Positions 1 to 64,000 of a stretch of DNA of 64,000 bases are shown piece by piece. Source of the stretch: Planosporangium mesophilum. Its GTDB lineage: Bacteria; Actinomycetota; Actinomycetes; Mycobacteriales; Micromonosporaceae. Where the stretch lies: NCBI RefSeq assembly GCF_016863255.1, contig NZ_BOON01000047.1, forward strand, positions 1-64,000, in the 5' to 3' direction. The first letter of the stretch is position 1. Each line of letters begins with the position of its first letter. The position numbers and the translations under genes are program-made. The notes below the pieces were generated by a model. The model made no database searches and was not told the origin of the DNA. It saw only the letters and a list, made by a program, of their open reading frames with translations.

Positions 1-177
1 ACGACGGCCGTGGCAACGGCGTACGCCGTCAGGTCGCCACCACGATGCTGCGGTGGCGTCCGCGCACGAGGACGCCGACGGCCATATCTGGCTGTAGCCC
101 GGCCGCACACGGTTTAGACAGGTGAGCCGAACGCATGCGTGCAACGATGATCGGCATGTCGACTCCACGAAAGGGCA
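1..177. other. No supportable gene; probable mobile-element remnant
   Basis: Two overlapping plus frames are open across the window edge (one stops at 95-97), but neither resembles a family I recognise, and the edge prevents choosing between them. Together with the truncated integrase 350 bases further on, this is most simply residual DNA of an element that once entered at the neighbouring tRNA-Thr. That is inference. Confidence 0.3.
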
Positions 178-531
178 ATGCCGCGTAGGCGCCCCGCACA
201 ACTGCGTGCCGACTCCATCTACCGCCGACCGCTTGACGGGTCGACCTCTGTCATCTCCGGGCTCTCGGCCCGCGGCTTGAAAGCGATCGCCTACCTCGAA
301 CGTACCCGCCTCTGGAACCAGGCCGTGTTCGATGCACTGCGGACTTGGTCATGGTTCGTGCGCCACCCCTGGCATCGTTTGTGGGACCCGACTGCCGGCT
401 GTGGGGTGATGGAGTGCTGTCCGAATCCGCCGGAACTGCGCTGGATCCTGGACGTCGCCGTTGCCGTCCTGCCGCCGACGGACGCCCGAACCCTCCGGAA
501 GCAGATCGCAGCCCTCGATGAGCTGTGGTGA
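178..531 (+). CDS. Conserved hypothetical protein, 117 aa
   Basis: No function is known to me. From about residue 38 the protein has the look of a small actinobacterial family I recall only as hypothetical: an aromatic segment (YLERTRLWNQ), then HPWHRLWDPTAGCG, then ECCPNPPELR, and a helical end ALDELW. The tryptophans and the three cysteines near residues 90-96 could suggest metal or redox chemistry, but that is inference. The N-terminal 35 residues are basic and less family-like, so the true start could be an internal codon; I kept the first ATG, which has AAGGG just before it. Base composition is less GC-rich than the genes beyond the tRNA, as expected for acquired DNA. It ends with TGA directly against, and in the same frame as, an integrase tail. 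Confidence 0.55.
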   Translation: MPRRRPAQLRADSIYRRPLDGSTSVISGLSARGLKAIAYLERTRLWNQAVFDALRTWSWFVRHPWHRLWDPTAGCGVMECCPNPPELRWILDVAVAVLPPTDARTLRKQIAALDELW

Positions 532-654
532 CACGCCGAGATCCTGGGTCACTCGCAGATCAGCGTCACCCTCAACACCTACGCCCACGTGGCTCCGGAG
601 ATCGCCCGGGACGCCGCCGACCGGATCGAGGGCGCGCTGTGGGACGAGGCGTGA
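532..654 (+). pseudogene. C-terminal remnant of a tyrosine (phage-type) integrase
   Basis: After the TGA of the preceding gene the same frame stays open for 40 codons and reads ILGHSQISVTLNTYAHVAPE followed by a helical end. This is the classic C-terminus of tyrosine recombinases: the LGHxxxxxTxxxY block containing the second catalytic His (box II) and the nucleophilic Tyr. The whole N-terminal DNA-binding domain and the first catalytic Arg are absent, so it cannot be functional. The frame ends about 95 bases from the 3' end of tRNA-Thr, the usual place for the integrase of a tRNA-targeted integrative element. I read this as a deletion scar of such an element. Confidence 0.8.
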
Positions 655-696
655 TGGCTGCCCGGTTGGCTGCTTCTGCCCGTTCGATCATGAAAG

Positions 697-739
697 AGGC
701 CCAGGTCAAGATCCCTGATCAGGGTCCTGGCCTGGGCCT
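697..739 (-). terminator. Hairpin terminator downstream of tRNA-Thr
   Basis: Near-perfect inverted repeat: outer arms AGGCCCAGG and CCTGGGCCT, inner arms ATCCCTGAT and ATCAGGGT, with a small mismatched interior. Read on the minus strand it follows the tRNA 3' end by 8 bases and is followed by a short T-rich run (CTTTCATG), as expected of an intrinsic terminator. Confidence 0.7.
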
Positions 740-747
740 CCGGGTGG

Positions 748-820
748 AGCCGCCTGACAGAATCGAACTGTCGACCTACGCATTACGAGTGCGTCGCTCT
801 GCCAACTGAGCTAAGGCGGC
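748..820 (-). tRNA. tRNA-Thr (anticodon CGT)
   Basis: On the minus strand the sequence folds into a full cloverleaf. The acceptor arm GCCGCCT pairs with AGGCGGC; the D arm has GCTC/GAGC; the anticodon arm ACGCA/TGCGT encloses loop CTCGTAA; the T arm GACAG/CTGTC encloses TTCGATT. Anticodon CGT reads ACG (Thr). The discriminator base is T and CCA is not encoded. Upstream on the minus strand, TACACT sits 11 bases before the mature 5' end and could be the -10 box. The 3' half is a typical attB for integrative elements, consistent with the integrase tail beside it. Confidence 0.95.
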
Positions 821-907
821 AACGGTACGCAAGTGTACGCGACGGATCGCGCGGACGTGCGAGGGGTTTAGGGACACGCCGGCCATCGATCGCCGTCATC
901 GACCCGG

Positions 908-913
908 TAACGT
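908..913 (+). promoter_or_regulatory. -10 box TAACGT for a leaderless start at 921
   Basis: TAACGT ends 7 bases before GTG 921, and no Shine-Dalgarno lies between. This is the layout of leaderless actinobacterial genes, where transcription begins at the start codon. Confidence 0.55.
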
Positions 914-920
914 CCGGCGG

Positions 921-2708
921 GTGGATCCCGACAAGACCCCCCGCGCCCCCGGGGAGCTCACCGCCGACCCCGGTGACCCGAGCCCGATCGAGCCCGAACT
1001 GGCGCCGCTGCCACCCGTTGACGATGCCCACCCCCGCCCCACCTCCATACGGCCAGAGCAGCTCGGATTCACGCCGCGCCGCGGGGTGCCCTGGCTGAGC
1101 CCGGTGCTGCTGGCGGGCACCGCGGTTCGGGTCGTCATGGCCGGCCTGTTCGGCGCCTACCTCGACAAACGCGAGTTGCAGAACGCGCTCCAGTCCACCT
1201 GCTTCGACGAGCACGCCGACGGTACCGACGACGGCGAGCTGTGGCTGGACTACGTGGCCGACCTGGGCGACGGCTTCAACGCGACCTACTCGGTCGCGTA
1301 CCTGCTGGCTCAACCCCGGCTCACGGTCGACGGGGAGGAGCTGCCCCGCGGTCGGGTGCTGGTCATGGGCGGCGACCAGGTCTACCCGACGGCGAGCTGG
1401 CAGCAGTACGAGGACCGGTTCAAGGGCCCGTACGAGGCTGCGCTCCCCCGCCCCCCGCTCGACGGCGACCGGCCGACCATGTACGCCCTGCCCGGCAACC
1501 ACGACTGGTACGACGGATTGACCGCCTTCCTCCGCCTGTTCGCCAGGGGGCAGGGGGAGATGGGCGGCTGGCGGACCCGCCAGACCCGGTCGTACTTCGC
1601 GATCGAGCTGCCACACCGGTGGTGGCTGTTCGCGATCGACGCGCAGCTGGACGCGTACATCGACGATCCCCAGCTGCGGTACTTCCGGCAGGCGGCCGAG
1701 GGGCTGCGCCCCGGCGATCGGGTGATCCTGTGCCCACCCAACCCGACCTGGGTCGAGGCCACCCGCGACCGGCAGGCCTACGACACGGTCGACTACTTCA
1801 TCCGTACCGTCATCGCCCCGACCGGCGCGCAGGTGCGCGTGATGCTCTCCGGCGATCTGCACCACTACGCGCGTTACAGCCACGCCGACCGCGAGTTGAT
1901 CACGTGCGGGGGCGGCGGCGCCTACCTGTACGGCACGCACCGGCTGCCCGAACGGCTCGACGTGCCACCGAAGGCGACCATCGTGCGCAAGAAGAGCGCC
2001 AGCGAGGAGTACCGGCTGGCCGCGACGTACCCGTCGAAGAGCCGTTCGCGGTGGCTAGCCGCCGGGGTCTTCGGCCGCCTGCCCTGGCGCAACCCCGGCT
2101 TCGCCGGCCTGCTCGGGACGGTCCAGCTCCTGCTCATGTTCGCGCTCGCCGGGGCGGCCCAGCGCCTCACCGGTCCGGAACGCCACCTGTTCACCGTCCC
2201 GGTCGCCGTGATGGCCCTCGTCATCCTGGGGGCCGCCATCGGATTCTCGATGCCAGCGACGGCAGGAACCAGGCGCTGGAAACACTGGGGCCTCGGTGCG
2301 CTGCACGGCGCGGTGCAGATCGGACTGGGTGCCCTGGGTACGTGGGCCTGGTCGCAGCTGCCGGTCGACGATCTGCCGTGGCCGTACCCGGCGATCCTCG
2401 CGGTACTGATCTACCTGCCGATTCTCGGGCTGCTCGCCAGCCAGGTCGTGGCCGCATACCTGCTGGTGGCCAGCCTGTTCGACGTCAACTTCAACGAACT
2501 GTTCGCGGCCCAGGGCATCGTCGACCACAAGTCGTTCCTGCGGCTGCACCTGGACCGGGACGGGACGCTGACGATCTATCCGATCGCGGTCGACCGGGTC
2601 GGCCGCCGGTGGAGTGCGGCCCCGGACGCGCCGGCGCACCGGCCGTGGATCGAGCCGACCCGCCCGCTGACCGTCCGCCTCGCGGAGGAGCCGATCCGGC
2701 TGAGCTGA
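921..2708 (+). CDS. Membrane-anchored metallophosphoesterase, 595 aa
   Basis: A calcineurin-like phosphoesterase joined to a C-terminal membrane domain. Metal-binding motifs appear in order: GGDQ (Asp152), GNHD (192-195) and SGDLHHY (311-316), the last replacing the usual GHxH. A canonical first DxH is not obvious; 'LDYVADLGDG' near residues 110-119 probably supplies those ligands. A hydrophobic stretch (VLLAGTAVRVVMAGLFGAYL) near residues 60-78 and four or five segments between about 395 and 525 would anchor it. The phosphatase domain may face the cytoplasm or the outside; I cannot tell. The substrate is unknown (phosphoester, nucleotide or lipid phosphate). It is monocistronic: the next gene converges 13 bases away. 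GTG 921 is supported by the -10 box 7 bases upstream. Confidence 0.75.
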   Translation: MDPDKTPRAPGELTADPGDPSPIEPELAPLPPVDDAHPRPTSIRPEQLGFTPRRGVPWLSPVLLAGTAVRVVMAGLFGAYLDKRELQNALQSTCFDEHADGTDDGELWLDYVADLGDGFNATYSVAYLLAQPRLTVDGEELPRGRVLVMGGDQVYPTASWQQYEDRFKGPYEAALPRPPLDGDRPTMYALPGNHDWYDGLTAFLRLFARGQGEMGGWRTRQTRSYFAIELPHRWWLFAIDAQLDAYIDDPQLRYFRQAAEGLRPGDRVILCPPNPTWVEATRDRQAYDTVDYFIRTVIAPTGAQVRVMLSGDLHHYARYSHADRELITCGGGGAYLYGTHRLPERLDVPPKATIVRKKSASEEYRLAATYPSKSRSRWLAAGVFGRLPWRNPGFAGLLGTVQLLLMFALAGAAQRLTGPERHLFTVPVAVMALVILGAAIGFSMPATAGTRRWKHWGLGALHGAVQIGLGALGTWAWSQLPVDDLPWPYPAILAVLIYLPILGLLASQVVAAYLLVASLFDVNFNELFAAQGIVDHKSFLRLHLDRDGTLTIYPIAVDRVGRRWSAAPDAPAHRPWIEPTRPLTVRLAEEPIRLS

Positions 2709-2721
2709 CGAGGCCGCGAGA

Positions 2722-3555
2722 TCATCCGTAGCGCTGGTCGTGCGCCTTACGCGGGCCGCACACCGAGGCGCGGCTGCACGAGCAGCGCGAGCCGTCCGAG
2801 TCCAGGCGTACGACCACCGAGTCGCCGGGCACGCTGTGCCCGACGACCCGCCCTTCACCCTCCGGCGTGGACACCCGGGCGCCCACCTGCGGCGCGCTGG
2901 CGTGGAACTGCTGGTACAGCGGGTGCTCGTACTTCAGGCAGCACATCAGCCGCCCGCACGCCCCGGAGATGCGCAGCGGGTTGAGCGGGAGGTCCTGGTC
3001 CTTGGCCATCCGGATGGTGACCGGCTCGAAATCGGTCAGGAACGTCGCGCAGCACAGGTCGCGCCCGCACGAGCCGATCCCACCCTGTACCCGCGCGGAG
3101 TCCCGTGCCGACAGTTGGCGCAGCTCCACCCGGCAGTGCAGGGTCGCACCGAGGTCGCGTACCAGTGACCGGAAGTCGACCCGGTGCGGTGCGGTGAAGT
3201 AGATAGTCGTACGCGGACCCTGACCGCCCGGGTCGAGGACATGGTCGACGGCGACCACCTTCATCGGAAGCCCGTGCTCGCGGATCAGCTTCTTGGCCGC
3301 CACCTTGGCCTCGGCCTTGCGCTTGCGCAGCAGCTCGTCGCGGCGCAGGTCCTCGTCGCCGGCCGGCCCGACCAGCTTCGGGAATCCATCGGTGTCCTCG
3401 GACACCCACTGAGCTGCCCACACGCACTCGGCGACCTCGGAGCCGTCGTCGGTGGGGACGAGCACCCGGTCACCGACCTGCGGCGAGAAGCCCGCGGGGT
3501 CGAAGTAGTACAGGCGGCCGTACCGGTTGAAGCTCACCGCGCACAGCATGCCCAT
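2722..3555 (-). CDS. PSP1-domain protein of the RicT/YaaT family, 277 aa
   Basis: The cysteine-rich PSP1 core is clear: GxxCGRDLCCATFL, then GACGRLMCCLKYEHPLY, preceded by an RVDFRSLVRDL segment. The protein starts MGMLCAVSF, as family members do, so I chose ATG 3555 over a codon 42 bases upstream. In Bacillus, RicT (YaaT) joins RicA and RicF in an Fe-S complex that helps RNase Y process mRNA and affects phosphorelay signalling; the actinobacterial role is not established. In many bacteria the gene sits with tmk and holB, as it does here apart from three inserted genes. An extra Cys pair near the C-terminus (SRCSCSRASVCGPRK) is notable and resembles a further small metal site. Expression looks leaderless. 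Confidence 0.9.
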   Translation of the reverse strand: MGMLCAVSFNRYGRLYYFDPAGFSPQVGDRVLVPTDDGSEVAECVWAAQWVSEDTDGFPKLVGPAGDEDLRRDELLRKRKAEAKVAAKKLIREHGLPMKVVAVDHVLDPGGQGPRTTIYFTAPHRVDFRSLVRDLGATLHCRVELRQLSARDSARVQGGIGSCGRDLCCATFLTDFEPVTIRMAKDQDLPLNPLRISGACGRLMCCLKYEHPLYQQFHASAPQVGARVSTPEGEGRVVGHSVPGDSVVVRLDSDGSRCSCSRASVCGPRKAHDQRYG

Positions 3556-3561
3556 GGCCCC

Positions 3562-3567
3562 ACCATA
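3562..3567 (-). promoter_or_regulatory. -10 box TATGGT for a leaderless start at 3555
   Basis: On the minus strand TATGGT is followed by six bases and then ATG 3555. It gives the PSP1 gene its own promoter in the 45-base gap behind the WXG-like gene. Confidence 0.55.
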
Positions 3568-3600
3568 CTGACGCGGTCCGTCCCGGACCAACGGCACGGT

Positions 3601-4257
3601 CTACAGGGGCAGTCGAGCCTGGACGGCCGGGGACGCGGTGGGCGCGGGTGGCCGGTAGGGCACCTCGTCGAGCCGGCCCGCCCACCGCTGGACGACCGCC
3701 GACCCGCACGAGTCCACCTCGGCCGCAGCGGTCAGGATCCGGGCGGCCAGGGTCGCCGCGGCGACGGCGTCGCCACTCGTGTGCAGCCGTACCGCCTCTG
3801 CCGAGCCGAGGGCGTCGGCGACGGCGCGCGCCATTGCGCGCCGTGACCGGTCCAGCCACTCGGCCACGTCCTCGAGGTACGCCGCGGTGGCCCGCAACCG
3901 GCCGAGCAGGCTCGTCTCGTCGGGGTCGCCGGTCTCTCCCAGGAACCGGACCACGCTCTGCCGCTGGGCTTCGAACCCCGCGCCGGCGGCGCCCTCCCAC
4001 CCGGTCGGCGTGCCGAGTTGGTCGCGCTGCTGCTCGTACGCCTCGGCGGTGCGGTGGAGGTCGGCGGCGGTATCGCGCAACGGGTCCGAGCGCCAGGTGG
4101 AGACCGCCTCCAACAGGTCGGACGGCAGTGCGCCCAGCCGCCGCAGCAGTTCGGTGGCCGGATGGTCGGCGGGCAGCCCCTGCGCCGTCAGGACGGCGTC
4201 GACCCGCCCGAGCAGGTCGGCCCCTGGTGAGTTGAGACGGTCGAGCGCGTCGCTCAC
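3601..4257 (-). CDS. WXG100-like (T7SS substrate-type) helical protein, 218 aa
   Basis: Function unknown. The protein is almost entirely predicted helix and carries a WXG-type turn, GWEGAAGAGF (Trp87-Gly89), between two long helical segments. This is the hallmark of ESX/type VII secretion substrates and their relatives. It has no signal peptide or membrane span. At 218 aa it is longer than a classical 100-residue EsxA/B, with a proline-rich end (PPAPTASPAVQ). Its start overlaps the stop of the gene upstream by 4 bases, so it is co-translated with another small helical protein and, further up, a YbaB-like protein. Inference: partner or chaperone pair for the type VII system whose core genes lie at 45-52 kb. 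Confidence 0.55.
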   Translation of the reverse strand: MSDALDRLNSPGADLLGRVDAVLTAQGLPADHPATELLRRLGALPSDLLEAVSTWRSDPLRDTAADLHRTAEAYEQQRDQLGTPTGWEGAAGAGFEAQRQSVVRFLGETGDPDETSLLGRLRATAAYLEDVAEWLDRSRRAMARAVADALGSAEAVRLHTSGDAVAAATLAARILTAAAEVDSCGSAVVQRWAGRLDEVPYRPPAPTASPAVQARLPL

Positions 4258-4556
4258 CGGGTCTCCCGCTGCCGCACCCAGGCGGCGTCGTCGGCCGCGG
4301 CGTAGCCGGAGGCGGCCCGGTTGACGGCGTCGGCCAGGGTGGACAGCCGCGCGCCGTGCCCCGCCGCCTCCCGCGCGCGGGCGTCGAGGGCCACCGCGTA
4401 GTCGCGGTGCAGCCGCCGGCCGAGTGACCCCAGGCGGCCGGCGGTCGCCACGCCGAACACCCCGGCGTCCAGCTCGTGCCCTGGCAACGCCGCCGCCACG
4501 GCGGTCGTCTCGGTTCCCGCCGCACTCAGACGAGCGGCGATGTCACCCAGCGCCAT
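4254..4556 (-). CDS. Small helical WXG100-like protein, 100 aa
   Basis: About 100 residues, alanine-rich and helical throughout, with no signal peptide: the size and build of a WXG100 protein. A strict WxG tripeptide is missing; the turn would lie near ELDAGVFGVA. The start at 4556 is preceded by a strong ribosome site (CCTAGGAGGGAAG); a longer in-frame extension to 4688 would overlap the upstream gene and is rejected. It overlaps the following 218-aa gene by 4 bases and follows the YbaB-like gene by 8. Paired small helical proteins of this kind usually form a heterodimer, which is likely here but inferred. Confidence 0.5.
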   Translation of the reverse strand: MALGDIAARLSAAGTETTAVAAALPGHELDAGVFGVATAGRLGSLGRRLHRDYAVALDARAREAAGHGARLSTLADAVNRAASGYAAADDAAWVRQRETR

Positions 4557-4564
4557 CTTCCCTC

Positions 4565-4879
4565 CTAGGTGAGCGGCCGGTATTCGCCAAACGTCTCGGC
4601 GTGCAGCTTCTGGCGTGCCCAGGCGGCGGCGTCGGCGGCCGCGACGACCGCGTCCCGGACGGCTCGCGACAGCTCCGCGTCGGTACACGCCTTGCCCTGG
4701 ATCCGCACGTCGCGGACGGTGCCGTCGGCGGTCACGACCACCTCGACCAGGCCGTCGGGCGAGCGGACGGTCACTTCGACGCCCCGGGCCGCCCGGTCAA
4801 GCTCGGCGAGCCGCGCCTCGATGCGCTGGTAGCGCTCGACCGCCTCGTCGATCCACGCTTCGTCGATCTCCCGACCCAT
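4565..4879 (-). CDS. YbaB/EbfC-family protein, 104 aa
   Basis: The size and pattern match YbaB/EbfC proteins, which form small dimers and bind DNA. The N-terminal helix (DEAVERYQRIEARLAELDRAAR) is followed by the family's beta core (VEVTVRSPDGLVEVVVTADG, then VRDVRI) and a C-terminal helix. Canonical ybaB lies with dnaX and recR. This copy instead heads an operon of WXG100-like genes, and actinobacteria carry many such divergent YbaB proteins beside type VII substrate genes. I read it as this T7SS-associated type, not the nucleoid protein itself. The ribosome site GGGAGGG lies 9 bases before ATG 4879. A DnaA box is in the upstream region. Confidence 0.75.
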   Translation of the reverse strand: MGREIDEAWIDEAVERYQRIEARLAELDRAARGVEVTVRSPDGLVEVVVTADGTVRDVRIQGKACTDAELSRAVRDAVVAAADAAAWARQKLHAETFGEYRPLT

Positions 4880-4945
4880 TCGGCAGCCCTCCCGTGCGGG
4901 AACTTACGGCACCGCGCGGTAACCGGGGAATGACAAATTGCCGTC

Positions 4946-4954
4946 TGTGGATAA
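4946..4954 (-). promoter_or_regulatory. Consensus DnaA box TTATCCACA
   Basis: The plus strand reads TGTGGATAA, a perfect match to TTATNCACA on the minus strand. It sits in the 121-base gap between holB and the YbaB-like gene. It is single, so not an origin; it could regulate the gene or titrate DnaA. Confidence 0.6.
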
Positions 4955-5000
4955 CTCTCCTGCGCGATTGGGTGAGGCGCGGTTCAGGTGGTGGGTGGGC

Positions 5001-6194
5001 TCAACCGCGCCACAGTTCGAGCATCATCGCCTCCACGGCGATGCGCGGCTTGACGTTGGTCTCGATCGCGGTCCGGCAGGCGAGTACGGCCTCCAGCCGG
5101 CGCAGCGTGCTCTCCGGGCTCCACCGCTGCGCCGCCGCCTCGGCCAGTTCGGCGGTGTCGGCGTGGACCGGCGCGATCGGAGCCTCGAAGGAACGGGCCA
5201 GCACGTCCCGGTAGAAGCCGGCCAGGTCGACCAGTGCCCGGTCGAGCGCGTCCCGCTGCGACCGGGTCGCCCGCAGCTTCTGCCGCTTCTCCAGGTCCTT
5301 CAACTGCCCGGCCACGCCGCGCGCGGCTCCCGCCGCTCCCCTGCCCGTGCCGCCCGCGCCGAGCGCGGTCTCCAGCGCGGTCCGCTCGGAGCTGTCCACC
5401 TCGGACACGGCAGCCGCCGCCTCCGCCTCGGCGGCCTCGATCAGCGCGTTGGCCGCGTCGAAGCAGGCGCCGACGCCGGTCAGCCGGCGCGGCACGGCGA
5501 GTACGGCCTCGCGGCGCGACCGCGCCTGCGGGTCGCTGGCCAGCCGCCGGGCGCGGCCGACGTGCCCCTGGGCCGCGGCCGCCGCCCAGGCCGCCGTCGC
5601 GTCGTCGGTACCGTCACGCCGGCGCAGCACCGCGGCGACCGCCTCGGCCGGGGGCTGGCGCAGCGTGACCACCCGGCACCGGGAGCGGATCGTCACCGAG
5701 ATGTCGTCGGGGTGCGTGGACGGCGTACAGAGTAGGAAGACGGTACGCGGCGTCGGCTCCTCGACCGCCTTGAGCAGCGCGTTGCTGGCCTTCTCGCTGA
5801 GCCGGTCGGCGTCCTCGATCAGCACGATCTGCCAGCGGCCCTGGCTGGGTGCGCCGGCCGCCCGCAGTACCAGTTCCCGCATCTCGTCGACCTTGATGGT
5901 CAGCCCATCGGGTACCACGAACCGCACGTCCGCGTGGGTGCCGCCGAGCGTGGTGTGGCAGGCCTGGCAGGTGCCGCACCCACCGTCCGGGCACTGGAGC
6001 GCCGCGGCGAACGCGCGGGCCGCCACCGAGCGCCCCGAGCCGGGCGGCCCGGTGAACAGCCAGGCGTGGGTCATCGCGGCCCCGTCGACGGGGGTACCGG
6101 CGACCAGCGACCCCGCGGCGGCGGCCGCCCGCGCCAGGGTGGTGACCGCCTCGTCCTGGCCCACCAGAGTGTCGAAGACGGCGGGAACGGTCAC
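5001..6194 (-). CDS. holB: DNA polymerase III subunit delta'
   Basis: Delta' is part of the clamp-loader complex of the replicative polymerase. The N-terminal AAA+ module begins [17 protein letters not shown]. The P-loop is degenerate (GPPGSGRS, Arg in place of the catalytic Lys), normal for delta', which does not hydrolyse ATP. A four-cysteine zinc module (C-x4-C-x2-C-x2-C) follows, then the DEMREL segment, the Asp-box [21 protein letters not shown] and the SRC arginine finger (IRSRCRVV). The length of 397 aa is usual for actinobacteria. Its start overlaps the tmk stop by 4 bases, so both are translated from one message. The product acts at the replication fork in the cytoplasm. Confidence 0.95.
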
Positions 6195-8530
6195 ACCGAC
6201 CGGCCCTTCAGCGGCTGGGTCGGGTCGTCGGCCGGTGCGGCGAGGCCGTCGCTGGAGCCCGTCAGCTCGGCCAACTCGGTCGTGACCGGCTCACCGTCAA
6301 CCCGCTCGCCCTCGGCCCGCTCACCCTCCGCCGGCTCGCCCTCGGCCGGCTCGGGCGGAAGCAGTTCGCCGACCCGCTCGGCGACCTCGGTCGCGATCGA
6401 CTGGGCCGGACGGCCGGCGTCGAGCACCAGGTACCGGCCGGTGTCGGCCGCGGCGAGGTCGAGGAAGGCGTACCGGACCCGCTCGTGGAACGCGTCCGAC
6501 TCGCTCTCCAGCCGGTCCGCGCCGGCACCGCGCGCGCCCACCCGGGCCAGGCCCACCTCCGGCTCGACGTCGAGCAGCACGGTCAGGTCGGGCTTGAGCC
6601 CACCGGTGGCCCAGGACGACAGCCACTGCACCTCGTCCACCGGCAGCGTCCGACCCGCACCCTGGTAGGCCAGCGACGAGTCGACGTACCGGTCGGAGAT
6701 GACCACCGCGCCCCGCGCGAGCGCCGGGCGTACCAGGGCGGCCACGTGGTGGGCCCGGTCGGCGGCGTACAGCAGCGCCTCCGCCCGCGGGGTGAGCGTG
6801 GCGGCGGCGGGCCGGTCGTGCAGCAGCAGGCCGCGGATCCGCTCGCCGATCTCGGTCGCGCCGGGCTCGCGGGTGACCACCACGTCCCGGCCCTGCGCGC
6901 GCAGCAGTTCGGCGAGGCGGCGCACCTGGGTCGACTTGCCGGCCCCCTCGCCTCCCTCGAAGACGATGAACAGGCCGCGCCGAGGCTTGGGCTCGGCCGG
7001 GCTGAGCGGCCGGCCGCGCATGGAGCCGAGGATGTCGGCGAGCAGCGGTACGCCCGGCTTGTCGTCCATCTGCCGCAGTGCGGTCAGGCCGGCGACGACC
7101 CCGAAGACGCCGGCCGCGGCCAGCAACAGTCGGGTGGTGGAGATCTGGATGGCGCCGCCGGGCAGGGCCAGTTGCCTCGACCCGCCGGCGCCGACGATCA
7201 GGCCGGAGACCGTGACCGCGAGCATCAGGACGACCCGGGTGCCGGTCTGGACCACCGCGAACGCCCGCCCGCGCACCTCGTCGTCGACCTCGCCGCCCAT
7301 CAGCGTGGTGCCCGACAGGAACGCCATGCCTGCGCCCACCCCGACCAGGAGGGTGCCGACCACGGCGACGGTCAGGTGCGGTGCGACGGCGAGCAGGCCC
7401 ACGGAGCCGGCGGCCAGCACGATCGACACGCCGAACATGCGCCGCCGGGACAGCCCGCCGACGAGCCGGGGGCCGGCCACGATCCCGACTCCGAGGCCGA
7501 CGAAGAGCATCGCGAAGAGGATGAAGAAGGTGGAGTTGCCGCCGCCGAGGGACACCGCGTACGCCTGGCCGCTGCCGACCACGACACCGCCGCCGGCGAA
7601 GGCGCCGAGGATGCCGAGCACCAGACCGCGGACGAGCGGGGTCTTGCCGACGAACGACCAGCCGTCGATGAACTCCCGGAACATCCCGGGCTTGCGCTCG
7701 GCCGTCCGGGCGCTGCGGCCGCTGATCTCCTTGATGCCCAGCAGCACGGTCAGCGCGGTGGCGAGGAAGGTCAGCGCGTTGAAGTACAGCGCGATGTCGG
7801 TGGGCGCGACCCAGGTATGGCCGATCGAGGCGTAGAACGAGGTGAGACCGGTGGTGATGCCGGCCAGCACGAGACCGGCCGCGACCGGCGTCAGCCCGTA
7901 CGTGGTGGCGAGCGTGAGCTGGTTGGCCGCCTCGAGCCGGGCCCGGGGCAGCAGGTTCGGTACCGAGGCCTCCTTGGCCGGCACCCACAGCATCGCGGCC
8001 GTCTCGATGACGAACGTGGCGATCGCCGCCCACCCGACGATCAGCTTCGCGTCGTGGGTGACGAGGCCGGCCGCCGGGATGGAGGCGAAGAAGACGAACC
8101 GGATCAGGTCGCAGACGACCATCGTGTACCGGCGGTCGAACCGGTCGGCGAGCACGCCCGCGAGCGGGCCGAGAACCAGGGCGGGCAGCAGGCGCACCGC
8201 GATGAGGGTGCTGAACGCGGCGCCCTTGGCGGCCGAGCCGCTGACGTGGCCGGCGGCGAAGGTGGAGGCGGCGAGCAGGCCCAGCCAGTCACCCAGCGAG
8301 GAGAGCCCGAGCACCGCCCATAGCCGGCGGAACGGGCGGATCCGCAGGATGGCCTTCAGCTCCGCCATACCGGACAAGTCGACCTGACTAGCGGCAGGCG
8401 AGGTCCGACCGGCCATCCCAGCCTGAGGGGACGTCGGCGACGCGGTCGGCTGCCGGCCGCTGCCGGCCGGATCTTCGGTACTGATCGGCGCACCTCCGCA
8501 CGCGGCCACCCCCGCCGGGTGGCTACTCAA
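6191..8530 (-). CDS. tmk: Fused MFS-type transporter / thymidylate kinase, 779 aa
   Basis: Residues about 55-500 form a 12-span major-facilitator permease (motif-A-like loop [13 protein letters not shown]). Residues about 515-740 are a complete dTMP kinase: P-loop [10 protein letters not shown] (Lys532), [13 protein letters not shown], and the [15 protein letters not shown] segment. The kinase makes dTDP for DNA synthesis. MFS-Tmk fusions are known from actinobacteria, but the transported substrate and the reason for the fusion are not. Residues 740-779 are low-complexity [12 protein letters not shown] repeats. The start is uncertain: TTG 8530 has TACAGT 5 bases upstream; a GTG at residue 8 or the ATG before AELKAIL (about residue 55) are alternatives. 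It is followed by holB with a 4-base overlap. Confidence 0.9.
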
Positions 8531-8643
8531 AGGTCACTGTAGCCGCGCTACCGATTTGCGACTGCCCGTCGCCCCGTGTCGTTGTCTACATCGAGACCGC
8601 AGGCGCCGTCCCCGATGGTGTTTCGGGTTGGTCGATCAGCGAC

Positions 8644-8649
8644 TACCGT
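8644..8649 (+). promoter_or_regulatory. -10 box TACCGT for a leaderless start at 8657
   Basis: TACCGT, seven bases, then GTG 8657; no ribosome-binding site is present. This favours 8657 over an in-frame GTG 81 bases upstream. Confidence 0.55.
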
Positions 8650-8656
8650 TCTTCCC

Positions 8657-9898
8657 GTGCCCGCCGCACCCGTCCCCGTTGCCGGTTCCGCCGTGCCCGA
8701 CCGGCGGGCCCTGCGGACACGGTACGACGCCGCCACCGCCCACCTCGACCCGCCGTTGGCCATCGTCGACCTGGCCGCCTTCGACGCCAACGCGGCCGCG
8801 CTCCACCACCGCGCCACCGGGAAACCGCTGCGGGTGGCGAGCAAGTCGGTGCGCTGCCGGGACCTGCTGCGGCGCGTACTGGGCCGGGACGGCTGGGCCG
8901 GCGTCATGGCGTACACCCTGGCCGAGGCGCTCTGGCTGGTCGAGACGGAGATCACCGACGACGTCCTGGTCGCGTACCCGACGGTCGACCGGGGCGCGAT
9001 CGCGAAACTCGCCGCGGACCCGGCCGCCGCGGCCGCCGTCACGCTCATGATCGACGAGATCACGCAACTCGACCTCGTCGACGCGGTCGCGCCGCCCGGG
9101 CACCGCGAGACCCTGCGCGTCTGTATCGACCTGGACGCCTCCTGGCGCCCGCTCCCCGGTACGCACGTCGGCGTCCGCCGTTCTCCGATCCACTCCCCGG
9201 CGGCGGCCGGCGCCCTGGCTGCGGCGATCGCCGCCCGGCGCGGCTTCCGGCTGGTCGGGGTGATGTGTTACGAGGCGCAGATCGCCGGCCTCGGCGACGC
9301 GCCGCCCGGCCGGCCGGTACGCGGCGCCCTGATCCGGGCGATCCAGGCGCGCTCCGGGCCCGAACTGCTGGCCCGCCGGGCCGCCGCGGTGGCCGAGGTC
9401 GCCGCGCACGCCGACCTCGAGTTCGTCAACGGCGGGGGTACCGGGAGCGTGGCCGCGACCGCCGCCGACCCGGCCGTGACCGAGGTGACCGCCGGGTCGG
9501 GGCTGTACGGGCCGACCCTGTTCGACGCGTACCGTGCCTGGCGGCCGGTGCCGGCGGCGTTCTTCGCGCTGCCGGTCGTACGCAAGCCCACGCCGGGGAC
9601 GGCAACCGTGCTCGGCGGTGGCTGGACAGCGTCCGGCGAGGCGCACGCGAGCCGGCTGCCGACCCCCTGGCTGCCCGCCGGACTGCGACTGCTCGCCACC
9701 GAGGGCGCCGGAGAGGTGCAGACACCGCTGGTCGGGCCGGGCGCGTCCGGCCTCGCGGTGGGTGAGCGGGTCTGGTTCCGCCACGCCAAGGCCGGCGAGC
9801 TGTGCGAGCACGTCGACGCGCTGCACCTGGTGACCGGCGACACGATCGCGGAGACCGTACCGACCTACCGGGGCGAGGCCAGGTCGTTCCTGGGGTAG
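8657..9898 (+). CDS. Alanine-racemase-fold PLP enzyme (amino-acid deaminase/D-threonine aldolase type), 413 aa
   Basis: The N-terminal domain is an alanine racemase-type barrel. AIVDLAAFDANAAAL opens the first strand, and Lys63 in LRVASKSVR is the expected PLP Schiff-base lysine. Phosphate-binding glycines lie in FVNGGGTGS, and the second domain is of the D-serine dehydratase/D-threonine aldolase type. Actinobacterial relatives are usually named amino acid deaminase/aldolase; the true substrate (D-threonine, D-serine or other beta-hydroxy D-amino acid) cannot be read from sequence. The enzyme is cytoplasmic with no signal peptide. The next gene starts 16 bases after its stop but has its own -10 box. 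No pathway partner is nearby. Confidence 0.75.
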   Translation: MPAAPVPVAGSAVPDRRALRTRYDAATAHLDPPLAIVDLAAFDANAAALHHRATGKPLRVASKSVRCRDLLRRVLGRDGWAGVMAYTLAEALWLVETEITDDVLVAYPTVDRGAIAKLAADPAAAAAVTLMIDEITQLDLVDAVAPPGHRETLRVCIDLDASWRPLPGTHVGVRRSPIHSPAAAGALAAAIAARRGFRLVGVMCYEAQIAGLGDAPPGRPVRGALIRAIQARSGPELLARRAAAVAEVAAHADLEFVNGGGTGSVAATAADPAVTEVTAGSGLYGPTLFDAYRAWRPVPAAFFALPVVRKPTPGTATVLGGGWTASGEAHASRLPTPWLPAGLRLLATEGAGEVQTPLVGPGASGLAVGERVWFRHAKAGELCEHVDALHLVTGDTIAETVPTYRGEARSFLG

Positions 9899-9902
9899 CC
9901 CG

Positions 9903-9908
9903 TACGGT
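9903..9908 (+). promoter_or_regulatory. -10 box TACGGT for a leaderless start at 9915
   Basis: TACGGT immediately follows the preceding stop codon, with six bases between it and GTG 9915. Confidence 0.55.
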
Positions 9909-9914
9909 GATCGG

Positions 9915-10910
9915 GTGCGATGGCGCGAGGCGATGCGGCGGAGCCTGTACGGGCCGGAGGGCTTCTTCACCGGCCCCGGCCCCGGTCCGGCCGGCCATTT
10001 CCGGACCAGTGCGCACGCCTCGCCGGTCTTCGCCGAGGCGGTCGCCACCCTGGTCGGCCGCGTCGACGCGGCGCTCGGCCGGCCCGACCGGCTCGACCTC
10101 GTGGACGTCGGCGGCGGCCGGGGTGAGCTGTGGAGCGCCGTACTGGCCGCGCTCCCCGGCGACGTCGCGGCCCGGGTACGCCCGGTCGTGGTCGAACTGG
10201 CGCCGCGCCCCGCCGAGCTGGCCCCCGAGATCGGCTGGACCTCGACGATCCCCGGCGACCTGGTCGGGGTGTTGATCGCCACCGAGTGGCTGGACAACGA
10301 GCCGCTCGACCTCGTCGAGGTCGACGACGTCGGCGCGGTGCGGTACGTGCTCGTCGACGACGCCGGCGAGGAGCGGCTGGGGCCGCCGGTCGAGCCGGCC
10401 GACACGGCGTGGCTGGCCAGGTGGTGGCCGGTCGAGGAGGCCCCGCCGGCGACCAGGGCCGAGATCGGCGCTCCCCGCGACGCCGCCTGGGCGGACGCGG
10501 TGGCGGCGGTGACCCGTGGTCTCGCCCTCACCGTGGACTACGGCCACCTTCGCACCTGCCGGCCGGCCTTCGGCACGCTCACGGGCTTCCGCGACGGCCG
10601 GCAGGTGCTGCCGGTACCCGACGGCACCCGCGACCTCACGGCCCACGTCGCCATCGACGCGTGCGCGGCGGCGGGTACCGCCGTGGCGGGCGAGCCGGCG
10701 TGGTTGACCAGCCAGCGCGAGTCGCTGCGCTCCCTCGGCGTGGGCGGCGGGCGGCCGCCGCTGGAGCTGGCCCACCGCGATCCGCAGCGCTACCTGCGGG
10801 CCCTCGCCCAGGCCAGCGTCGGTGCCGAGCTCACCGACCCGGCCGGCCTGGGCGGGCACTACTGGCTGTGGCAGCCGGTCGGGCTGGGTCTGGAGGCGTT
10901 GATTCCCTGA
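9915..10910 (+). CDS. MidA/NDUFAF7-like SAM-dependent methyltransferase, 331 aa
   Basis: This is a class I methyltransferase of the type once called DUF185. The N-terminus [14 protein letters not shown]...[16 protein letters not shown] is family-typical. The SAM-binding motif [10 protein letters not shown] spans residues 63-72, and the conserved NEPLD motif ([14 protein letters not shown]) follows near 128. In human mitochondria NDUFAF7 symmetrically dimethylates an arginine of complex I subunit NDUFS2, the NuoD homologue. Strikingly, the gene 29 bases downstream encodes a NuoD homologue that keeps that arginine (Arg56, HRGAEKL). I infer that this enzyme modifies its neighbour; sequence alone does not prove it. 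The start is leaderless. Confidence 0.8.
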
Positions 10911-10939
10911 CCCGGACGCGGCATGGGACGATTCAAGGC

Positions 10940-12076
10940 GTGACGCGCGAGCTGACCATCGGCACCGGTGCTGGTCTCGAGACCAGCGACATGGTGCTCA
11001 ACATCGGCCCCCAGCACCCGTCGACCCACGGCGTGCTCCGACTCAAGCTCGTCCTCGACGGCGAGCGGGTGGTCTCCTGCGAGCCGATCGTCGGGTACAT
11101 GCACCGCGGCGCGGAGAAGCTGTTCGAGGCGCGCGACTACCGCCAGATCATCGTGCTGGCCAACCGGCACGACTGGCTGTCGGCCTTCAACAACGAACTC
11201 GGCGTGGTCCTGGCCGTCGAACGGCTGATGGGGCTGGAGGTGCCTGAGCGCGCGGTCTGGCTGCGCACCGCGCTCGCCGAGCTCAACCGGGTGCTCAACC
11301 ACCTGATGTTCCTCGGCTCGTACCCGCTGGAGATCGGCGCGATCACGCCGATGTTCTACGCGTTCCGCGAGCGCGAGACGCTGCAGGCGGTCATGGAGGA
11401 GGCCTCCGGCGGCCGGATGCACTACATGTTCAACCGGGTCGGCGGCCTCAAGGAGGAGGTACCGGCCGGCTGGACCAAGCGCGCCCGGCTCGCCATCGAC
11501 GAGGTGCGGCGGCGGATGCCGGACCTGGACAACATCATCCGGCGCAACGAGATCTTCATGGCCCGTACCCGCGGGGTCGGGGTGCTTACGCCTGCGGAGG
11601 CCGCCGCGTTCGGCGCCTCCGGGCCGGTCGCCCGGGCCAGCGGCCTCGACTTCGACCTGCGCCGCGACGAGCCCTACCTGGCGTACGGGGAGCTCGACGT
11701 ACCCGTCGTCACCCGTACCACCGGGGACTGCCACGCCCGGTTCGAGTGCATGCTCGATCAGGTGTACGTGTCGCTGGACCTGGCGCAGGCCTGCCTGGAC
11801 CGGGTCGACCAGATCAGCGGCCCGGTCAACGTCCGGCTGCCCAAGGTCGTCAAGGCACCGGAGGGCCACACATACGCGTGGACCGAGAACCCGCTGGGGA
11901 TCAACGGGTACTACCTGGTGTCCCGGGGTGACCGGACGCCGTGGCGAATGAAGCTGCGCACCGCCTCGTACGCCAACGTGCAGGCGCTGACCACGCTGCT
12001 GCCCGGAACCCTGGTCCCGGACCTGATCGCGATCCTGGGCTCGATGTTCTTCGTCGTCGGCGACATCGACAAGTAG
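10940..12076 (+). CDS. nuoD: Lone NADH-quinone oxidoreductase subunit D homologue, 378 aa
   Basis: A full-length NuoD/49-kDa subunit: [13 protein letters not shown] (23-35), [10 protein letters not shown] (52-61), the NxELG..AVERL helix, and the C-terminal PRDGE-like segment ([16 protein letters not shown], then [18 protein letters not shown]). In complex I this subunit forms the quinone site beside cluster N2. His26 and His30 are kept, and so is Arg56, the counterpart of methylated human Arg118 (precursor numbering). The quinone-binding tyrosine of RxDY(V/L) (Thermus Nqo4 Tyr87) is Trp79 here (NRHDWLSAF). No other nuo gene is near, so this is probably a second, orphan copy. GTG 10940 has only a weak upstream signal. 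Its stop abuts the stop of a converging gene. Confidence 0.88.
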
Positions 12077-13453
12077 CTAGCGCCAGCGCTCCTGGCCGGT
12101 GTCGTACCCGGCGGCGCGGGCCCGGGGCGAGCGGGCCGGTGCCGGGTCCTCGTCCCGGCCGTTCCAGCCGCCGTACCCGGCGTCGCCGCCGTGCCGCTGC
12201 TGTTGGTGCGCCGACTCGGCCTGCGCCTCCCAGTCCTGCATCCAGGCCGAGGCGCTCGGCTCGGACGGCACGGCGGGCAGCGCCGGCTGCGGACCCGGCC
12301 GGTCCCGGCGCGGCTCGCTCCAGTTCCCGCGGTCGTCGCCGCGGGCCTGCCCGTAGCGCGGATCCGACCAGGACTCCTCGGGTCGCGCCTGGCGCTCGTG
12401 GTGCGGCTCCCGGCCCCACTCGGCGCCGCGGCCGTGGTCCCACGACTGCTCGGGCTGCCGGCGCGCGTCCCGCCCACGGCTCTCGTCGCGCCGGACGGCC
12501 GCCCACCGATCCTCGATCCGCACTTCGGTGCCTGACCCGTCGGCGTGCATCGCGGTCCGCCGTTCGCCCATCCTCATCTCGTGACCGCGGTCGTCGCTGC
12601 GGACACTGGCCCACCGATCGCCGGCCTGCACTCCGGTGATCCGGCCGGAGTGCTCCTCCTCCGGCCGCTGGGCGCGCCGGCGACCGTCCCGGACGTCACC
12701 GGACCACGGTTGCTCTCCCGACCGGTCCTCGCCGTACCGGGTCTCGCCGTAGCCCACGTCGCCGTAGCGCGGCTCGTCGTGGCGTTCGCCGCCGCGCGGC
12801 GGGGGGCCGCCGTGCTCGGAACGCCGCTGGGTCGGCACGACCGGCGGCCCGCCTGCCCGGCCGCCGCCGTACACCGTGCCGGTCGTGGAGGCGCGGTCGT
12901 TCTGGTCGACGATGGTCTGCCGGGTGGTGACCTTCACGGTCTCGGTGTGCCGGACCACCCCGTGCGGTCCGACCACGCCCGGCCCGGGGACCACCGGCGA
13001 CGGCGGCACCGGCGCGGCCGTACCCGGGGCCGGGATGGACTGCGACGGCGCACCGCCGCGCTCCACCCGTACCCGAAGATTTTCGAACTCGCCGCGCAGT
13101 GACTCGACGGACTCCTGGAGGGAGACGACCCGCTCACCGAAGGCCTTGTGCGTGGCGCGGGCCGCGGTCGTGATGTCCTCGCGCATGTCGTCGCGGAGGA
13201 CGTCCAACTCCTGGAAGACCATGTCCTCGATCTGGTCGCGCATCGTGTCCGGGTCCCGCCGCAGCGCGAACGACACGCCGATCAGCGCCATCGCCACCAC
13301 GGCGAGGAGCACGGCGAGCCGAATGAGCCCGGTGCGGTCCCCACCGAAGAGGACAAGCAGCGCGGCGACCGGGGCCAACCCGACGCCGGACCACAACAGG
13401 CCCGGGACCAGGGGAAGCCCGGCTTGTCTTTGCTGGGTGTCCGCAGCCGGCAT
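12077..13453 (-). CDS. Membrane protein with coiled coil and long charged tail, 458 aa
   Basis: I recognise no function. Two hydrophobic segments (LLWSGVGLAPVAALLVLF and IRLAVLLAVVAMALIGVSFAL) occupy residues about 18-65. A heptad-like acidic helix follows (QIEDMVFQELDVLRDDM, then AFGERVVSLQESVESLRGEFENLRVRV) to about residue 130, then a proline-rich linker. Roughly 250 residues of disordered, Arg/Asp/Gly/Glu-rich sequence with many RxDDRG, ERRxE and RYG repeats make up the rest. The layout suggests an inner-membrane anchor with a cytoplasmic coiled coil and a flexible tail, such as scaffolds in polar-growth or division complexes; that is inference. The stop codon is back to back with that of nuoD. 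Confidence 0.65.
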   Translation of the reverse strand: MPAADTQQRQAGLPLVPGLLWSGVGLAPVAALLVLFGGDRTGLIRLAVLLAVVAMALIGVSFALRRDPDTMRDQIEDMVFQELDVLRDDMREDITTAARATHKAFGERVVSLQESVESLRGEFENLRVRVERGGAPSQSIPAPGTAAPVPPSPVVPGPGVVGPHGVVRHTETVKVTTRQTIVDQNDRASTTGTVYGGGRAGGPPVVPTQRRSEHGGPPPRGGERHDEPRYGDVGYGETRYGEDRSGEQPWSGDVRDGRRRAQRPEEEHSGRITGVQAGDRWASVRSDDRGHEMRMGERRTAMHADGSGTEVRIEDRWAAVRRDESRGRDARRQPEQSWDHGRGAEWGREPHHERQARPEESWSDPRYGQARGDDRGNWSEPRRDRPGPQPALPAVPSEPSASAWMQDWEAQAESAHQQQRHGGDAGYGGWNGRDEDPAPARSPRARAAGYDTGQERWR

Positions 13454-13461
13454 GGCTGTAG

Positions 13462-13467
13462 ACCTTA
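13462..13467 (-). promoter_or_regulatory. -10 box TAAGGT upstream of 13453
   Basis: On the minus strand TTGAGTAAGGT precedes ATG 13453 with eight bases between TAAGGT and ATG. Spacing is at the long end for a leaderless start. Confidence 0.4.
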
Positions 13468-13589
13468 CTCAAGAGTTCGGCACCGCGAAATGGTCCGAAC
13501 TGATCACGGAAGGTGACGACCGGGGGCGCGAACCGGCCTACCTGCGCCGATCCGCGCCCACCGCCATCAATGATTCGCGTCAGACCCGG

Positions 13590-14591
13590 TCAACTCGTGG
13601 CAAACGCGGCGTCCGACGAGAACACCAGGCCGATCGAGGCGGCGCCGGTGGTCAGCGCGTTCTTGGTCTGCGGCCCACCCGCGTCGAAGCTGGCGAACTG
13701 GCCGAACTGGATCCCGTAGGTCTGCTCCAGCCCGGGCTTGCAGAACGGCCGCTCCTTGCACTCGTTGGGGCCGCCCAGGATCGTCGCCTTCCCGGAGCAC
13801 TTGGAGCCGAACTCGGACAGGGTGCCGACCTTGTACTTGTCGGCGAACGCCTTGGTGACGGCGAACGCATTCTGGTCGGTCGCCTGCGACGGCCTGCCGA
13901 ACTTCAGCCCGGCCCTGGTCCCGAGATCGGTCAGCGCGGCAACCGTCTTGTCCAGGTCGCTGCTCGACAGCGGCGCCGCCGACGCCCCGTTGAGCTTCTT
14001 GTTGAGGAACTCGGTCAGCGTGCTGACGTACTCGGGCACGACCTGGATCTCGCCCTTCTCCAGGGCGGGCTCGTACAGTTCCCGATTTCCGATCTGCTGC
14101 ACGGTGGCCTGGTAGCCGGCCGCCCCGAGGGCGATGCGGTACAGCTCGCCGAGCGTCTGGTTCTCGTTGAAGTCCGCCACGCCGACGGTGATCTTGCCGC
14201 CCGGGCCCTTGGCCAGGCCGTCGGTGAGCTTGACGCTCGCCGCGAACTCCTCGGCCGCGACCTTCGGGGTCTTGCGGTCGACGTTGGTGGCCTTGTTGAG
14301 CGAGATCAGATCCTTGCCGCCGACCGCAGACGACACCTTGTCCAGCGCGGCGACCAGCGCGGGGTCGGCGACCTTGGCGTTGATCGCCGGGATCACGTTG
14401 TCGGCTGCCTGAAGTTTCTTGTCGTCGGTGAGCAGGACCAACTGCTGCCCGGCGACGGGGGCGCAGCCGGCACCCTGTACATCCTTGGCCGCGGTGGTGC
14501 CCGACTGTCCGGCCTTGCCGCAGCCTGTGACGAGGCCGGCCGAGGCCAGGCCGACCGCAGCGATCACCGCGGCGCGCATGACGATACGCAT
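13590..14591 (-). CDS. Substrate-binding lipoprotein of a glycine betaine/choline-type ABC importer, 333 aa
   Basis: The lipoprotein signal (MRIVMRAAVIAAVGLASAGL) ends in lipobox LVTGC, with the lipidated Cys at residue 24. The mature part is an OpuAC/ProX-type domain: KITVGVADFNENQTLGELYRIAL, then ELYEPALEKGEIQVVPEYVSTLTEFL, and a second lobe with TILGGPNEC. Such proteins bind quaternary amines (glycine betaine, choline, carnitine) outside the membrane. Start 14591 is chosen for the signal peptide; longer in-frame extensions are not family-like. It lies 196 bases downstream of the two permeases on the same strand. That gap contains a small hairpin (GTGGCG-TT-CGCCAC), so it could have its own promoter. 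Confidence 0.85.
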   Translation of the reverse strand: MRIVMRAAVIAAVGLASAGLVTGCGKAGQSGTTAAKDVQGAGCAPVAGQQLVLLTDDKKLQAADNVIPAINAKVADPALVAALDKVSSAVGGKDLISLNKATNVDRKTPKVAAEEFAASVKLTDGLAKGPGGKITVGVADFNENQTLGELYRIALGAAGYQATVQQIGNRELYEPALEKGEIQVVPEYVSTLTEFLNKKLNGASAAPLSSSDLDKTVAALTDLGTRAGLKFGRPSQATDQNAFAVTKAFADKYKVGTLSEFGSKCSGKATILGGPNECKERPFCKPGLEQTYGIQFGQFASFDAGGPQTKNALTTGAASIGLVFSSDAAFATS

Positions 14592-14787
14592 GATGAGCCC
14601 GCCTTCCGTGTCCCGGCTCGACCATTCAGGCCGGCCGCGTGTCCGACGGGCGGAAGATCGACAAGCCGCCCGCTCGACCAACAAAACCCTCTGCCGGCCG
14701 TGGCGGCAAGCAAAAAAGTCCGATACGTGGCGTTCGCCACCTAACACTTCGGCAACGACACTGTCACACCCGTCGTGACCCGGCCGG

Positions 14788-15462
14788 TCAGGTCTGTCGC
14801 GCGGCCGGGGTGACCCGTCGCTGCACCCACGCCAGCAGCGCCTCCGCCAGCAGCGCCAGCCCGGCGATGAGCAGCCCGCCGGCGAGGATCTGGCCACCGC
14901 CGGCCGCGATGCCGATACCGAAGCCGGCGGACACGATCATGCCGAGGCCGCCGCCGTTGACCAGCGCGGCCAGCGCGGCGGTCGCGATCACCTGGACCGT
15001 CGCGGTGCGCAGCCCCGCCGCCAGGTACGGCACCGCGAGCGGCAGCTCGACCCCCCGCAGCAACTGCCACCGCGACAGGCCCATGCCCCGGGCCGCGTCA
15101 CGCACGTCCGGGTCGACCTCGCGCATCCCGGTGTACGCGGTGGCCAGCAGCGGGGGTACCGCGAAGACCGCCAGCGCCACGATGACCGGCCGGGCGCCGA
15201 AGCCGAGAGCCGTCAGCGGCAGGATCGTCAGCAGCGCGACGACCGGGATGGCCTGGGTCGCGTTCGACAGCACGACGACCAGCCCGCCGCCCCGGCCGCG
15301 ACGGCCGAGCGCGATGCCGATCGGCCAGGCGACGAGGCAGGCCAGCAGGACCGCCCCGAAGGACAGGCGCAGGTGCTCGAGCAGGCGGGTCACGATCCCG
15401 TCCGGGTTGGTCCAGTTCAACGGGTCGTTGAGCCAGTTGATCATCTGGTTGAAACTGTTCAT
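14788..15462 (-). CDS. ABC permease, osmolyte family (second permease), 224 aa
   Basis: A BPD-type inner-membrane permease of the OpuCB/OpuCD (ProW-like) class. It has five or six spans, with the EAA-loop DPDVRDAARGMGLSRWQLLRGVELPLA between spans 3 and 4 that contacts the ATPase. It starts 4 bases inside the end of the other permease gene, so the pair is co-translated and likely heterodimeric. The N-terminus lacks the first periplasmic extension seen in larger relatives. It works with the ATPase encoded divergently at 16139 and the lipoprotein at 13590 to import compatible solutes. Confidence 0.85.
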   Translation of the reverse strand: MNSFNQMINWLNDPLNWTNPDGIVTRLLEHLRLSFGAVLLACLVAWPIGIALGRRGRGGGLVVVLSNATQAIPVVALLTILPLTALGFGARPVIVALAVFAVPPLLATAYTGMREVDPDVRDAARGMGLSRWQLLRGVELPLAVPYLAAGLRTATVQVIATAALAALVNGGGLGMIVSAGFGIGIAAGGGQILAGGLLIAGLALLAEALLAWVQRRVTPAARQT

Positions 15463-16136
15463 GCCCGCTCCCGCCGCCAGGGGGTGACCAGCCGCCCGAA
15501 GCCGGCCAGGAGGAGATCCAGGAGCACGGCCAGGGCGACGCAGAGGACCGCCCCGGTCGCGATCTCCGCCTTGTAGAAGTTGTTCCGGAAGCCGCCGATG
15601 ATCAACTGGCCGAGCCCGCCCTTGCCGACGAGCACGCCCACCGTGACCAGGGCCACCGTCGACACCGTCGCCAGCCGTACGCCGGTCACCAGGCCCGGCA
15701 GCGCGAGCGGCAACTCCACCCGGAGCAGCCGGGCCAGCCGCCCGTACCCCATCGCCGAGGCCGCCTCCCGCACGTCCGGCGGCACCTGCGACAGCCCGGT
15801 CAGGGTGCTGCGGATGATCAACAGCAGCGCGTACAGCACCAGGCCGATCAGCACCGTGAGCCGGCCGGTGCCGAGGAAGGGGGCGATGAAGGCGAACAGG
15901 GCCAGCGAGGGGATGGTGTACAGCACACCGGCGGATGCCAGAATCGGGCCGGAGAGCGGCCGCACCCAGTAGGCCAGCACCGCCAGCGGCACGCCGATCA
16001 CCACGGCCGCCGCGACCGCCTCGACGGTGAACGATAGGTGCTCAACGACGAGAGCCCGGATAGTGTCGGCGTTCGTACGCAGGTACGCCCATGAGAACCA
16101 CGGGTTTGCCGCAGCGGACTGGGCAAGGAAGGACAT
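15459..16136 (-). CDS. ABC permease, osmolyte family (first permease), 225 aa
   Basis: Same class as its neighbour, with the EAA loop PPDVREAASAMGYGRLARLLRVELPLALPG and about six spans beginning near residue 33. The start at 16136 is supported by TACCGT six bases upstream and lack of a ribosome site, that is, a leaderless message. This start codon is only two bases from the divergent start of the ATPase gene, so the promoter of each lies inside the other gene's 5' end. It overlaps the second permease by 4 bases. Confidence 0.85.
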   Translation of the reverse strand: MSFLAQSAAANPWFSWAYLRTNADTIRALVVEHLSFTVEAVAAAVVIGVPLAVLAYWVRPLSGPILASAGVLYTIPSLALFAFIAPFLGTGRLTVLIGLVLYALLLIIRSTLTGLSQVPPDVREAASAMGYGRLARLLRVELPLALPGLVTGVRLATVSTVALVTVGVLVGKGGLGQLIIGGFRNNFYKAEIATGAVLCVALAVLLDLLLAGFGRLVTPWRRERA

Positions 16137-16138
16137 GA

Positions 16139-17131
16139 GTGGACGGTACCCGGCGGAGCGATAGCGCCGCGCCCATCCGGTTCGAGGCCGTGAGCAAGCG
16201 GTACGCCGACGGCACGGTCGCGGTCGAGGACCTGACCCTGGACCTCGCCGCCGGCGAGCTGACCGTCCTCATCGGACCATCCGGCTGCGGCAAGTCGACC
16301 GTGCTACGCATGGTCAACCGGCTCGTCGAGCCGACCTCGGGGCGCGTGCTCGTCGACGGCGAGGACGTGGCCGAGGCCGACCCGGTCGAACTGCGCCGGC
16401 GGATCGGGTACGTCATCCAGCACGTCGGGCTGTTCCCGCACCAGACCGTACGCGGCAACGTCGGCACCGTGCCCAAGCTGCTCGGCTGGCCGAAGTCGCA
16501 GGTCACCGAGCGCACCGACGAACTGCTCGAACTCGTCGGGCTCGACCCGGCCCGCTTCGGCCCCCGGTACCCGCACGAACTCTCCGGCGGCCAGCGCCAG
16601 CGGGTCGGGGTGGCCCGGGCGCTCGCCGCCGACCCGGTGGTCCTGCTCATGGACGAGCCGTTCTCGGCGGTCGACCCGATCGTGCGGACTCGGCTGCAGG
16701 ACGAGTTCCGGCGGCTCCAGGAGACCGTACGCAAGACGATCCTGCTGGTCACCCACGATCTCGACGAGGCGGTCCGGCTCGGCGACCGGATCGCGGTACT
16801 GGCCGAGCGGGGCCGGCTCCAGCAGTACGAGCGGCCCGCCGTGCTGCTCGCCGGGCCGGCCAACGAGTTCGTCCGCGAGTTCGTCGGCGCCGACCGCGCG
16901 ATCAAGCGGCTCGGCGTCACCCCGATCCCGCGGGACGCGCTGCGGCCGCTGCCGGCGTCGGACCCGCCCGACGGGGTCGCCGCCGTATCCGTCGACGGGA
17001 CGCTTCAGGACGCGCTGGCCGCGCTGCTCGGCGCGGACAGCGGCTGGGTGGTGGTCCGCGACGGCGCGGAGCCGCTGGGCGTACTGACACCCGATGACAT
17101 CCACCGCGCACTGCACCGGAGCAACGCCTGA
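16139..17131 (+). CDS. ABC ATPase, OpuCA/ProV type with C-terminal CBS-like segment, 330 aa
   Basis: The ATPase of the osmolyte importer. Walker A is GPSGCGKST (46-54), the Q-loop is YVIQHVGLFPHQTV, the signature is LSGGQRQRVGVARAL, and Walker B is VVLLMDEPFSAVD with the switch His in LLVTHDLDEA. After the ATPase, residues about 270-325 form a single CBS-type segment ending in LGVLTPDDIHRAL. CBS pairs in OpuA sense ionic strength; a single one might act only in a dimer. GTG 16139 follows AAGGAAGGA with suitable spacing. Transcription is divergent from both permeases, so the subunits come from two messages that must be co-ordinated. Confidence 0.9.
   Translation: MDGTRRSDSAAPIRFEAVSKRYADGTVAVEDLTLDLAAGELTVLIGPSGCGKSTVLRMVNRLVEPTSGRVLVDGEDVAEADPVELRRRIGYVIQHVGLFPHQTVRGNVGTVPKLLGWPKSQVTERTDELLELVGLDPARFGPRYPHELSGGQRQRVGVARALAADPVVLLMDEPFSAVDPIVRTRLQDEFRRLQETVRKTILLVTHDLDEAVRLGDRIAVLAERGRLQQYERPAVLLAGPANEFVREFVGADRAIKRLGVTPIPRDALRPLPASDPPDGVAAVSVDGTLQDALAALLGADSGWVVVRDGAEPLGVLTPDDIHRALHRSNA
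16143..16148 (-). promoter_or_regulatory. -10 box TACCGT for the leaderless permease start at 16136
   Basis: Lies inside the first codons of the divergent ATPase gene; six bases separate it from ATG 16136 on the minus strand. Confidence 0.5.
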
Positions 17132-17159
17132 CGCAGGCGCCCCGCCAGGGCGCCCGCGT
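17131..17159. terminator. Bidirectional hairpin between converging genes
   Basis: GGCGCCC-cgcca-GGGCGCC, extended by ACGC/GCGT with one mismatch, sits exactly between the ATPase stop and the converging 92-aa gene. Confidence 0.6.
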
Positions 17160-17182
17160 CTCGCGTCCCGACTGCCGGGTAA

Positions 17183-17461
17183 TCAGCGCAGGTAATCGAT
17201 GAACGCCGCTCGCAGCAGCGGCTCGGCCTCGCCGTACCCGTGACCGGTGAACTCCCGCCACAGCGCGATCGCGTCGTCCACCGAAGCGCCCACGGCGCCC
17301 AGCGAGGCGTCCAGCTCCTCGGTGTCGTCCGCATGCGGCAGATGGCGCAGCAGCGACCAGAAGAAGCCGACGTCCCGGCGCTCGACCGCGCGGGCGAACG
17401 CGCGCTTACGAAGCTCTTCGGTGGGCAGCGCGTCCAGTTCAGCGAGGCGATCGGTCGTCAT
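17183..17461 (-). CDS. Conserved small protein, 92 aa, unknown function
   Basis: A compact, charged, helical, soluble protein (DRLAELDALPTEELRKRAFARAVERRDVGFFWSLLRHLP...) with no signal or membrane segment and no motif I can name. The codon pattern is normal for the chromosome and the composition argues for a real gene. Upstream, TAGGCT lies 8 bases before ATG, with GAAGGG inside that gap, so either a leaderless or a led start is possible. The next gene in the same direction begins upstream after a 24-base gap, so the two could also be cotranscribed. Confidence 0.6.
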   Translation of the reverse strand: MTTDRLAELDALPTEELRKRAFARAVERRDVGFFWSLLRHLPHADDTEELDASLGAVGASVDDAIALWREFTGHGYGEAEPLLRAAFIDYLR

Positions 17462-17469
17462 GACCCTTC

Positions 17470-17475
17470 AGCCTA
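17470..17475 (-). promoter_or_regulatory. -10 box TAGGCT upstream of 17461
   Basis: TAGGCT then eight bases then ATG 17461 on the minus strand. It lies in the 24-base gap after the preceding minus-strand gene. Confidence 0.4.
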
Positions 17476-17485
17476 GCCGGGACGG

Positions 17486-18748
17486 TCACCGCCCGCGCCA
17501 CTCGTCGTCGCCCCAACGGTCGTCCGCGCTGGACGCCGGCAGCGGGCTGGTCCAGCCGGTCGACCGGGAGTCGGTCCGGTCCTGGTCGTGCGGCGGCAGC
17601 GGCGCGGTGGCGGTCGTCGGCGCGACGGTCCGCCACCGGTCGTCCTCGGCGAAGAGCGGTCGCGGCCGGCCGAACGCCTCCACCAACCGGGAGGCGACCA
17701 GGCCGACGCCGATGGCGACCGCCCCGACGGCGAGCGGCGAGACCCGCAGCTCGGCCACCTGGAAGTACCGGACGACCATGGCCAGCAGCGCCGTGGCCAG
17801 CACCGTTCCCAGCAGGCCGCCCCGGCGCCCGTACACGCTGGTACCGGCGAGCAGCGCGCCGCCCAGCGCCAACCCGGTGAGCGCCAGCGACGTGTCCGTC
17901 GGCGTGGCCCGCCCCGTCTGGAGCACCGTCAACATCCCGGCGCCCGCCGCCAGGACGGACGAGCCGAGCAGCGCGGCGATACCGACCACGGCGGCCCCGC
18001 CGCCACGGCGGTCCGCCGGGTCGGACACCGGGCGGAGCCGGCCGACGGTACGGCGTACCGACCGGACCGAGCCGAGCACGGCCCCGACGACGGCGAGCGC
18101 CGCGAAGCCGCCGAACCAGTACGCCGCGTGCGGCAGCGGCTGGTAGGTGCTCTTCGGCAGGGTCAGGACCTGGTGGTGCTGCTGGATCCACAGCACCACG
18201 GCGAGGGCGGCGCCGAAGCTGGCCGCCCACGCCGGTACGTGCAGCGCGACGCTCACCAGTGCGATGGCGGCGCCGACCGCGAGCGCGAGCACGACGGCCT
18301 GCGTCGCGGCCACCGGTACGCCGCGGTCGATGTGCTCGGCGAAGTACAGCGCTGAGGCGAGCGCGATCGGCCCGACCGAGAGGTTCGGCACGGCCGCCCG
18401 CAGGCTCAGCCCGGCGCCGAGGACCAGCAGGCCGAGTACGGTCGCGGAGAGCATCAGGCCGCGCAGACCACCGCCGGTGTTCAGGAAGCGACCGTCCCGG
18501 TAGAGCAGGTAACCCACCAGGGACACGGCGACCAGCAGCACCAGCTCCCACACCAGGTGCACGCCGAAGCGGTCCCGCCCGGGCTCGCCGTGCGCCGGAT
18601 CCTCGAACAGGTCGTCGAGGTCCGCCCGGGCGTACCCCTGTCGCGAGATGCCGTCGGTACGCTCACCCGGCCCGGTGGGGGCATAGGGGTAGTCACCCGG
18701 GTCGACATCGTCCGAGGCGCCCCGATAACGCGGATCGTCGTAGGCCAT
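17486..18748 (-). CDS. Orphan RbsC/BPD_transp_2-like membrane protein, 420 aa
   Basis: After a disordered, acidic N-terminus (1-75) there are about ten membrane spans. The stretch GRFLNTGGGLRGLMLSATVLGLLVLGAGLSLRAA, then NLSVGPIALASAL, resembles the second and third spans of RbsC-type sugar permeases (BPD_transp_2), and the later GLALGGALLAGTSVYGRRGG is like the conserved C-terminal loop of that family. No ATPase or binding protein adjoins it, and the first 75 and last 60 residues are unusual for a transporter. It may be a degenerate permease-like protein with another job. The ribosome site GGAGG lies 10 bases before ATG. Confidence 0.65.
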   Translation of the reverse strand: MAYDDPRYRGASDDVDPGDYPYAPTGPGERTDGISRQGYARADLDDLFEDPAHGEPGRDRFGVHLVWELVLLVAVSLVGYLLYRDGRFLNTGGGLRGLMLSATVLGLLVLGAGLSLRAAVPNLSVGPIALASALYFAEHIDRGVPVAATQAVVLALAVGAAIALVSVALHVPAWAASFGAALAVVLWIQQHHQVLTLPKSTYQPLPHAAYWFGGFAALAVVGAVLGSVRSVRRTVGRLRPVSDPADRRGGGAAVVGIAALLGSSVLAAGAGMLTVLQTGRATPTDTSLALTGLALGGALLAGTSVYGRRGGLLGTVLATALLAMVVRYFQVAELRVSPLAVGAVAIGVGLVASRLVEAFGRPRPLFAEDDRWRTVAPTTATAPLPPHDQDRTDSRSTGWTSPLPASSADDRWGDDEWRGR

Positions 18749-18871
18749 CGGTCAGTGCCTCCTGCTGCCTCGCATCGAACCGGCTACCCGCCCGACCGCT
18801 GTGGCCGGCACGGTCGCACGCTACCCGCGCGAGGGGTGCGCGCAAAGACCCGAGGTTCGTGCGTACGGGCG

Positions 18872-19420
18872 TCAGGCGCTGCCGGAACGTCCTCCGGAAC
18901 GCTCGCCGCCCGGCCGGTCGGAGCGCGTCTGGTCGTCCTCCGGGGACGGCGGGACCCGGCACGAGCGCTCCAGCCACAGCCCCGCGAGGGTGAGGGCGAG
19001 GGCGCCGACCAGCCCCGCGATCGCCTGCGGAAGGTCGCGGCCGATGTGGGTGAGCTGACCGCGCTGGGGCAGCAGCCACGCCAGCAGGCCCGCATAGACG
19101 CCGGTGAACAGCGCGCCACCGAGCGCCGACGCCTTGGCCAGGACCACGTACCAGGCCACCGTCAGCGGGTTGACCGGGGCCGTACCCTCACGACGGTCGA
19201 TGCGCGCCTTGGTGGTCTGCGCCAGCACCGCCTCGACGGCGGCCAGCCCGAGCATGACCAACGGCGGCAGCCAGGGCAGCGTCGGCATCTCCCCGTAGAA
19301 GTTGCTGATCACCAGCCAGGCCACCGCGGCCATGGCCAGGGCCGCCACGCAGAGGGTCGACAGGCTGGTCGGCCGCATGCGCGGCTCGGGGGGCGGCTCG
19401 CCAGGCTTGCTCATCGTCAT
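18872..19420 (-). CDS. DUF3180 membrane protein, 182 aa
   Basis: Four membrane spans (about 22-37, 47-64, 92-117, 131-147) and an arginine/serine-rich C-terminus. The pattern and position, immediately after folK with a 4-base overlap, match the DUF3180 family that accompanies the folate operon across actinobacteria. Its function is unknown; constant linkage to folP-folB-folK hints at a role near pterin metabolism or merely conserved order. It is the last gene of the folP-folB-folK transcript. Confidence 0.85.
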   Translation of the reverse strand: MTMSKPGEPPPEPRMRPTSLSTLCVAALAMAAVAWLVISNFYGEMPTLPWLPPLVMLGLAAVEAVLAQTTKARIDRREGTAPVNPLTVAWYVVLAKASALGGALFTGVYAGLLAWLLPQRGQLTHIGRDLPQAIAGLVGALALTLAGLWLERSCRVPPSPEDDQTRSDRPGGERSGGRSGSA

Positions 19421-19953
19421 GACTCCAAGGACAGGTCAGCGCATGGGCGAACGTTCGGCAGGTCGGCGGCGACGGGCTCGGCGCGGACCAGGTCGTAGAC
19501 CCAGCCGTGCCCGGGCAGTTCTGCGTACGGCTGGATGTCCAGCCAGGGCCTGAGCACGAAGGCGCGCTCGTGCACCCGTGGGTGCGGGAGCACGAGGTCG
19601 GGGTCGTCGGAGACGACCGGCGCCCCGTCCGCGGTCCAGACCGTGATCACGTCCACGTCCAGGGTACGCGGCGCGTACCGCCACGAGGGGTCTCGATCCC
19701 GTCCGGCGACCCGCTCCAGTTCCCGGGCCCTGGTCAGCCAGGCGTACGGGTCGTCGCCGGCGTCGACGGCCAGCACGACCGCGTTGAGGTACGGGGGCGA
19801 CTCGCGCCCGTCCGGCCCGGGGCCGCCCCACGACGGCGTCTCGTACACCCCGGAGACCGCCATGACGAGATCGCCCAGCCCCGCCAGCGCGGCCCGCAGG
19901 TGTGCGGCCCGGTCGCCGAGGTTGCTGCCGAGGGACAGGACGGCCCGCGTCAC
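19417..19953 (-). CDS. folK: 6-hydroxymethyl-dihydropterin pyrophosphokinase (HPPK), 178 aa
   Basis: Adds pyrophosphate from ATP to 6-hydroxymethyl-7,8-dihydropterin, giving the substrate of FolP. The hallmark features are LSLGSNLGDR at the start, the ETPSWGGPG pterin loop, RDPSWRYAPRTLDVDVI (the [KRHD]-x-[GA]-[PSAE]-R-x-x-D-[LIV]-D signature, here 'APRTLDVDVI'), and LPHPRVHERAFVLRPW. GTG 19953 overlaps the folB stop by 4 bases; an upstream extension to 20100 is not family-like. Confidence 0.95.
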   Translation of the reverse strand: MTRAVLSLGSNLGDRAAHLRAALAGLGDLVMAVSGVYETPSWGGPGPDGRESPPYLNAVVLAVDAGDDPYAWLTRARELERVAGRDRDPSWRYAPRTLDVDVITVWTADGAPVVSDDPDLVLPHPRVHERAFVLRPWLDIQPYAELPGHGWVYDLVRAEPVAADLPNVRPCADLSLES

Positions 19954-20348
19954 GCCGGCTCCCGCGTGGTGCCCGCGCCCGGTGCCTGCTCCCGGCCGCG
20001 GGTCAGCGTCACCGCGACGTCGGCGAACTCGTGCGGGATCGGGGCCTGCGGCTTGTGCACGGTGACCGTGGCCGACGACACCCGGGGATCGAGCAGGCAC
20101 GCCGTGGCCAACCGGTCGGCGAGCGTCTCGATCAGGTTGACCGGCTCGCCCTCGACGATCTTCACCAGCCGATCGGCCAACTCGCCGTAGTGGACGGTGT
20201 CGGCGACGTCGTCGCTCGCGGCGGCCGCCGACAGGTCCAGCCGCAGCACCACGTCGACCACGAAGTCCTGACCCTGGGCGCGTTCGAAGTCGTACACCCC
20301 GTGCCGTCCCCGGGCCCGCAGCCCCGCCAGGGAGATGAGGTCGCTCAT
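19950..20348 (-). CDS. folB: Dihydroneopterin aldolase, 132 aa
   Basis: Converts 7,8-dihydroneopterin to 6-hydroxymethyl-dihydropterin plus glycolaldehyde. Features are LAGLRARGRHGVYDFERAQGQ at the N-terminus, TVHYGELADRLVKIVEGEPVNLIETLA (with the catalytic-region Glu), and the terminal KPQAPIP with the conserved Lys. ATG 20348 was chosen because MSDLISLAGL is the normal beginning. A GTG 30 bases upstream also opens the frame, inside a repeated GTGAGCGAACGC/GTGAGCGAGCGC motif that spans the folP-folB gap. Confidence 0.95.
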   Translation of the reverse strand: MSDLISLAGLRARGRHGVYDFERAQGQDFVVDVVLRLDLSAAAASDDVADTVHYGELADRLVKIVEGEPVNLIETLADRLATACLLDPRVSSATVTVHKPQAPIPHEFADVAVTLTRGREQAPGAGTTREPA

Positions 20349-20400
20349 CGCGCCCTGCCCCTGCGTTCGCTCGCTCACGGCGTCACCTCGCTGCGCTCGC

Positions 20401-21234
20401 TCACCGGTGCGCCTCCAACGCCTGCCACACCCGGATGGCATCGACCGTGCCGCGCACGTCGTGTACCCGTACGCCCCACGCCCCGGCCGCGACGGCGAGC
20501 AGCGACGTGGCCGCCGTCGCGACGTCCCGCTCGACGGCCGGGCGCGGCGCGCCGTCGGAGTCCGCGAGCAGCCTGCCGAGGTAGGACTTGCGGCTGGACC
20601 CGAAGAGAACCGGTAGGCCGAGCGACATGATCGCGTCGAGGTGGGCCGAGAGCTGCCAGTTGTGCTCGGCCGTCTTGGCGAAGCCGAGCCCGGGGTCGAG
20701 GATCAGCCGTTCGCGCGCGACGCCGGCGGCGACCGCCGCGTCCGCCCGCTCGGACAGTTCGGCACACACCTCTTTCACCACATCGTGGTAAACGGCCAAC
20801 TCGCCCATGCGACGCGAGTGGCCGCGCCAGTGCATCAGGATCCACGGACAGCCGGCGTCCGCCACGACCCGGCCCATGTCCGGATCGGCCAAGCCTCCCG
20901 AGACGTCGTTGACGATGCCGACGCCCACCCCGATCGCGGCGGCGGCGACCGCGGCGCGTGTGGTGTCGATGCTCATGGGTACGCCCGCCGTCGCGAGTTC
21001 ACGGATGACGGGAAGGACCCGGGACAGCTCGACCTCCGTGGGGACCCGGCCAGAGCCGGGCCGGGTCGACTCGCCGCCGACGTCCACCAGGTCAGCGCCG
21101 TCGGCCACCATCTGCGCGGCGTGCGCCACGGCGGCGTCCAGGTCGGCGTACCGCCCGCCGTCGGAGAAACTGTCGGGCGTCACGTTGAGGACACCCATGA
21201 CAACCGGATGTCGGGCGGCGAGCAGGTCGGTCAC
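20401..21234 (-). CDS. folP: Dihydropteroate synthase, 277 aa
   Basis: Joins p-aminobenzoate to the pterin pyrophosphate. Both DHPS signatures are present: MGVLNVTPDSFSDGGRY near residues 13-29 and LVDVGGESTRPGSGRVP near 50-66, followed by IVNDVSGG and the sulfonamide-region GSSRKSYLG. It heads a minus-strand operon with folB (52 bases later), folK and the DUF3180 gene. GTG 21234 is supported by the -10 box TAACGT seven bases upstream. In related actinobacteria folE and ftsH lie directly beyond folP; here about 13 kb intervenes. Confidence 0.95.
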   Translation of the reverse strand: MTDLLAARHPVVMGVLNVTPDSFSDGGRYADLDAAVAHAAQMVADGADLVDVGGESTRPGSGRVPTEVELSRVLPVIRELATAGVPMSIDTTRAAVAAAAIGVGVGIVNDVSGGLADPDMGRVVADAGCPWILMHWRGHSRRMGELAVYHDVVKEVCAELSERADAAVAAGVARERLILDPGLGFAKTAEHNWQLSAHLDAIMSLGLPVLFGSSRKSYLGRLLADSDGAPRPAVERDVATAATSLLAVAAGAWGVRVHDVRGTVDAIRVWQALEAHR

Positions 21235-21241
21235 AGTGACG

Positions 21242-21247
21242 ACGTTA
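21242..21247 (-). promoter_or_regulatory. -10 box TAACGT for the leaderless folP start
   Basis: Seven bases separate it from GTG 21234 on the minus strand, with no ribosome site between. Confidence 0.55.
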
Positions 21248-21577
21248 CCTAGCGCCGCTCGGGCGCGCCGGGCGGCGTCACATCCCCGACGGAGGCGTCA
21301 CGCAGGTACGACGTGGTCGGTGGCGGGTGCGGCCGCGCCGTCACCGTACGGCGGGTACGACACATCGGTCAGCTTGTTGATAAGAGGGCCTTCAACGTAC
21401 TCTCTGCGAGTGGGCGCTATTCAGAGTGTTAACCACGGCGAACGCCTCCCACCAGGCGAAAAGCCTGGGTAGCGCGCGCGGCCCGGCTCCGACACAGGGG
21501 ACGGGCCACTACCAATGCGGCCCATCATCGGCAAGGCTGTACACGCGGCGGCGAACGCGTACCGGGAAGGTTGATCG
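21248..21577 (+). promoter_or_regulatory. 330-base gap: promoter region and structured leader of the T4SS-like operon
   Basis: No gene is visible. A possible promoter is TTGTTG with TACTCT 18 bases on (about 21380-21410), weak by eye. Downstream the transcript can form a perfect hairpin CCAGGC-GAAAA-GCCTGG (around 21450-21470) and a larger one with arms GGCCCG and CGGGCC (about 21480-21510). GGGAAGG lies seven bases before ATG 21578. It matches no riboswitch class I can recall; role unknown. Confidence 0.4.
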
Positions 21578-21877
21578 ATGATGCTCATAGAGGTTGGTCA
21601 GGCGCTGTGGGGCCACGCGCTGTCCCCACCGAGCGCACCCGCCCTCGCAGCCCCCGGCGAGCTGAACACCGAGGGGATCCTCACGTTCTTCGCCAGCAAG
21701 ATCGCACCGATCCTGCTGGCGATCCTGGGAGTGATCTTCATTGGCCGGGCCAGCAAGGGTGAGGTCTCGCGCGTGCTGACCAGTTCGGCGATCGCCATCA
21801 TCGGCCTCGGCTTCATCGCTGGCGCGGCCACACTCCTCATCGTCGGTGACTCGCTGATCAAAATGGTGTTCAAGTAG
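21578..21877 (+). CDS. VirB2/TrbC-like pilin-type membrane protein, 99 aa
   Basis: A short protein with an N-terminal region ending in an Ala/Pro-rich segment (SAPALAAPG, a possible processing site), then two hydrophobic helices (about 37-55 and 66-88) separated by a short basic loop (GRASKGEVS), and a basic end. This is the build of VirB2/TrbC pilins and of their Gram-positive counterparts. By itself the call would be weak; it rests on the VirB3-, VirB4- and VirB6-like genes that follow in the same operon. It would sit in the cytoplasmic membrane as a channel subunit. The ribosome site GGGAAGG is good; a second ATG is the next codon. Confidence 0.55.
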   Translation: MMLIEVGQALWGHALSPPSAPALAAPGELNTEGILTFFASKIAPILLAILGVIFIGRASKGEVSRVLTSSAIAIIGLGFIAGAATLLIVGDSLIKMVFK

Positions 21878-21920
21878 GCCGAGACGGGACTGAACGACCT
21901 GCGAGACGAGTAGGGCGACG

Positions 21921-22286
21921 ATGCGGCTCCGTACCGACGATGACATCTACCGGGCAAGACTCGTGTACCTGGGGCCACCCGGGTACACCCTGCCGGTCCA
22001 GCTCCCATATGCCCAATATGGACTATTTGTCCTGTTAGTACCGTTCTACATGTTCCTCCACTGGCTGGTCACGTTCCAGGGGCCAGACCTGTTCCCGGCC
22101 TGGGAGATCGCGCTCGCGATGGTCACCACGTCGCTGGTGTTCCGCTACGTCGACCCCGACCGACCGGCGCGGATGGTCATCCGCACCGCGCTCACCGACT
22201 GGCGGCACACCCGCGAGCCGCGCCGGGAGCAGTGCGATGCGCGCTTCGTCGCGCGCCGGGTACGCATCCGGGAGGATCTGGCATGA
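21921..22286 (+). CDS. VirB3/PrgI-like membrane protein, 121 aa
   Basis: Residues about 1-33 are soluble; two close hydrophobic stretches (YGLFVLLVPFYMFLHWL and AWEIALAMVTTSLVF) follow; the last 45 residues are basic (DWRHTREPRREQ...). VirB3/PrgI proteins have this hairpin topology and lie directly upstream of the VirB4 ATPase, often overlapping it, as here (ATGA). They help dock the ATPase to the channel. The gene starts 43 bases after the pilin-like gene behind a modest AGGGCGACG site. Confidence 0.6.
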   Translation: MRLRTDDDIYRARLVYLGPPGYTLPVQLPYAQYGLFVLLVPFYMFLHWLVTFQGPDLFPAWEIALAMVTTSLVFRYVDPDRPARMVIRTALTDWRHTREPRREQCDARFVARRVRIREDLA

Positions 22287-25200
22287 CGCGGGGACGCTAC
22301 GACGGCGAGGTGACCGGAGCCGAGGACGATCCGGGCCATTCGGTGGACTACGACGGCGGCCTGCAGGCGGCGGTCGAGGGCGGCCGCATCGCCGTCCTCC
22401 AGGGCGGTGGGTCGAACGTGGCAGGCAACGGGTGGTCGGTTCCCCCTCGGGCCGGCAACGACGAGCCGCTCGCCGACATCGACTCGCCGTTCCTGGGACT
22501 GGTCGGCGGCTCGGACGCCGCGCCGCCGCAGCCGGTGGTCGACCCGACCGATCCGCTGGTGGTCGATCCCACCGTCATCGACTCCACAGTGGTCGCCCCG
22601 ACCGCCGTCCCGCGTACCGGGGCGGAGCGCAACGGTGGAGACCGGGCGGCGGCGGAGCGCAACGGTGGAGACCGGGCGGCGGCGGAGCGCATCGCCGCCG
22701 ACTGGGAGGCCCGGTCCCGCAGGGAACCGCCTGCAGACCGCGCGGTCGCCCGCACCCGCGAGTCGTCGCTGATCCTGCCGTCCTCGACCCGCGAGCGCGG
22801 CCGCAGTCCGCTCGAAAGGGCCCCGAAGCCGCGACGCAAGGACCGCGACCCCGCCGTCGAGCTGGCGATCACCGAGATCGCCGGGCACCTGACGTTCACG
22901 CCGAACTCGGTCACCGCCTGGTACTGGCTGCCCGAGGTGCGGTGGGCGTTCCGCCCGGACGCCGAGCGCGAGGCGCTGCTGGCGGCGATCTCCGAGCAGT
23001 ACGCCGGTCTGGCCGGCTTCCGCATCCACCTGCGCCGCACCACCCGGCCGTTCCCGGCGGGCCAGTGGGCCCGGGTGGTCGACGGACACACCCCGAACCC
23101 GCTGCCCGGCGTGCCGGGCGCACCGTCCTGGTCGGACCACCTCGTCGCGGCCCAGCAGCACCTGCTGTCGGTCAACCACGCCGAGGGCCAGACCTACCTG
23201 GGCATCACGTTCGCCCGGCGCACCCTCGGCGACACGCTCTCCGAGCGGTTCGGGCGCATGTTCAACAAGGGTGTCAGCGGCAGCGAGCGCCGCCGGATGG
23301 CGCGCACCATCGAGCAGTTCGACGAGGTACTGGGCGCGTTCGGCATGCGCGGACGCCGGGTGACCGTACGGGAGCTGGAGTGGCTGCTGTACCGGTCGGT
23401 CGCGCTCTGCATGCAGCCGCCGGGCGAACTGTCCCCGGTCGAGCACGGCAACTGGGAACGCGGCGATCTGCTCGCCCTCACCGAGCAGATCGAGCGCTAC
23501 CGCACCCCGTACGGCTCGACGGTCAAGCTGGTCAACCGGATGACCGGCGAGGAGCGGCACGTCGCCGTGCTCGCGGTGGGCCGGATGGAGCCGCTGGACA
23601 TCCCCGAGCGCCACGAGCCGTGGCTGCACTTCCACGAGCGGCTGCCGTGGCCGATGGAGCTGTCGTCGCGGGTGGACATCCTCGGCCCGTCCGACTCGTT
23701 CCGCAACCTCGAGCACCGGCTCCGCCTCATCCGATCCCAGCAGGTCGACTACGCCGAACACGGCATCGACGCGCCGCCGGAGCTGGAGCGGCTGGCCAAG
23801 CGGGCCCTGACCATCGGCGACGACATCACCACCGGCCTGCCGGTGGACTCGTCCCGGGCGCACGGCTGGCACCGCATCGCCGTCAGCGGGCGGACCCGCG
23901 AGGAGTGCCTGGAGCGGGCCCGGCGGGTCACCCAGCTCTACTCCCGCGAGATGCGCATCTCCTTGCAGCACCCGAAGAACCAGGACTGGCTGGCCCGGGA
24001 GTTCATCCCCGGCGAACCCCTCGCCAACACCGGGTACCTGCGGCGGATGCCGATCAAGCTGTTCGCCGCCGCGCTGCCACAGGCCGCGTCGACCGTCGGC
24101 GACCGCCGCGGCGACCTCATCGGGCGTACCTCCGGGACGTGCCGGCGCCCGGTGTTCCTGGACCTCCACTTCCCGATGGAGGTACGCGAGCGCTCCGGCC
24201 TCGCGGTGTTCGTCGCCGAGCCCGGCGGCGGCAAGTCCACCCTGCTGGGCGCGCTGGGCTACCTCGCCGCCCGGCGCGGTATCCAGGTGACGCTGCTCGA
24301 CCCGTCCGGTCCGCTGGCCCGGCTGTGCGCGATGCCGGAGCTCGCCCCGTACTCCCGCGTGCTCAACCTGACCGGCTCCGAGCAGGGCACCCTGGCCCCG
24401 TACGCGCTGATCCCCACGCCACTGCGCTCCCACTTCGCGGCCGGGCCGACCGGCGATCGCGAGTTCGAGATCGCCGTCTCCAACGCGCGGGCCGAGCGCC
24501 GGATGCTGGTACAGGACATCTGCATGATGCTCGTCCCGCCGCAGGTCGCCCGGGAGGCGTCGACCGCCACCCTGCTGCGCCACGCGGTACGCCAGGTGCC
24601 GGCCGAGGAGACGTCCACCCTGGACGACGTGGTGGCGCTGCTCCAGAGCATCGGCGACGACGAGTCGCGGGAGCTGGGCAACCTGCTCCTGGACACCGCG
24701 GAGATGCCGCTCGCGACGCTGTTCTTCGGGCAGCCCGGCTCCGGGTCGCTGTCGTCGGACACCGCGCTGACCGTCATCACCATGGCCGGGCTGCGCCTGC
24801 CCGACCTCAAGATCGAGCGCGAGTACTGGTCGGCCGAGGAGTCGCTCGCCCTGCCGATGCTGCACACCGCGCACCGCCTCGCGGTCCGCCGCTGCTACGG
24901 CGGCGAGATGGGCCGGCGCAAGCTGGTCGGCCTCGACGAGGCGCACTTCATGGAGGGATGGCGCTCCGGCCGCTCCTTCCTGGTCCGCCTGGCCCGGGAC
25001 AGTCGAAAGTGGAACCTCGCGGCGCTGGTCGCCTCCCAGAACCCGCGCGACATCCTCGGGCTGGACGTACAGAACCTGGTCTCCACCGTGTTCGTCGGCC
25101 GGATCGCCGAGGACACCGAGATCGCCGAGGAGGCGCTGCGCCTGCTGCGCGTGCCGACCGGCGTCGGGTACGAGCAGACACTCGCCGCCCTGTCCCAGGC

Positions 25201-25390
25201 GGACACGTCGTCGGAGTCCCGGCTGGGGTTCCGCGAGTTCGTGATGCGAGACGTCGACGGCCGCGTCCAGAAGCTACGCGCCGACGTGTCGTACGTCCCG
25301 GACCTGCTGAAGTACCTGGACACGACGCCAGCGGCCGCCGGTGGAGCGCCGGTGTTGCCGACCGTCCAGCTCGACGAGCCGGAGGACTGA
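22283..25390 (+). CDS. VirB4/TraE-type secretion ATPase, 1035 aa
   Basis: The motor of the putative channel. After a disordered N-terminus (1-190, with a 10-residue tandem repeat) comes a VirB4-type N-domain and then the RecA-like ATPase. Walker A is AEPGGGKST (645-653), the segment LDPSGPLARL lies near 675, and Walker B is GLDEAHF (Asp885-Glu886). The arginine/glutamine block ASQNPRDILGLDVQNLVSTVFVG lies near 920. There are no membrane spans. The length exceeds typical VirB4 (about 800 aa) because of the N-terminal extension. It overlaps the VirB3-like gene by 4 bases and is followed by the VirB6-like gene after 3. It is not a VirD4/TraG coupling protein or FtsK/TraB: the N-domain and the DEAH-type Walker B favour VirB4. 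Confidence 0.75.
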   Translation: MTRGRYDGEVTGAEDDPGHSVDYDGGLQAAVEGGRIAVLQGGGSNVAGNGWSVPPRAGNDEPLADIDSPFLGLVGGSDAAPPQPVVDPTDPLVVDPTVIDSTVVAPTAVPRTGAERNGGDRAAAERNGGDRAAAERIAADWEARSRREPPADRAVARTRESSLILPSSTRERGRSPLERAPKPRRKDRDPAVELAITEIAGHLTFTPNSVTAWYWLPEVRWAFRPDAEREALLAAISEQYAGLAGFRIHLRRTTRPFPAGQWARVVDGHTPNPLPGVPGAPSWSDHLVAAQQHLLSVNHAEGQTYLGITFARRTLGDTLSERFGRMFNKGVSGSERRRMARTIEQFDEVLGAFGMRGRRVTVRELEWLLYRSVALCMQPPGELSPVEHGNWERGDLLALTEQIERYRTPYGSTVKLVNRMTGEERHVAVLAVGRMEPLDIPERHEPWLHFHERLPWPMELSSRVDILGPSDSFRNLEHRLRLIRSQQVDYAEHGIDAPPELERLAKRALTIGDDITTGLPVDSSRAHGWHRIAVSGRTREECLERARRVTQLYSREMRISLQHPKNQDWLAREFIPGEPLANTGYLRRMPIKLFAAALPQAASTVGDRRGDLIGRTSGTCRRPVFLDLHFPMEVRERSGLAVFVAEPGGGKSTLLGALGYLAARRGIQVTLLDPSGPLARLCAMPELAPYSRVLNLTGSEQGTLAPYALIPTPLRSHFAAGPTGDREFEIAVSNARAERRMLVQDICMMLVPPQVAREASTATLLRHAVRQVPAEETSTLDDVVALLQSIGDDESRELGNLLLDTAEMPLATLFFGQPGSGSLSSDTALTVITMAGLRLPDLKIEREYWSAEESLALPMLHTAHRLAVRRCYGGEMGRRKLVGLDEAHFMEGWRSGRSFLVRLARDSRKWNLAALVASQNPRDILGLDVQNLVSTVFVGRIAEDTEIAEEALRLLRVPTGVGYEQTLAALSQADTSSESRLGFREFVMRDVDGRVQKLRADVSYVPDLLKYLDTTPAAAGGAPVLPTVQLDEPED
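22622..22681 (+). repeat. Perfect 30-bp tandem duplication inside the VirB4-like gene
   Basis: Two identical 30-bp units beginning GCGGAGCGCAACGG encode AERNGGDRAA twice, and a third partial unit follows. The repeat is in frame and in the disordered N-terminus, so it likely changes only linker length. Confidence 0.9.
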
Positions 25391-25393
25391 TCG

Positions 25394-27319
25394 GTGGAGG
25401 CGAAGCTCCAGCACCGGGTGGCGTCGCTGGTGCTGGCCGTGTTCGTGGGCGCCGTGGCGACCCTGTTCGCGGGCGCCGCACCGGCCCTGGCCGCGCCGGT
25501 CGCGCAGGCACCGGGCAGCCTGTGCACCACGGACGAGTGGCGCAACCCGGCCAACTTCGAGAAGTGCGTACAAGGGCTGCAGGACGTCGGCTCGGAGCGG
25601 CTGCAGTGTGTGCACGCTCCCACGCCGGGCGCCCCCGACTCGGGGATGGCCGGCTGGTTCGCCTCCCGTACCGACTCCTATGACAGGCCCGGTCCGAAGG
25701 GGCTCTACACCCGGTACGGCTACGCCGGGTACGACTACACGACCTACGACATCAACTGCGGGCAGGAGCTGATCCACCCCGAGTACAAGTTCGAGCACAC
25801 CGTCGCCAACGGCGGGTTCATGGTCGCGACCTCGATCGTCGGCGCCTCGAACGCACTGCGCGAGCGAGCCTGGAACCCGAAGGCGATGTGGGGATGGGCC
25901 GACCCGCTGGTCGACCGGGCCACCAAGGCCGTGTACGCCAAGGTGTTCACCGTGTTCGGGGCCGTCACGCTCGCGATCATCGGCCTGTACCTGCTCTGGC
26001 GCGCCCGCCAGTCCGACCTGTCCAACGCGATGACGACGGCCGGCTGGGCCGTAATGGTCATGGTCGTCATCACCGCGATCGCGCAATGGCCGACGTGGTC
26101 GGCGAACCTCGCGGACAAGACGCTCGTCGGGTCGCTCGCCGTGATCCACGACGCCGTCGGACCGCCGTCGCAGGACATCCCGGCCGACCAGTGCCGGAAC
26201 CCCGATCCACAGGGCTGTGTCGACCACCGGACGCCGGCGGTACGCGCCAGCGACACCGCGACCGACGGCATGCTCTACCGCAACTGGCTGCGCGGCGAAC
26301 TCGGCTCGGCCGACAGCGAGACCGCCCGCAAGTACGGGCCGGTGCTCTACGACGCGAAATCCTTCAGCTGGGGCGAGATCCAGGACATCCGCAAGGACCC
26401 CCAGCAGCGGCCGGTCCTCATCGAGCAGAAGCAGAACCGCTGGAACAAGGTCGCCGAGCAGATCAGGAACGAGGACCCGGAGGCGTACGAGTACCTCCAG
26501 GGTAAGAAGGGCATGGAGCGCATCGGTGCCGGCTTCATCGCGATCCTGGCCTCCCTGTTCTTCGCGCTGTTCGACCTCACCGCCTCGATCCTCGTCCTGC
26601 TGGGCTTCCTGATCTTCCGGTGGGCCGTCATCGCCGCGCCGATCCTGGGCACGGTCGGCCTGCTCCGCCCTGCCAGCAGCGGTCTGCGCCGGCTGGCCAA
26701 CGCCGTCATCGCGGCGATCTTCAACATCATCATCTTCGGTACCGGTGCGGCGATCTATCTGTTCGCGGTCGACCTGGTGATGAGCACCGCTTCCCTGCCC
26801 GGATGGCTGCAGGTCGTCCTGATCTGGCTGACCGGTCTGGTGGGCTGGCTGCTGCTGCGGCCGTACCGCCGGATCACCCAGCTCGGCGGGAAGGACTCCT
26901 CCCAGGCGGTCACCTCGGTCGGTAGCTGGCACCGGCTGTTCTTCCGGGACATGCGACAGGCGGCCGCCCTCAGGCTCATCGAGGAGGGCGGCACCCGCGA
27001 GCCGGCCGGCGGCCGGGCCGGTCTGGCGCAGACCACCCAGCGGCCGGAGTCCCGTACCGAGTCGGTGGTGGTCGCCGGCTCCAACGTGGCGGGGTCGGGC
27101 CCGGCCGCCGAGCGTCCCGAGACCGGTCGCAGCGCTCCCGAGCCGGCGACCGCTGGCGCGCAGGCAGCGCGCCGACGGCTCGAGACCGGCCAGCGCTGGA
27201 CCGAGCCCGACGTGGCGGACGGCCCCCCGACCTACACCGTCTACCGGCCGGACTCCGGGGACGTCACCGTGCCGGCGACCTCGGTCCAGCGACCGGAGTC
27301 GGCAAGGATGCCCAGGTGA
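25394..27319 (+). CDS. VirB6/TrbL-like polytopic membrane protein, 641 aa
   Basis: A signal-like N-terminus (VLAVFVGAVATLFAGAAPAL) leads to an exported domain with several cysteines (about 50-130). There follow two spans near 185-235, a soluble loop of about 110 residues, and four or five strongly hydrophobic spans from about 375 to 495 (GAGFIAILASLFFALFDLTA and onward). The last 145 residues are disordered and charged. This arrangement of a periplasmic head, a clustered membrane core and a cytoplasmic tail is that of VirB6/TrbL channel components. GGAGGA seven bases before GTG 25394 supports the start. It is coupled to the ATPase gene (3-base gap) and precedes the VirB8-like gene by 6 bases. 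Confidence 0.65.
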   Translation: MEAKLQHRVASLVLAVFVGAVATLFAGAAPALAAPVAQAPGSLCTTDEWRNPANFEKCVQGLQDVGSERLQCVHAPTPGAPDSGMAGWFASRTDSYDRPGPKGLYTRYGYAGYDYTTYDINCGQELIHPEYKFEHTVANGGFMVATSIVGASNALRERAWNPKAMWGWADPLVDRATKAVYAKVFTVFGAVTLAIIGLYLLWRARQSDLSNAMTTAGWAVMVMVVITAIAQWPTWSANLADKTLVGSLAVIHDAVGPPSQDIPADQCRNPDPQGCVDHRTPAVRASDTATDGMLYRNWLRGELGSADSETARKYGPVLYDAKSFSWGEIQDIRKDPQQRPVLIEQKQNRWNKVAEQIRNEDPEAYEYLQGKKGMERIGAGFIAILASLFFALFDLTASILVLLGFLIFRWAVIAAPILGTVGLLRPASSGLRRLANAVIAAIFNIIIFGTGAAIYLFAVDLVMSTASLPGWLQVVLIWLTGLVGWLLLRPYRRITQLGGKDSSQAVTSVGSWHRLFFRDMRQAAALRLIEEGGTREPAGGRAGLAQTTQRPESRTESVVVAGSNVAGSGPAAERPETGRSAPEPATAGAQAARRRLETGQRWTEPDVADGPPTYTVYRPDSGDVTVPATSVQRPESARMPR

Positions 27320-27325
27320 GATGAG

Positions 27326-27856
27326 ATGCGACCGGTTCTGCGACTGCTCGGTACGCGGTACGGGATAGCCCTCGTGCTCGCACTGCTCGTACTGGGCGTC
27401 GTGGGCGTCATGCGGGGAGTAGCCGGCTCGTACCGGCAGACGTTGGGGACCGCGGTCGAGTCACCGCGCAGCAGCAGCATCGACCCGACCGCGGGGAATG
27501 ACAGCCTACTAAGTCCGGAAAGCCCCGCGCCGCCGGTCACCAGTCCCGGCGCGGCCGAGCCCGCCACGGTGGCCACCGACTTCGTCCGCGCCTGGCTCGC
27601 CCACGACGGTGTCACCCCCGAGCAGTGGCGGGCGGGCTTCGCCAGGTACGCCACCCAGACCCTGCGTGACAAGCTCAAGGACACCGACCCGGCGGGCGTC
27701 CCCGCACAGCGGATGACCGGCCCGGTGTCGCTGATGAACCGCTCCGCGACGTTTGTGGAGGCCAGCATGCCGCTGGACACGGGGACCGTACGGCTGCGCC
27801 TGCTCGCCACGAACGGGCGCTGGCTCGTCGACGGGGTCGGCTGGGAGCGGACATGA
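27326..27856 (+). CDS. VirB8/TcpC-like bitopic membrane protein, 176 aa
   Basis: One N-terminal membrane anchor (YGIALVLALLVLGVVGVM), a flexible Ser/Pro stretch, then about 100 residues with an NTF2-like pattern (ATVATDFVRAWLAHDGVTPEQW, then NRSATFVEASMPLDTGTVRLRLLATNGRWLVDGVGW). VirB8 and Gram-positive TcpC proteins share this topology and fold and act as assembly hubs in type IV secretion. Sequence similarity across that group is low, so the assignment rests on topology and position between VirB6- and VirB1-like genes. The next gene overlaps by 4 bases. Confidence 0.55.
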   Translation: MRPVLRLLGTRYGIALVLALLVLGVVGVMRGVAGSYRQTLGTAVESPRSSSIDPTAGNDSLLSPESPAPPVTSPGAAEPATVATDFVRAWLAHDGVTPEQWRAGFARYATQTLRDKLKDTDPAGVPAQRMTGPVSLMNRSATFVEASMPLDTGTVRLRLLATNGRWLVDGVGWERT

Positions 27857-29010
27857 CGACGGACTCCCCCGAGCCACGGCGCCCCCGGATCGGGCTGCTC
27901 GTCGCGCTGACCGCGGCGCTCGCCCTGCTGTGCTGCGGCGGCGGTACGGTGGCGTTCTTCCTCGACGGGCTGAACGGCTCGAAGACCCTGAACGCCTTCA
28001 GCGCGGACTGCGGCAAGCCGGGCCTCGTCGTCGATCCGAACGGCGACCTGGACCGGGTCGGCGGCATCGACGCCGGGCAGACCCGCAACGCGGCCATCAT
28101 CATCGCCGTCGGACAGCGGATGAACGTGCCTCCCCGCGGCTGGGTCATTGCGATCGCGACCGCGTGGCAGGAGTCCAAGCTGAACAACCTCGGCTTCCTG
28201 GGTGCCCGCAACGACCACGACTCGCTGGGCCTGTTCCAGCAGCGGCCCAGCCAGGGCTGGGGATCACCCGAGCAGGTGCGGGACCCGCAGTACGCCGCGA
28301 CGAAGTTCTACGAGAAGCTGCTGCGGGTCCCGCGGTGGGACAGCCTGCCGCTCACCGAGGCGGCGCAGAAGGTCCAGGCCAGCGCCTACCCCGACGCGTA
28401 CGCCAAGCACGAGGCCCTGGCCGCGCAGATCGTCAACAATCTCGCCGACGGCGCCGCCCGCTCGGTCGGCTCGCTGACCGACCTGCGCTGCCCGGAACCC
28501 GGCGAGATCGCGGCGTCGGGCTGGACCATCCCGGTCCGCGCAGAGGTCGGCTCCGGTTTCCGCACCCTGGACCGGCCCAACCACTACGGCGTGGACCTGG
28601 CCGTGCCGAAGGGCACCGTCGTCCGCGCGGCCGCGGCGGGGGTCGTGATCACCGCGAAGTGCAACGCGAGGAGCGCCGGCGGCAGCAACCTGAGCTGTGA
28701 CAGCGACGGCTCCCCGGCCGTCCTCGGCTGCGGCTGGTACGTGGACATCCTGCACGCCAACAATGTGATCACCCGGTACTGTCACATGGTGTCGAAGCCG
28801 GACGTGGTGCCGGGGCAGACCGTGACGGCGGGCCAGCAGATCGGGCACTCGGGCTCGAGCGGCAACTCCTCCGGCCCGCACCTCCACTTCGAGGTCCACC
28901 ACAACGGCGACGCCGGCAACAACGGTGCGATCGACCCGGTGGAATTCATGCACCAACAGGGCTCCCCGCTCGGGACCGCCAAGAACCGGGGTGGGAGGGG
29001 ATCGCAGTGA
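27853..29010 (+). CDS. Two-domain cell-wall hydrolase: transglycosylase-like plus M23 peptidase, 385 aa
   Basis: After a membrane anchor (14-37) comes a lysozyme-like domain with the probable catalytic Glu107 in TAWQES and the SLGLFQQRP motif near 124. Then comes an M23/LytM endopeptidase with all zinc ligands: His244 and Asp248 (HYGVD), His343 and His345 (HLHFE). In type IV systems a VirB1-type hydrolase opens peptidoglycan for the channel; in Gram-positive versions it is often such a two-domain protein. A separate role in wall remodelling is possible. Its GTGA end overlaps the next gene by 4 bases. Confidence 0.85.
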   Translation: MTTDSPEPRRPRIGLLVALTAALALLCCGGGTVAFFLDGLNGSKTLNAFSADCGKPGLVVDPNGDLDRVGGIDAGQTRNAAIIIAVGQRMNVPPRGWVIAIATAWQESKLNNLGFLGARNDHDSLGLFQQRPSQGWGSPEQVRDPQYAATKFYEKLLRVPRWDSLPLTEAAQKVQASAYPDAYAKHEALAAQIVNNLADGAARSVGSLTDLRCPEPGEIAASGWTIPVRAEVGSGFRTLDRPNHYGVDLAVPKGTVVRAAAAGVVITAKCNARSAGGSNLSCDSDGSPAVLGCGWYVDILHANNVITRYCHMVSKPDVVPGQTVTAGQQIGHSGSSGNSSGPHLHFEVHHNGDAGNNGAIDPVEFMHQQGSPLGTAKNRGGRGSQ

Positions 29011-29615
29011 CCGATCCGCTCGCGGGGTGGAACTTCGACGCCCTGTCCGCCCGGCGACCGGCGCCGATCGTACCGATGCCGGCCGCCGCGCATCAGGCCG
29101 TACGCGGGAAGAGGGTCGTCATCGGTCTGCCCGGGCTCGGCTGGCGCGACGACATGCGGGCCGACTCTCCGGTCGTGCAGGGCAGCCGGACGTACGTGCC
29201 GGTACTGCCCGAGCAGGAGTGGTACCGCGCCGAGGCCGAACAGATCGAGGCGTTCGCACCGCTGGTTCCGATCGAGCGGGTATGGGTGGAGACGCTCGCG
29301 GTCTCGTCCACGACGGAGCAGCGCGGCGGGCCGGATCTGGTCTCACGGCTCGTGTCGCTGGACGCGCCGCCCCACCGGGATCCGGTACCGGTACGCGACG
29401 CCGTCCGCCTCACCGGCCGGCGCGTGGTCAGGGTTGCCGGCGACAAGACCGGCCGCGACCAGCGCGATCTTCGCGCCGTGACCGAGGCGTACACCAGTTC
29501 CGACGGCGACATCTGCGTACGGGTCGCGACGGAGCTGGAGTGGTACCGCTGGGCCTGGAGCGGCACCGCCCCGAAGACCCTCGAGGTGCCCGTACACCTG
29601 CTGTGGCTGGAGTAG
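29007..29615 (+). CDS. Unknown protein at the end of the T4SS-like operon, 202 aa
   Basis: I do not recognise it. It is soluble, lacks a signal peptide and begins VTDPLAGWNFDALSARRPAPIVPMPAAA, followed by a conserved-looking GLPGLGWRDDMRA and a tryptophan-rich end (ELEWYRWAWSGTAPKTLEV). The regular alternation of short strands suggests a beta-rich fold. The 4-base overlap with the hydrolase gene ties it to the secretion operon, so it may be a substrate, chaperone or cytoplasmic accessory. Its stop codon abuts the stop of the converging gene. Confidence 0.5.
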   Translation: MTDPLAGWNFDALSARRPAPIVPMPAAAHQAVRGKRVVIGLPGLGWRDDMRADSPVVQGSRTYVPVLPEQEWYRAEAEQIEAFAPLVPIERVWVETLAVSSTTEQRGGPDLVSRLVSLDAPPHRDPVPVRDAVRLTGRRVVRVAGDKTGRDQRDLRAVTEAYTSSDGDICVRVATELEWYRWAWSGTAPKTLEVPVHLLWLE

Positions 29616-30206
29616 TCAGCCGGTCTGCTGCGCCCCACATACCCGCCAGTCGCCGTTCTGGCGCCGCATCGCGAAGTTCCAATTCTGGAACGACTCCGAA
29701 GGCTGGCCGGTCTGCTCCGGCACCTGGATCGTCAAGCGCGCCGAAACCGTCGCGGTCTGTTTGTTCTCATGTGCCGTGAAATTTTCCCAGCCGACGGTGA
29801 TGTGGATGCCGAACCGCTGTTCGCGACCGGCGATGTCTGCCACCTTCTGCTCGATGTCACCGATATCTTCCGGCCGTCCGCAGGTGAACCGCGCCGCCTT
29901 CGACTTGTCGCGGTCGTCGAACGTGGCTTGAAGGTACTGCCGGACGACCACGGCCGGCGTGCTCCGGTCGGGCTCGCTGACCCGGTAGTAGACGAAGTAC
30001 CCCACGCCCAGGCCGCCGAAGCAGAGCAGCGTGGCAGTGCCGAGTACCACCGCCAGCACGATCCCGGTGACCCGTCCCGGGCGGCCCTTGGCGGCCGGCG
30101 GGGCCGATGCGGCTTCCTGAGCGCCCGCGGCGGGCGTTCCCAGCGTCTCATCGGCGCCGTTCTCCGGCTGCTGTGACGGTACGGGCGGCTTCGGCTCGTC
30201 GCTCAC
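29616..30206 (-). CDS. Membrane protein with extracytoplasmic NTF2-like domain, 196 aa
   Basis: A disordered, Pro-rich cytoplasmic N-terminus (1-45) is followed by one span (VTGIVLAVVLGTATLLCFGGLGVGYFVYY) and an outer domain with an NTF2-like pattern: AVVVRQYLQATFDDRDKSKAARFTC, strands with SARLTIQ, and NGDWRVCG. Actinobacteria have many such single-span proteins (Mycobacterium Rv0361-like); their role is unknown. A Cys pair may form a disulfide. GTG 30206 is the natural start; longer readings run back through the neighbouring gene. It is the last of four minus-strand genes beginning with hypX. Confidence 0.6.
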   Translation of the reverse strand: MSDEPKPPVPSQQPENGADETLGTPAAGAQEAASAPPAAKGRPGRVTGIVLAVVLGTATLLCFGGLGVGYFVYYRVSEPDRSTPAVVVRQYLQATFDDRDKSKAARFTCGRPEDIGDIEQKVADIAGREQRFGIHITVGWENFTAHENKQTATVSARLTIQVPEQTGQPSESFQNWNFAMRRQNGDWRVCGAQQTG

Positions 30207-30252
30207 CGCCTGAGCGTAACGCGGACCGTCGATGCCGGGCGGAGCGCTCGGC

Positions 30253-31083
30253 TCACTGCGACGCGGCGTTCCAACGGATCCGGACCTGGTGGCCCCGCGC
30301 GTCGATGTAGGTCTCCTCGCGCGGTGGGGACGCGGGCGCTGCCGGTCGGCCGGGCGCCACGCCGGAACGCGGCTGATCGGGCGCCACGCCGGAACGCTGC
30401 TGATCGGGCGCCGTGCCGGAACGCGGCTGATCGGGCACCACGCGGGAGCGCGGCAGGACCGGCGCCACGGCGGGGCGCGGCGTGACCGGGAAGCGGCCGA
30501 GCTCACCGCCGCCCTTCGTCCCCCGAGAGCGGCCCACCGGCACCGCCCCGGCGCCGAGCAGGTCCGGCAGCTCCGGGTCGATCTCGACCGACGACCAACC
30601 GTCGTCCCCGGCAGGATCAGGCGACGGAGCCGCGGGCTCGCCCGACGGAGCCGAGGTCGACGCGGACGCCAGTACCGACACCGCGTGCCCCACCTCGACC
30701 CTCGGTTCGGTCAGCCGGGCCGCGGCGTTGGCGTACGTCTCGTTCAGCGCATCGACGATGTCCCGGACCATCGCGTCGCGCCCAGCCGGTGAGGACGACG
30801 AGGCGTCCAGGCCGCGGATCGCCGCCTCGGTCGCGTCCGCCGCGGCCAGCAGTTGCGCGTGGTTGTAGCGGGCGACGCCGGCGGCCGCCCGCGCCCGGGC
30901 CACCAGGGCCCGTACGTCGTCGGCGTGCGCCCGACCGGCCGGCGAGTCCCAGGCCCGCTCGACGGCGGACAGGCCGGCCGCCAGCACGTCGGCCCGCTCC
31001 TCGATCAGTTCGGCGGCCCGGGCCCAGTCTGCGGCGGCCCTGCGCAGGTTGTCGGCCACCACCGGCAGGGACTCACCGGACAT
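30253..31083 (-). CDS. WXG100-like protein with Pro-rich repeat tail, 276 aa
   Basis: Residues 1-95 form a helical hairpin of WXG100 type: two long Ala/Arg helices around AWDSPAGRAHADDV, with Trp and Gly in place of the usual W-x-G turn. Residues about 125-235 are low-complexity and include four PDQPRSGVA-type 9-residue repeats. The end is ETYIDARGHQVRIRWN. Such helical-hairpin plus linker proteins are common type VII secretion substrates or partners in actinobacteria. The gene overlaps the 96-aa gene upstream by 11 bases, suggesting a co-translated pair. Secretion is inference; no EccC-recognition motif (YxxxD/E) is obvious. Confidence 0.5.
   Translation of the reverse strand: MSGESLPVVADNLRRAAADWARAAELIEERADVLAAGLSAVERAWDSPAGRAHADDVRALVARARAAAGVARYNHAQLLAAADATEAAIRGLDASSSSPAGRDAMVRDIVDALNETYANAAARLTEPRVEVGHAVSVLASASTSAPSGEPAAPSPDPAGDDGWSSVEIDPELPDLLGAGAVPVGRSRGTKGGGELGRFPVTPRPAVAPVLPRSRVVPDQPRSGTAPDQQRSGVAPDQPRSGVAPGRPAAPASPPREETYIDARGHQVRIRWNAASQ
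30353..30460 (-). repeat. Four imperfect 27-bp tandem units in the WXG-like gene
   Basis: Units begin GGCGCCACGCCGGAACG on the plus strand (30353, 30380, 30407, and a diverged one at 30434) and encode PDQPRSG-type repeats. Confidence 0.85.
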
Positions 31084-31363
31084 GGCAGTCCACAACCGAC
31101 GCCGCGTGATCGTCCACCCGGGAGTACCCGGCGGCAGCGGTCGCCACCCCCGAGCGCAGCCGTTCGGTCAGGCGGTCCAGCGACTCCGCGACCTCGACCA
31201 GCGCGACCATCCCGGCGGCGCTCACCCGGTGCAGCGCGTGGGCCGCCGACCCCGCCGACGTGGACGGCGACTCCAGCCGCAACTGCGAGGCGAGCGGCGG
31301 CAACCGGTCCAGGGTCCGCGACCATTCCGCCAGCACGTCCAGGTCGATCCGCATCGACGACAT
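31073..31363 (-). CDS. Small helical WXG100-type partner protein, 96 aa
   Basis: Ninety-six residues, all helix apart from a break around LRLESPSTSAGSAAHALHRVS, no signal peptide: the size of an Esx/WXG100 protein, though no WxG is present. It overlaps the 276-aa WXG-like gene by 11 bases and lies 4 bases after hypX. It has its own -10 box inside the end of hypX, so it need not depend on hypX transcription. A second ATG nine bases in (MRIDLDVLAEW) is an alternative start. Confidence 0.5.
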   Translation of the reverse strand: MSSMRIDLDVLAEWSRTLDRLPPLASQLRLESPSTSAGSAAHALHRVSAAGMVALVEVAESLDRLTERLRSGVATAAAGYSRVDDHAASVVDCHVR

Positions 31364-31367
31364 TCGA

Positions 31368-33053
31368 CTACCCTACGGCCACCAGCTGGTCGTATACATC
31401 GGGTTGGCGGTGCAGGGCCAGCTTCGACGGCGTCTCGGTCGGCTTCTGCTTGTACATGAAGGCGTGCCGCGCCGCCGCGAAGCCCTTCCGGTCGTCGAAC
31501 ATGTCGCGCGCCATCTCGGCCAGTTCGCGCGTCTCGTAGTACGACAATGGCCGTACGGTGTCGCGGGCCCGCTCGACCTTCGCCTCCAGGATCGACCGCC
31601 ACCGCTGCCGGCCGGTCTGCGCGACCGCGACGTCGTGCAGCCACTGGGCGAACTCCTCCGGCTCGCGCGGCCCGACTGCGTCGATCAGCCCGATCGCCCG
31701 GGCGCGGGTGGTGTCGACCGGCAGCCGGTCGGTGGTCAGCCGCATCGCCAGCTCGTCACCGACCCGGTCGGGCAGCGTGTACGTGTGCAGCTCGGAGCCG
31801 TACAGGCCCATCTCGTAGTAGGGGTTGAGCACGATCCCGGACCGGGCCACCACGATGTCGGCGCCGAGGCCGAGCATCGCACCGCCGGCGCCGGCGTTCC
31901 CCGCGTACGCGGCGATCACGACCTGGTTGGACGCGGTGATGATGCGTCGGCAGACCTTGTTGATCGCGCGGATGTTGGCCCACCCCTCGACGGCCGGGTC
32001 GTCGGCCGCCTCGATCACGCCCAGGTGGATGCCGTTGCTGAACACGCAGTCACCGCTGCGCACCACGAGGACCCGGGTGTCCTGGCTCAGCGCGTACCGC
32101 AGGCCGGCGTCCAGCTGGCGGCAGTGCCGGGTGGACATCGCCCCGTTGTAGAACCGGAACGTCAGGGTGCCGACGTCGCCGTGGCGCGCGTACTCGATCT
32201 GCGGTGGCAGCCCCGCCTGGGCGTTCGGTACGTCGCGCAGCCGGCCCGCCAGCACCATGGTCGCCGGCAGCTTGACGCCGCCGGGCTCCTTCAGGTACCC
32301 CAGCCAGACGCTGCCGCGGCCCGTGCCGACCAGCACGGAGCCGTTGTAGTGGGCGAGAACCTCCCCGGGCGCGCCGGCCACGTTGCCCGGGTACGCGTCG
32401 AACGCGTTGACCACCAGCCCGGCCACCTCCGTGCGTACCCCCGGAAATCCGTCCGCGGCGCGGACGCGGCGCACGATGGTCTCCGCGTCGTCCTCCCAGC
32501 TGAACGCGCGGTCGTCCTGGCGCAGCGTCGGCTGCAGGCCGGTACCGGGAACCGGCCGGTGCGCGAACTCCAGCGGCGTGGGCATGAAGGTGGGGTCGCC
32601 GGCCTTCCCCACCACCTCGGCGATGCACTGGAGGGCGGCGTCGGCGACCAGGCTGTTGTAGAGCACCGACTTGCGGGGCGCCTCGTCCGGCATCGGGAAG
32701 GTGCGGGTCGCCCAGATCGGACCGGCGTCCATCTCCTCGACGGCCTGGAGCGCGGTGACGCCCCAGACGGGCAGGCGATTCATGATCGCGTAGTCGAGCG
32801 AGGACGGGCCCCGGTCGCCGACCGGACCGGGGTGGATGATGACGGTCCGCCAGTTCTGCCAGACCCGCGCCGGTACCCGCTCCTTCAGGAAGGGGCAGAG
32901 GACCAGATCGGGCTTCGCGGCTTCGACGCCGCTGATGATCGTGGACTCGTCGATTGCCAGCTCGACGCTGACTTCGTGACCGGCCTCGCGCAGAGCGCAC
33001 CAGGCACGTTGGGTGAGGCCGTTGAAGCTCGAGACGAGCAGCAAGATCTTCAT
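31368..33053 (-). CDS. hypX: HypX/HoxX-type hydrogenase maturation protein, 561 aa
   Basis: Two catalytic halves in one chain. Residues about 1-260 resemble formyl-tetrahydrofolate transferases, with HPGPVGDRGPSSLDYAI near 75. Residues about 285-520 are an enoyl-CoA hydratase (crotonase) fold with VIAAYAGNAGAGGAMLGLGAD. This combination is diagnostic of HypX, which turns formyl-THF into CO for the active site of [NiFe]-hydrogenases when oxygen is present. No hydrogenase or hypABCDEF gene is in the window, so its client must be elsewhere if it has one. I prefer ATG 33053 (AGAGGG eight bases before) to TTG 33059. The next genes, WXG-like, follow after 4 bases. Confidence 0.85.
   Translation of the reverse strand: MKILLLVSSFNGLTQRAWCALREAGHEVSVELAIDESTIISGVEAAKPDLVLCPFLKERVPARVWQNWRTVIIHPGPVGDRGPSSLDYAIMNRLPVWGVTALQAVEEMDAGPIWATRTFPMPDEAPRKSVLYNSLVADAALQCIAEVVGKAGDPTFMPTPLEFAHRPVPGTGLQPTLRQDDRAFSWEDDAETIVRRVRAADGFPGVRTEVAGLVVNAFDAYPGNVAGAPGEVLAHYNGSVLVGTGRGSVWLGYLKEPGGVKLPATMVLAGRLRDVPNAQAGLPPQIEYARHGDVGTLTFRFYNGAMSTRHCRQLDAGLRYALSQDTRVLVVRSGDCVFSNGIHLGVIEAADDPAVEGWANIRAINKVCRRIITASNQVVIAAYAGNAGAGGAMLGLGADIVVARSGIVLNPYYEMGLYGSELHTYTLPDRVGDELAMRLTTDRLPVDTTRARAIGLIDAVGPREPEEFAQWLHDVAVAQTGRQRWRSILEAKVERARDTVRPLSYYETRELAEMARDMFDDRKGFAAARHAFMYKQKPTETPSKLALHRQPDVYDQLVAVG
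31370..31375 (-). promoter_or_regulatory. -10 box TAGGGT for a leaderless start at 31363
   Basis: TAGGGT covers the stop region of hypX and is followed by six bases and ATG 31363 on the minus strand. Confidence 0.5.
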
Positions 33054-33210
33054 CCGCAATCCCTCTCCGGTCCACGGACCGCGTCAGCCAATGACAGCGG
33101 GGCGGACACGCAGCGGCGCCGGCTCGCCGTTCGCGGCGACCCGCGCCCCAACGCCGTCATCACGTGTCCACGTCACTGGCGGGTTAGCTTTCCACAAGCT
33201 GCGACTCTGA

Positions 33211-34118
33211 TCGATCCCGGCGGCGGGCCGGTTATGGCGCGGGCCACCGGAAACCGTTCGCACCCCCGGCAAGATCAGCACCAACGAGAAGACCGCGCTG
33301 GCGGAGATCAAACGCATCGAGCAGGAGACCCTTCCGCTGGTCGAGCGGGTGATCAGCCTCCGGATGGCGGGCGACACCGACCAGGCGCTCGGGGTACTGG
33401 TACAGCAGGCGAAGCCGCTGTTCATCAAGTGGCTCGCCGCGATCAACGTCTTCATCGATCTCGAGGAGTCGATGAACCAGGCCGAGAGCGCCAAGGCTCG
33501 CGGCCTCGCGGGCGGATTCCTTCTCATCATGGTGCTGATGTGCGCCCTGGCGATCGTGATCGCGGTCGTCGTGGCCTGGTGGATCACCCGCGGCATCACC
33601 CGGCCGCTGGCGGAGGCGGTCACCGTCTTGTCGGCCGTGGCGGGCGGCGACCTGACCCGGCGGCTGAACATCACCTCCCACGACGAGGTCGGTCAGCTGG
33701 GGCGTTCCCTCAACACCGCTCTGACCACCGTCGGCGAGGTCATGACCGGGTTCGCCCACAGCGCCGACGGAGTGACGTCGGCGAGCGAGCGGATCAGTGG
33801 GCTGTCCGACCGGATCGCCAGCGGGGCGGAGGAGTCTTCGGCCAGGGCCGATGTGGTCGCGGACACGGCGGGCGGCGTCTCCCGCAACGTGCAGGGCGTC
33901 GCGGCGGCCTCGGAGCAGATGGGCTCATCCATCCGGGAGATCGCGCGTAACGCCAACGAGGCGGCGGTCGCGGGTCGCGCGATGGCCCGCCATGGAAACG
34001 ACCACCGCCACGGTGGCGCAACTGGGCGGAGTCGGTCACCGAGGCGCAGCAAGCCTCCGACGAACTCGTCCAGGTATCGGGTCAGCTCCAGTCCCTGGTG
34101 GGCAGGTTCCGGTTCTGA
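33211..34118 (+). pseudogene. Decayed methyl-accepting chemotaxis protein gene
   Basis: The recognisable frame begins after a stop at 33208 and runs without a proper start or first membrane span: the end of a four-helix sensor domain, a span (GFLLIMVLMCALAIVIAVVVA), a HAMP domain (RPLAEAVTVLSAVAGGDLTRRL) and the first methylation helix to about 33990. Reading then shifts: TTTATVAQLG appears in another frame, and VTEAQQASDELVQVSG...LVGRFRF with stop at 34116-34118, the normal MCP C-terminus, in a third. The roughly 100-residue signalling tip between these is missing. So the gene has lost its N-terminus, its CheA/CheW-contacting tip and its frame. No other chemotaxis gene is in the window. Confidence 0.8.
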
Positions 34119-34130
34119 GGCTGTGGCGTT

Positions 34131-34190
34131 GACCCCTCCGGCCTCCCGGCCGGAGGGGTCACGGCCGGAGGGGTCACGGCCGGAGGGGTC
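34131..34190. terminator. Strong hairpin with two extra copies of its 3' arm
   Basis: GACCCCTCCGGCC-TCCC-GGCCGGAGGGGTC is a perfect 13-bp stem (34131-34160) between the decayed chemotaxis gene and converging folE. The 15-base arm ACGGCCGGAGGGGTC is then repeated twice (34161-34175 and 34176-34190), so three arms compete for one partner. Confidence 0.75.
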
Positions 34191-34210
34191 AGCACCGCCG
34201 GGTGGCCGGG

Positions 34211-34813
34211 TCAGCGCTGCAGGATCAGGCTCATCGCCTCGGCGCGGGTCTTGGCGTCGTCACGGAGCAGTCCGCGGACGGCGGAGGTGACGGTACGCGA
34301 GCCGCCCTTCCTGATGCCGCGCATCGCCATGCACAGGTGCTCGCACTCCAGGACCGCGATCACACCGCGTGGCTCGAGCTGCTTCATCAGCAGCTCGGCG
34401 ACCTGCGTCGTGAGCCGCTCCTGCACCTGCGGTCGGCGCGCGAACACCTCGACCAGCCGGGCCAGCTTCGACAGTCCGGTGATCCGGCCGTCCTCCCCCG
34501 GGATGTAGCCGATGTGGGCCACCCCGTGGAACGGCAGCAGGTGGTGCTCGCAGAGGCTCATGACCTCGATGTCGCGGACGAGCACCAGCTCTTCGTGGTT
34601 GGCCTCGAACGTGGTGGTGAGGACCTGCGCCGGGTCGACCCGCAGGCCGGCGAAGAGCTCGGCGTAAGCCCTGGCGACCCGGGCCGGCGTGCGGCGCAGG
34701 CCGTCACGGTCCGGGTCCTCGCCCACGGCGATGAGGATCTCCCGGACCGCCGCCTCGATGCGCGGCAGGTCGACGGCCTTCTCGACTCTGATACCACCCA
34801 GCCGCCCGTTCAC
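34211..34813 (-). CDS. folE: GTP cyclohydrolase I, 200 aa
   Basis: First step of folate synthesis: GTP to 7,8-dihydroneopterin triphosphate. Zinc and active-site residues are in place: [12 protein letters not shown] (Cys and His ligands), [34 protein letters not shown], and the third ligand in [14 protein letters not shown]. The length is normal. GTG 34813 gives a family-like N-terminus. The frame is open further upstream (an acidic stretch before [10 protein letters not shown]) without a standard start codon, so a rare upstream start cannot be ruled out. It follows ftsH by about 100 bases and is separated from folP by the 13-kb accessory segment. Confidence 0.95.
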
Positions 34814-34914
34814 AAGACGGGCGGCCAGGTAGTCCAGCGATTCCTCGTACTCAACCGCGTCGTCGGACTCTGGTTCCGTGGAGCTTCCCGACGAGAGCGG
34901 ACCCGATACGGTGG

Positions 34915-36939
34915 TCAGTTCGCGCCATCCCCGGTCGAACGCTCGCCCGACGCCACGCCACTGCCGGCACCCGCGCGGGCCTCGTCACCGCCGGCCGAGG
35001 CCGTCGGCGACGGCTTGCGCAGCGCATCCAGCTCGGTGGTCGGCACGGTCGGCAGGTCGCCGCGGCGGCGCTTGCCGTTGCCGCTGTATGGCGCCATCGG
35101 CGGCCGCTTGACGACGCGGGCGCAGATCCGGGCCATGTCGGTCTGGGAGATGGTCTCCTTCTCCATCAGCTCCTCGACGATGTTGTCGAGGATGTCCCGG
35201 TACTCGACCAGGATCTCCCACGCCTCGTCGTGCGCGATCTCGATCAGCCCCCGCACCTCGGCGTCGATGTCGGCGGCGACCTTCTCCGAGTAGTTGCGCT
35301 CGTGCCCCATGGTCCGGCCGAGGAACGGCTCACCGTCGGTCTGGCCGTACTTCACGGCTCCCAGCCGGGAGCTCATGCCGTACTCGGTGACCATCGCGTG
35401 GGCGACGCTGGTCGCCTTCTCGATGTCGTTGCCGGCGCCGGTGGTGGGCTCGTGGAAGACCAGCTCCTCGGCGGCCCGGCCACCCAGCGCGTACGCCAGG
35501 GTGTCGATCAGCTCGGAGCGGGTCTGGGTGTACTTGTCCTCGGTGGGCAGCACCAGCGTGTGCCCCAGCGAGCGGCCGCGGGACAGGATCGTAACCTTGT
35601 GCACCGGCGCGGCGTGCGGCAGTGCCCAGGCCACCAGGGCGTGGCCGCCCTCGTGGTACGCGGTGACCCGCTTCTCGTGCTCGCTCATCACCCGGGTACG
35701 GCGCTCCGGACCGGCGATCACGCGGTCGATCGCCTCCTCCAGGAAGTCGTTGGTGATGGCGCGCTTGTCGACGCGGGCGGTCAGCAGGGCCGACTCGTTG
35801 ATCACGTTGGCCAGGTCGGCGCCGGTGAAGCCGGGGGTACGCCGGGCGACCGAGTCGAGGTCGACGTCGGGCGTGAACGGCTTGCCCTTGGCGTGCACCC
35901 GCAGGATGGCCTTGCGGCCCTCCATGTCCGGGCGGTCGACGGCGATCTGCCGGTCGAACCGGCCCGGGCGCAGCAGCGCCGGGTCGAGGATGTCGGGCCG
36001 GTTGGTGGCGGCGATCAGGATCACGCCGCCCTTGGTGTCGAAGCCGTCCATCTCGACCAGCAGCTGGTTGAGGGTCTGCTCGCGCTCGTCGTGACCGCCG
36101 CCGAGGCCGGCACCGCGGTGGCGACCCACGGCGTCGATCTCGTCGACGAAGACGATGGCGGGGGCGTTCGTCTTGGCCTGCTCGAACAGGTCGCGGACAC
36201 GGGAGGCGCCGACACCGACGAACATCTCGACGAAGTCCGAACCGGAGATCGAGTAGAACGGCACCCCGGCCTCGCCTGCGACGGCGCGGGCCAGCAGCGT
36301 CTTACCCGTTCCGGGCGGCCCGTACAGCAGTACGCCCTTGGGGATCTTCGCGCCGAGCGCCTGGTACTTCGCCGGCGCCTGGAGGAAGTCCTTGATCTCG
36401 TGCAGCTCCTCGACCGCCTCGTCGGCGCCCGCCACGTCGGCGAACGTCGTCTTGGGCGTGTCCTTGGAGATCAACTTGGCCTTGGACTTGCCGAAGTTGA
36501 GCACCCTCGAGCCGCCGCCCTGCATCTGCGACATGAACAGCAGCAGGAGCACGACCAGCACGCCGATCGGCAGCAGGTTGACCAGCAGCCCGACGACCAC
36601 GCTGTCCTTGGTGACCTTGGCGTCCCAGGCGTTGATCTTGCCCTGCGACTTCAGCGTGTTCAGTTCGGTGTATATATCCCGAATGGCGAGGGCGGGAACC
36701 TGCGCCTGGATCTTGTTCGTGCCGTCGACGTTCTGCTTGAGGTCGAGGGTGAGCGTCTGCTCCTTGTCCTCGAGCAGGGCCTTCTTCACATTGCCAGCCT
36801 GAAGCTGCGCAAGAGCCTGTGAGGTGTCGACCTTCTTGTAGGTGGCTCCACCGGTGAAGAGCGTGCTCGCCGCAATGGCACCGAGGATCACAATGATGAA
36901 CCAGACCACTGGCCGGCGGAAGAAACGGGTCCGTTCCAT
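34915..36939 (-). CDS. ftsH: ATP-dependent membrane zinc protease FtsH, 674 aa
   Basis: A hexameric membrane AAA+ protease that degrades misfolded and short-lived proteins. Two spans (11-28 and about 113-136) flank a small outer domain. The AAA+ module has Walker A GPPGTGKT (Lys213), Walker [13 protein letters not shown] and the second region of homology [20 protein letters not shown]. The zinc site is HEGGH (429-433). The C-terminus is an extended Ser/Gly/Ala tail, as in other actinobacterial FtsH. It is transcribed toward folE. The 254-base region upstream, up to hpt, must hold its promoter. Confidence 0.97.
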
Positions 36940-37193
36940 ATCGTTGTCGGGCGCGATGCGGCGCCCGGCACCTCCTGATCCCAGAAGACAGTGCTCACGC
37001 CGGGTCCGTATCGACGCGAGGCCGCGTGCGCCAAGGCGGCGGCACGTCGGTTATTCGACGGTACACCGTGCGCGCCACCAACGCGGACGAGCACCGTCTC
37101 TGCCAGGAGGTGCTGGTCCCTCCCTCTAACCAGGGGAAGAGAGATGAAACCAGGCTCAGACACGGGTTTAGCCGGCGAACCGGATATGCCCGT

Positions 37194-37766
37194 TCAGCTT
37201 TGGGCGTACACACCCTTCCGGAGGACGCCCACGTAGGGCACCTCGCGGTAGCGCTCGCTGTAGTCCAGGCCGTACCCGACCACGAACTCGTTCGGGATGT
37301 CGAAGCCCACGTACTTGACCGGTACGTCGACCTTCACGGCGTCCGGCTTGCGCAGGAGCGCGACGACCTCGACCGAGGCGGCCGACCGGCTCTGGAGGTA
37401 CTTCAACAGCCACGAAAGAGTGAGCCCGGAGTCGACGATGTCCTCGACGACGATCACGCGCCGGCCGGCGATGTCGCGGTCGAGATCCTTGAGGATCCGG
37501 ACCACCCCGGAGGAGGTGGTGCCCTGGCCGTACGACGACACGGCCATGAACTCCATCTCCACCGGCGGCCCGTACCGCCCCAGCGCGCGGGCGAAGTCGG
37601 CCATGAACATGACCGCGCCCTTCAGGACGCCCACCAACAGCACGGATTCGGAGCTCCCGTGGTCGGCGGCGACCTGCTTGGCCAACTCGTCGATCTTTTC
37701 GCGAATCTGATCTTCACTGACGATCACGCGGTCGATGTCGGCGGCGTGCCAGTTGCCCTCGGCCAT
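37194..37766 (-). CDS. hpt: Hypoxanthine (purine) phosphoribosyltransferase, 190 aa
   Basis: Salvages hypoxanthine and guanine with PRPP to IMP and GMP. The PRPP-binding motif VIVVEDIVDSGLTL lies near residues 99-112. The flexible-loop segment EFMAVSSYGQGTTSSG precedes it, and the purine-binding KYVGFDIPNEFVVGYGLDY is near the end. The length is usual. In this lineage it normally lies between tilS and ftsH; here a small ORF, a GlxA-type regulator and ggt have come between it and tilS. Confidence 0.95.
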   Translation of the reverse strand: MAEGNWHAADIDRVIVSEDQIREKIDELAKQVAADHGSSESVLLVGVLKGAVMFMADFARALGRYGPPVEMEFMAVSSYGQGTTSSGVVRILKDLDRDIAGRRVIVVEDIVDSGLTLSWLLKYLQSRSAASVEVVALLRKPDAVKVDVPVKYVGFDIPNEFVVGYGLDYSERYREVPYVGVLRKGVYAQS

Positions 37767-37828
37767 GGCGACAAGCCTGCCCGATGCCGTCAGCGCGCCC
37801 TACCCGGGGGTACCGCAAAGGGAGATCG

Positions 37829-37975
37829 TCACATCGGCGAACCCGGGTGGTTCGGTTGACGCCGGCCGTCGACCGACGGGATCCAGTCGGCGCCGTCGCG
37901 GCTGTCGGTGGTCAGGCCCGCTGCCGAGGCGACGGCGAGCAGGACGAGGAAGACGAGGAGTACGAGCAGACTCAT
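37829..37975 (-). CDS. Small single-span membrane protein, 48 aa
   Basis: Begins MSLLVLLVFLVLLAVASAAG, one clear membrane helix, and ends in a short polar tail with DSRDGADWIPSVDGRR. AAGGGG lies a normal distance before ATG 37975, which argues for translation. No family is recognised. It lies 62 bases upstream of hpt on the same strand, so it may lead that transcript. It could also be a chance frame, since 48 codons is short in GC-rich DNA. Confidence 0.45.
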   Translation of the reverse strand: MSLLVLLVFLVLLAVASAAGLTTDSRDGADWIPSVDGRRQPNHPGSPM

Positions 37976-38107
37976 GGCGGCCAACCCCTTTTCCGGTTGA
38001 GGGTCCTGGCCGGTGCGCACCGGGTTCGATATGAGCGTCTCCCACCCGACCATCCCCGCACAGTGGCAGGATTGCCATAGCACATCGATTTTCTGCCACT
38101 TCGGCGG

Positions 38108-38113
38108 TACGAT
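38108..38113 (+). promoter_or_regulatory. -10 box TACGAT for a leaderless start at 38120
   Basis: TACGAT, six bases, then ATG 38120; no ribosome-binding site. Confidence 0.55.
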
Positions 38114-38119
38114 CGCCGC

Positions 38120-39079
38120 ATGCTGAAACGGGTCGCCGTGATCGTGCTCGACGGGGTCGCACCCTTCGAGCTGGGCGTGCTCTGCGAGGTCTTCGGCACC
38201 GACCGGGTCGCCGACGGCTTCCCCGGCTACGAGTTCGACACCTGCTCACCCGGGGGCCGGCCGGTCCGTACCAAGTCGGGGTGGCTGCTGACGCCCACCG
38301 CCGACCTGGCGCCGGTCGACCGGGCCGACCTGGTCGCCGTGCCCGCCTACCCGGTCGACTCCACCACCCCGCCAGAGGTTCTCGACGCCCTGCGCCGGGC
38401 GGCCGACCGGGGGGCCTACGTGCTCTCCGTCTGCTCCGGCGCGTTCCTGCTCGCCGAGGCCGGCCTGCTGGACGGGCGGCGGGCCACCACGCACTGGAAG
38501 CACGCCGACGACCTCGCCCGGCGGTACCCGACGGTGTCGGTCGACCCGAACGTGCTGTACGTGGCCGAGGACAACATCGTCACCAGCGCCGGCACCGCCG
38601 CCGGCATCGACCTGTGCCTGCACCTGGTACGCCGCGAGCACGGCTCCGCGGTCGCCACGGCCCTCGCGCGGCGCATGGTGGTGCCACCGCACCGCGACGG
38701 CGGGCAGGCGCAGTACGTGGAGGCGCCGCTGCCGCGTACGGCCGACGCACCGACCCTGGAGCCCCTGCTGTCGTGGCTGGTCACCACGCTCGACCAGGAG
38801 CACACGGTGGAGTCGCTGGCCGCCCGGGCACACATGTCCGAGCGCACCTTCGCCCGGCGCTTCCGGGCCGAGACGGGCACGACGCCGCACGAGTGGCTCA
38901 CCGGGCAGCGGGTGCTGCTCGCCCGGCGGCTACTGGAGGACACCGACCTCGGGGTCGACGCGGTCGCTGCCCGGTCCGGCTTCGGCACCGCGGCGATGCT
39001 GCGCCACCACTTCACCAAGCGGGTGGGCGCGACCCCCCAGTCGTACCGGACGACCTTCCGCGACCGGGCCGTCGCCTAG
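38120..39079 (+). CDS. GlxA-family transcriptional regulator (DJ-1/PfpI + AraC), 319 aa
   Basis: Residues about 5-170 form a class I glutamine-amidotransferase-like (DJ-1/PfpI) sensor domain with the nucleophile-elbow sequence VCSGAFLLAEAGLLDGR. Residues about 215-315 hold two AraC helix-turn-helix units (HTVESLAARAHMSERTFARRF, then VDAVAARSGFGTAAMLRHHF). Such regulators usually activate amino-acid or amine catabolism. The target is not evident; ggt converges on it and shares its stop site, so it is not simply upstream of that gene. It is leaderless. Confidence 0.85.
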   Translation: MLKRVAVIVLDGVAPFELGVLCEVFGTDRVADGFPGYEFDTCSPGGRPVRTKSGWLLTPTADLAPVDRADLVAVPAYPVDSTTPPEVLDALRRAADRGAYVLSVCSGAFLLAEAGLLDGRRATTHWKHADDLARRYPTVSVDPNVLYVAEDNIVTSAGTAAGIDLCLHLVRREHGSAVATALARRMVVPPHRDGGQAQYVEAPLPRTADAPTLEPLLSWLVTTLDQEHTVESLAARAHMSERTFARRFRAETGTTPHEWLTGQRVLLARRLLEDTDLGVDAVAARSGFGTAAMLRHHFTKRVGATPQSYRTTFRDRAVA

Positions 39080-40728
39080 TAACCGACGGCGCTGCCGTCC
39101 GCCCGGGGCTCGCTTCCGGCCACGTACCCGGCGCCGTCCGCCAGCCGCCAGATCGCCTGGCCGAACCCGAAACCACCCGATTCAGCGACACTCACGTCGT
39201 GGCCGCGCCGGCGCAGCCCCTCGACCGCCTCCCGGCCCTCGTCGTCGGCCACCATGCCCGGCTCGACGCGCACCTCGGTGCCCGCGTGCCAGTACCAGCG
39301 GGGCCGGTCGAGGGCCTGCTGCGGGTCCAGACCGTCGTCGACCGTCGACAGCACCACCTGGACGTGGCCCTGGGGCTGCATGTGCCCGCCCATCACCCCG
39401 AACGGGCCGACGGCCTCGCCGCCGCGGGTCAGGAAGCCGGGGATGATCGTGTGGAACGGCCGCTTGCCGGGCGCCGCGACGTTCGGGTGGCCGGCCTCCA
39501 GTACGAACCCGGCGCCCCGGTTCTGCAGGTTGAACCCGGTGCCGGGGACCACGACGTGGGAGCCGAAGCCCATGTAGTTGGACTGGATCAGGCTGACCAT
39601 CATGCCGTCGGCGTCGGCCGTGCACAGGTAGACGGTGCCGCCCCGGAGCGGGTCGCCGGGCGGCGGGACCGACGCGCGATCGGAGATCAGCGCACGCCGT
39701 TGCGCCGAATAACCGCGATCAAGCAGTGCCGGAACCGGGGTCGCCACGAAATCAGGGTCTGCCACGAAGGCGTGCGCGTCGGCGAAGCCCAGCTTCATCG
39801 CCTCGATCTGCCGGTGCAGCCGCTCCTCCAGCGAGGCGCCAGCCGGGTCGTACCCCTCGAGCACGTTCAACGCGAGCAGCGCCGCGATGCCCTGCCCGTT
39901 GGGCGGGATCTCCCAGACGTCGTACCCGCGGTAGTTCACCGAGATCGGCTCCACCCACGTCGACGTGTGCTCGGCGAGGTCGTCCGCGGTCAGCAGACCG
40001 CCGGTGGCGGCCGCGAAGTCCCCGATCGCCGTCGCGATCTCGCCGCGGTAGAACGCCTCCGACCCGGTCTCGGCGATCAACCGCAGGGTCCGGGCGGCGT
40101 CCGGGTTGCGCCACCGCTCCCCCGCCCGCGGCGCCCGCCCGCCCGGCGCGAACACCCTGCTCCACTCCTCGAACTCCGGCCCGCGCAGATCGGCGTGTAA
40201 CCGCCGGACGGCGGAGTCCCAGCCGGCGGCGACCGTCGGCGAGACCGGGTACCCGTGCTCGGCGTACCCGATGGCGTCGGTGAACAGGTCCGCGTACGGC
40301 AGCGCACCGAACCGCTCGTGCAGGTCACGCCAGCCCGCCGGCGCGCCGGGCACGGTCACCGGCAGCCAGCCCCGGTCGGGTACGACCTCGGCGGCGCCCG
40401 CCTGCGCGCCGCCGAGCGCCGCCGACGCGACCGCACCGGCGCCGCGTTCGCGGATCAGCTCCGGGGTGAACGTGGCGGGTGAGCGGCCGGAGGCGTTGAG
40501 CCCGTGCAGCGTCCGGCCGTCCCATACCAGAGCGAAGAGGTCGCCGCCGATGTCGTTGGAGCCGGGCTGCACGACGGTCAGGGCGATGGCGGTGGCGATC
40601 GCCGCGTCGACGGCGTTGCCGCCGCGGCGCAGCACCGCGAGGCCCGCCGAAGCGGCGAGCGGCTGGCTGGTGGCCACGGCGCCCCGTGGCGCGTGGACCG
40701 GCTTGCGGCCGTGGTACGACTGCGGCAT
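39076..40728 (-). CDS. ggt: Gamma-glutamyltransferase family protein, 550 aa
   Basis: An Ntn-hydrolase of the GGT/cephalosporin acylase family. The N-terminal half has GGNAVDAAIATAIALTVVQPGSNDIGGDLFALVWDG. The autoprocessing threonine should be in RGGTVYLCTADADGMMVSLIQSN (near residue 365), followed by the glycine-rich site VMGGHMQPQGH. There is no signal peptide, so it would be cytoplasmic, unlike secreted GGTs; YwrD-type relatives share this. The usual T-[ST]-H-x-[ST] is replaced by TVYLCT, so the substrate may not be glutathione. The stop shares a CTAG with the stop of the regulator. The promoter box overlaps the end of tilS. Confidence 0.85.
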   Translation of the reverse strand: MPQSYHGRKPVHAPRGAVATSQPLAASAGLAVLRRGGNAVDAAIATAIALTVVQPGSNDIGGDLFALVWDGRTLHGLNASGRSPATFTPELIRERGAGAVASAALGGAQAGAAEVVPDRGWLPVTVPGAPAGWRDLHERFGALPYADLFTDAIGYAEHGYPVSPTVAAGWDSAVRRLHADLRGPEFEEWSRVFAPGGRAPRAGERWRNPDAARTLRLIAETGSEAFYRGEIATAIGDFAAATGGLLTADDLAEHTSTWVEPISVNYRGYDVWEIPPNGQGIAALLALNVLEGYDPAGASLEERLHRQIEAMKLGFADAHAFVADPDFVATPVPALLDRGYSAQRRALISDRASVPPPGDPLRGGTVYLCTADADGMMVSLIQSNYMGFGSHVVVPGTGFNLQNRGAGFVLEAGHPNVAAPGKRPFHTIIPGFLTRGGEAVGPFGVMGGHMQPQGHVQVVLSTVDDGLDPQQALDRPRWYWHAGTEVRVEPGMVADDEGREAVEGLRRRGHDVSVAESGGFGFGQAIWRLADGAGYVAGSEPRADGSAVGY

Positions 40729-40735
40729 GGACGAA

Positions 40736-40741
40736 ACCCTA
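40736..40741 (-). promoter_or_regulatory. -10 box TAGGGT for a leaderless start at 40728
   Basis: TAGGGT includes the stop codon region of tilS; seven bases then separate it from ATG 40728 on the minus strand. Confidence 0.5.
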
Positions 40742-41725
40742 ACCCTGCGAGACGGTCAGCCGGCCGTCCCGGCGGGTGACCTGTAGGGCACCGGGTAGGG
40801 CCACCGCCCGCTGCCCGTGCCACCGGGCGACCAGCGCGTCGAGCGCGTCGATGTGGCGGGCCGACAGCGCCGAGCCGCTCACCCCCAGGCCGCGGGCCCA
40901 GGCGTGCAGGACCCGGGTACGCAGGGCGGCCGGCAGGTCTGCCAGTACGTCGACCCGCAGGCCACCCTCGCCGTCGGCGGCGTCCTCGGCCGCCGTGGCG
41001 GCGAGGGCGTCGAGCACCTCGGCGTCGGCCGCGGCGAGCGAGGCGGCGCGCGCCAGGTTGCCCACGAGCCCGGGGCCGAGCGCGTCGGTGAGCGCCGGGA
41101 GCAGGGCCCGTACCCGGGCCCGGGCGTACGACGGGTCGGTGTTGTGCGGGTCGCACCACGGTTGGAGGCCGAGCACCTCGCAGGCCGCGGCCGTGTCCGC
41201 GCGGGCCACGTCGAGCAGGGGCCGCAGCAGCGCCACGCCGTTGACGTCGCGGCGGGCCGGCATCGCGGCCAGCCCGCGCGGGCCGGCCCCCCGGGCCAGC
41301 GCCAGCAGTACGGTCTCGGCCTGGTCGTTGCGGGTGTGGCCGAGCAGGACCGCGACCGCGCCGGTACGCCGCGCGGCATCGATCAGCGCCTCGTAGCGCG
41401 CCTCGCGGGCCGCCGCCTCGGGACCGCCCACTCTCCCGCCCACCTCGACCCGCGTCGTTACCACGGGACCGAGAGGTAAAGTTCTCGCCCATTTCGCCAC
41501 GGCCTCGGCGCGGTCGGCGGAGCCGGGCTGCAACTGGTGGTCGACGGTGACCAGTCCACACCGGAGCCCCTGCCGGGGCACGACGAACGCGCTGGCGGCC
41601 GCGAGCGCCAGCGAGTCGGCCCCGCCCGAGCAGGCCACCAGGACCAGCGACCCCGGCGGCACATACGCCAGTGCCCGGCGGACCGCGACCCGCACCGCTG
41701 CTACCGACGGCGCCAGCGCGGCCAT
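40739..41725 (-). CDS. tilS: tRNA(Ile)-lysidine synthase, 328 aa
   Basis: Converts the wobble C of tRNA-Ile(CAU) to lysidine so that AUA is read as Ile; essential in most bacteria. The PP-loop SGGADSLAL lies at residues 33-41 and the domain continues with HTRNDQAETVLLALARGAGPRGLAAM. The C-terminal domain is the short actinobacterial form. It starts 4 bases after the metalloprotease gene, so the two form an operon. Confidence 0.93.
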   Translation of the reverse strand: MAALAPSVAAVRVAVRRALAYVPPGSLVLVACSGGADSLALAAASAFVVPRQGLRCGLVTVDHQLQPGSADRAEAVAKWARTLPLGPVVTTRVEVGGRVGGPEAAAREARYEALIDAARRTGAVAVLLGHTRNDQAETVLLALARGAGPRGLAAMPARRDVNGVALLRPLLDVARADTAAACEVLGLQPWCDPHNTDPSYARARVRALLPALTDALGPGLVGNLARAASLAAADAEVLDALAATAAEDAADGEGGLRVDVLADLPAALRTRVLHAWARGLGVSGSALSARHIDALDALVARWHGQRAVALPGALQVTRRDGRLTVSQG

Positions 41726-41729
41726 GGGA

Positions 41730-42788
41730 TCACGCGGCGTTGTCGCGGAGCACCCGGTTGATCCAGGCGTCCGGCTCGGTCAGCTCGGACAGCCTGGGCA
41801 GGGTCAGCGGCGACTGCCAGACCCGGTTGAACTCGGCCATGCCGACCCGCTCGACGACGCTGTGGACGAACTTGCGGCCCTCCGCGTACTGACGCAGCTT
41901 CACCTCGATGCCGAGCAGCTTGCGCAGCACCCGCTCGAGCGGGTTGGCCGCCTCCCGGCGGCGGTTGAAGCTGGCGCGGATCGTGTCGACCGACGGCACC
42001 ACCTCGGGGCCAACGCCGTCCATGACGAACTCGGCGTGCCCCTCCAGCAGGGTCATCAGCGCGGTCAGCCGGTCCAGGACCCGGCGCTGGGCCGGCGTCT
42101 GGACCAGGTCCAGCACGGATGCCCGGCTGTCCGGGTTGCGCACTGCCTCGGCCAGCGCCCACGCCCCGTGGCGCAGCCGCTCCAGGAGCTGCTCACGGTC
42201 GATCTGCGCGGCGTCCACGAACGCCTGTACCTCGCCCAGGAAGTGCCCGCGCAGCCACGGCACCGCGGTGAACTGCGTGCGGTGGGTGACCTCGTGCAGG
42301 CAGACCCACAGCCGGAAGTCGCGCGGGTCCGCGCCCAGCTTGCGCTCGACGTCGACGATGTTGGGCGCGACGAGCAGGAGCTGACCGGGGTCGCTGGAGA
42401 AGACCTCGTACTGACCGAGCACCCGCCCGGACAGGTAGGCCAGCACCGTACCCGCCTGCACGCCGGTGACCCGGCCGCCGATCGCGGTCGCGAGGGGGCC
42501 CGGCGGCCGACCGCCGGTCAGGCGTTCGGCGAGCGGGGTGATGACGCGCCGAAGCCCCTGGATGTTGGCCTCCGCCCAGTCGCGCCGGTCGACCACCCGC
42601 ACGCCCGGATCCGGCCCGACCGGGCGCAGCATGGTGTAGTCGAGGACGTGACGGGCGGCCTCGTCGGCGCGCTGCCGCAGATCGGCGACGACCTCTACCG
42701 CCTCGTCGTAGGACACCTGCGGACCGGTCCGGCCCAGCGCGGCGGCGGTAGCCGTGGCCAGGTCCCAGTCGACGAACTGCTGCGACAT
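41730..42788 (-). CDS. Zinc-dependent metalloprotease-like protein (DUF2342), 352 aa
   Basis: Carries HEVTH (165-169), the HExxH zinc motif, with a possible third ligand in EGHAEFVMDG near 235. It belongs to a family found next to tilS and dacB throughout actinobacteria, annotated from time to time as associated with coenzyme F420 synthesis; its true substrate is unknown. It is cytoplasmic, with no signal peptide. ATG 42788 (MSQQFVDW) fits the family and has a -10 box six bases upstream. Confidence 0.85.
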   Translation of the reverse strand: MSQQFVDWDLATATAAALGRTGPQVSYDEAVEVVADLRQRADEAARHVLDYTMLRPVGPDPGVRVVDRRDWAEANIQGLRRVITPLAERLTGGRPPGPLATAIGGRVTGVQAGTVLAYLSGRVLGQYEVFSSDPGQLLLVAPNIVDVERKLGADPRDFRLWVCLHEVTHRTQFTAVPWLRGHFLGEVQAFVDAAQIDREQLLERLRHGAWALAEAVRNPDSRASVLDLVQTPAQRRVLDRLTALMTLLEGHAEFVMDGVGPEVVPSVDTIRASFNRRREAANPLERVLRKLLGIEVKLRQYAEGRKFVHSVVERVGMAEFNRVWQSPLTLPRLSELTEPDAWINRVLRDNAA

Positions 42789-42794
42789 GTCCCC

Positions 42795-42800
42795 ACCGTA
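42795..42800 (-). promoter_or_regulatory. -10 box TACGGT for a leaderless start at 42788
   Basis: TACGGT, six bases, ATG on the minus strand. The GGGG in the gap could also act as a weak ribosome site. Confidence 0.5.
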
Positions 42801-42841
42801 CCCGGACTTGACCACCGGAAGATTTCGTCCCTTTCAAACAG

Positions 42842-44251
42842 CTAGCGGCAGCCGCAGGCCGCCAGCGCGGCGGCCACCCGGTCCAGCGCCTGCTGGGGCG
42901 GTGTCGGGGGTACGCCGTCGGCCCCACCGATGGCGATGAAGGCGAACACGAGGGCACGGCCGTCCGCGTCGACGACGATGCCGGCGATCGAGTTGACCCC
43001 GCTCAGCGTGCCGGTCTTCGCCCGGACCTGACCGGCCCCACCGGGTCCGTCGGTCGGGCTGCGGTACCGGTCCCGCAGCGTCCCGGAGTACCCGCCCACC
43101 GGTAGGCCGGCGAAGACCGGCCGCAGCGCCGGGCGGGCGCCCTTGCCCGCGAGCAGCAGCGCCTCGCTCAGCAGCGCCGGCGTGACCCGGTTGAGCCGGG
43201 ACAGCCCGCTGCCGTCGCTGAGAGCCAGCCCGTCCACCGGCAGCCCCAGCTCGCCGAGGACGGTGCGCATCGCGACGGCCGCCCCGGCGAACGTGGCCTG
43301 CTGGTTGCGGGCCAGCGCGACCTGACGGGCCAGACACTCGGCCAGCACGTTGTCGCTCTCGACCAGCATCAGCTCGACCAGCCGCGCCATCGGCGGGGAC
43401 TCCACCGCCCCGAGCTGCGCCGCACCGGCGGGTGCGATACCGGCCACGACGGCGCCCGGCGGGACCCCGAGCGCGGCGGCGAACGCGCGACCGGCCACGA
43501 CCTCGGGAGTGGCGGTACGCGGGCTGGTCCCGTGCGCGCCGGCCGGTGGCACCCGGCCGCTGTCCATCATCAAGGAGGCGATCGGCGCCGCGTTGCCGCT
43601 GGAAAAGATGTCGTCGTCCCAGCCGGGGCCGTACGCCGCCGGGCCGAACAGCGAGCCGTCGATGATCACACGGGTCGGCGCGGTACCGCCGAGGGCCTGC
43701 TTGACCTGGGCTGCCAGCCGGTCCAGCCGGGCGCCGTCGGCGTAGGTACGCCGCTCCCCCGCGCCGAGGGTCGGGTCACCGCCGCCGATGAGGACGACCT
43801 CGCCCGGGTTGGCGCCCGAGACCACGCGGGTGGTCAGCCGGTAGGTGGCGCCCCGGGCGTGCAGCACGGACACCGCGGTCAGCAGCTTGAGTGTGGACGC
43901 GGGGGCCGCGGCCGCGCCCGAGTTCCGGTTCAGCAGCCGCTCCCCGGTGGTGGCGTCGGCCACCGCGGCGAGGGTGCTCCCGCCGAGCGCCGGGTCGCTC
44001 AGCAGTGGGCCCAGCCGGGCCGCGAGCCCGGCGGCGGTCGGCGCGGGAGCCGAGGTGCCGACCGCGGCGAGGACGGCCGGCGGCGGGGTGGCCGGGGTAC
44101 CGGCCCGCCAGGCACGTCGCGGTGCACCGGTCAGGCCGGCGACGGCGTCCGGGGCGGCCACGATTGCGCCGAGAGCCGCCAGAGCCGCGCACAGCAGACA
44201 TACCATGACGACGAGCAGCCCTCGCAGCAGTTGTGGTCTTTGCCTCGCCAC
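42842..44251 (-). CDS. dacB: D-alanyl-D-alanine carboxypeptidase/endopeptidase (PBP4 type), 469 aa
   Basis: A peptidoglycan-trimming penicillin-binding protein of the PBP4 (S13) family. A signal/anchor segment lies at residues 11-33, followed by a Pro-rich linker. SxxK is STLK (Ser119, Lys122). The SxN motif lies in VESDNVLAE, and KTG in RAKTGTLSGVNSIAG. The protein acts outside the membrane. GTG 44251 is preceded by AAGGAGG at good spacing, so I prefer it to a GTG 15 bases upstream. It is divergent from ppa, its usual neighbour. Confidence 0.92.
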   Translation of the reverse strand: MARQRPQLLRGLLVVMVCLLCAALAALGAIVAAPDAVAGLTGAPRRAWRAGTPATPPPAVLAAVGTSAPAPTAAGLAARLGPLLSDPALGGSTLAAVADATTGERLLNRNSGAAAAPASTLKLLTAVSVLHARGATYRLTTRVVSGANPGEVVLIGGGDPTLGAGERRTYADGARLDRLAAQVKQALGGTAPTRVIIDGSLFGPAAYGPGWDDDIFSSGNAAPIASLMMDSGRVPPAGAHGTSPRTATPEVVAGRAFAAALGVPPGAVVAGIAPAGAAQLGAVESPPMARLVELMLVESDNVLAECLARQVALARNQQATFAGAAVAMRTVLGELGLPVDGLALSDGSGLSRLNRVTPALLSEALLLAGKGARPALRPVFAGLPVGGYSGTLRDRYRSPTDGPGGAGQVRAKTGTLSGVNSIAGIVVDADGRALVFAFIAIGGADGVPPTPPQQALDRVAAALAACGCR

Positions 44252-44372
44252 CGCACCCTCCTTCACGCCCCTCCACGACCCTAGGGACACTGTCAACTGC
44301 TGGAACGTGGTTGGTGCGGGTCGTGGCGGGAACTGATCCCGGCGGTCGCAACGGGGCAAGCTGAAGGAGCCG

Positions 44373-44924
44373 ATGATGGAGTTCGACGTAACGGTCGAAA
44401 TCCCCAAGGGGCAGCGCAACAAGTACGAGGTGGACCACGAGACCGGGCGGATCCGCCTGGATCGTACGCTCTTCACCGCGACGCAGTACCCCGCCGACTA
44501 CGGGTACATCGAAGGCACGCTCGGTGATGACGGCGACCCGCTGGACGCCCTGGTGCTCCTGCAGGAGCCGACCTTCCCCGGCTGTCTGATCCGGTGCCGG
44601 GCGATCGGCATGTTCCGGATGACCGACGAAAAGGGCGGCGACGACAAGGTGCTGTGCGTGCCGGCCGCCGATCCGCGGCAGGAACACCTGCGTGACATTC
44701 ACCACCTGCCGGAGTTCGACCGGCTGGAGATCCAGCACTTCTTCGAGGTCTACAAGGACCTGGAGCCCGGCAAGAGCGTCGAGGGCGCGAACTGGGTCGG
44801 TCGCTCCGACGCCGAGGCGGAGATCGAGAAGTCGCGGGAGCGCTACCGGCAGGGCATCGAGTCGGGTACCTACCACGACCCCGGGATGCAGCCCATCGCC
44901 CACCCCAGCCCGACCGACGACTGA
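44373..44924 (+). CDS. ppa: Inorganic pyrophosphatase (family I), 183 aa
   Basis: Hydrolyses pyrophosphate to drive biosynthesis. The active-site signature DGDPLDALV lies near residues 52-60, and IEIPKGxxNKYE-like [14 protein letters not shown] opens the fold. Family I enzymes need Mg2+ and are hexameric in bacteria. GAAGGAG lies just before the double ATG; either could be used (MMEF or MEF). The C-terminal tail is slightly longer than in mycobacteria. A strong hairpin follows. Confidence 0.97.
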
Positions 44925-44937
44925 CAAGGCTGACGCG

Positions 44938-44973
44938 AAGCGGCCCGGACCCCGGCCGGGGTCCGGGCCGCTT
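44938..44973. terminator. Strong hairpin between ppa and eccD
   Basis: AAGCGGCCCGGACCCC-GGCC-GGGGTCCGGGCCGCTT is a perfect 16-bp stem between converging genes. Confidence 0.8.
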
Positions 44974-45001
44974 CGTTGTACTCCGGGCCGCTTCGTTGTA
45001 C
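44962..45001 (+). repeat. 20-bp tandem duplication at the terminator
   Basis: TCCGGGCCGCTTCGTTGTAC occurs twice back to back (44962-44981 and 44982-45001). It duplicates the 3' arm of the ppa/eccD terminator together with its tail. Confidence 0.9.
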
Positions 45002-45017
45002 GAGGCCTCAGGAGGCT

Positions 45018-46403
45018 TCAGGACGTGAAGCCGCGGACCCGCCCGTACAGGCCGAGGACCGCGCAGGCGATCGGCAGTACCGAGACCACGCAGAGCGCGT
45101 CGAGGACGTCGGCGGCCCGGCCCAGGTAGGGCGACGGGGACTGCTGGGCGTACCGCGCACCCGCCACGGCGACCAGGACCGCCACGATCGCGATGCCGAA
45201 TGCGCCGACCAGCGCCGGCCAGCCGCCGCGCGCGACGACGACACCGGCGCCGAGCAGGACGTACCCGGCGACGCCGGCGACGATCAACGGCAACCGCTGC
45301 CGGATCGTCACGAACAGGCGCGCCCGCAGCAGCAGCGCCCCGGAGGCGACCCCGATCAGCAGCTCGGAGGCGAGGTCACCGGTGCGGGCCAGCAGCAACG
45401 ACGACGCGACACCCGTCGCGACCATGCCCAGCAGCATGCCGGTGAGCATCTCGTCGGTACGGGCCACCGCGGCGAAGACCCGCTCCCGCTCGGGCAGCGG
45501 CTCCAGGCCCTGACCGCTGGCGGACAGCTCGACGGGCAGGGTGGTGGCCGGCATGGGCAGCTTGCCCAGCCGGATGGCGAGCAGCGGTACCGCGCCGATG
45601 CCCGCGACCAGCAGGGCGAGCAGGAGCGCCGCCGCGCCGGCCGCCGACGTCAGGTGCCCGACCAGCGCCGCGACCACGCCCAGCAGGCCGGCGGTCGCAC
45701 CAGTCACGAACAGGCGCAGCGCGTACCCCACGCCGACCGCCGCGACCAGCGAGAACAGCAGCAGGACGGTGGCGCCGACGAGCAGGTGCCACTCGTCGAG
45801 CGGGGCCTGGTCGGGCCGCAGGACCAGCAGTCCGCCCACGAACGCGAACGGCAGCGCGTAGCCGCCCAGCGTCGCGCCCACCGGGCCGTCGCCGTACGCG
45901 CGCGACGCGACCACGCCGACGACCACCAGCAGTACGCCCACGCCGAGGGCCACCAGCCCCGGCACCGTCCAACTCGGCCCGGAGCGCAGCACGGCCAGCA
46001 GTCCGACGGCGAGCACCAGCCCGGCGGCCACCAGGCCGGTGACCCGGCTCGCGCGGGCGTTCCAGGCCGCCCCGTACCGGCGGGAGCCGGCGGCGATCGC
46101 CTCCACGACGTCGTCGTACTCCAGTTCCGGCCACTCGGCGCGGGCCGGGACGAGGTGCAGCACGGCGCCGTCCCGTACGCCCTGGGCGGCCAGCGGGGAG
46201 GCGGTGGACAGCGCGGTGCCGTCACCGCGGCGCAGCAGCCACCCGCCGTGGCGCTCGCCGTCGTCGGCGAGGCCCTCGCCGGCGTGGCCGAGCAGCTCCG
46301 GCAGGAGTTCAGCGAGGGGCACGCCGTCCGGAAGTGCGACATCGACGCGTCGCTGCGGCGAGCTGATCGTCACCCGGGCGAGGCCGGTCGATGGGGCGGG
46401 CAC
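45018..46403 (-). CDS. eccD: Type VII secretion membrane channel protein EccD, 461 aa
   Basis: The N-terminal 80 residues form a ubiquitin-like domain (VTISSPQRRVDVALPDGVPLAELLPELLGH, then DGTALSTASPL). Eleven membrane spans follow from about residue 130 to the end, the topology of EccD. In ESX systems two EccD copies per protomer line the inner-membrane channel. It is divergent from eccC across 141 bases; eccB and eccE are not present in the window. GTG 46403 has GGAG at suitable spacing. Confidence 0.88.
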   Translation of the reverse strand: MPAPSTGLARVTISSPQRRVDVALPDGVPLAELLPELLGHAGEGLADDGERHGGWLLRRGDGTALSTASPLAAQGVRDGAVLHLVPARAEWPELEYDDVVEAIAAGSRRYGAAWNARASRVTGLVAAGLVLAVGLLAVLRSGPSWTVPGLVALGVGVLLVVVGVVASRAYGDGPVGATLGGYALPFAFVGGLLVLRPDQAPLDEWHLLVGATVLLLFSLVAAVGVGYALRLFVTGATAGLLGVVAALVGHLTSAAGAAALLLALLVAGIGAVPLLAIRLGKLPMPATTLPVELSASGQGLEPLPERERVFAAVARTDEMLTGMLLGMVATGVASSLLLARTGDLASELLIGVASGALLLRARLFVTIRQRLPLIVAGVAGYVLLGAGVVVARGGWPALVGAFGIAIVAVLVAVAGARYAQQSPSPYLGRAADVLDALCVVSVLPIACAVLGLYGRVRGFTS

Positions 46404-46544
46404 CCGGTACTCCTACCACGAACGACCGGTAAGACGAAACTCGTATCGACCGCCTACCATCCGTGGCGTGAGGGAGCGTAGGGAGCGAACCGGAGGCTCA
46501 GTGCTTCGGCGAATGCCGTCACCGAGCGCCAGCGGGGTGACGGT

Positions 46545-49500
46545 ATGAGTACGGTCGTCGTCAAGCGTCTTCCTCGCCGCCCAGCTCCCGAGATACCGAC
46601 GGGAGAGCTGGTCGTCGACGCGCCGCCCGAGATTCCACAGGCGACGAACGCGCGCTGGCAGCAGATTTTGCAGATGCTGCCGATGCTCGCGGGTACGGTG
46701 GCGACCGCCCTGCTGTTCGCGGGTCGCTCCGGCGGCACGTACTCGTACGTCGTGGGCGGCGTGTTCGGCATCTCAACGCTTGGGATGCTGGCCACCTCCT
46801 GGTCAAGTTCCGGACCGAAGAAGTCCGAGATGATGGCGGCCCGCCGCGAGTACCTGCGCCACCTCGCCCAGCTGCGCAAGCGGGTCCGCGAGACGGCCGA
46901 GCGCCAGCGCGGCGGCCAGTTCTACCGCCACCCCGACCCGGACCGGCTCTGGTCGACGGTGGACAGCCACCGGCTGTGGGAGCGGCGCGCAGGCGACGGT
47001 GACTTCGGCATCGTGCGGGTGGCGGTGGGCCCGCAGACCCTCGCCACGCCCCTGATCCCGCCGGTGACGCGGCCGCTGGAGGACCTGGAGCCGATGACCG
47101 CCGGGGCGCTGCGGCGCTTCCTGGACGCGTACTCGGTGGTGCCGGACCTTCCGGTCGCGGTGTCGGTACGCGGCTTCTCCCGGGTCTACGTCCGCGGCGT
47201 CTCCGCCGACCGGGGCGGCGGCGGCCGGGTCACGCCCGCCACGGCAGAGGCGGCCCGCGCCCTGGTCCGCGCCATGATCGCCCAGCTCGCCGTGTTCCAC
47301 GCGCCGGACGACATGCTGATCGCCGTGCTCGCCGCACCGGAGCGGCGCGGCGAGTGGGAATGGGTGAAGTGGCTGCCGCACAACCTGCACCCGTCCGCCA
47401 CCGACGCGGTCGGGCCGGTACGCCTGGTCGCGACCACCGCGGCCGAACTGGAGCAGCGCCTGGACGACCTGATCGCCAGCCGCCCCCGGTTCATGCCCGG
47501 CGGCTCGACCACCCCGCACCTGGTCGTCATCCTCGACGGCGGTGAGCTGACCGGCAGCGCCCACCTCGCCACCGACGGCGGGGTCGACGGGGTGACGCTG
47601 CTCGACCTCGACGAACCACCGCCGCGGCTGCTCGACCGGACGATGATCGTCCTCGACCCGTCCGGCCCGGACCGCAAGCTGCTGACCATCTCCGCCGACG
47701 GCGAGGGCGAGGTCGGTACGGCCGACGCGCTGGCCCAGGCGGACGCGGAGGGGCTGGCCCGGCGGCTGTCGCCGCTGCGGCTGGCGGCCGCCGCCCGTTC
47801 GAGCGACGCGCCGATGAGCCGCGACCTCGGCCTGACCGAACTGCTCGGCATCGCCGACCCGTACACGTTCGAGGTCGCCCACGGGTGGGCGCCCCGGCCG
47901 CACCGGGACCGCCTGCGGGTGCCGATCGGCATCGGCCGGGACGGACAGCCGGTCGAACTGGACCTCAAGGAGTCGGCCCAGGACGGTATGGGACCGCACG
48001 GCCTGCTCATCGGCGCGACCGGTTCGGGTAAGTCCGAGGTGCTGCGCACCCTGGTGCTGGCGCTGGCCGCGACCCACTCCTCGGAGACGCTCAACTTCGT
48101 CCTGGTCGACTTCAAGGGCGGCGCCACGTTCACCTCGCTGGACGAGCTGCCGCACGTCGCCGCTGTCATCACCAACCTGGCCGACGAGCTGCCGCTGGTC
48201 GACCGCATGGTCGACGCGATCAACGGTGAGCTGGTACGCCGCCAGGAGGTGCTGCGCCGGGCGGGCAACTTCGCCTCGCTGCGCGACTACGAGAAGGCCC
48301 GGGCCGGCGGGGCGGCCCTCGCACCGCTGCCCAGCCTGCTCATCATCTGCGACGAGTTCTCCGAGCTGCTCACCGCCAAGCCGGACTTCATCGACCTGTT
48401 CGTGCAGATCGGCCGGATCGGCCGCTCGATCGGCGTACACCTGCTGCTGGCCAGCCAGCGGCTGGAGGAGGGCCGGCTGCGCGGCCTGGAGACGCACCTG
48501 TCGTACCGGGTCGGCCTGCGGACCTTCTCGGCCCTGGAGTCGCGCACGGTGCTCGGCGTCCCCGACGCGTACGAGCTGCCACGCTCGCCCGGCCACGGGT
48601 ACCTGAAGTTCGGCACCGAGCCGCTGGTGCGGTTCAAGGCGGCGTACGTGTCCGGCCCGTACCGCCGCGCGGGCGAGCTGACCACGGCCGACGGGCGCCG
48701 GGTGGCCGGGCGGGTGCAGAGCTTCAGTACGCACTACGCGCCGGTACCGGAGCAGCCGGAGGCGCCGGTCGAGCAGGCCGCCGAGGGCGAGAGCCTGCTC
48801 GAGATCCTCGCCGCGCGGCTGGCCGGCAAGGGCATCCCGGCCCACCAGGTCTGGCTGCCGCCGCTGACCACGCCGCCCAGCATGGACGAACTGGTCGGGC
48901 CGGTGGCGCTGGACCAGGCCCGCGGCCTGACCGTGGGCAACCCCCAGCTGCACGGCGCCCTCCAGGTACCGGTCGCGCTGGTGGACAAGCCGTTCGAGCA
49001 GCGCCGTGACCTGCTGTGGCTGCGGTTGGAGGGTGCGGCCGGCCACGTGGCGGTCGTCGGCGGCCCGCAGAGCGGCAAGTCCACCGCGCTGCGTGCGCTG
49101 ATCACCGGCCTCGCGCTCACCCACACCCCGGCCGAGGCCCAGGTGTACTGCCTGGACTTCGGCGGTGGCCAGCTCGCCGCGCTGCGCGACCTGCCGCACG
49201 TCGGCGGCGTCTCCGGGCGGCTGGACACGGCCGCGGTCCGGCGCACCGTCGGTGAGGTCGCCACCCTGCTGGCCGACCGGGAGCGGCGCTTCGCCGATCT
49301 CGGGGTGGACAGCATGGCCACCTACCGCAAGCGGCGAGCCGCTAGAAGCGGCGGACCGGCCGGCAGCGGCGCCGAAGCAGATCCGTTCGGCGACGTGTTC
49401 CTGGTCATCGACGGGTGGGGGACGCTGCGCGGCGAGTACGACGACCTGGAGGCCGTGGTCACCGACATCGCCACCCGCGGTCTGTCGTACGGCATCCACG

Positions 49501-50525
49501 TGGTGGCCGCCGCCACCCGCTGGATGGACTTCCGGCCGGCGATCCGGGACATGTTCGGCTCCCGGCTGGAACTGCGCCTGGGCGACCCGAGCGACTCGTC
49601 GATCTCCCGCAAGGCCGCGGCCAACGTACCCGAGCGCACGCCGGGCCGCGGTATCACGGCCGAGCAGCTGCACTTCCTCACCGCCATCCCGAAGCTGACC
49701 GGCAGTGAGCCGGCCGACCTGGTCAAGCACATCGCCGCCGGTTGGACCGGGGCGCCGGCGCCGAGGGTACGGATGCTGCCGGCGGTCGTGCCGTACTCGG
49801 CGATCGAGAGCGTCCGCGACGACAGCCGCCCGCTGGCGCTGCCGATCGGCATCGCAGAGGCCGACCTGCGGCCGGTCCTGGTGGACTTCGACTCGGAGCC
49901 GCACTTCCTGCTGTTCGGCGACTCGGAGTCGGGCAAGTCCACCTTCCTGCGGTCGCTGGCGAAGACGATCACGCAGCGGTACGCCCCCGAGCAGGCCCGG
50001 ATCCTCCTCGTGGACTACCGGCGCAGCCTGATGGGCGCCGCCGACACCGAGCACAACATGGGTACCTGCACGTCGGCGGCGTCGACGCTGGAGCTGACCC
50101 AGGCGGTCGCCGAGTACATGAAGAACCGGCTGCCCGGCCGGGACGTCACCCCCGAGCAGCTGCGCAACCGGTCGTGGTGGAGCGGACCGGAGTGCTTCGT
50201 GCTGGTCGACGACTACGACCTCGTCGCCAGCGGCCCCAACAACCCGATGCTGCCACTGCTGGAGTACCTGGCGCAGGCGCGCGACATCGGCCTGCACCTG
50301 ATCATGACCCGCCGCAGCGGTGGTGCCGGGCGGGCCATGTACGACCCGGTGATCCAGCGGCTGCGGGAGCTCTCCTCACCCGGTCTGATCATGTCGGGCG
50401 ACCGCGAGGAGGGTGCGCTGCTGGGTAACGTCCGGCCGTCGATCCAGCCGCCCGGCCGTGGCTGGCTGGTCACCCGCAAGCAAGGAGCCCGGCTCGTCCA
50501 GGTGACGCACGTCCCGTCGAGCTAA
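46545..50525 (+). CDS. eccC: Type VII secretion ATPase EccC, 1326 aa
   Basis: The ESX motor: two N-terminal spans (about 40-85), then a DUF domain and three FtsK/SpoIIIE-type ATPase modules. Walker A sites are GATGSGKS (490-497), GGPQSGKS (840-846) and GDSESGKS (1126-1132). The first Walker B is LLIICDEFSELL. Single-chain EccC, as in many actinobacteria, contrasts with the split EccCa/EccCb of ESX-1. ATPase 1 is the catalytic one in studied systems; modules 2 and 3 bind substrate signals. It is followed after 60 bases by mycP, so the two are probably cotranscribed. Confidence 0.95.
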   Translation: MSTVVVKRLPRRPAPEIPTGELVVDAPPEIPQATNARWQQILQMLPMLAGTVATALLFAGRSGGTYSYVVGGVFGISTLGMLATSWSSSGPKKSEMMAARREYLRHLAQLRKRVRETAERQRGGQFYRHPDPDRLWSTVDSHRLWERRAGDGDFGIVRVAVGPQTLATPLIPPVTRPLEDLEPMTAGALRRFLDAYSVVPDLPVAVSVRGFSRVYVRGVSADRGGGGRVTPATAEAARALVRAMIAQLAVFHAPDDMLIAVLAAPERRGEWEWVKWLPHNLHPSATDAVGPVRLVATTAAELEQRLDDLIASRPRFMPGGSTTPHLVVILDGGELTGSAHLATDGGVDGVTLLDLDEPPPRLLDRTMIVLDPSGPDRKLLTISADGEGEVGTADALAQADAEGLARRLSPLRLAAAARSSDAPMSRDLGLTELLGIADPYTFEVAHGWAPRPHRDRLRVPIGIGRDGQPVELDLKESAQDGMGPHGLLIGATGSGKSEVLRTLVLALAATHSSETLNFVLVDFKGGATFTSLDELPHVAAVITNLADELPLVDRMVDAINGELVRRQEVLRRAGNFASLRDYEKARAGGAALAPLPSLLIICDEFSELLTAKPDFIDLFVQIGRIGRSIGVHLLLASQRLEEGRLRGLETHLSYRVGLRTFSALESRTVLGVPDAYELPRSPGHGYLKFGTEPLVRFKAAYVSGPYRRAGELTTADGRRVAGRVQSFSTHYAPVPEQPEAPVEQAAEGESLLEILAARLAGKGIPAHQVWLPPLTTPPSMDELVGPVALDQARGLTVGNPQLHGALQVPVALVDKPFEQRRDLLWLRLEGAAGHVAVVGGPQSGKSTALRALITGLALTHTPAEAQVYCLDFGGGQLAALRDLPHVGGVSGRLDTAAVRRTVGEVATLLADRERRFADLGVDSMATYRKRRAARSGGPAGSGAEADPFGDVFLVIDGWGTLRGEYDDLEAVVTDIATRGLSYGIHVVAAATRWMDFRPAIRDMFGSRLELRLGDPSDSSISRKAAANVPERTPGRGITAEQLHFLTAIPKLTGSEPADLVKHIAAGWTGAPAPRVRMLPAVVPYSAIESVRDDSRPLALPIGIAEADLRPVLVDFDSEPHFLLFGDSESGKSTFLRSLAKTITQRYAPEQARILLVDYRRSLMGAADTEHNMGTCTSAASTLELTQAVAEYMKNRLPGRDVTPEQLRNRSWWSGPECFVLVDDYDLVASGPNNPMLPLLEYLAQARDIGLHLIMTRRSGGAGRAMYDPVIQRLRELSSPGLIMSGDREEGALLGNVRPSIQPPGRGWLVTRKQGARLVQVTHVPSS

Positions 50526-50585
50526 GGAACTCTTAACGCAAATCGGAACCCACGGGAGATCGAAACCCGCCAGAATGTAACGACC

Positions 50586-51830
50586 GTGAGCAGACACCCA
50601 TCCGTCCGTCGAGCCGTCACGCGTACCGCCTCGGTCGCCCTGGCGGTCGTGCTGATGACGGCTGGCCCGGGTCTGGGTGCACCGGCGTTCGCCGACTCGG
50701 TACGCGACGAGCAGTACCAGCTTCGGGTGCTCGACGTGCGCACGGCCTGGCGGTCGGCGACCGGCTCGGGGGTGACGGTCGCGGTGCTCGACTCGGGGGT
50801 GGACGCCAGCCATCCCGACCTGGCCGGCAAGGTGCTGCCCGGTGCCGACTTCGTCGACGGCTCCACCGACGGCCGCCTCGACTTCGTCGGTCACGGCACC
50901 ACCGTCGCGGCCTTGATCGCCGGGCGCAACGACAAGAGCTCCGGCGTCGCGGGCATCGCGCCCTCGGCCAGCATCCTGCCGGTACGGGTGCTGGACAAGG
51001 ACAACAAGTACGACGACGCGACCGTGGTCGCGGCCGGCCTGCGCTGGGCGGTCGACCACGGCGCCAAGGTCGTCAACATGTCGCTGGGCGGCAGCGTGCG
51101 CAGCGACGCCCTCGCCGACGCGCTGGCCTACGCGGCCGCCCACGACGTCGTGATCATCGCCTGCACCGGCAACGTGGCGTCCGGCGCGGACTACTCCGAG
51201 GTCTGGTACCCGGCCCGCGAGCCTGGCGTGGTCGCGGTCGCCGGCCTGGCCACAACGGACACCGGCGCGTCGGCCGGCGGGGGCGGTACGGTGGGCGCCG
51301 GTGGCGCCGGCGGCAGCGCGGAGGCGCTCTGGACCGGGTCGTTGACCGGCACGCCGACCGTCCTCACCGCACCGGCGGTCAACCTGATCGGCGCGCGCCC
51401 CGGCGGGTACTGGCGGGTGCAGGGCACCAGCTTCGCGGCTCCGTTGGTCACCGGCGTCGCCGCACTCGTACGCTCCCGCTGGCCCACCATGGACGCCGCG
51501 AACGTGATCAACCGGCTGATCCGGACCGCCCGCGACCTCGGGTCGCCCGGCCGCGACGACCGGTACGGCTACGGCGAGGTCAACCCGGTCGGGGCGCTGA
51601 CCGGCACGGTGCCGACCGTGCGCCGCAACCCGCTCGTCGCGCCGAAGCCGGCGGCCCCTGGGGTCGAGGGCTTCGGCGAGCGCTCCGCCACCACGGCACC
51701 GGCGGCCGTCGCCCAGCGGCCGAAGCCGCGACCGTACGGGCTGCTGGTCGGCATCGGCATCGTGCTGGCCCTGCTGATCGCCGCCGTGGCCGTCGGCGTG
51801 CTGGGGATACGCCGGGCGCGCCGCGCCTGA
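50586..51830 (+). CDS. mycP: Type VII secretion-associated serine protease (mycosin), 414 aa
   Basis: A subtilisin-family protease anchored outside the membrane. The signal peptide (ASVALAVVLMTAGPGLGAPAFA) is followed by the catalytic triad: Asp69 (VLDSGVD), His103 (GHGTTVA) and Ser282 (GTSFAAP). A C-terminal span (YGLLVGIGIVLALLIAAVAVGVLG) follows a proline-rich linker. MycP stabilises the ESX complex and trims some substrates. It is the usual companion of eccC. The gene starts with GTG; no clear ribosome site is seen. Confidence 0.95.
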   Translation: MSRHPSVRRAVTRTASVALAVVLMTAGPGLGAPAFADSVRDEQYQLRVLDVRTAWRSATGSGVTVAVLDSGVDASHPDLAGKVLPGADFVDGSTDGRLDFVGHGTTVAALIAGRNDKSSGVAGIAPSASILPVRVLDKDNKYDDATVVAAGLRWAVDHGAKVVNMSLGGSVRSDALADALAYAAAHDVVIIACTGNVASGADYSEVWYPAREPGVVAVAGLATTDTGASAGGGGTVGAGGAGGSAEALWTGSLTGTPTVLTAPAVNLIGARPGGYWRVQGTSFAAPLVTGVAALVRSRWPTMDAANVINRLIRTARDLGSPGRDDRYGYGEVNPVGALTGTVPTVRRNPLVAPKPAAPGVEGFGERSATTAPAAVAQRPKPRPYGLLVGIGIVLALLIAAVAVGVLGIRRARRA

Positions 51831-51843
51831 CAGTCCGCCGCCC

Positions 51844-53028
51844 TCAGTCGGCGCAGGGGCCGGTACTCGCCGGCTGGGTGCGGGTCTGGCCCGCGGCCGC
51901 GACCGTCGAGGCCTCGTCCGCGGTGATGGCGAAGCCGGTCTGTGGGTCGTCGGCGGCGGCCGCGAAGATGACGCCGAGGACCGTGCCGTCGGTGCCGACC
52001 ATCGGGCCACCGGAGTTGCCGCTGCGGACCAGGCCGCGGATCGTGTAGATCTCCCGGGTGACCTTGCCGGTGTTGTAGATGTCCGGGCCGGTGATCTCGC
52101 GCCGGTCGGCCACCCGTGCGCTCTGCGCGTCGTACGGCCCGTCGAGCGGGAAGCCGAGCACGATCGCGTCGGAGCCGCTCGGCGCCGGCCGGCCGAACTT
52201 CATCACCGGGCCGCGTAGGCCGGGCACGTACAGCACCGCGAGGTCGCGCTGGGGGTCGTACGCCACCACCTGGGCGGCCCGCCGTGCCCCGTTCACCTCG
52301 ACGGCGTTGCTCCGGGTGCCGGCCACCACGTGCGCGTTGGTCATCACGTGCTCGGAGGAGTAGATGAACCCGGAGCCCTCGATGCGCCGCGAGCAACTGG
52401 GCGCGTTGCCGAGCACCTTGACGACCGAGCTCTGCGCGCTCAGAACGAGGGGCGAGTTGGCCAGCGTCGGGTCGGGGTTGGGCACCGGGCGTACCCGGGT
52501 CGGGGTGAGCCCCTCGAAGACGTCCGGGAAACCGCGCGTGTCGACGGTCTGGCGCAGCGCGTCCGACAGCGCCTTGGCCTGATCCGGCATGACCCGGTCG
52601 ACCGTGCCGAGGATCGCCGAGTTGCGCACCGAGCGGGCCAGCCACGGCAGCGACGACGACCCGAGCGGCGCCGCGACCAGCCACACCACGACCAGCACCG
52701 CGACCACGGAGACGAGCGCGCCGCCCAGGTCGTCCAGGCGGCGTGCGGACGGGCTGCGGACGGCCTCCCGCAGCTTGGCTCCGATGAAGCCGGCGACGGC
52801 CTGCCCGATCGCGGCCACGCCGAACACCGCGGCCAACGAAACGAGCACCCGGATCGGATCGTCGGTGAAGTGCTGCGCGATCAGCGGCCCCACCTGTAAC
52901 CCGATGAGGGCGCCGCCGAAGAAACCGATGAACGACATCAGGCCGATGAGGAAGCCCTGGCGGTAGCCGTTCAGGGCGAACACGAGCATCAGACCGACAA
53001 GCGTCAGATCAATGAGGGTGCCGGGCAC
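51844..53028 (-). CDS. marP: MarP-type periplasmic serine protease with CvpA domain, 394 aa
   Basis: Four N-terminal spans form a CvpA-like membrane domain (1-130). A chymotrypsin-fold protease follows, with His233 (TNAHVVAG), Asp262 (RDLAVL) and Ser339 (GNSGGP). Mycobacterium tuberculosis MarP, which has this layout, protects cells against acid and oxidative stress by cleaving a cell-wall hydrolase. Cysteines near 212 and 392 may form the redox disulfide described for that family. It is the last of four genes transcribed from nth, but it has its own leaderless promoter inside the end of the nudix gene. Confidence 0.93.
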   Translation of the reverse strand: MPGTLIDLTLVGLMLVFALNGYRQGFLIGLMSFIGFFGGALIGLQVGPLIAQHFTDDPIRVLVSLAAVFGVAAIGQAVAGFIGAKLREAVRSPSARRLDDLGGALVSVVAVLVVVWLVAAPLGSSSLPWLARSVRNSAILGTVDRVMPDQAKALSDALRQTVDTRGFPDVFEGLTPTRVRPVPNPDPTLANSPLVLSAQSSVVKVLGNAPSCSRRIEGSGFIYSSEHVMTNAHVVAGTRSNAVEVNGARRAAQVVAYDPQRDLAVLYVPGLRGPVMKFGRPAPSGSDAIVLGFPLDGPYDAQSARVADRREITGPDIYNTGKVTREIYTIRGLVRSGNSGGPMVGTDGTVLGVIFAAAADDPQTGFAITADEASTVAAAGQTRTQPASTGPCAD

Positions 53029-53032
53029 GGGT

Positions 53033-53722
53033 TCAGCGTACGGGTGCGGATCCAGAACCCGGCAGGCCCTCGACCCGGTCGATCGACCACGGCACGGACC
53101 AGCCGCCCATTTCCAACAAAGTGGATAAGATGCCCGCGGTAAAACCCCAGACCAGCATCTCCCGTACCCGGAACGCCGGCCCGATCCAGCCGCTCGGGTG
53201 CCGGATCCGCAGCCGGTTCGCGGGGTCGGCGAGTTCGGACAGCGGCAGCCGCTCCACCCGCGCCACCTCCGCCGGGTCCATCGGGCGGACCGGGTGGGGG
53301 CTGCGCCACCAGGCGAGCACCGGCGTGACCAGGAAGTCGCTCACCGGTATCCAGAGGGTCGGCAGGTGCGCGACGACCTCCACGCTCGTGGGGTCGAGGC
53401 CCACCTCCTCGGCCGCCTCCCGCAGCGCCGTCGCCGCCATGTCGACGTCACCGGGGTCGCAGGCACCGCCGGGGAAGGCGGGCTGGCCGGCGTGATTGCG
53501 CAGCGTGTGGGCCCGCTGGAGGACCAGCACGTCCGGGCCGCTGTCCGGCCCCTCCTCGCCCAGCAGGACCAGGACGGCGCTCTCCCGGCTGGCCCGCTCG
53601 GGGGTCGGCAGCCGGGTGAAGTCGCTGGCGCCGGCCCCGTCGATCCGGCTCAGCAACGGCTCCCACCACTGGGGCAGGTGCCTCCTGGCCGCCTCAGAGG
53701 TGACCTCTCCGCACTCACTCAC
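53033..53722 (-). CDS. Nudix hydrolase of the CoA-pyrophosphatase type, 229 aa
   Basis: The CoA-specific region VLVLQRAHTLRNHAGQPAFPGG runs into the Nudix box (GACDPGD...ALREAAEEVGL). Enzymes of this kind cleave CoA or oxidised CoA to 4'-phosphopantetheine and 3',5'-ADP. The first Glu of the box is replaced here, as in many CoA-type members. It is cytoplasmic. GTG 53722 overlaps the TlpA-like stop by 4 bases; a longer start would run through that gene. It is followed by marP after 4 bases. Confidence 0.88.
   Translation of the reverse strand: MSECGEVTSEAARRHLPQWWEPLLSRIDGAGASDFTRLPTPERASRESAVLVLLGEEGPDSGPDVLVLQRAHTLRNHAGQPAFPGGACDPGDVDMAATALREAAEEVGLDPTSVEVVAHLPTLWIPVSDFLVTPVLAWWRSPHPVRPMDPAEVARVERLPLSELADPANRLRIRHPSGWIGPAFRVREMLVWGFTAGILSTLLEMGGWSVPWSIDRVEGLPGSGSAPVR
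53035..53040 (-). promoter_or_regulatory. -10 box TACGCT for a leaderless marP start
   Basis: TACGCT, six bases, then GTG 53028 on the minus strand. It lies at the stop of the nudix gene. Confidence 0.55.
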
Positions 53723-54360
53723 GCTGTCACCCCGAGATGGCGCTGTACGAGGTCGGCGAGGGCGGCCTCGTCCAGCGGCCGGGACTGGTACCGGTACACC
53801 ACCCGCCCCTGCGCATCGACCAGCAGGGTCATGGGCAGCAGTCGGGCGCCCATTCGGCTCTGGAGGGTGGCCTTGTCGTCGTACAGCATCGGGAAGCGCA
53901 GCCGGAACTCGTCGATCACCGACTGCGGCTTGCCCCGGACCGGGTCGCTGGTGATCACACCTACCACTTGTACCCGACCGGCGGCCCGATCGGCATAGCG
54001 CTGGATCTGCGGCAACTCGGTCAGGCAGGGTTGGCACCAGGATGCCCACAGGTTGATCACGGCGGGGGTGCCGAGGTGCGCCAGCCGTACCGGCTGGCCG
54101 CCGACGAAGCAGGGCAGCGCCAGGTCGGGCACCGGCTCACCGGCTCCGGTGGCGGGGCTGATCGGGACGGCGGGCGGGCTCACCGGGCCGGAGACGAGAC
54201 CGGCCGGGCCGGCCGAGGCCGGTACCGGCAGGCAGGACGGCCCGGACGGCGCCGGCGCCGCACCGGTCTCGCGGTCGCGGGCCGGCGTCGACGTGCAGCC
54301 CGACAGCAGGAGGGCGACCGTCACCACGAGGGCCACGAGCGCCCCGGGCAGCCGGGTCAT
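53719..54360 (-). CDS. TlpA/ResA-like thioredoxin lipoprotein, 213 aa
   Basis: The lipoprotein signal has lipobox LLSGC with lipidated Cys22. A disordered linker to about residue 75 follows, then a thioredoxin fold with active site WCQPC (108-112). Such proteins reduce or exchange disulfides outside the membrane, for example in cytochrome c maturation. It has the extra Cys pair CSC/C seen in membrane-tethered homologues (Cys43 and Cys84). It overlaps nth by 4 bases upstream and the nudix gene by 4 downstream. Confidence 0.9.
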
Positions 54361-55106
54361 CGCCCCTTCGCCTCCCGGTAGAGCCGGGCCTGCTCGGCCA
54401 GCTCGGCCACCCGGGGGCCCTTGAGCAGTTTGGCGGCGGTCTCGAACTCGGTGGGGCCGAGGCCGAACGACGGGCAGTCACCGGCCAGCGTGCATGCGCC
54501 GCAGGCCGGCTTGCGGGCATGGCACACCCGCCGGCCGTGGAAGATCACCCGGTGCGACAGCATCGTCCAGTCGCGCCGTTCGATGAGCGCGCCGACGGCG
54601 TGCTCGATCTTGACGGGATCGGTCTCGGTGGTCCACCGCCAGCGCTGCGTCAGGCGGGAGAAGTGGGTGTCGACGGTGATGCCGGGCACGTCGTACGCGT
54701 TGCCGAGGATGACGTTGGCCGTCTTGCGCCCGATGCCGGGCAGCGTGACCAGCTCCTCGATCGTGCGGGGAACCTCGCCGTCGAACCGCTCGACGAGCAT
54801 CTGGCCAAGCTTGATCAACGAGTCGGCCTTGTTCCGGTAGAAGCCGGTCGACTTGATCAGCCCTTCCAGCTCGGTCCGGTCCGCCGCCGCGTAGTCCGCC
54901 GCCGTCGGGTACCGCGCGAACAGCTTCGGCGTCACCTCGTTGACCCGCACGTCGGTGGTCTGGGCGGAGAGGATCGTGGCCACGGCGAGTTCGAGTGGGT
55001 TGCGATGGTCCAGCTCGCAGTGCGCGTCGGGGTGCGTCACGGCGAGCTCCCGCGCCATCCGCCGGGCCCGCCGCTTGCGTCCCAGCTCAGTTTCGTCAGC
55101 GGCCAC
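54357..55106 (-). CDS. nth: Endonuclease III (DNA glycosylase/AP lyase), 249 aa
   Basis: Repairs oxidised pyrimidines. The helix-hairpin-helix [14 protein letters not shown] contains the catalytic Lys128, and Asp146 lies in TVDTHFSR. The C-terminal [4Fe-4S] ligands are Cys195, 202, 205 and 211 (C-x6-C-x2-C-x5-C). GTG 55106 has a -10 box seven bases upstream. It heads a four-gene run: nth, TlpA-like, nudix, marP. An extra C-terminal segment of about 40 residues has no known function. Confidence 0.95.
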
Positions 55107-55113
55107 GGCTCGC

Positions 55114-55119
55114 AGCCTA
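55114..55119 (-). promoter_or_regulatory. -10 box TAGGCT for the leaderless nth start
   Basis: TAGGCT, seven bases, GTG 55106 on the minus strand. Confidence 0.5.
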
Positions 55120-55148
55120 CGTCGCCGCTACGACACCGATGACACCCG

Positions 55149-56483
55149 TCAGGAACGCGGCGTGATCGACCCGTTGGCGGCGATGCGCGCCGCCGAGTCC
55201 GGCAGGTCAGCGTCGCCCAGACCCCGTACCAGCGACAACGCCTGCTTGGCCGGGTCCGTCGCCGGTAGTCCGGGGGCCACCATGTGGGTCGGTACGAGGG
55301 AGCCCGCCACGTACGAGCCGTCCTTGCGCAGGGTCACCTTCAGCACGCCGCCGACACCCACCACCCCGTTGTAGATGAGCGACTTGTATCCGGCGAAGTT
55401 GCCCAGGGAGTACGCGATGAGCCGGCCCCGGTAGAACTCCATCGCCCGCATGACGTGCGGACCGTGCCCGATGACGAGATCCGCGCCGGCATCGACGACG
55501 GCGCGGGCGAACTTGATCGGGTCACCCCGGTTCTCCCCCAGGAACGTCTCGGTACCCGGCCGGACGTGGGTCTTGTCGGCCCCCTCCCCGCCCACGTGCA
55601 TCTGCACCACGACCAGGTCGGCCCGGGCCTTGGCGTCCCTGACCAGGGCCGCTCCGGCGACGACGTCGACCACGTTGGCCGACCACGAGTACGACGCGAA
55701 GCCCAGGACCGCGATCTTGATGCCCTTGACCTCCACCACCGCGATCTGGCCCGGCGCGCCGGTGTGCACGAGGCCGGCGGCCTCCAGCGCGGTACGGGTC
55801 TGCCGGTTGCCCTCGGCGCCGAAGTCGTACGCGTGGTTGTTGGCGAGGTTGAGGACCTTGAAGCCGGCGTTCCGCAGCACCCCGGCGTACGCGGGGGGAG
55901 AGCGGAACGCGAAGCACGTGGTCCTCGGTGGCGGCGACGCGCCCGGTGACGGCTGCGGGCACTTGCTGACCCCCGTGTCGTTGGTCAGCGGCTGCTCGAG
56001 GTTGCCCATCTGGAGGTCGGCGCGCAGGGCGTTCTTGACACCGGCGAAGAAGTTCCTGGCGCCGTCCGGCGGCAGCCCGGCGGGCGCCGCCCCCATCACG
56101 ATGTCGCCGGTGGCGGAGATGGAGACCGTGTCGCCCGACGCCGGTGGGGCGATCGACAGCGGGTCGGCACCGGCATCGGGTGCACCCGCGTCCCCCGGCG
56201 GAGCCGACCAGCGTGGCGCGGCGTCCAGGCCGGTGTCCTGCGAGGTCAGCACCGTCGCACCGGCCGCGAACCCGGCCGCCAGCAGCCCGACCAGGCTCGC
56301 GACCAGGAGTACGGGGCGGACCCGCGGCCGGCGCGGGGGTGGCGGAGCGGTGGCTCGCCGGGCGGCGGCCCGATCGGCCGCGGTCGGCCCCGCACCGGCC
56401 CTGGCGGCGGTCCTGCCCGGCGGGAGGGAACGCCCGGACGGTCCAGTGACCGGGTGGTCCGGACCAGCGCCCCGCATCGTCAT
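55149..56483 (-). CDS. CapA-family protein (PGA_cap metallophosphatase-like), 444 aa
   Basis: A short cytoplasmic N-terminus, a span (VLLVASLVGLLAAGFAAGATVL, about 60-81), then a CapA-type domain: SISATGDIVMGA, VLNLANNHAYDFGAEG, and DLVIGHGPHVMRAMEFYRGRLIAYSLGNF. The domain resembles a metallophosphatase; in Bacillus CapA takes part in poly-gamma-glutamate capsule export. Most actinobacterial CapA proteins have no known substrate, and no capB/capC are near. Start codons at 56483 and 56495 are both possible. It is transcribed away from crp. Confidence 0.75.
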   Translation of the reverse strand: MTMRGAGPDHPVTGPSGRSLPPGRTAARAGAGPTAADRAAARRATAPPPPRRPRVRPVLLVASLVGLLAAGFAAGATVLTSQDTGLDAAPRWSAPPGDAGAPDAGADPLSIAPPASGDTVSISATGDIVMGAAPAGLPPDGARNFFAGVKNALRADLQMGNLEQPLTNDTGVSKCPQPSPGASPPPRTTCFAFRSPPAYAGVLRNAGFKVLNLANNHAYDFGAEGNRQTRTALEAAGLVHTGAPGQIAVVEVKGIKIAVLGFASYSWSANVVDVVAGAALVRDAKARADLVVVQMHVGGEGADKTHVRPGTETFLGENRGDPIKFARAVVDAGADLVIGHGPHVMRAMEFYRGRLIAYSLGNFAGYKSLIYNGVVGVGGVLKVTLRKDGSYVAGSLVPTHMVAPGLPATDPAKQALSLVRGLGDADLPDSAARIAANGSITPRS

Positions 56484-56698
56484 GGCAACACCCACCGTTG
56501 TCGGCCGTGCGGCGCCCGCCGCTGGCGCGACCCTACCCCAGCCAGCGACGACGGCGAATTACCCGAACGGTCCTGAGCGCTTTCACCTCAGCACCGGCGC
56601 GGCCCCGCCGACATGATAGGCGACCGATCGGGGTACGGCGGTGCTGAAGCATGGGCGGTACGAGCGGATATGCTGCCCGTGCCGGGCCCTGGGTGGAT

Positions 56699-56722
56699 GG
56701 CATACCTACTGGTAGGTATGCC
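56699..56722. promoter_or_regulatory. Perfect 24-bp palindrome, candidate operator
   Basis: GGCATACCTAC-TG-GTAGGTATGCC: 11-bp arms with no mismatch, 72 bases before the crp start and abutting TAAACT. The right half with flank (GTAGGTATGCCTAAACTGG) matches 13 of 19 bases of the IdeR/DtxR iron box consensus as I recall it. It is more likely an operator than a terminator. Confidence 0.6.
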
Positions 56723-56728
56723 TAAACT
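56723..56728 (+). promoter_or_regulatory. -10-like TAAACT adjoining the palindrome
   Basis: TAAACT follows the palindrome without a gap. If used, a protein on the palindrome would cover the -35 to -10 spacer and repress crp. Confidence 0.4.
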
Positions 56729-56793
56729 GGCTCGCAGCAGGCGTTGCCGTGACCCCCCGACGGCATCGCACTCTTGAGCGACAGAGGTGACGC

Positions 56794-57471
56794 ATGGACG
56801 AGGTACTTGCCCGGAGTGGGATCTTCCAGGGTGTCGACCCTGAAGCCGCGGATGTCCTCGTCAAGGAGATGGACACCATAGAGGTCCGTAAGGGCGAGGT
56901 GGTCTTCAGCGAGGGAGAGCCGGGCGACAGCCTGTACATCGTGCTCTCCGGGAAGATCAAGGTCGGTCGGCGGGCAGCCGACGGCCGGCAGAACCTCATC
57001 GCCGTGATGGGCCCGAGCGACATGGTCGGCGAGCTCTCGCTGTTCGACCCCGGCCCGCGGACGGCCACCGCCACCGCGGTCGTCGACACCCGCCTGGCCC
57101 GGCTGCGCAAGCAGGCGCTGCGGCCGTGGCTGACCCATCGACCGGAGATCGCGGAGCAGTTGCTGCGGGTGCTGGCGCGCAGGCTGCGCCGGACGAACGA
57201 CTCGCTGGCCGACCTGATCTTCACCGACGTGCCCGGCCGGGTCGCCAAGAACCTCCTGCAGATGGCGGGACGGTTCGGCACCCGGGACGGCGGGGTCCTG
57301 CGCGTGACGCACGACCTGACCCAGGAGGAGCTTGCCCAGCTGGTCGGCGCCTCCCGGGAGACCGTCAACAAGGCCCTGGCCGACTTCGCCTCGCGCGGTT
57401 GGCTGCGCCTCGACGGCAAGAGCGTGATCATCCTCGACCCCGAGCGGCTGGCTCGCCGCGCCCGCGTCTGA
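56794..57471 (+). CDS. crp: Crp/Fnr-family cyclic-nucleotide-dependent regulator, 225 aa
   Basis: The N-terminal cyclic-nucleotide domain (1-115) has the phosphate-binding [15 protein letters not shown] with Glu80 and Arg89 as expected for cAMP contact. A long dimer helix precedes the winged helix ([32 protein letters not shown]). The pattern is that of actinobacterial Crp (GlxR in Corynebacterium), a global regulator of carbon and respiratory genes. GAGGTGA lies before ATG 56794. It has its own terminator; the palindrome and a CRP-like half-site upstream suggest tight control, possibly by itself. Confidence 0.93.
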
Positions 57472-57484
57472 GGTAAACGTTTCC

Positions 57485-57537
57485 GGCGATCTCGGACGCC
57501 CGGTGGTGCCACAGGCCCGCCCGCGTCCGAGATCGCC
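57485..57537 (+). terminator. Terminator after crp
   Basis: GGCGATCTCGGACGC and GCGTCCGAGATCGCC pair perfectly over 15 bp around a 23-base loop, followed by GTTTTCG. Confidence 0.8.
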
Positions 57538-57559
57538 GTTTTCGTGCGTACCAAAAAGT

Positions 57560-57571
57560 CAGTCTTGACTG
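57560..57571. promoter_or_regulatory. Inverted repeat CAGTC-TT-GACTG, candidate TetR operator
   Basis: It lies 30 bases before the TetR-gene start, in an AT-rich stretch and overlapping TTGACT, which would serve as -35. TetR regulators of acyl-CoA operons commonly bind such sites over their own promoter. Confidence 0.45.
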
Positions 57572-57600
57572 TTTGTTTTTGACGGACCAAGCTGGCGGGT

Positions 57601-58209
57601 GTGACGGCCAACACCCGAGCGCCGCAGCAGGAGCGCAGCCGCGCGACTCAACAGCGGCTGCTCGAAGCGACCGTCGAGTGCCTGGTCGAGTTCGGCTGGT
57701 CGGGCGCGTCGACCACCGTGATCGCGGAGCGCGCGGGGGTCTCCCGCGGCGCCCAACTGCACCACTACCCCACCCGCGCGGCCCTCGTGCTCGCCGCCGT
57801 CGAGCACCTCTCCGAGCGGCGCGCCGCCGAGATCCGCGCCGAGGCCGCCGCGCTCACCGGTGACCCCGAGGACCGCGTCGAACAGGTCATCGACATGCTG
57901 GCCGCGGCCTTCACCGGCCCGCTGTACGTGGCGGCGCTCGAGGTCTGGGTGGCCGCCCGTACCGATCTCGACCTCAAAGCCGCGCTGATCCCGCTGGAGG
58001 CCCGGGTCGGGCGCGAGATGCACCGACTCACCGTCGACCTGCTGGGCGCCGACGAGACCAGGCCGGGGGTGCGGGAGTCCGTGCAGGCCACCCTCGACCT
58101 GCTGCGCGGGCTCGGCGTGGCCAACCTGCTCAGCGACGACTCGCACCGCCGGGAGCAGTTGCTCGCGGCGTGGAAACGCCAGCTCACCACCGCTATCCGG
58201 GAGCCGTAG
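57601..58209 (+). CDS. TetR-family regulator of the downstream acyl-CoA operon, 202 aa
   Basis: The N-terminal helix-turn-helix (RLLEATVECLVEFGWSGASTTVIAERAGVSRGAQLHHYPTR) is typical TetR. The rest is a helical ligand-binding domain. It begins with GTG and ends nine bases before the next gene's first codon is complete: its TAG is followed immediately by ATG 58210. Co-transcription with the five catabolic genes and the inverted repeat upstream suggest autoregulated control of the pathway, with an acyl-CoA as the likely signal (inference). The fold cannot tell the ligand. Confidence 0.85.
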   Translation: MTANTRAPQQERSRATQQRLLEATVECLVEFGWSGASTTVIAERAGVSRGAQLHHYPTRAALVLAAVEHLSERRAAEIRAEAAALTGDPEDRVEQVIDMLAAAFTGPLYVAALEVWVAARTDLDLKAALIPLEARVGREMHRLTVDLLGADETRPGVRESVQATLDLLRGLGVANLLSDDSHRREQLLAAWKRQLTTAIREP

Positions 58210-59040
58210 ATGGTCGACCTCGCCGAACTGTTGACCGACCTGGACGCGGAGTCCGCCGACCTGGACCGCGTCGTCGCCGGCCTGCCCGACGAGGCCTGGC
58301 GACGGCCGACCCCCGCGCCCGGCTGGACCGTCGCGCACCAGATCGCGCACCTCGCCTGGACCGACTCGGTCGCGACGCTCGCCGCGACCGACCGTGAAGG
58401 CTTCGCGGCCGTCCTGGCCGAGGCCGCCCGCGACTCGACCGGGCTGGTCGACCGGACGGCGGCCGACGGCATCGGACCCGACCTGCTGGACCGCTGGCGG
58501 CGTGGGCGCAGGGCTCTGCAGGAGGCGCTCGCCGGGGCCGACCCGGGGGCGAAGCTGCCCTGGTTCGGGCCGCCGATGTCACCGGCGATGACCGCCACCG
58601 GCCGGTTGATGGAGACCTGGGCGCACGGGCAGGACGTGGCCGACGCGCTCGGGATCACCCGTACGCCGACCGCTCGCCTGCGCCATGTCGCGTATATCGG
58701 GTTCCGCACGCTCGGCCACGGGTTCGCCGCCCACGGTCGTCCGGTGCCGTCCGAATCTGTCCGAGTGGAGCTGACCGCACCCGACGGCGAACTGTGGACC
58801 CTGGGGCCGGCCGACGCCGCCAACCGGGTCACCGGTTCGGCCCTGGACTTCTGCCTGCTGGTCACGCAGCGCCGGCACCGCGCCGACCTGGCGCTGAAGG
58901 CCACCGGACCGGTCGCCGACGAGTGGCTCGACGTGGCACAGGCGTTCGCCGGCCCGCCCGGAGCCGGACGCGAGCCGGGAGCCGGACGCGAGCCGGGAGC
59001 CGGACGCGAACCGGAAGCCGGACGGGAGCCGGCGAAATGA
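58210..59040 (+). CDS. DinB-like/TIGR03084-type metal-binding protein, 276 aa
   Basis: A four-helix DinB-type protein with the conserved histidines of the mycothiol-dependent maleylpyruvate isomerase superfamily: PGWTVAHQIAHLAWTD near 38 and METWAHGQDVADALG near 137. The catalytic role in this subfamily is unknown; it often accompanies acyl-CoA catabolism operons of the AtuA kind. The last 30 residues are four GAGREP repeats, encoded by 18-bp units. It starts flush with the TetR stop and overlaps atuA by 4 bases. Confidence 0.75.
   Translation: MVDLAELLTDLDAESADLDRVVAGLPDEAWRRPTPAPGWTVAHQIAHLAWTDSVATLAATDREGFAAVLAEAARDSTGLVDRTAADGIGPDLLDRWRRGRRALQEALAGADPGAKLPWFGPPMSPAMTATGRLMETWAHGQDVADALGITRTPTARLRHVAYIGFRTLGHGFAAHGRPVPSESVRVELTAPDGELWTLGPADAANRVTGSALDFCLLVTQRRHRADLALKATGPVADEWLDVAQAFAGPPGAGREPGAGREPGAGREPEAGREPAK
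58960..59031 (+). repeat. Four 18-bp tandem units at the end of the DinB-like gene
   Basis: GGAGCCGGACGCGAGCCG repeated four times, the last two diverged; encodes GAGREP repeats up to the atuA start codon. Confidence 0.9.
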
Positions 59041-60722
59041 CCGGAACGACGCTGCGCATCGGCAACGCCTCCGGCTTCTACGGCGACCGCCTCTCCGCCT
59101 GGCGCGAAATGCTCGACGGCGGCGACCTGGACGTCCTGACCGGCGACTACCTGGCCGAGCTGACCATGCTCATCCTCGGCCGGGACCGCGCCAAGGACGC
59201 CGCGAGCGGGTACGCGAAGACGTTCCTGCGACAGATGCGGCAGTCGCTCAGCACGGCGCTGGAGCGCGGCGTCAAGATCGTCACGAACGCCGGTGGCCTC
59301 AACCCGTCCGGCCTGGCCGACGCCCTGCGCGCGCTGGAACTGCCCGCGAAGATCGGCGTCGTCTCCGGCGACGACGTGACCGGCCGCTTCCCGTCCGCAC
59401 TGACGGCCAACGCCTACCTCGGCGCGTTCGGCATCGCGGAGTGCCTGCGCGCCGGCGCCGACATCGTGGTGACCGGCCGGGTCACCGACGCCTCCCTCGT
59501 GGTCGGGCCGGCCATCGCGCACTTCGGCTGGTCGCGGGGTGACCTCGACGCCCTGGCCGGGGCGACCGTCGCCGGGCACGTCCTGGAGTGCGGCGCCCAG
59601 GCGACCGGCGGCAACTTCGCCTTCTTCACCGAGCTGCCCGACGGCGGCCGCCGCCCCGGCTTCCCCATCTCGGAACTGCACGCCGACGGCTCCGCCGTCA
59701 TAACCAAACACCCGGGTACGGGCGGAGCCGTCACACCCGACACGGTCACCGCCCAACTGCTGTACGAGATCGGAGCCCCCGCCTACCTCGGCCCGGACGT
59801 GGTCGCGCACTTCGACACGATCCGGGTGACCGGGGCCGGCCCGGACCGGGTGCGCCTCGACGGGGTGCGCGGCACGCCGCCCCCACCCACCCTGAAGGTG
59901 GGCGTCAGCACCCTCGCGGGCTACCGCAACGCGATGACGTTCGTGCTCTGCGGGCTGGACATCGAGGCCAAGGCGGCGCTGGCCCGGTCCCAGGTGGAGG
60001 ACGCGGTCGGCGCCGACGGACTGGAGTTCACGCTGGCCCGTACCGACCACCCCGACTCCGACACCGAGGAGGCGGCGAGCGCGCTGCTGCACGTACACCT
60101 CGCCGACGCCGACCCCCGGCGGGCCGGGCGCGCGTTCTCGCAGGCCGCGGTGGAGCTGGCGCTCGCGTCGTACCCGGGGTTCACGCTGACCGGGCCGCCG
60201 GGCGACGCGACGCCGGTCGGGGTGTTCACCGCGGAGTTCGTACCCCAGGAGTCGGTCGAGCACGTCGCGGTGCTGCCGTCCGGTGAGCGGGTGGAGATCG
60301 ATCCACCCGAGATCGTCGCAACGTCCCCGGAGTCGTGGCCTCCGGATGCCTCCGGGACCACGACCTCCGAGGTGACGTTGGGGCGATCAACGACGCGACG
60401 GGTGCCGCTCGGCGCGATCGTCGGGGCCCGCTCCGGTGACAAGGGCGGCGACGCCAACCTCGGCGTCTGGGCGCGCAACGACGGCTCCTACCAGTGGCTG
60501 CGGGAGTTCCTGACCGTGGAGCGGCTGCGGGGCCTGCTGCCGGAGACGGCGGCGCTGGCCGTCGAGCGGTACGAGCTGCCGAACCTCCGCGCGCTCAACT
60601 TCGTCGTACCGGGTCTGCTCGGGCGGGGCGTGGCGGCCTCCACCCGGTTCGACCCGCAGGCCAAGGCGTTGGGCGAGTGGCTGCGTTCGCGCCTGGTGGA
60701 CGTACCGGAGGAGCTGCTGTGA
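59037..60722 (+). CDS. atuA: AtuA-family protein (DUF1446), 561 aa
   Basis: Shows the family's glycine-rich motifs: LRIGNASGFYGDRLSAWREML at the start, KIVTNAGGLNPSGLADAL near 80, ADIVVTGRVTDASLVVGPAI near 140, and the C-terminal GARSGDKGGDANLGVWARNDGSY. AtuA is required in Pseudomonas for acyclic terpene (citronellol/geraniol) use, but its reaction is not known to me. Related operons degrade branched acyl-CoAs. The C-terminal block from about 450 is the separate AtuA-like domain often encoded as its own gene; here both parts are joined. It overlaps the acyl-CoA dehydrogenase gene by 4 bases. Confidence 0.85.
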   Translation: MTGTTLRIGNASGFYGDRLSAWREMLDGGDLDVLTGDYLAELTMLILGRDRAKDAASGYAKTFLRQMRQSLSTALERGVKIVTNAGGLNPSGLADALRALELPAKIGVVSGDDVTGRFPSALTANAYLGAFGIAECLRAGADIVVTGRVTDASLVVGPAIAHFGWSRGDLDALAGATVAGHVLECGAQATGGNFAFFTELPDGGRRPGFPISELHADGSAVITKHPGTGGAVTPDTVTAQLLYEIGAPAYLGPDVVAHFDTIRVTGAGPDRVRLDGVRGTPPPPTLKVGVSTLAGYRNAMTFVLCGLDIEAKAALARSQVEDAVGADGLEFTLARTDHPDSDTEEAASALLHVHLADADPRRAGRAFSQAAVELALASYPGFTLTGPPGDATPVGVFTAEFVPQESVEHVAVLPSGERVEIDPPEIVATSPESWPPDASGTTTSEVTLGRSTTRRVPLGAIVGARSGDKGGDANLGVWARNDGSYQWLREFLTVERLRGLLPETAALAVERYELPNLRALNFVVPGLLGRGVAASTRFDPQAKALGEWLRSRLVDVPEELL

Positions 60723-61837
60723 CCGATCCGTTCAGCACACCGGAGCGGCGGGCGCTGCGCGAGCTGACCCGGCGGTTCGTCGAGAGGGAGGTCCTCCCCC
60801 ACCTCGACGACTGGGAGCGCGCCGGCGAGGTGCCGCGCGAGCTGCACCGGAAGGCAGCGACCGCAGGGCTCCTCGGCATCGGCTTCGCCGAGGGGGTCGG
60901 CGGCCAGGGAGGCGACCTGCTCGACACCGTCGTCGTCACCGAGGAGCTGATCCAGGCCGGCGGCTCGTCGGGCCTGGTCGCCGCGCTGTTCACGCACGGG
61001 ATCGCGCTGCCGCACATCGTGGCGGCGGGTGGCGCAGAGCTCATTGATCGATATGTCAGACCGACGTTGAACGGCGAGAAGATCGGTGCGCTCGCCATCA
61101 CCGAGCCCGACGGCGGCTCCGACGTGGCCGGCATCCGGACCAAGGCGGTCCGCGACGGCGACCACTACGTCGTCAACGGCTCGAAGACGTACATCACCAG
61201 CGGCGCGCGGGCCGACTTCGTGACGACCGCCGTCAGGACGGACAACGGGATCTCGCTGCTCGTCATCGATCACCCGACCGTCACCCGGCGGCTGGAGAAG
61301 ATGGGCTGGCACTGCTCGGACACCGCGGAACTGGCCTTCGTCGACACGCGCGTACCGGCGGGCAACCTCGTCGGCGCCGAGGGCACCGGCTTCGCCCAGA
61401 TCATGCGCCACTTCGGAGGCGAACGGATCTCCCTGGCGGTCCAGTGCTACGCGACCGCGCAGCGCTGTCTCGACCTCACGACGGCATGGACGCGGCAGAG
61501 AGCCACCTTCGGACGACCACTCGCGAGCCGCCAGGTGGTCCGGCACCGCCTCGCCGAGATGGCCCGGAAGGTCGATGTGGCGCGGACGTACGTACGACAC
61601 ACCGCTGTCCGTGTCGCCAGTGGCGAGCCGCTCGTTACGGAGGTGGCAATGGCGAAGAACACCGCGGTCGAGGCGTGCGACAGCGTGGTCGACGAGGCCG
61701 TACAGCTACACGGCGGCCTCGGCTACCTCCGCGGTACCGAGGTGGAGCGGCACTACCGCGACGCCCGGATCATGGGCATCGGCGGCGGCACGACGGAGAT
61801 CATGAACGAGATCATCGCGAAGCAGTTGGGGGTCTAG
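60719..61837 (+). CDS. Acyl-CoA dehydrogenase, 372 aa
   Basis: An FAD-dependent alpha,beta-dehydrogenase. Features are the FAD-binding ALAITEPDGGSDVAGI, the acyl-CoA region LHGGLGYLRGTEVERHYRDARIMGIGGGTTEIM, and catalytic base Glu235 in GGERISLA. In the C-terminal motif the Glu of medium-chain enzymes is Gly, as in isovaleryl- and long-chain-type enzymes, so the base is the earlier Glu. Context suggests citronellyl-CoA (AtuD-like) or a branched short acyl-CoA as substrate; sequence cannot decide. It is second-to-last before the carboxylase genes, with a 2-base gap. Confidence 0.9.
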   Translation: MTDPFSTPERRALRELTRRFVEREVLPHLDDWERAGEVPRELHRKAATAGLLGIGFAEGVGGQGGDLLDTVVVTEELIQAGGSSGLVAALFTHGIALPHIVAAGGAELIDRYVRPTLNGEKIGALAITEPDGGSDVAGIRTKAVRDGDHYVVNGSKTYITSGARADFVTTAVRTDNGISLLVIDHPTVTRRLEKMGWHCSDTAELAFVDTRVPAGNLVGAEGTGFAQIMRHFGGERISLAVQCYATAQRCLDLTTAWTRQRATFGRPLASRQVVRHRLAEMARKVDVARTYVRHTAVRVASGEPLVTEVAMAKNTAVEACDSVVDEAVQLHGGLGYLRGTEVERHYRDARIMGIGGGTTEIMNEIIAKQLGV

Positions 61838-61839
61838 GC

Positions 61840-63444
61840 ATGCCGGTGCTCGAAACGGACCTGGACCTGCGCTCCTCGTCCGCCATGGACAACCGGAGCG
61901 CGATGCTCCGGCGCCTCGACGAGCTGACGGAAGCCCTGGAACAGGCCAGGGCCGGTGGCGGCGACAAGTACGTCACCCGGCACCACGCACGGGGCAAGCT
62001 ACTGGCCCGCGAGCGCATCGAACTGCTGCTGGACCGGGACGCGCCCTTCCTGGAACTGTCCCCGCTCGCCGCCTGGGGTACCGACCACTCGGTCGGCGCC
62101 GGCGTGGTGACCGGCATCGGCGTGGTCGAGGGCGTCACCTGCATGGTCATCGCCAACGATCCGACGGTACGCGGCGGCGCGGTCAACCCGTACTCCCTGA
62201 AGAAGACCCAGCGGGCCGGCGAGATCGCCCGGACCAACCGGCTGCCGATGATCAACCTGGTCGAGTCCGGCGGCGCCGACCTGCCGGCCCAGGCGGAGAT
62301 CTTCATCCCGGGCGGTGGCGTGTTCCGGGACCTGACCCGGCTCTCCGCCGCCGGCATCCCCACGATCGCCGTGGTCTTCGGCAACGCGACGGCCGGCGGG
62401 GCGTACGTCCCCGGCATGTCCGACTACACGATCTTCGTACGCGACCGGGCCAAGGTCTTCCTGGCCGGCCCTCCGCTGGTCAAGATGGCCACCGGCGAGG
62501 ACACAGACGACGAGTCGCTCGGCGGCGCACAGATGCACGCGACCAGGAGCGGCCTGGCCGACTTCCTCGCCGAGGACGAGCGCGACGGGATCCGGCTGGC
62601 CCGGGCCTGCGTCGCCCGGCTCAACCGGGGATCGGCCCTGCCGGGGATGAGCCCGCCGCCGAAGTACGACCCCGAGGACCTGCTCGCGATCCCGTCGGCC
62701 GATCTGCGGGTGCCCTTCGACCCGCGCGAGATCCTGGCCCGGGTCCTCGACGGCAGCGAGTTCGACGAGTTCAAGCCGGCGTACGGCACCGCGCTGTGCA
62801 CGGGCTGGGGGCGCATCCACGGGTACCCGATCGGTGTCCTCGCCAACGCCCGCGGCATCCTGTTCTCCCAGGAGGCGCAGAAGGCGGCGCAGTTCATCCA
62901 GCTCGCCAACTCCTCCCGCACTCCCCTGCTGTTCCTGCAGAACACCACCGGGTACATGGTGGGCGCCGACTACGAGCAGGCCGGCATCATCAAGCACGGC
63001 GCCCTGATGATCAACGCGGTGGCGAACTCGACCGTGCCGCATCTGACGGTCAACATCGGGGCCTCGTACGGCGCGGGCAACTACGGCATGTGCGGCCGCG
63101 CGTACGACCCCCGGTTCCTGTTCACCTGGCCCAACGCCAAGTCGGCGGTGATGGGGCCGGCCCAGCTCGCCGGGGTGCTGTCGATCGTCGCCCGCCAGGC
63201 CGCGGAGGCCAAGGGCCGGCCGTACGACGAGGAGCAGGACGCCCAGATGCGGGCGATGGTCGAGCACAAGATCGACAAGGAGTCGGCGGCACTGTTCCTG
63301 TCCGGCCGGCTGTACGACGACGGCGTGATCGACCCGCGCGATACCCGTACCGTACTGGGTTTTTGCCTGGCTGTTGTCCAAGCTGACACAGCGGTTGTCC
63401 AGAGCGACTCTGAGCGCGCCGGCTACGGCGTCTTCCGGATGTGA
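61840..63444 (+). CDS. Acyl-CoA carboxylase carboxyltransferase (beta) subunit, 534 aa
   Basis: A biotin-dependent carboxyltransferase of the methylcrotonyl/geranyl-CoA carboxylase group. It has the two crotonase-like halves: acyl-CoA site around ANDPTVRGGAVNPYS and IPTIAVVFGNATAGGAYVPGMSDY, and carboxybiotin site with SSRTPLLFLQNTTGYMVGADYE and GASYGAGNYGMCGRAY. With AtuA and an acyl-CoA dehydrogenase in the same operon, a terpene-type (geranyl-CoA) or leucine-type (methylcrotonyl-CoA) pathway is likely. It is paired with the biotin carboxylase that follows after 8 bases. Confidence 0.9.
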   Translation: MPVLETDLDLRSSSAMDNRSAMLRRLDELTEALEQARAGGGDKYVTRHHARGKLLARERIELLLDRDAPFLELSPLAAWGTDHSVGAGVVTGIGVVEGVTCMVIANDPTVRGGAVNPYSLKKTQRAGEIARTNRLPMINLVESGGADLPAQAEIFIPGGGVFRDLTRLSAAGIPTIAVVFGNATAGGAYVPGMSDYTIFVRDRAKVFLAGPPLVKMATGEDTDDESLGGAQMHATRSGLADFLAEDERDGIRLARACVARLNRGSALPGMSPPPKYDPEDLLAIPSADLRVPFDPREILARVLDGSEFDEFKPAYGTALCTGWGRIHGYPIGVLANARGILFSQEAQKAAQFIQLANSSRTPLLFLQNTTGYMVGADYEQAGIIKHGALMINAVANSTVPHLTVNIGASYGAGNYGMCGRAYDPRFLFTWPNAKSAVMGPAQLAGVLSIVARQAAEAKGRPYDEEQDAQMRAMVEHKIDKESAALFLSGRLYDDGVIDPRDTRTVLGFCLAVVQADTAVVQSDSERAGYGVFRM

Positions 63445-63452
63445 GGTTGACG

Positions 63453-64000
63453 ATGATCAAAAGGTTGCTCGTCGCCAACCGGGGGGAGATCGCCCGCCGG
63501 ATCTTCGCCACCTGCCGCGCGATCGGCGTGGAGACGGTCGCGGTGTACTCCAACGCGGACGCAGACTCCCCCCACGTCGCCGAGGCCGACTTCGCCGTGA
63601 ACCTGCCGGGCAACGCGGCGTCCGCCACGTACCTGCGCGGCGACCTGATCGTCGCGGCCGCACTGCGGGCCGGCGCGGACGCGGTGCACCCCGGGTACGG
63701 CTTCCTGTCGGAGAACGCCGACTTCGCGCAGGCCGTCGTCGACGCCCGCCTGACCTGGGTCGGGCCGCCGCCCAAGGCGATCGCGCTGATGGGGTCCAAA
63801 CTGGAGGCCAAGGCGCTGCTGGCCGAGGCGGGCGTGAACATGCTGCCCAGCCACACCGACCCGGACGAGGTCGACGTCTTCCCGGTACTCGTGAAGGCGT
63901 CCGCGGGCGGCGGCGGACGGGGCATGCGGGTCGTCCGGGACCGCGAGTCACTGGCAGAGGCGGTCGCGTCGGCCCGCAGGGAGGCCGCGTCGGCGTTCGG
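63453..64000 (+). CDS. Biotin carboxylase (alpha) subunit, N-terminal part, cut by window end
   Basis: Begins MIKRLLVANRGEIARRIFAT, the standard start of biotin carboxylase, followed by ADAVHPGYGFLSENADFAQAV and the ATP-grasp segment LVKASAGGGGRGMRVV. The gene is cut at 182 codons. The full alpha subunit would also carry a biotinyl domain; it carboxylates biotin for the adjacent carboxyltransferase. GAGG precedes ATG 63453. The operon continues past the window, where an enoyl-CoA hydratase would be expected. Confidence 0.93.
   Translation, partial: MIKRLLVANRGEIARRIFATCRAIGVETVAVYSNADADSPHVAEADFAVNLPGNAASATYLRGDLIVAAALRAGADAVHPGYGFLSENADFAQAVVDARLTWVGPPPKAIALMGSKLEAKALLAEAGVNMLPSHTDPDEVDVFPVLVKASAGGGGRGMRVVRDRESLAEAVASARREAASAF

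Follow-up and report, generated by a model that had tools for sequence, protein, structure and literature searches.

The first six of the seven genes at positions 21578–29615 of the 64,000-nucleotide stretch of Planosporangium mesophilum DNA analysed here (the window) are, on balance, probably a captured conjugation channel, now a core chromosomal system that serves the host at its hyphal envelope. The sequence-only reading of this locus as a domesticated, Gram-positive-type conjugation channel is supported by conservation, selection, the VirB4 tree, and synteny. Tree, synteny, and selection in the genomes sampled suggest that an actinomycete linear-plasmid-type VirB2-B3-B4-B6-B8-B1 module was captured by a chromosome before Micromonosporaceae diverged from two or more related families. 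By homology, the VirB4 ATPase at the inner face would drive a pore of VirB3 and VirB6 that includes a VirB2-like subunit, and VirB8 together with the muramidase/M23 protein would extend the path across the cell wall. Mobile-element transfer has most likely been lost, because neither a partner ATPase nor a relaxase was seen to neighbour the channel; as no DNA-loading gene was seen beside the channel genes, the channel probably has a job other than conjugation. By analogy with the Cmd cluster of Streptomyces, a role at the hyphal envelope would most plausibly be linked to growth or sporulation.

All seven open reading frames lie on the forward strand in the tight operon previously described, with six channel-like genes preceding the gene for a 202-aa protein. 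They encode, in order, a VirB2-like protein (B2, 21578..21877; 99 aa, two TM-like segments), a VirB3/PrgI-like membrane protein (B3, 21921..22286; 121 aa), a VirB4-like ATPase (B4, 22283..25390; 1035 aa), a VirB6-like polytopic membrane protein (B6, 25394..27319; 641 aa, six TM-like segments), a VirB8/TcpC-like bitopic protein (B8, 27326..27856; 176 aa), a VirB1-like cell-wall hydrolase (B1, 27853..29010; 385 aa), and a soluble protein of 202 aa with a tandem duplication (SH3-like module, ~70 residues; 29007..29615). Successive junctions from B2 to the 202-aa gene comprise a gap of 43 bases, an overlap of 4, gaps of 3 and 6, and two overlaps of 4 bases. The VirB2-B3-B4-B6-B8-B1 order recognised from sequence is borne out, and plasmid modules show the identical order. 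The arrangement is more than chance, since folP-B2-B3-B4 is kept in 63 of the 65 loci with more than 4 kb upstream and B4-B6-B8-B1-202-aa gene in all 72 loci with enough downstream sequence.

Placement of the ATPase in the VirB4 family, also proposed earlier, agrees with the tree, the motifs, and profile matches to AAA_10 (5e-22) and, below the model cut-off, TcpF (NF052333; 9.5e-20). Within the Walker A motif, G648, G650, and K651 are invariant across 11 aligned VirB4s; the DEAH motif starts at residue 885, and Walker A and Walker B are kept in 71/71 recovered VirB4 ORFs. The protein also carries a variable, low-complexity N-terminal extension of ~180 aa. An AAA_10 ATPase of the VirB4 family with both Walker motifs is expected of a monoderm type IV secretion channel, as is a membrane-anchored peptidoglycan hydrolase. 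The latter is present in the VirB1-like protein, which combines a TM anchor, a muramidase-like domain (match to muramidase 8b2e, 1e-15 over residues 70-193), and an M23 peptidase (Peptidase_M23, 4.6e-26).

No significant match was returned for B2, B3, B8, or the 202-aa protein in Pfam or NCBIfam; the identities of the first three rest on BLAST to plasmid modules of the same gene order and on topology, and for B8 also on a structural model. In BLAST against a small database of plasmid-locus proteins, the second genes of three plasmid modules proved homologous to B3 (E 4e-13 to 1e-8), B8 matched a plasmid module protein at E 1e-12, and B2 weakly matched the gene that opens a Streptomyces plasmid module (E 0.001). 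Plasmid homologues of B6 were recovered at E 1e-29 to 2e-44, along with a CD3337/EF1877 profile match of 1.4e-6 that is below the model cut-off. B3 is the best conserved gene of the operon, with a mean pairwise identity of 0.91. In the predicted structure of B8, a single TM helix is followed by a disordered linker and then by a domain of three helices and four strands, the topology of which suggests an NTF2-like fold.

Within the genomes sampled, the data support the channel as a chromosomal core system inherited vertically in the soil-dwelling family Micromonosporaceae. Of 19 family genomes, 18 carry one copy of this VirB4; the genome without it is 69% complete. VirB4 distances correlate with those of folP (0.90), an ABC gene (0.95), and five other neighbours (0.61-0.93), the low values belonging to short neighbours (folB 0.61, folK 0.75); across 44 loci, channel-gene distances correlate with folP at 0.84-0.94 and with the ABC gene at 0.87-0.97. 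In a midpoint-rooted tree of 37 rows picked from the loci, in which the plasmid rows carry a long-branch warning, chromosomal VirB4s form one clade (100/100), separate from the plasmid VirB4s and with shorter branches; the plasmid-to-chromosome direction is read from this midpoint rooting. Presence, correlations, tree, and synteny do not show the patchy distribution expected of a horizontally transferred element. Conservation of B3 (0.910) and B4 (0.852) exceeds that of folP (0.796), and all seven genes are under purifying selection: none of the 42 gene-pair omega values reaches 0.48, and most are within the range of folP (0.10-0.26), with B8 and B1 reaching 0.40 and 0.47, above folP, in one pair. 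Of 79 loci, 59 yielded the complete set of seven ORFs, and 44 loci entered the 14-gene distance table. Among the 20 incomplete loci, the contig stops just upstream of VirB4 in 13 and downstream in L048; the upstream DNA of L024 and L064 is unrelated, suspected to reflect assembly joins at repeats; and in L012, L049, L082 (all B6), and L070 (B4) a tblastn match is present for which the start-codon rule yielded no ORF. The only T4SS entry listed in PMC4182475, Micromonospora lupini MiLup08_42651 ('VirB4 protein-like', placed among genes of unknown function), comes from the same strain as locus L044 and, judging by strain name, is probably the gene sampled there; the passages on it give no account of a system, its conservation, or its function.

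As first noted from sequence, the operon lies inside a folate locus. On one side, folP, folB, and folK (19417..21234, reverse strand; named by eye) are divergent from it; folE (PF01227), ftsH, and hpt (34211..37766, reverse strand) form the far side of the split locus. A gene named by eye as an NTF2-like membrane protein (29616..30224, reverse strand; DUF4440 0.031, below cut-off) is convergent with the operon and keeps this orientation in 72/72 loci. The position between folE and folP characterises the crown of Micromonosporaceae; folP is not near the channel in G007, G010, G014, G016, G028, and G030. The 202-aa gene is directly downstream of the operon in 72/72 loci with enough sequence, sits apart from the channel in G007, G014, G016, and G017, and is absent from the channel-bearing G028 and G030. 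Its family occurs on five plasmids, of which four, from Streptomyces, also carry this VirB4 type or channel module, and its dismissal as a mere bystander was dropped on that account. Where read, the plasmid relatives are 4-6 kb downstream of the module and outside the operon; searched against the plasmid-locus stretches, the family matched L003 only, the L126 relative being just past its stretch. On these sequences, the 202-aa protein may be either a partner of the channel or a neighbour within the folate locus.

The same six-gene order occurs on plasmids of Nonomuraea (sp. NBC_00507), Streptomyces (sp. NEAU-S7GS2), and Rhodococcus (pNSL1), with VirB4s 31-38% identical to this one, and each channel gene matches at least one of the three modules (B2 weakly). 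However, these modules are plasmid-borne (the three named records being linear), have an FtsK/SpoIIIE motor gene nearby, and show longer branches; the Nonomuraea and Streptomyces VirB4s also lack the long N-terminal extension. A profile of the plasmid FtsK-type partner matched six of nine plasmid loci (three had been used to build it, and one match is weak) but 0/92 chromosomal or related loci of 3.1-24.1 kb each; plasmid locus L129, which is unannotated, and the Bacillus-type loci L132 and L133 were omitted from this search. The dedicated TcpA/FtsK-type DNA motor of a self-transmissible element was not found beside the channel; within the window only the T7SS EccC came up, and none of the 29 window proteins scanned against Pfam (from 56 predicted ORFs) is a relaxase. 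In agreement with the earlier observation, neither a relaxase nor a coupling protein, a Tra/FtsK gene, or an integrase was seen adjoining the channel. The pCW3 TcpF or FATA-type monoderm T4SS is likewise related through the NF052333 match of VirB4 (9.5e-20) and the weak EF1877 match of B6, but these scores are far below the model cut-offs, and neither a relaxase nor TcpA was seen beside our channel.

Two explanations would return the operon to a conjugative element, and both are very improbable. Though no adjoining DNA-processing genes were seen, which could indicate a fossil or decaying conjugation module, as the sequence-only reading had allowed, the VirB4 match contains no stop in 18/18 family genomes, the catalytic motifs persist in 71/71 ORFs, and selection is purifying, so that conservation and selection rule out decay. 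Plasmid relatives of the module would also fit an ordinary ICE or integrated plasmid with its remaining genes just outside the operon; however, housekeeping genes flank the operon in the window, folP adjoins it in 63/65 loci, and inheritance is vertical, which rules this out for the family crown. It is improbable, too, that the operon provides a common mating channel in trans to mobile elements that supply the coupling protein or Tra motor themselves. The genome does encode one VirD4-type protein, along with AICE-like FtsK/Tra proteins (named by eye), and the earlier statement that VirD4 is missing holds for the neighbourhood but not for the genome. However, this VirD4 sits on a different contig (C18), as part of an SCO6880-type transfer locus with its own distant VirB4-like ATPase, missed by the AAA_10 search; the candidate claim that our VirB4 is the sole one in the genome is contradicted by that ATPase and holds for this type and AAA_10. 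A channel serving only parasites would not be expected to be so conserved, and deletion of the analogous Cmd cluster is reported to leave plasmid transfer unchanged (PMC2782261).

Two functions for an intact host channel are each unlikely, if less so. One is DNA import or exchange, in which VirB4, unaided by VirD4, would power the passage of DNA from cell to cell or into cells of one kind, as in Ced/Ted or Helicobacter ComB. Ced and Ted are described as chromosomal, domesticated systems retaining VirB2-, VirB4-, and VirB6-like parts, with no archaeal relaxase homologues known (PMC9905601), and ComB as lacking VirD4, with VirB4 its only ATPase (PMC12857230); our operon amounts to such a core plus B3, B8, and B1. 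By contrast, Ced and Ted are archaeal, no B8 or wall hydrolase features in the account given in PMC9905601, and Ced imports DNA; ComB works with an outer membrane and periplasm, neither of which the Planosporangium host has; and inspection of loci by eye revealed no gene for DNA processing or competence directly next to the operon. The other is export of effectors or envelope enzymes. VirD4-less T4SSs that export protein are reported from diderms (Ptl, Brucella), as is one Gram-positive case, the 89K island of Streptococcus suis, which has VirD4 (PMC12857230). However, the known two-step route would depend on a periplasm, and no conserved candidate substrate gene was found: the WXG100-like and EspC-like genes of the window, considered as conserved cargo, were dropped after tblastn at E 1e-3 found no match in other loci. 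Of the 'protein-secretion device' proposed earlier, the domesticated part is upheld, and protein secretion becomes one among several options. A more specific reading than the captured channel with a host function, which we hold tentatively and somewhat short of even, is an ancient, vertically inherited, VirD4-less monoderm channel that moves a host substrate while filaments grow, perhaps joined by the 202-aa protein, brought along from a plasmid, as an adaptor in the cytoplasm. Such a substrate might be chromosomal DNA passing from one hypha or cell to its sister, or else a factor for the wall or for differentiation.

For the captured channel with a host function, the closest functional precedent is, by analogy, the chromosomal cluster cmdABCDEF of Streptomyces coelicolor, which includes a VirB4 gene and is reported to be required for normal sporulation (PMC2782261). 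Its deletion is described as causing defective sporulation, aberrant branching, and missegregation, with transfer of an SLP2-derived plasmid unaffected (stated there as data not shown; PMC2782261); the cluster was found in four named Streptomyces species and is dispensable for plasmid transfer (PMC2782261, PMC6585502). Like our locus, cmdABCDEF (SCO4126-4131) with tgdA (SCO4132) combines a VirB4-like ATPase, membrane proteins, and a lytic transglycosylase gene on the chromosome (PMC2782261, PMC6585502). However, Cmd has been grouped with SLP2 and SCO6878-6881 (PMC2782261), and the SLP2 gene order is unlike that of our operon. The SLP2 ATPase, a CmdB relative according to PMC2782261 that here represents CmdB (SCO4127) itself, shows no similarity to our VirB4 in BLAST (best E 1.9). 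Orthology to Cmd, expected at first, was set aside after this comparison, and because of it the two systems are read as parallel domestications.

Nearly all known functions of Gram-positive T4SSs are DNA translocation, and effector use is described as a long-standing question (2025 review, PMC12857230). A family-core channel stripped of its mobile context, in genera that are worked with in the laboratory, makes that question testable. If this channel and Cmd were domesticated separately, actinomycetes have twice made conjugation channels into cellular machinery; a VirD4-less host channel, if that reading is true, would be a bacterial counterpart of Ced/Ted, domesticated independently of Streptomyces Cmd.

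Six genes at 21578–29010, here called B2, B3, B4, B6, B8, and B1 after the VirB proteins that they resemble, correspond, in the same order, to the inner-membrane and wall components of a monoderm type IV secretion system (T4SS), in agreement with the canonical order proposed in the sequence-only reading. Profile searches likewise uphold its assignment of the ATPase to VirB4 (AAA_10, 5e-22; TcpF, 9.5e-20) and match the VirB6-like protein to the CD3337/EF1877 family (1.4e-6); the smaller operon proteins gave no significant family match in these searches. The VirB1-like protein comprises a muramidase-like domain and an M23 peptidase, the predicted topology of the operon proteins fits channel roles, and the VirB8-like model combines a transmembrane helix and a disordered linker with a well-predicted domain of helices and four strands. 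The N-terminal extension of VirB4 (22283–22850) is of low complexity and variable, as it is across other loci; the VirB4 ORF is 1946 aa in locus L103, and a long short-unit repeat lies immediately upstream of VirB4 in locus L064. Because 13 of 79 loci begin within ~340 bp of the VirB4 match, assemblies may break near this extension.

VirB4 is present in 18 of 19 Micromonosporaceae genomes (the window's own included), as a single, stop-free match in each; the one genome without a match is 69% complete. Five of the 12 genomes from the order's other families also have a match, two of them (G028 and G030) at 62% identity, with the same six-gene module placed between ribE/hisE/hisG-like genes and infC (named by eye). 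Among 84,980 species genomes scanned, 243 stretches encode a relative; the best 79 distinct loci were retained, and 78 of these 79 have titles naming Micromonosporaceae or genera that we take to be members. Among these best 79 of the 243, the order folP-B2-B3-B4 is kept in 63 of the 65 loci whose upstream sequence exceeds 4 kb, and B4-B6-B8-B1, followed by a gene for a 202-aa protein and a convergent NTF2-like gene, in all 72 with enough downstream sequence. Four genomes (G007, G010, G014, and G016) branch together beside the crown group of the family, and in these folP does not adjoin the channel; the folate-locus position is therefore a crown-group trait. Four family members carry genes of a divergent membrane protein family upstream of the channel (L110, 6353–7144; L111, 7309–8121; L113, 14078–14989; L151, about 1583–2230); this family has no match in the window and is possibly a lost partner.

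Across the 44 loci in which all 14 genes were recovered, mean pairwise identity was 0.910 for B3, 0.852 for B4, 0.796 for folP, and 0.588 for B8. Channel-gene distances in these loci correlate with those of folP (0.84–0.94) and of the ABC gene (0.87–0.97); for B4, correlations were 0.91 and 0.93 with two membrane-gene neighbors, 0.86 with the NTF2-like gene, 0.75 with folK, and 0.61 with folB. Omega was below 0.48 in all 42 values (six close pairs, seven genes); folP gave 0.10–0.26, and B8 and B1 lie above that range in some pairs. The fossil conjugation module once entertained for this operon is contradicted by these values and by the stop-free VirB4 in 18 of 18 genomes that have it; together with the near-complete family distribution, they support the domestication in the other proposal, whose protein-secretion role is one of several possibilities. 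The operon encodes a genuine type IV channel that is conserved and domesticated.

Relatives of VirB4 occur in 159 of 72,556 plasmid records (tblastn), every one below 60% identity and mostly from Rhodococcus and Streptomyces. The order B2-B3-B4-B6-B8-B1 is identical on three linear plasmids examined in detail, where all six window channel proteins have homologues, that of B2 on one plasmid only (E 0.001); B8 of the Rhodococcus plasmid gave no match to window B8. In a VirB4 tree of 37 rows, a branch with 100/100 support separates the 21 chromosomal rows from the remainder, which includes the long-branched plasmid rows. Movement from plasmid to chromosome would be the simpler reading of this tree, not proof, because its root is the midpoint.

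A FtsK/SpoIIIE motor profile built from four plasmid motors matches six of nine plasmid loci (three its own source; one, plasmid locus L130, weak at 5.7e-7). It has no match in the 92 chromosomal or related loci, whose sequence extends at most ~10 kb either side of VirB4. The earlier statement that no transfer genes adjoin the operon thus holds for such a motor, but the genome does contain a VirD4-type protein, its only one, on contig C18. The profile's sole window match is EccC of a type VII (ESX-like) secretion locus (45018–51830; EccD PF19053, EccC PF01580, mycosin-type subtilase PF00082), ~15 kb from the T4SS operon; the genome's other FtsK-type motors are septal FtsK and AICE-like Tra proteins (named by eye). 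WXG100-like and EspC-like genes (30253–31363; weak matches, 0.018 and 0.015) adjoin the operon and have no tblastn match in other loci. The C18 VirD4 belongs to a second, SCO6880-type transfer locus (L153; G000, C18, 193000–212000), where its neighbors are an SCO6880-family protein (6.7e-97), the VirB4-like ATPase of the locus (VirB4_CagE type, 9.4e-8), and an M23 protein; a transposase-like gene (named by eye) lies nearby. This second ATPase resembles that of SLP2 (E 2.8e-9) and does not match window VirB4, and relatives of the C18 VirD4 occur on 554 plasmids. The C18 locus looks like a separate mobile-type system.

The gene directly after the operon (29007–29615, + strand), whose start overlaps B1 by four bases, encodes a 202-aa tandem duplication (halves align at 1.6e-6) with a predicted structure (pLDDT 88) weakly similar to SH3-like barrels. 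It occurs in 17 of 19 Micromonosporaceae genomes, the misses (G005, G008) being highly fragmented. Against a channel role, it lies far from the channel in G007, G014, G016, and G017, and it is missing from G028 and G030, which do have the channel. A single gene separates it from folE in G007 and G014, in an ftsH-folE neighborhood, and in G026 it adjoins whiB-like and cofD-like genes (named by eye). Favoring such a role, relatives appear on only five of 72,556 plasmids (E 1e-3), four of which, all from Streptomyces, belong to the eight best VirB4 plasmid records; on the three examined, the relative is on the module's strand, 4–6 kb farther downstream. On two Streptomyces linear plasmids (relative at 24512–25147 in L003 and 15626–16258 in L155), the next gene is annotated "plasmid partition protein." The four may be one plasmid lineage and so are not independent, and on the fifth, from Thermobispora, nothing within 20 kb of the 202-aa relative is annotated as a channel gene; that match is near a ParA gene. 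The 202-aa gene and the channel may have come together from such a plasmid; alternatively, the family may merely be common in both chromosome and plasmid settings. The plasmid finding changes the reading of this gene only, leaving the odds of the other readings unchanged. Beside the gene in three family members is a DxDGDG-like repeat protein (L147, 4396–5034; L148, 6268–6882; L149, 4296–4970).

A survey of 275 actinobacterial genomes reported 17 putative T4SS-type ICEs (PMC3218068); it also demanded an integrase, coupling protein, and relaxase, so the window operon would have fallen outside its criteria. A VirB4-like gene is recorded in M. lupini (PMC4182475), and no description of such a family-wide system was found in the literature covered, which excludes most subscription journals. 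Ced/Ted are examples of domesticated conjugation channels (PMC9905601), and a review covers both systems that lack VirD4 and how few functions are known for Gram-positive T4SSs (PMC12857230). The channel could possibly serve DNA exchange, and a protein export machine is likewise possible. In Streptomyces coelicolor, cmdABCDEF (SCO4126–4131) includes a VirB4-like ATPase; cmdB and whole-cluster mutants show poor sporulation, branching, and chromosome missegregation, the cmdA mutant resembles wild type, and an SLP2-derived plasmid is described as transferring normally in cmd mutants, with data not shown in that paper (PMC2782261). Actinorhodin is overproduced by cmdBCDEF and tgdA mutants (PMC6585502). 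The SLP2 ATPase is reported to be related to CmdB (PMC2782261) and gave no BLAST match to window VirB4, a comparison that reaches CmdB only through this relative. By analogy with Cmd, our best guess is that the domesticated channel would act in growth of the hyphal envelope or in sporulation.
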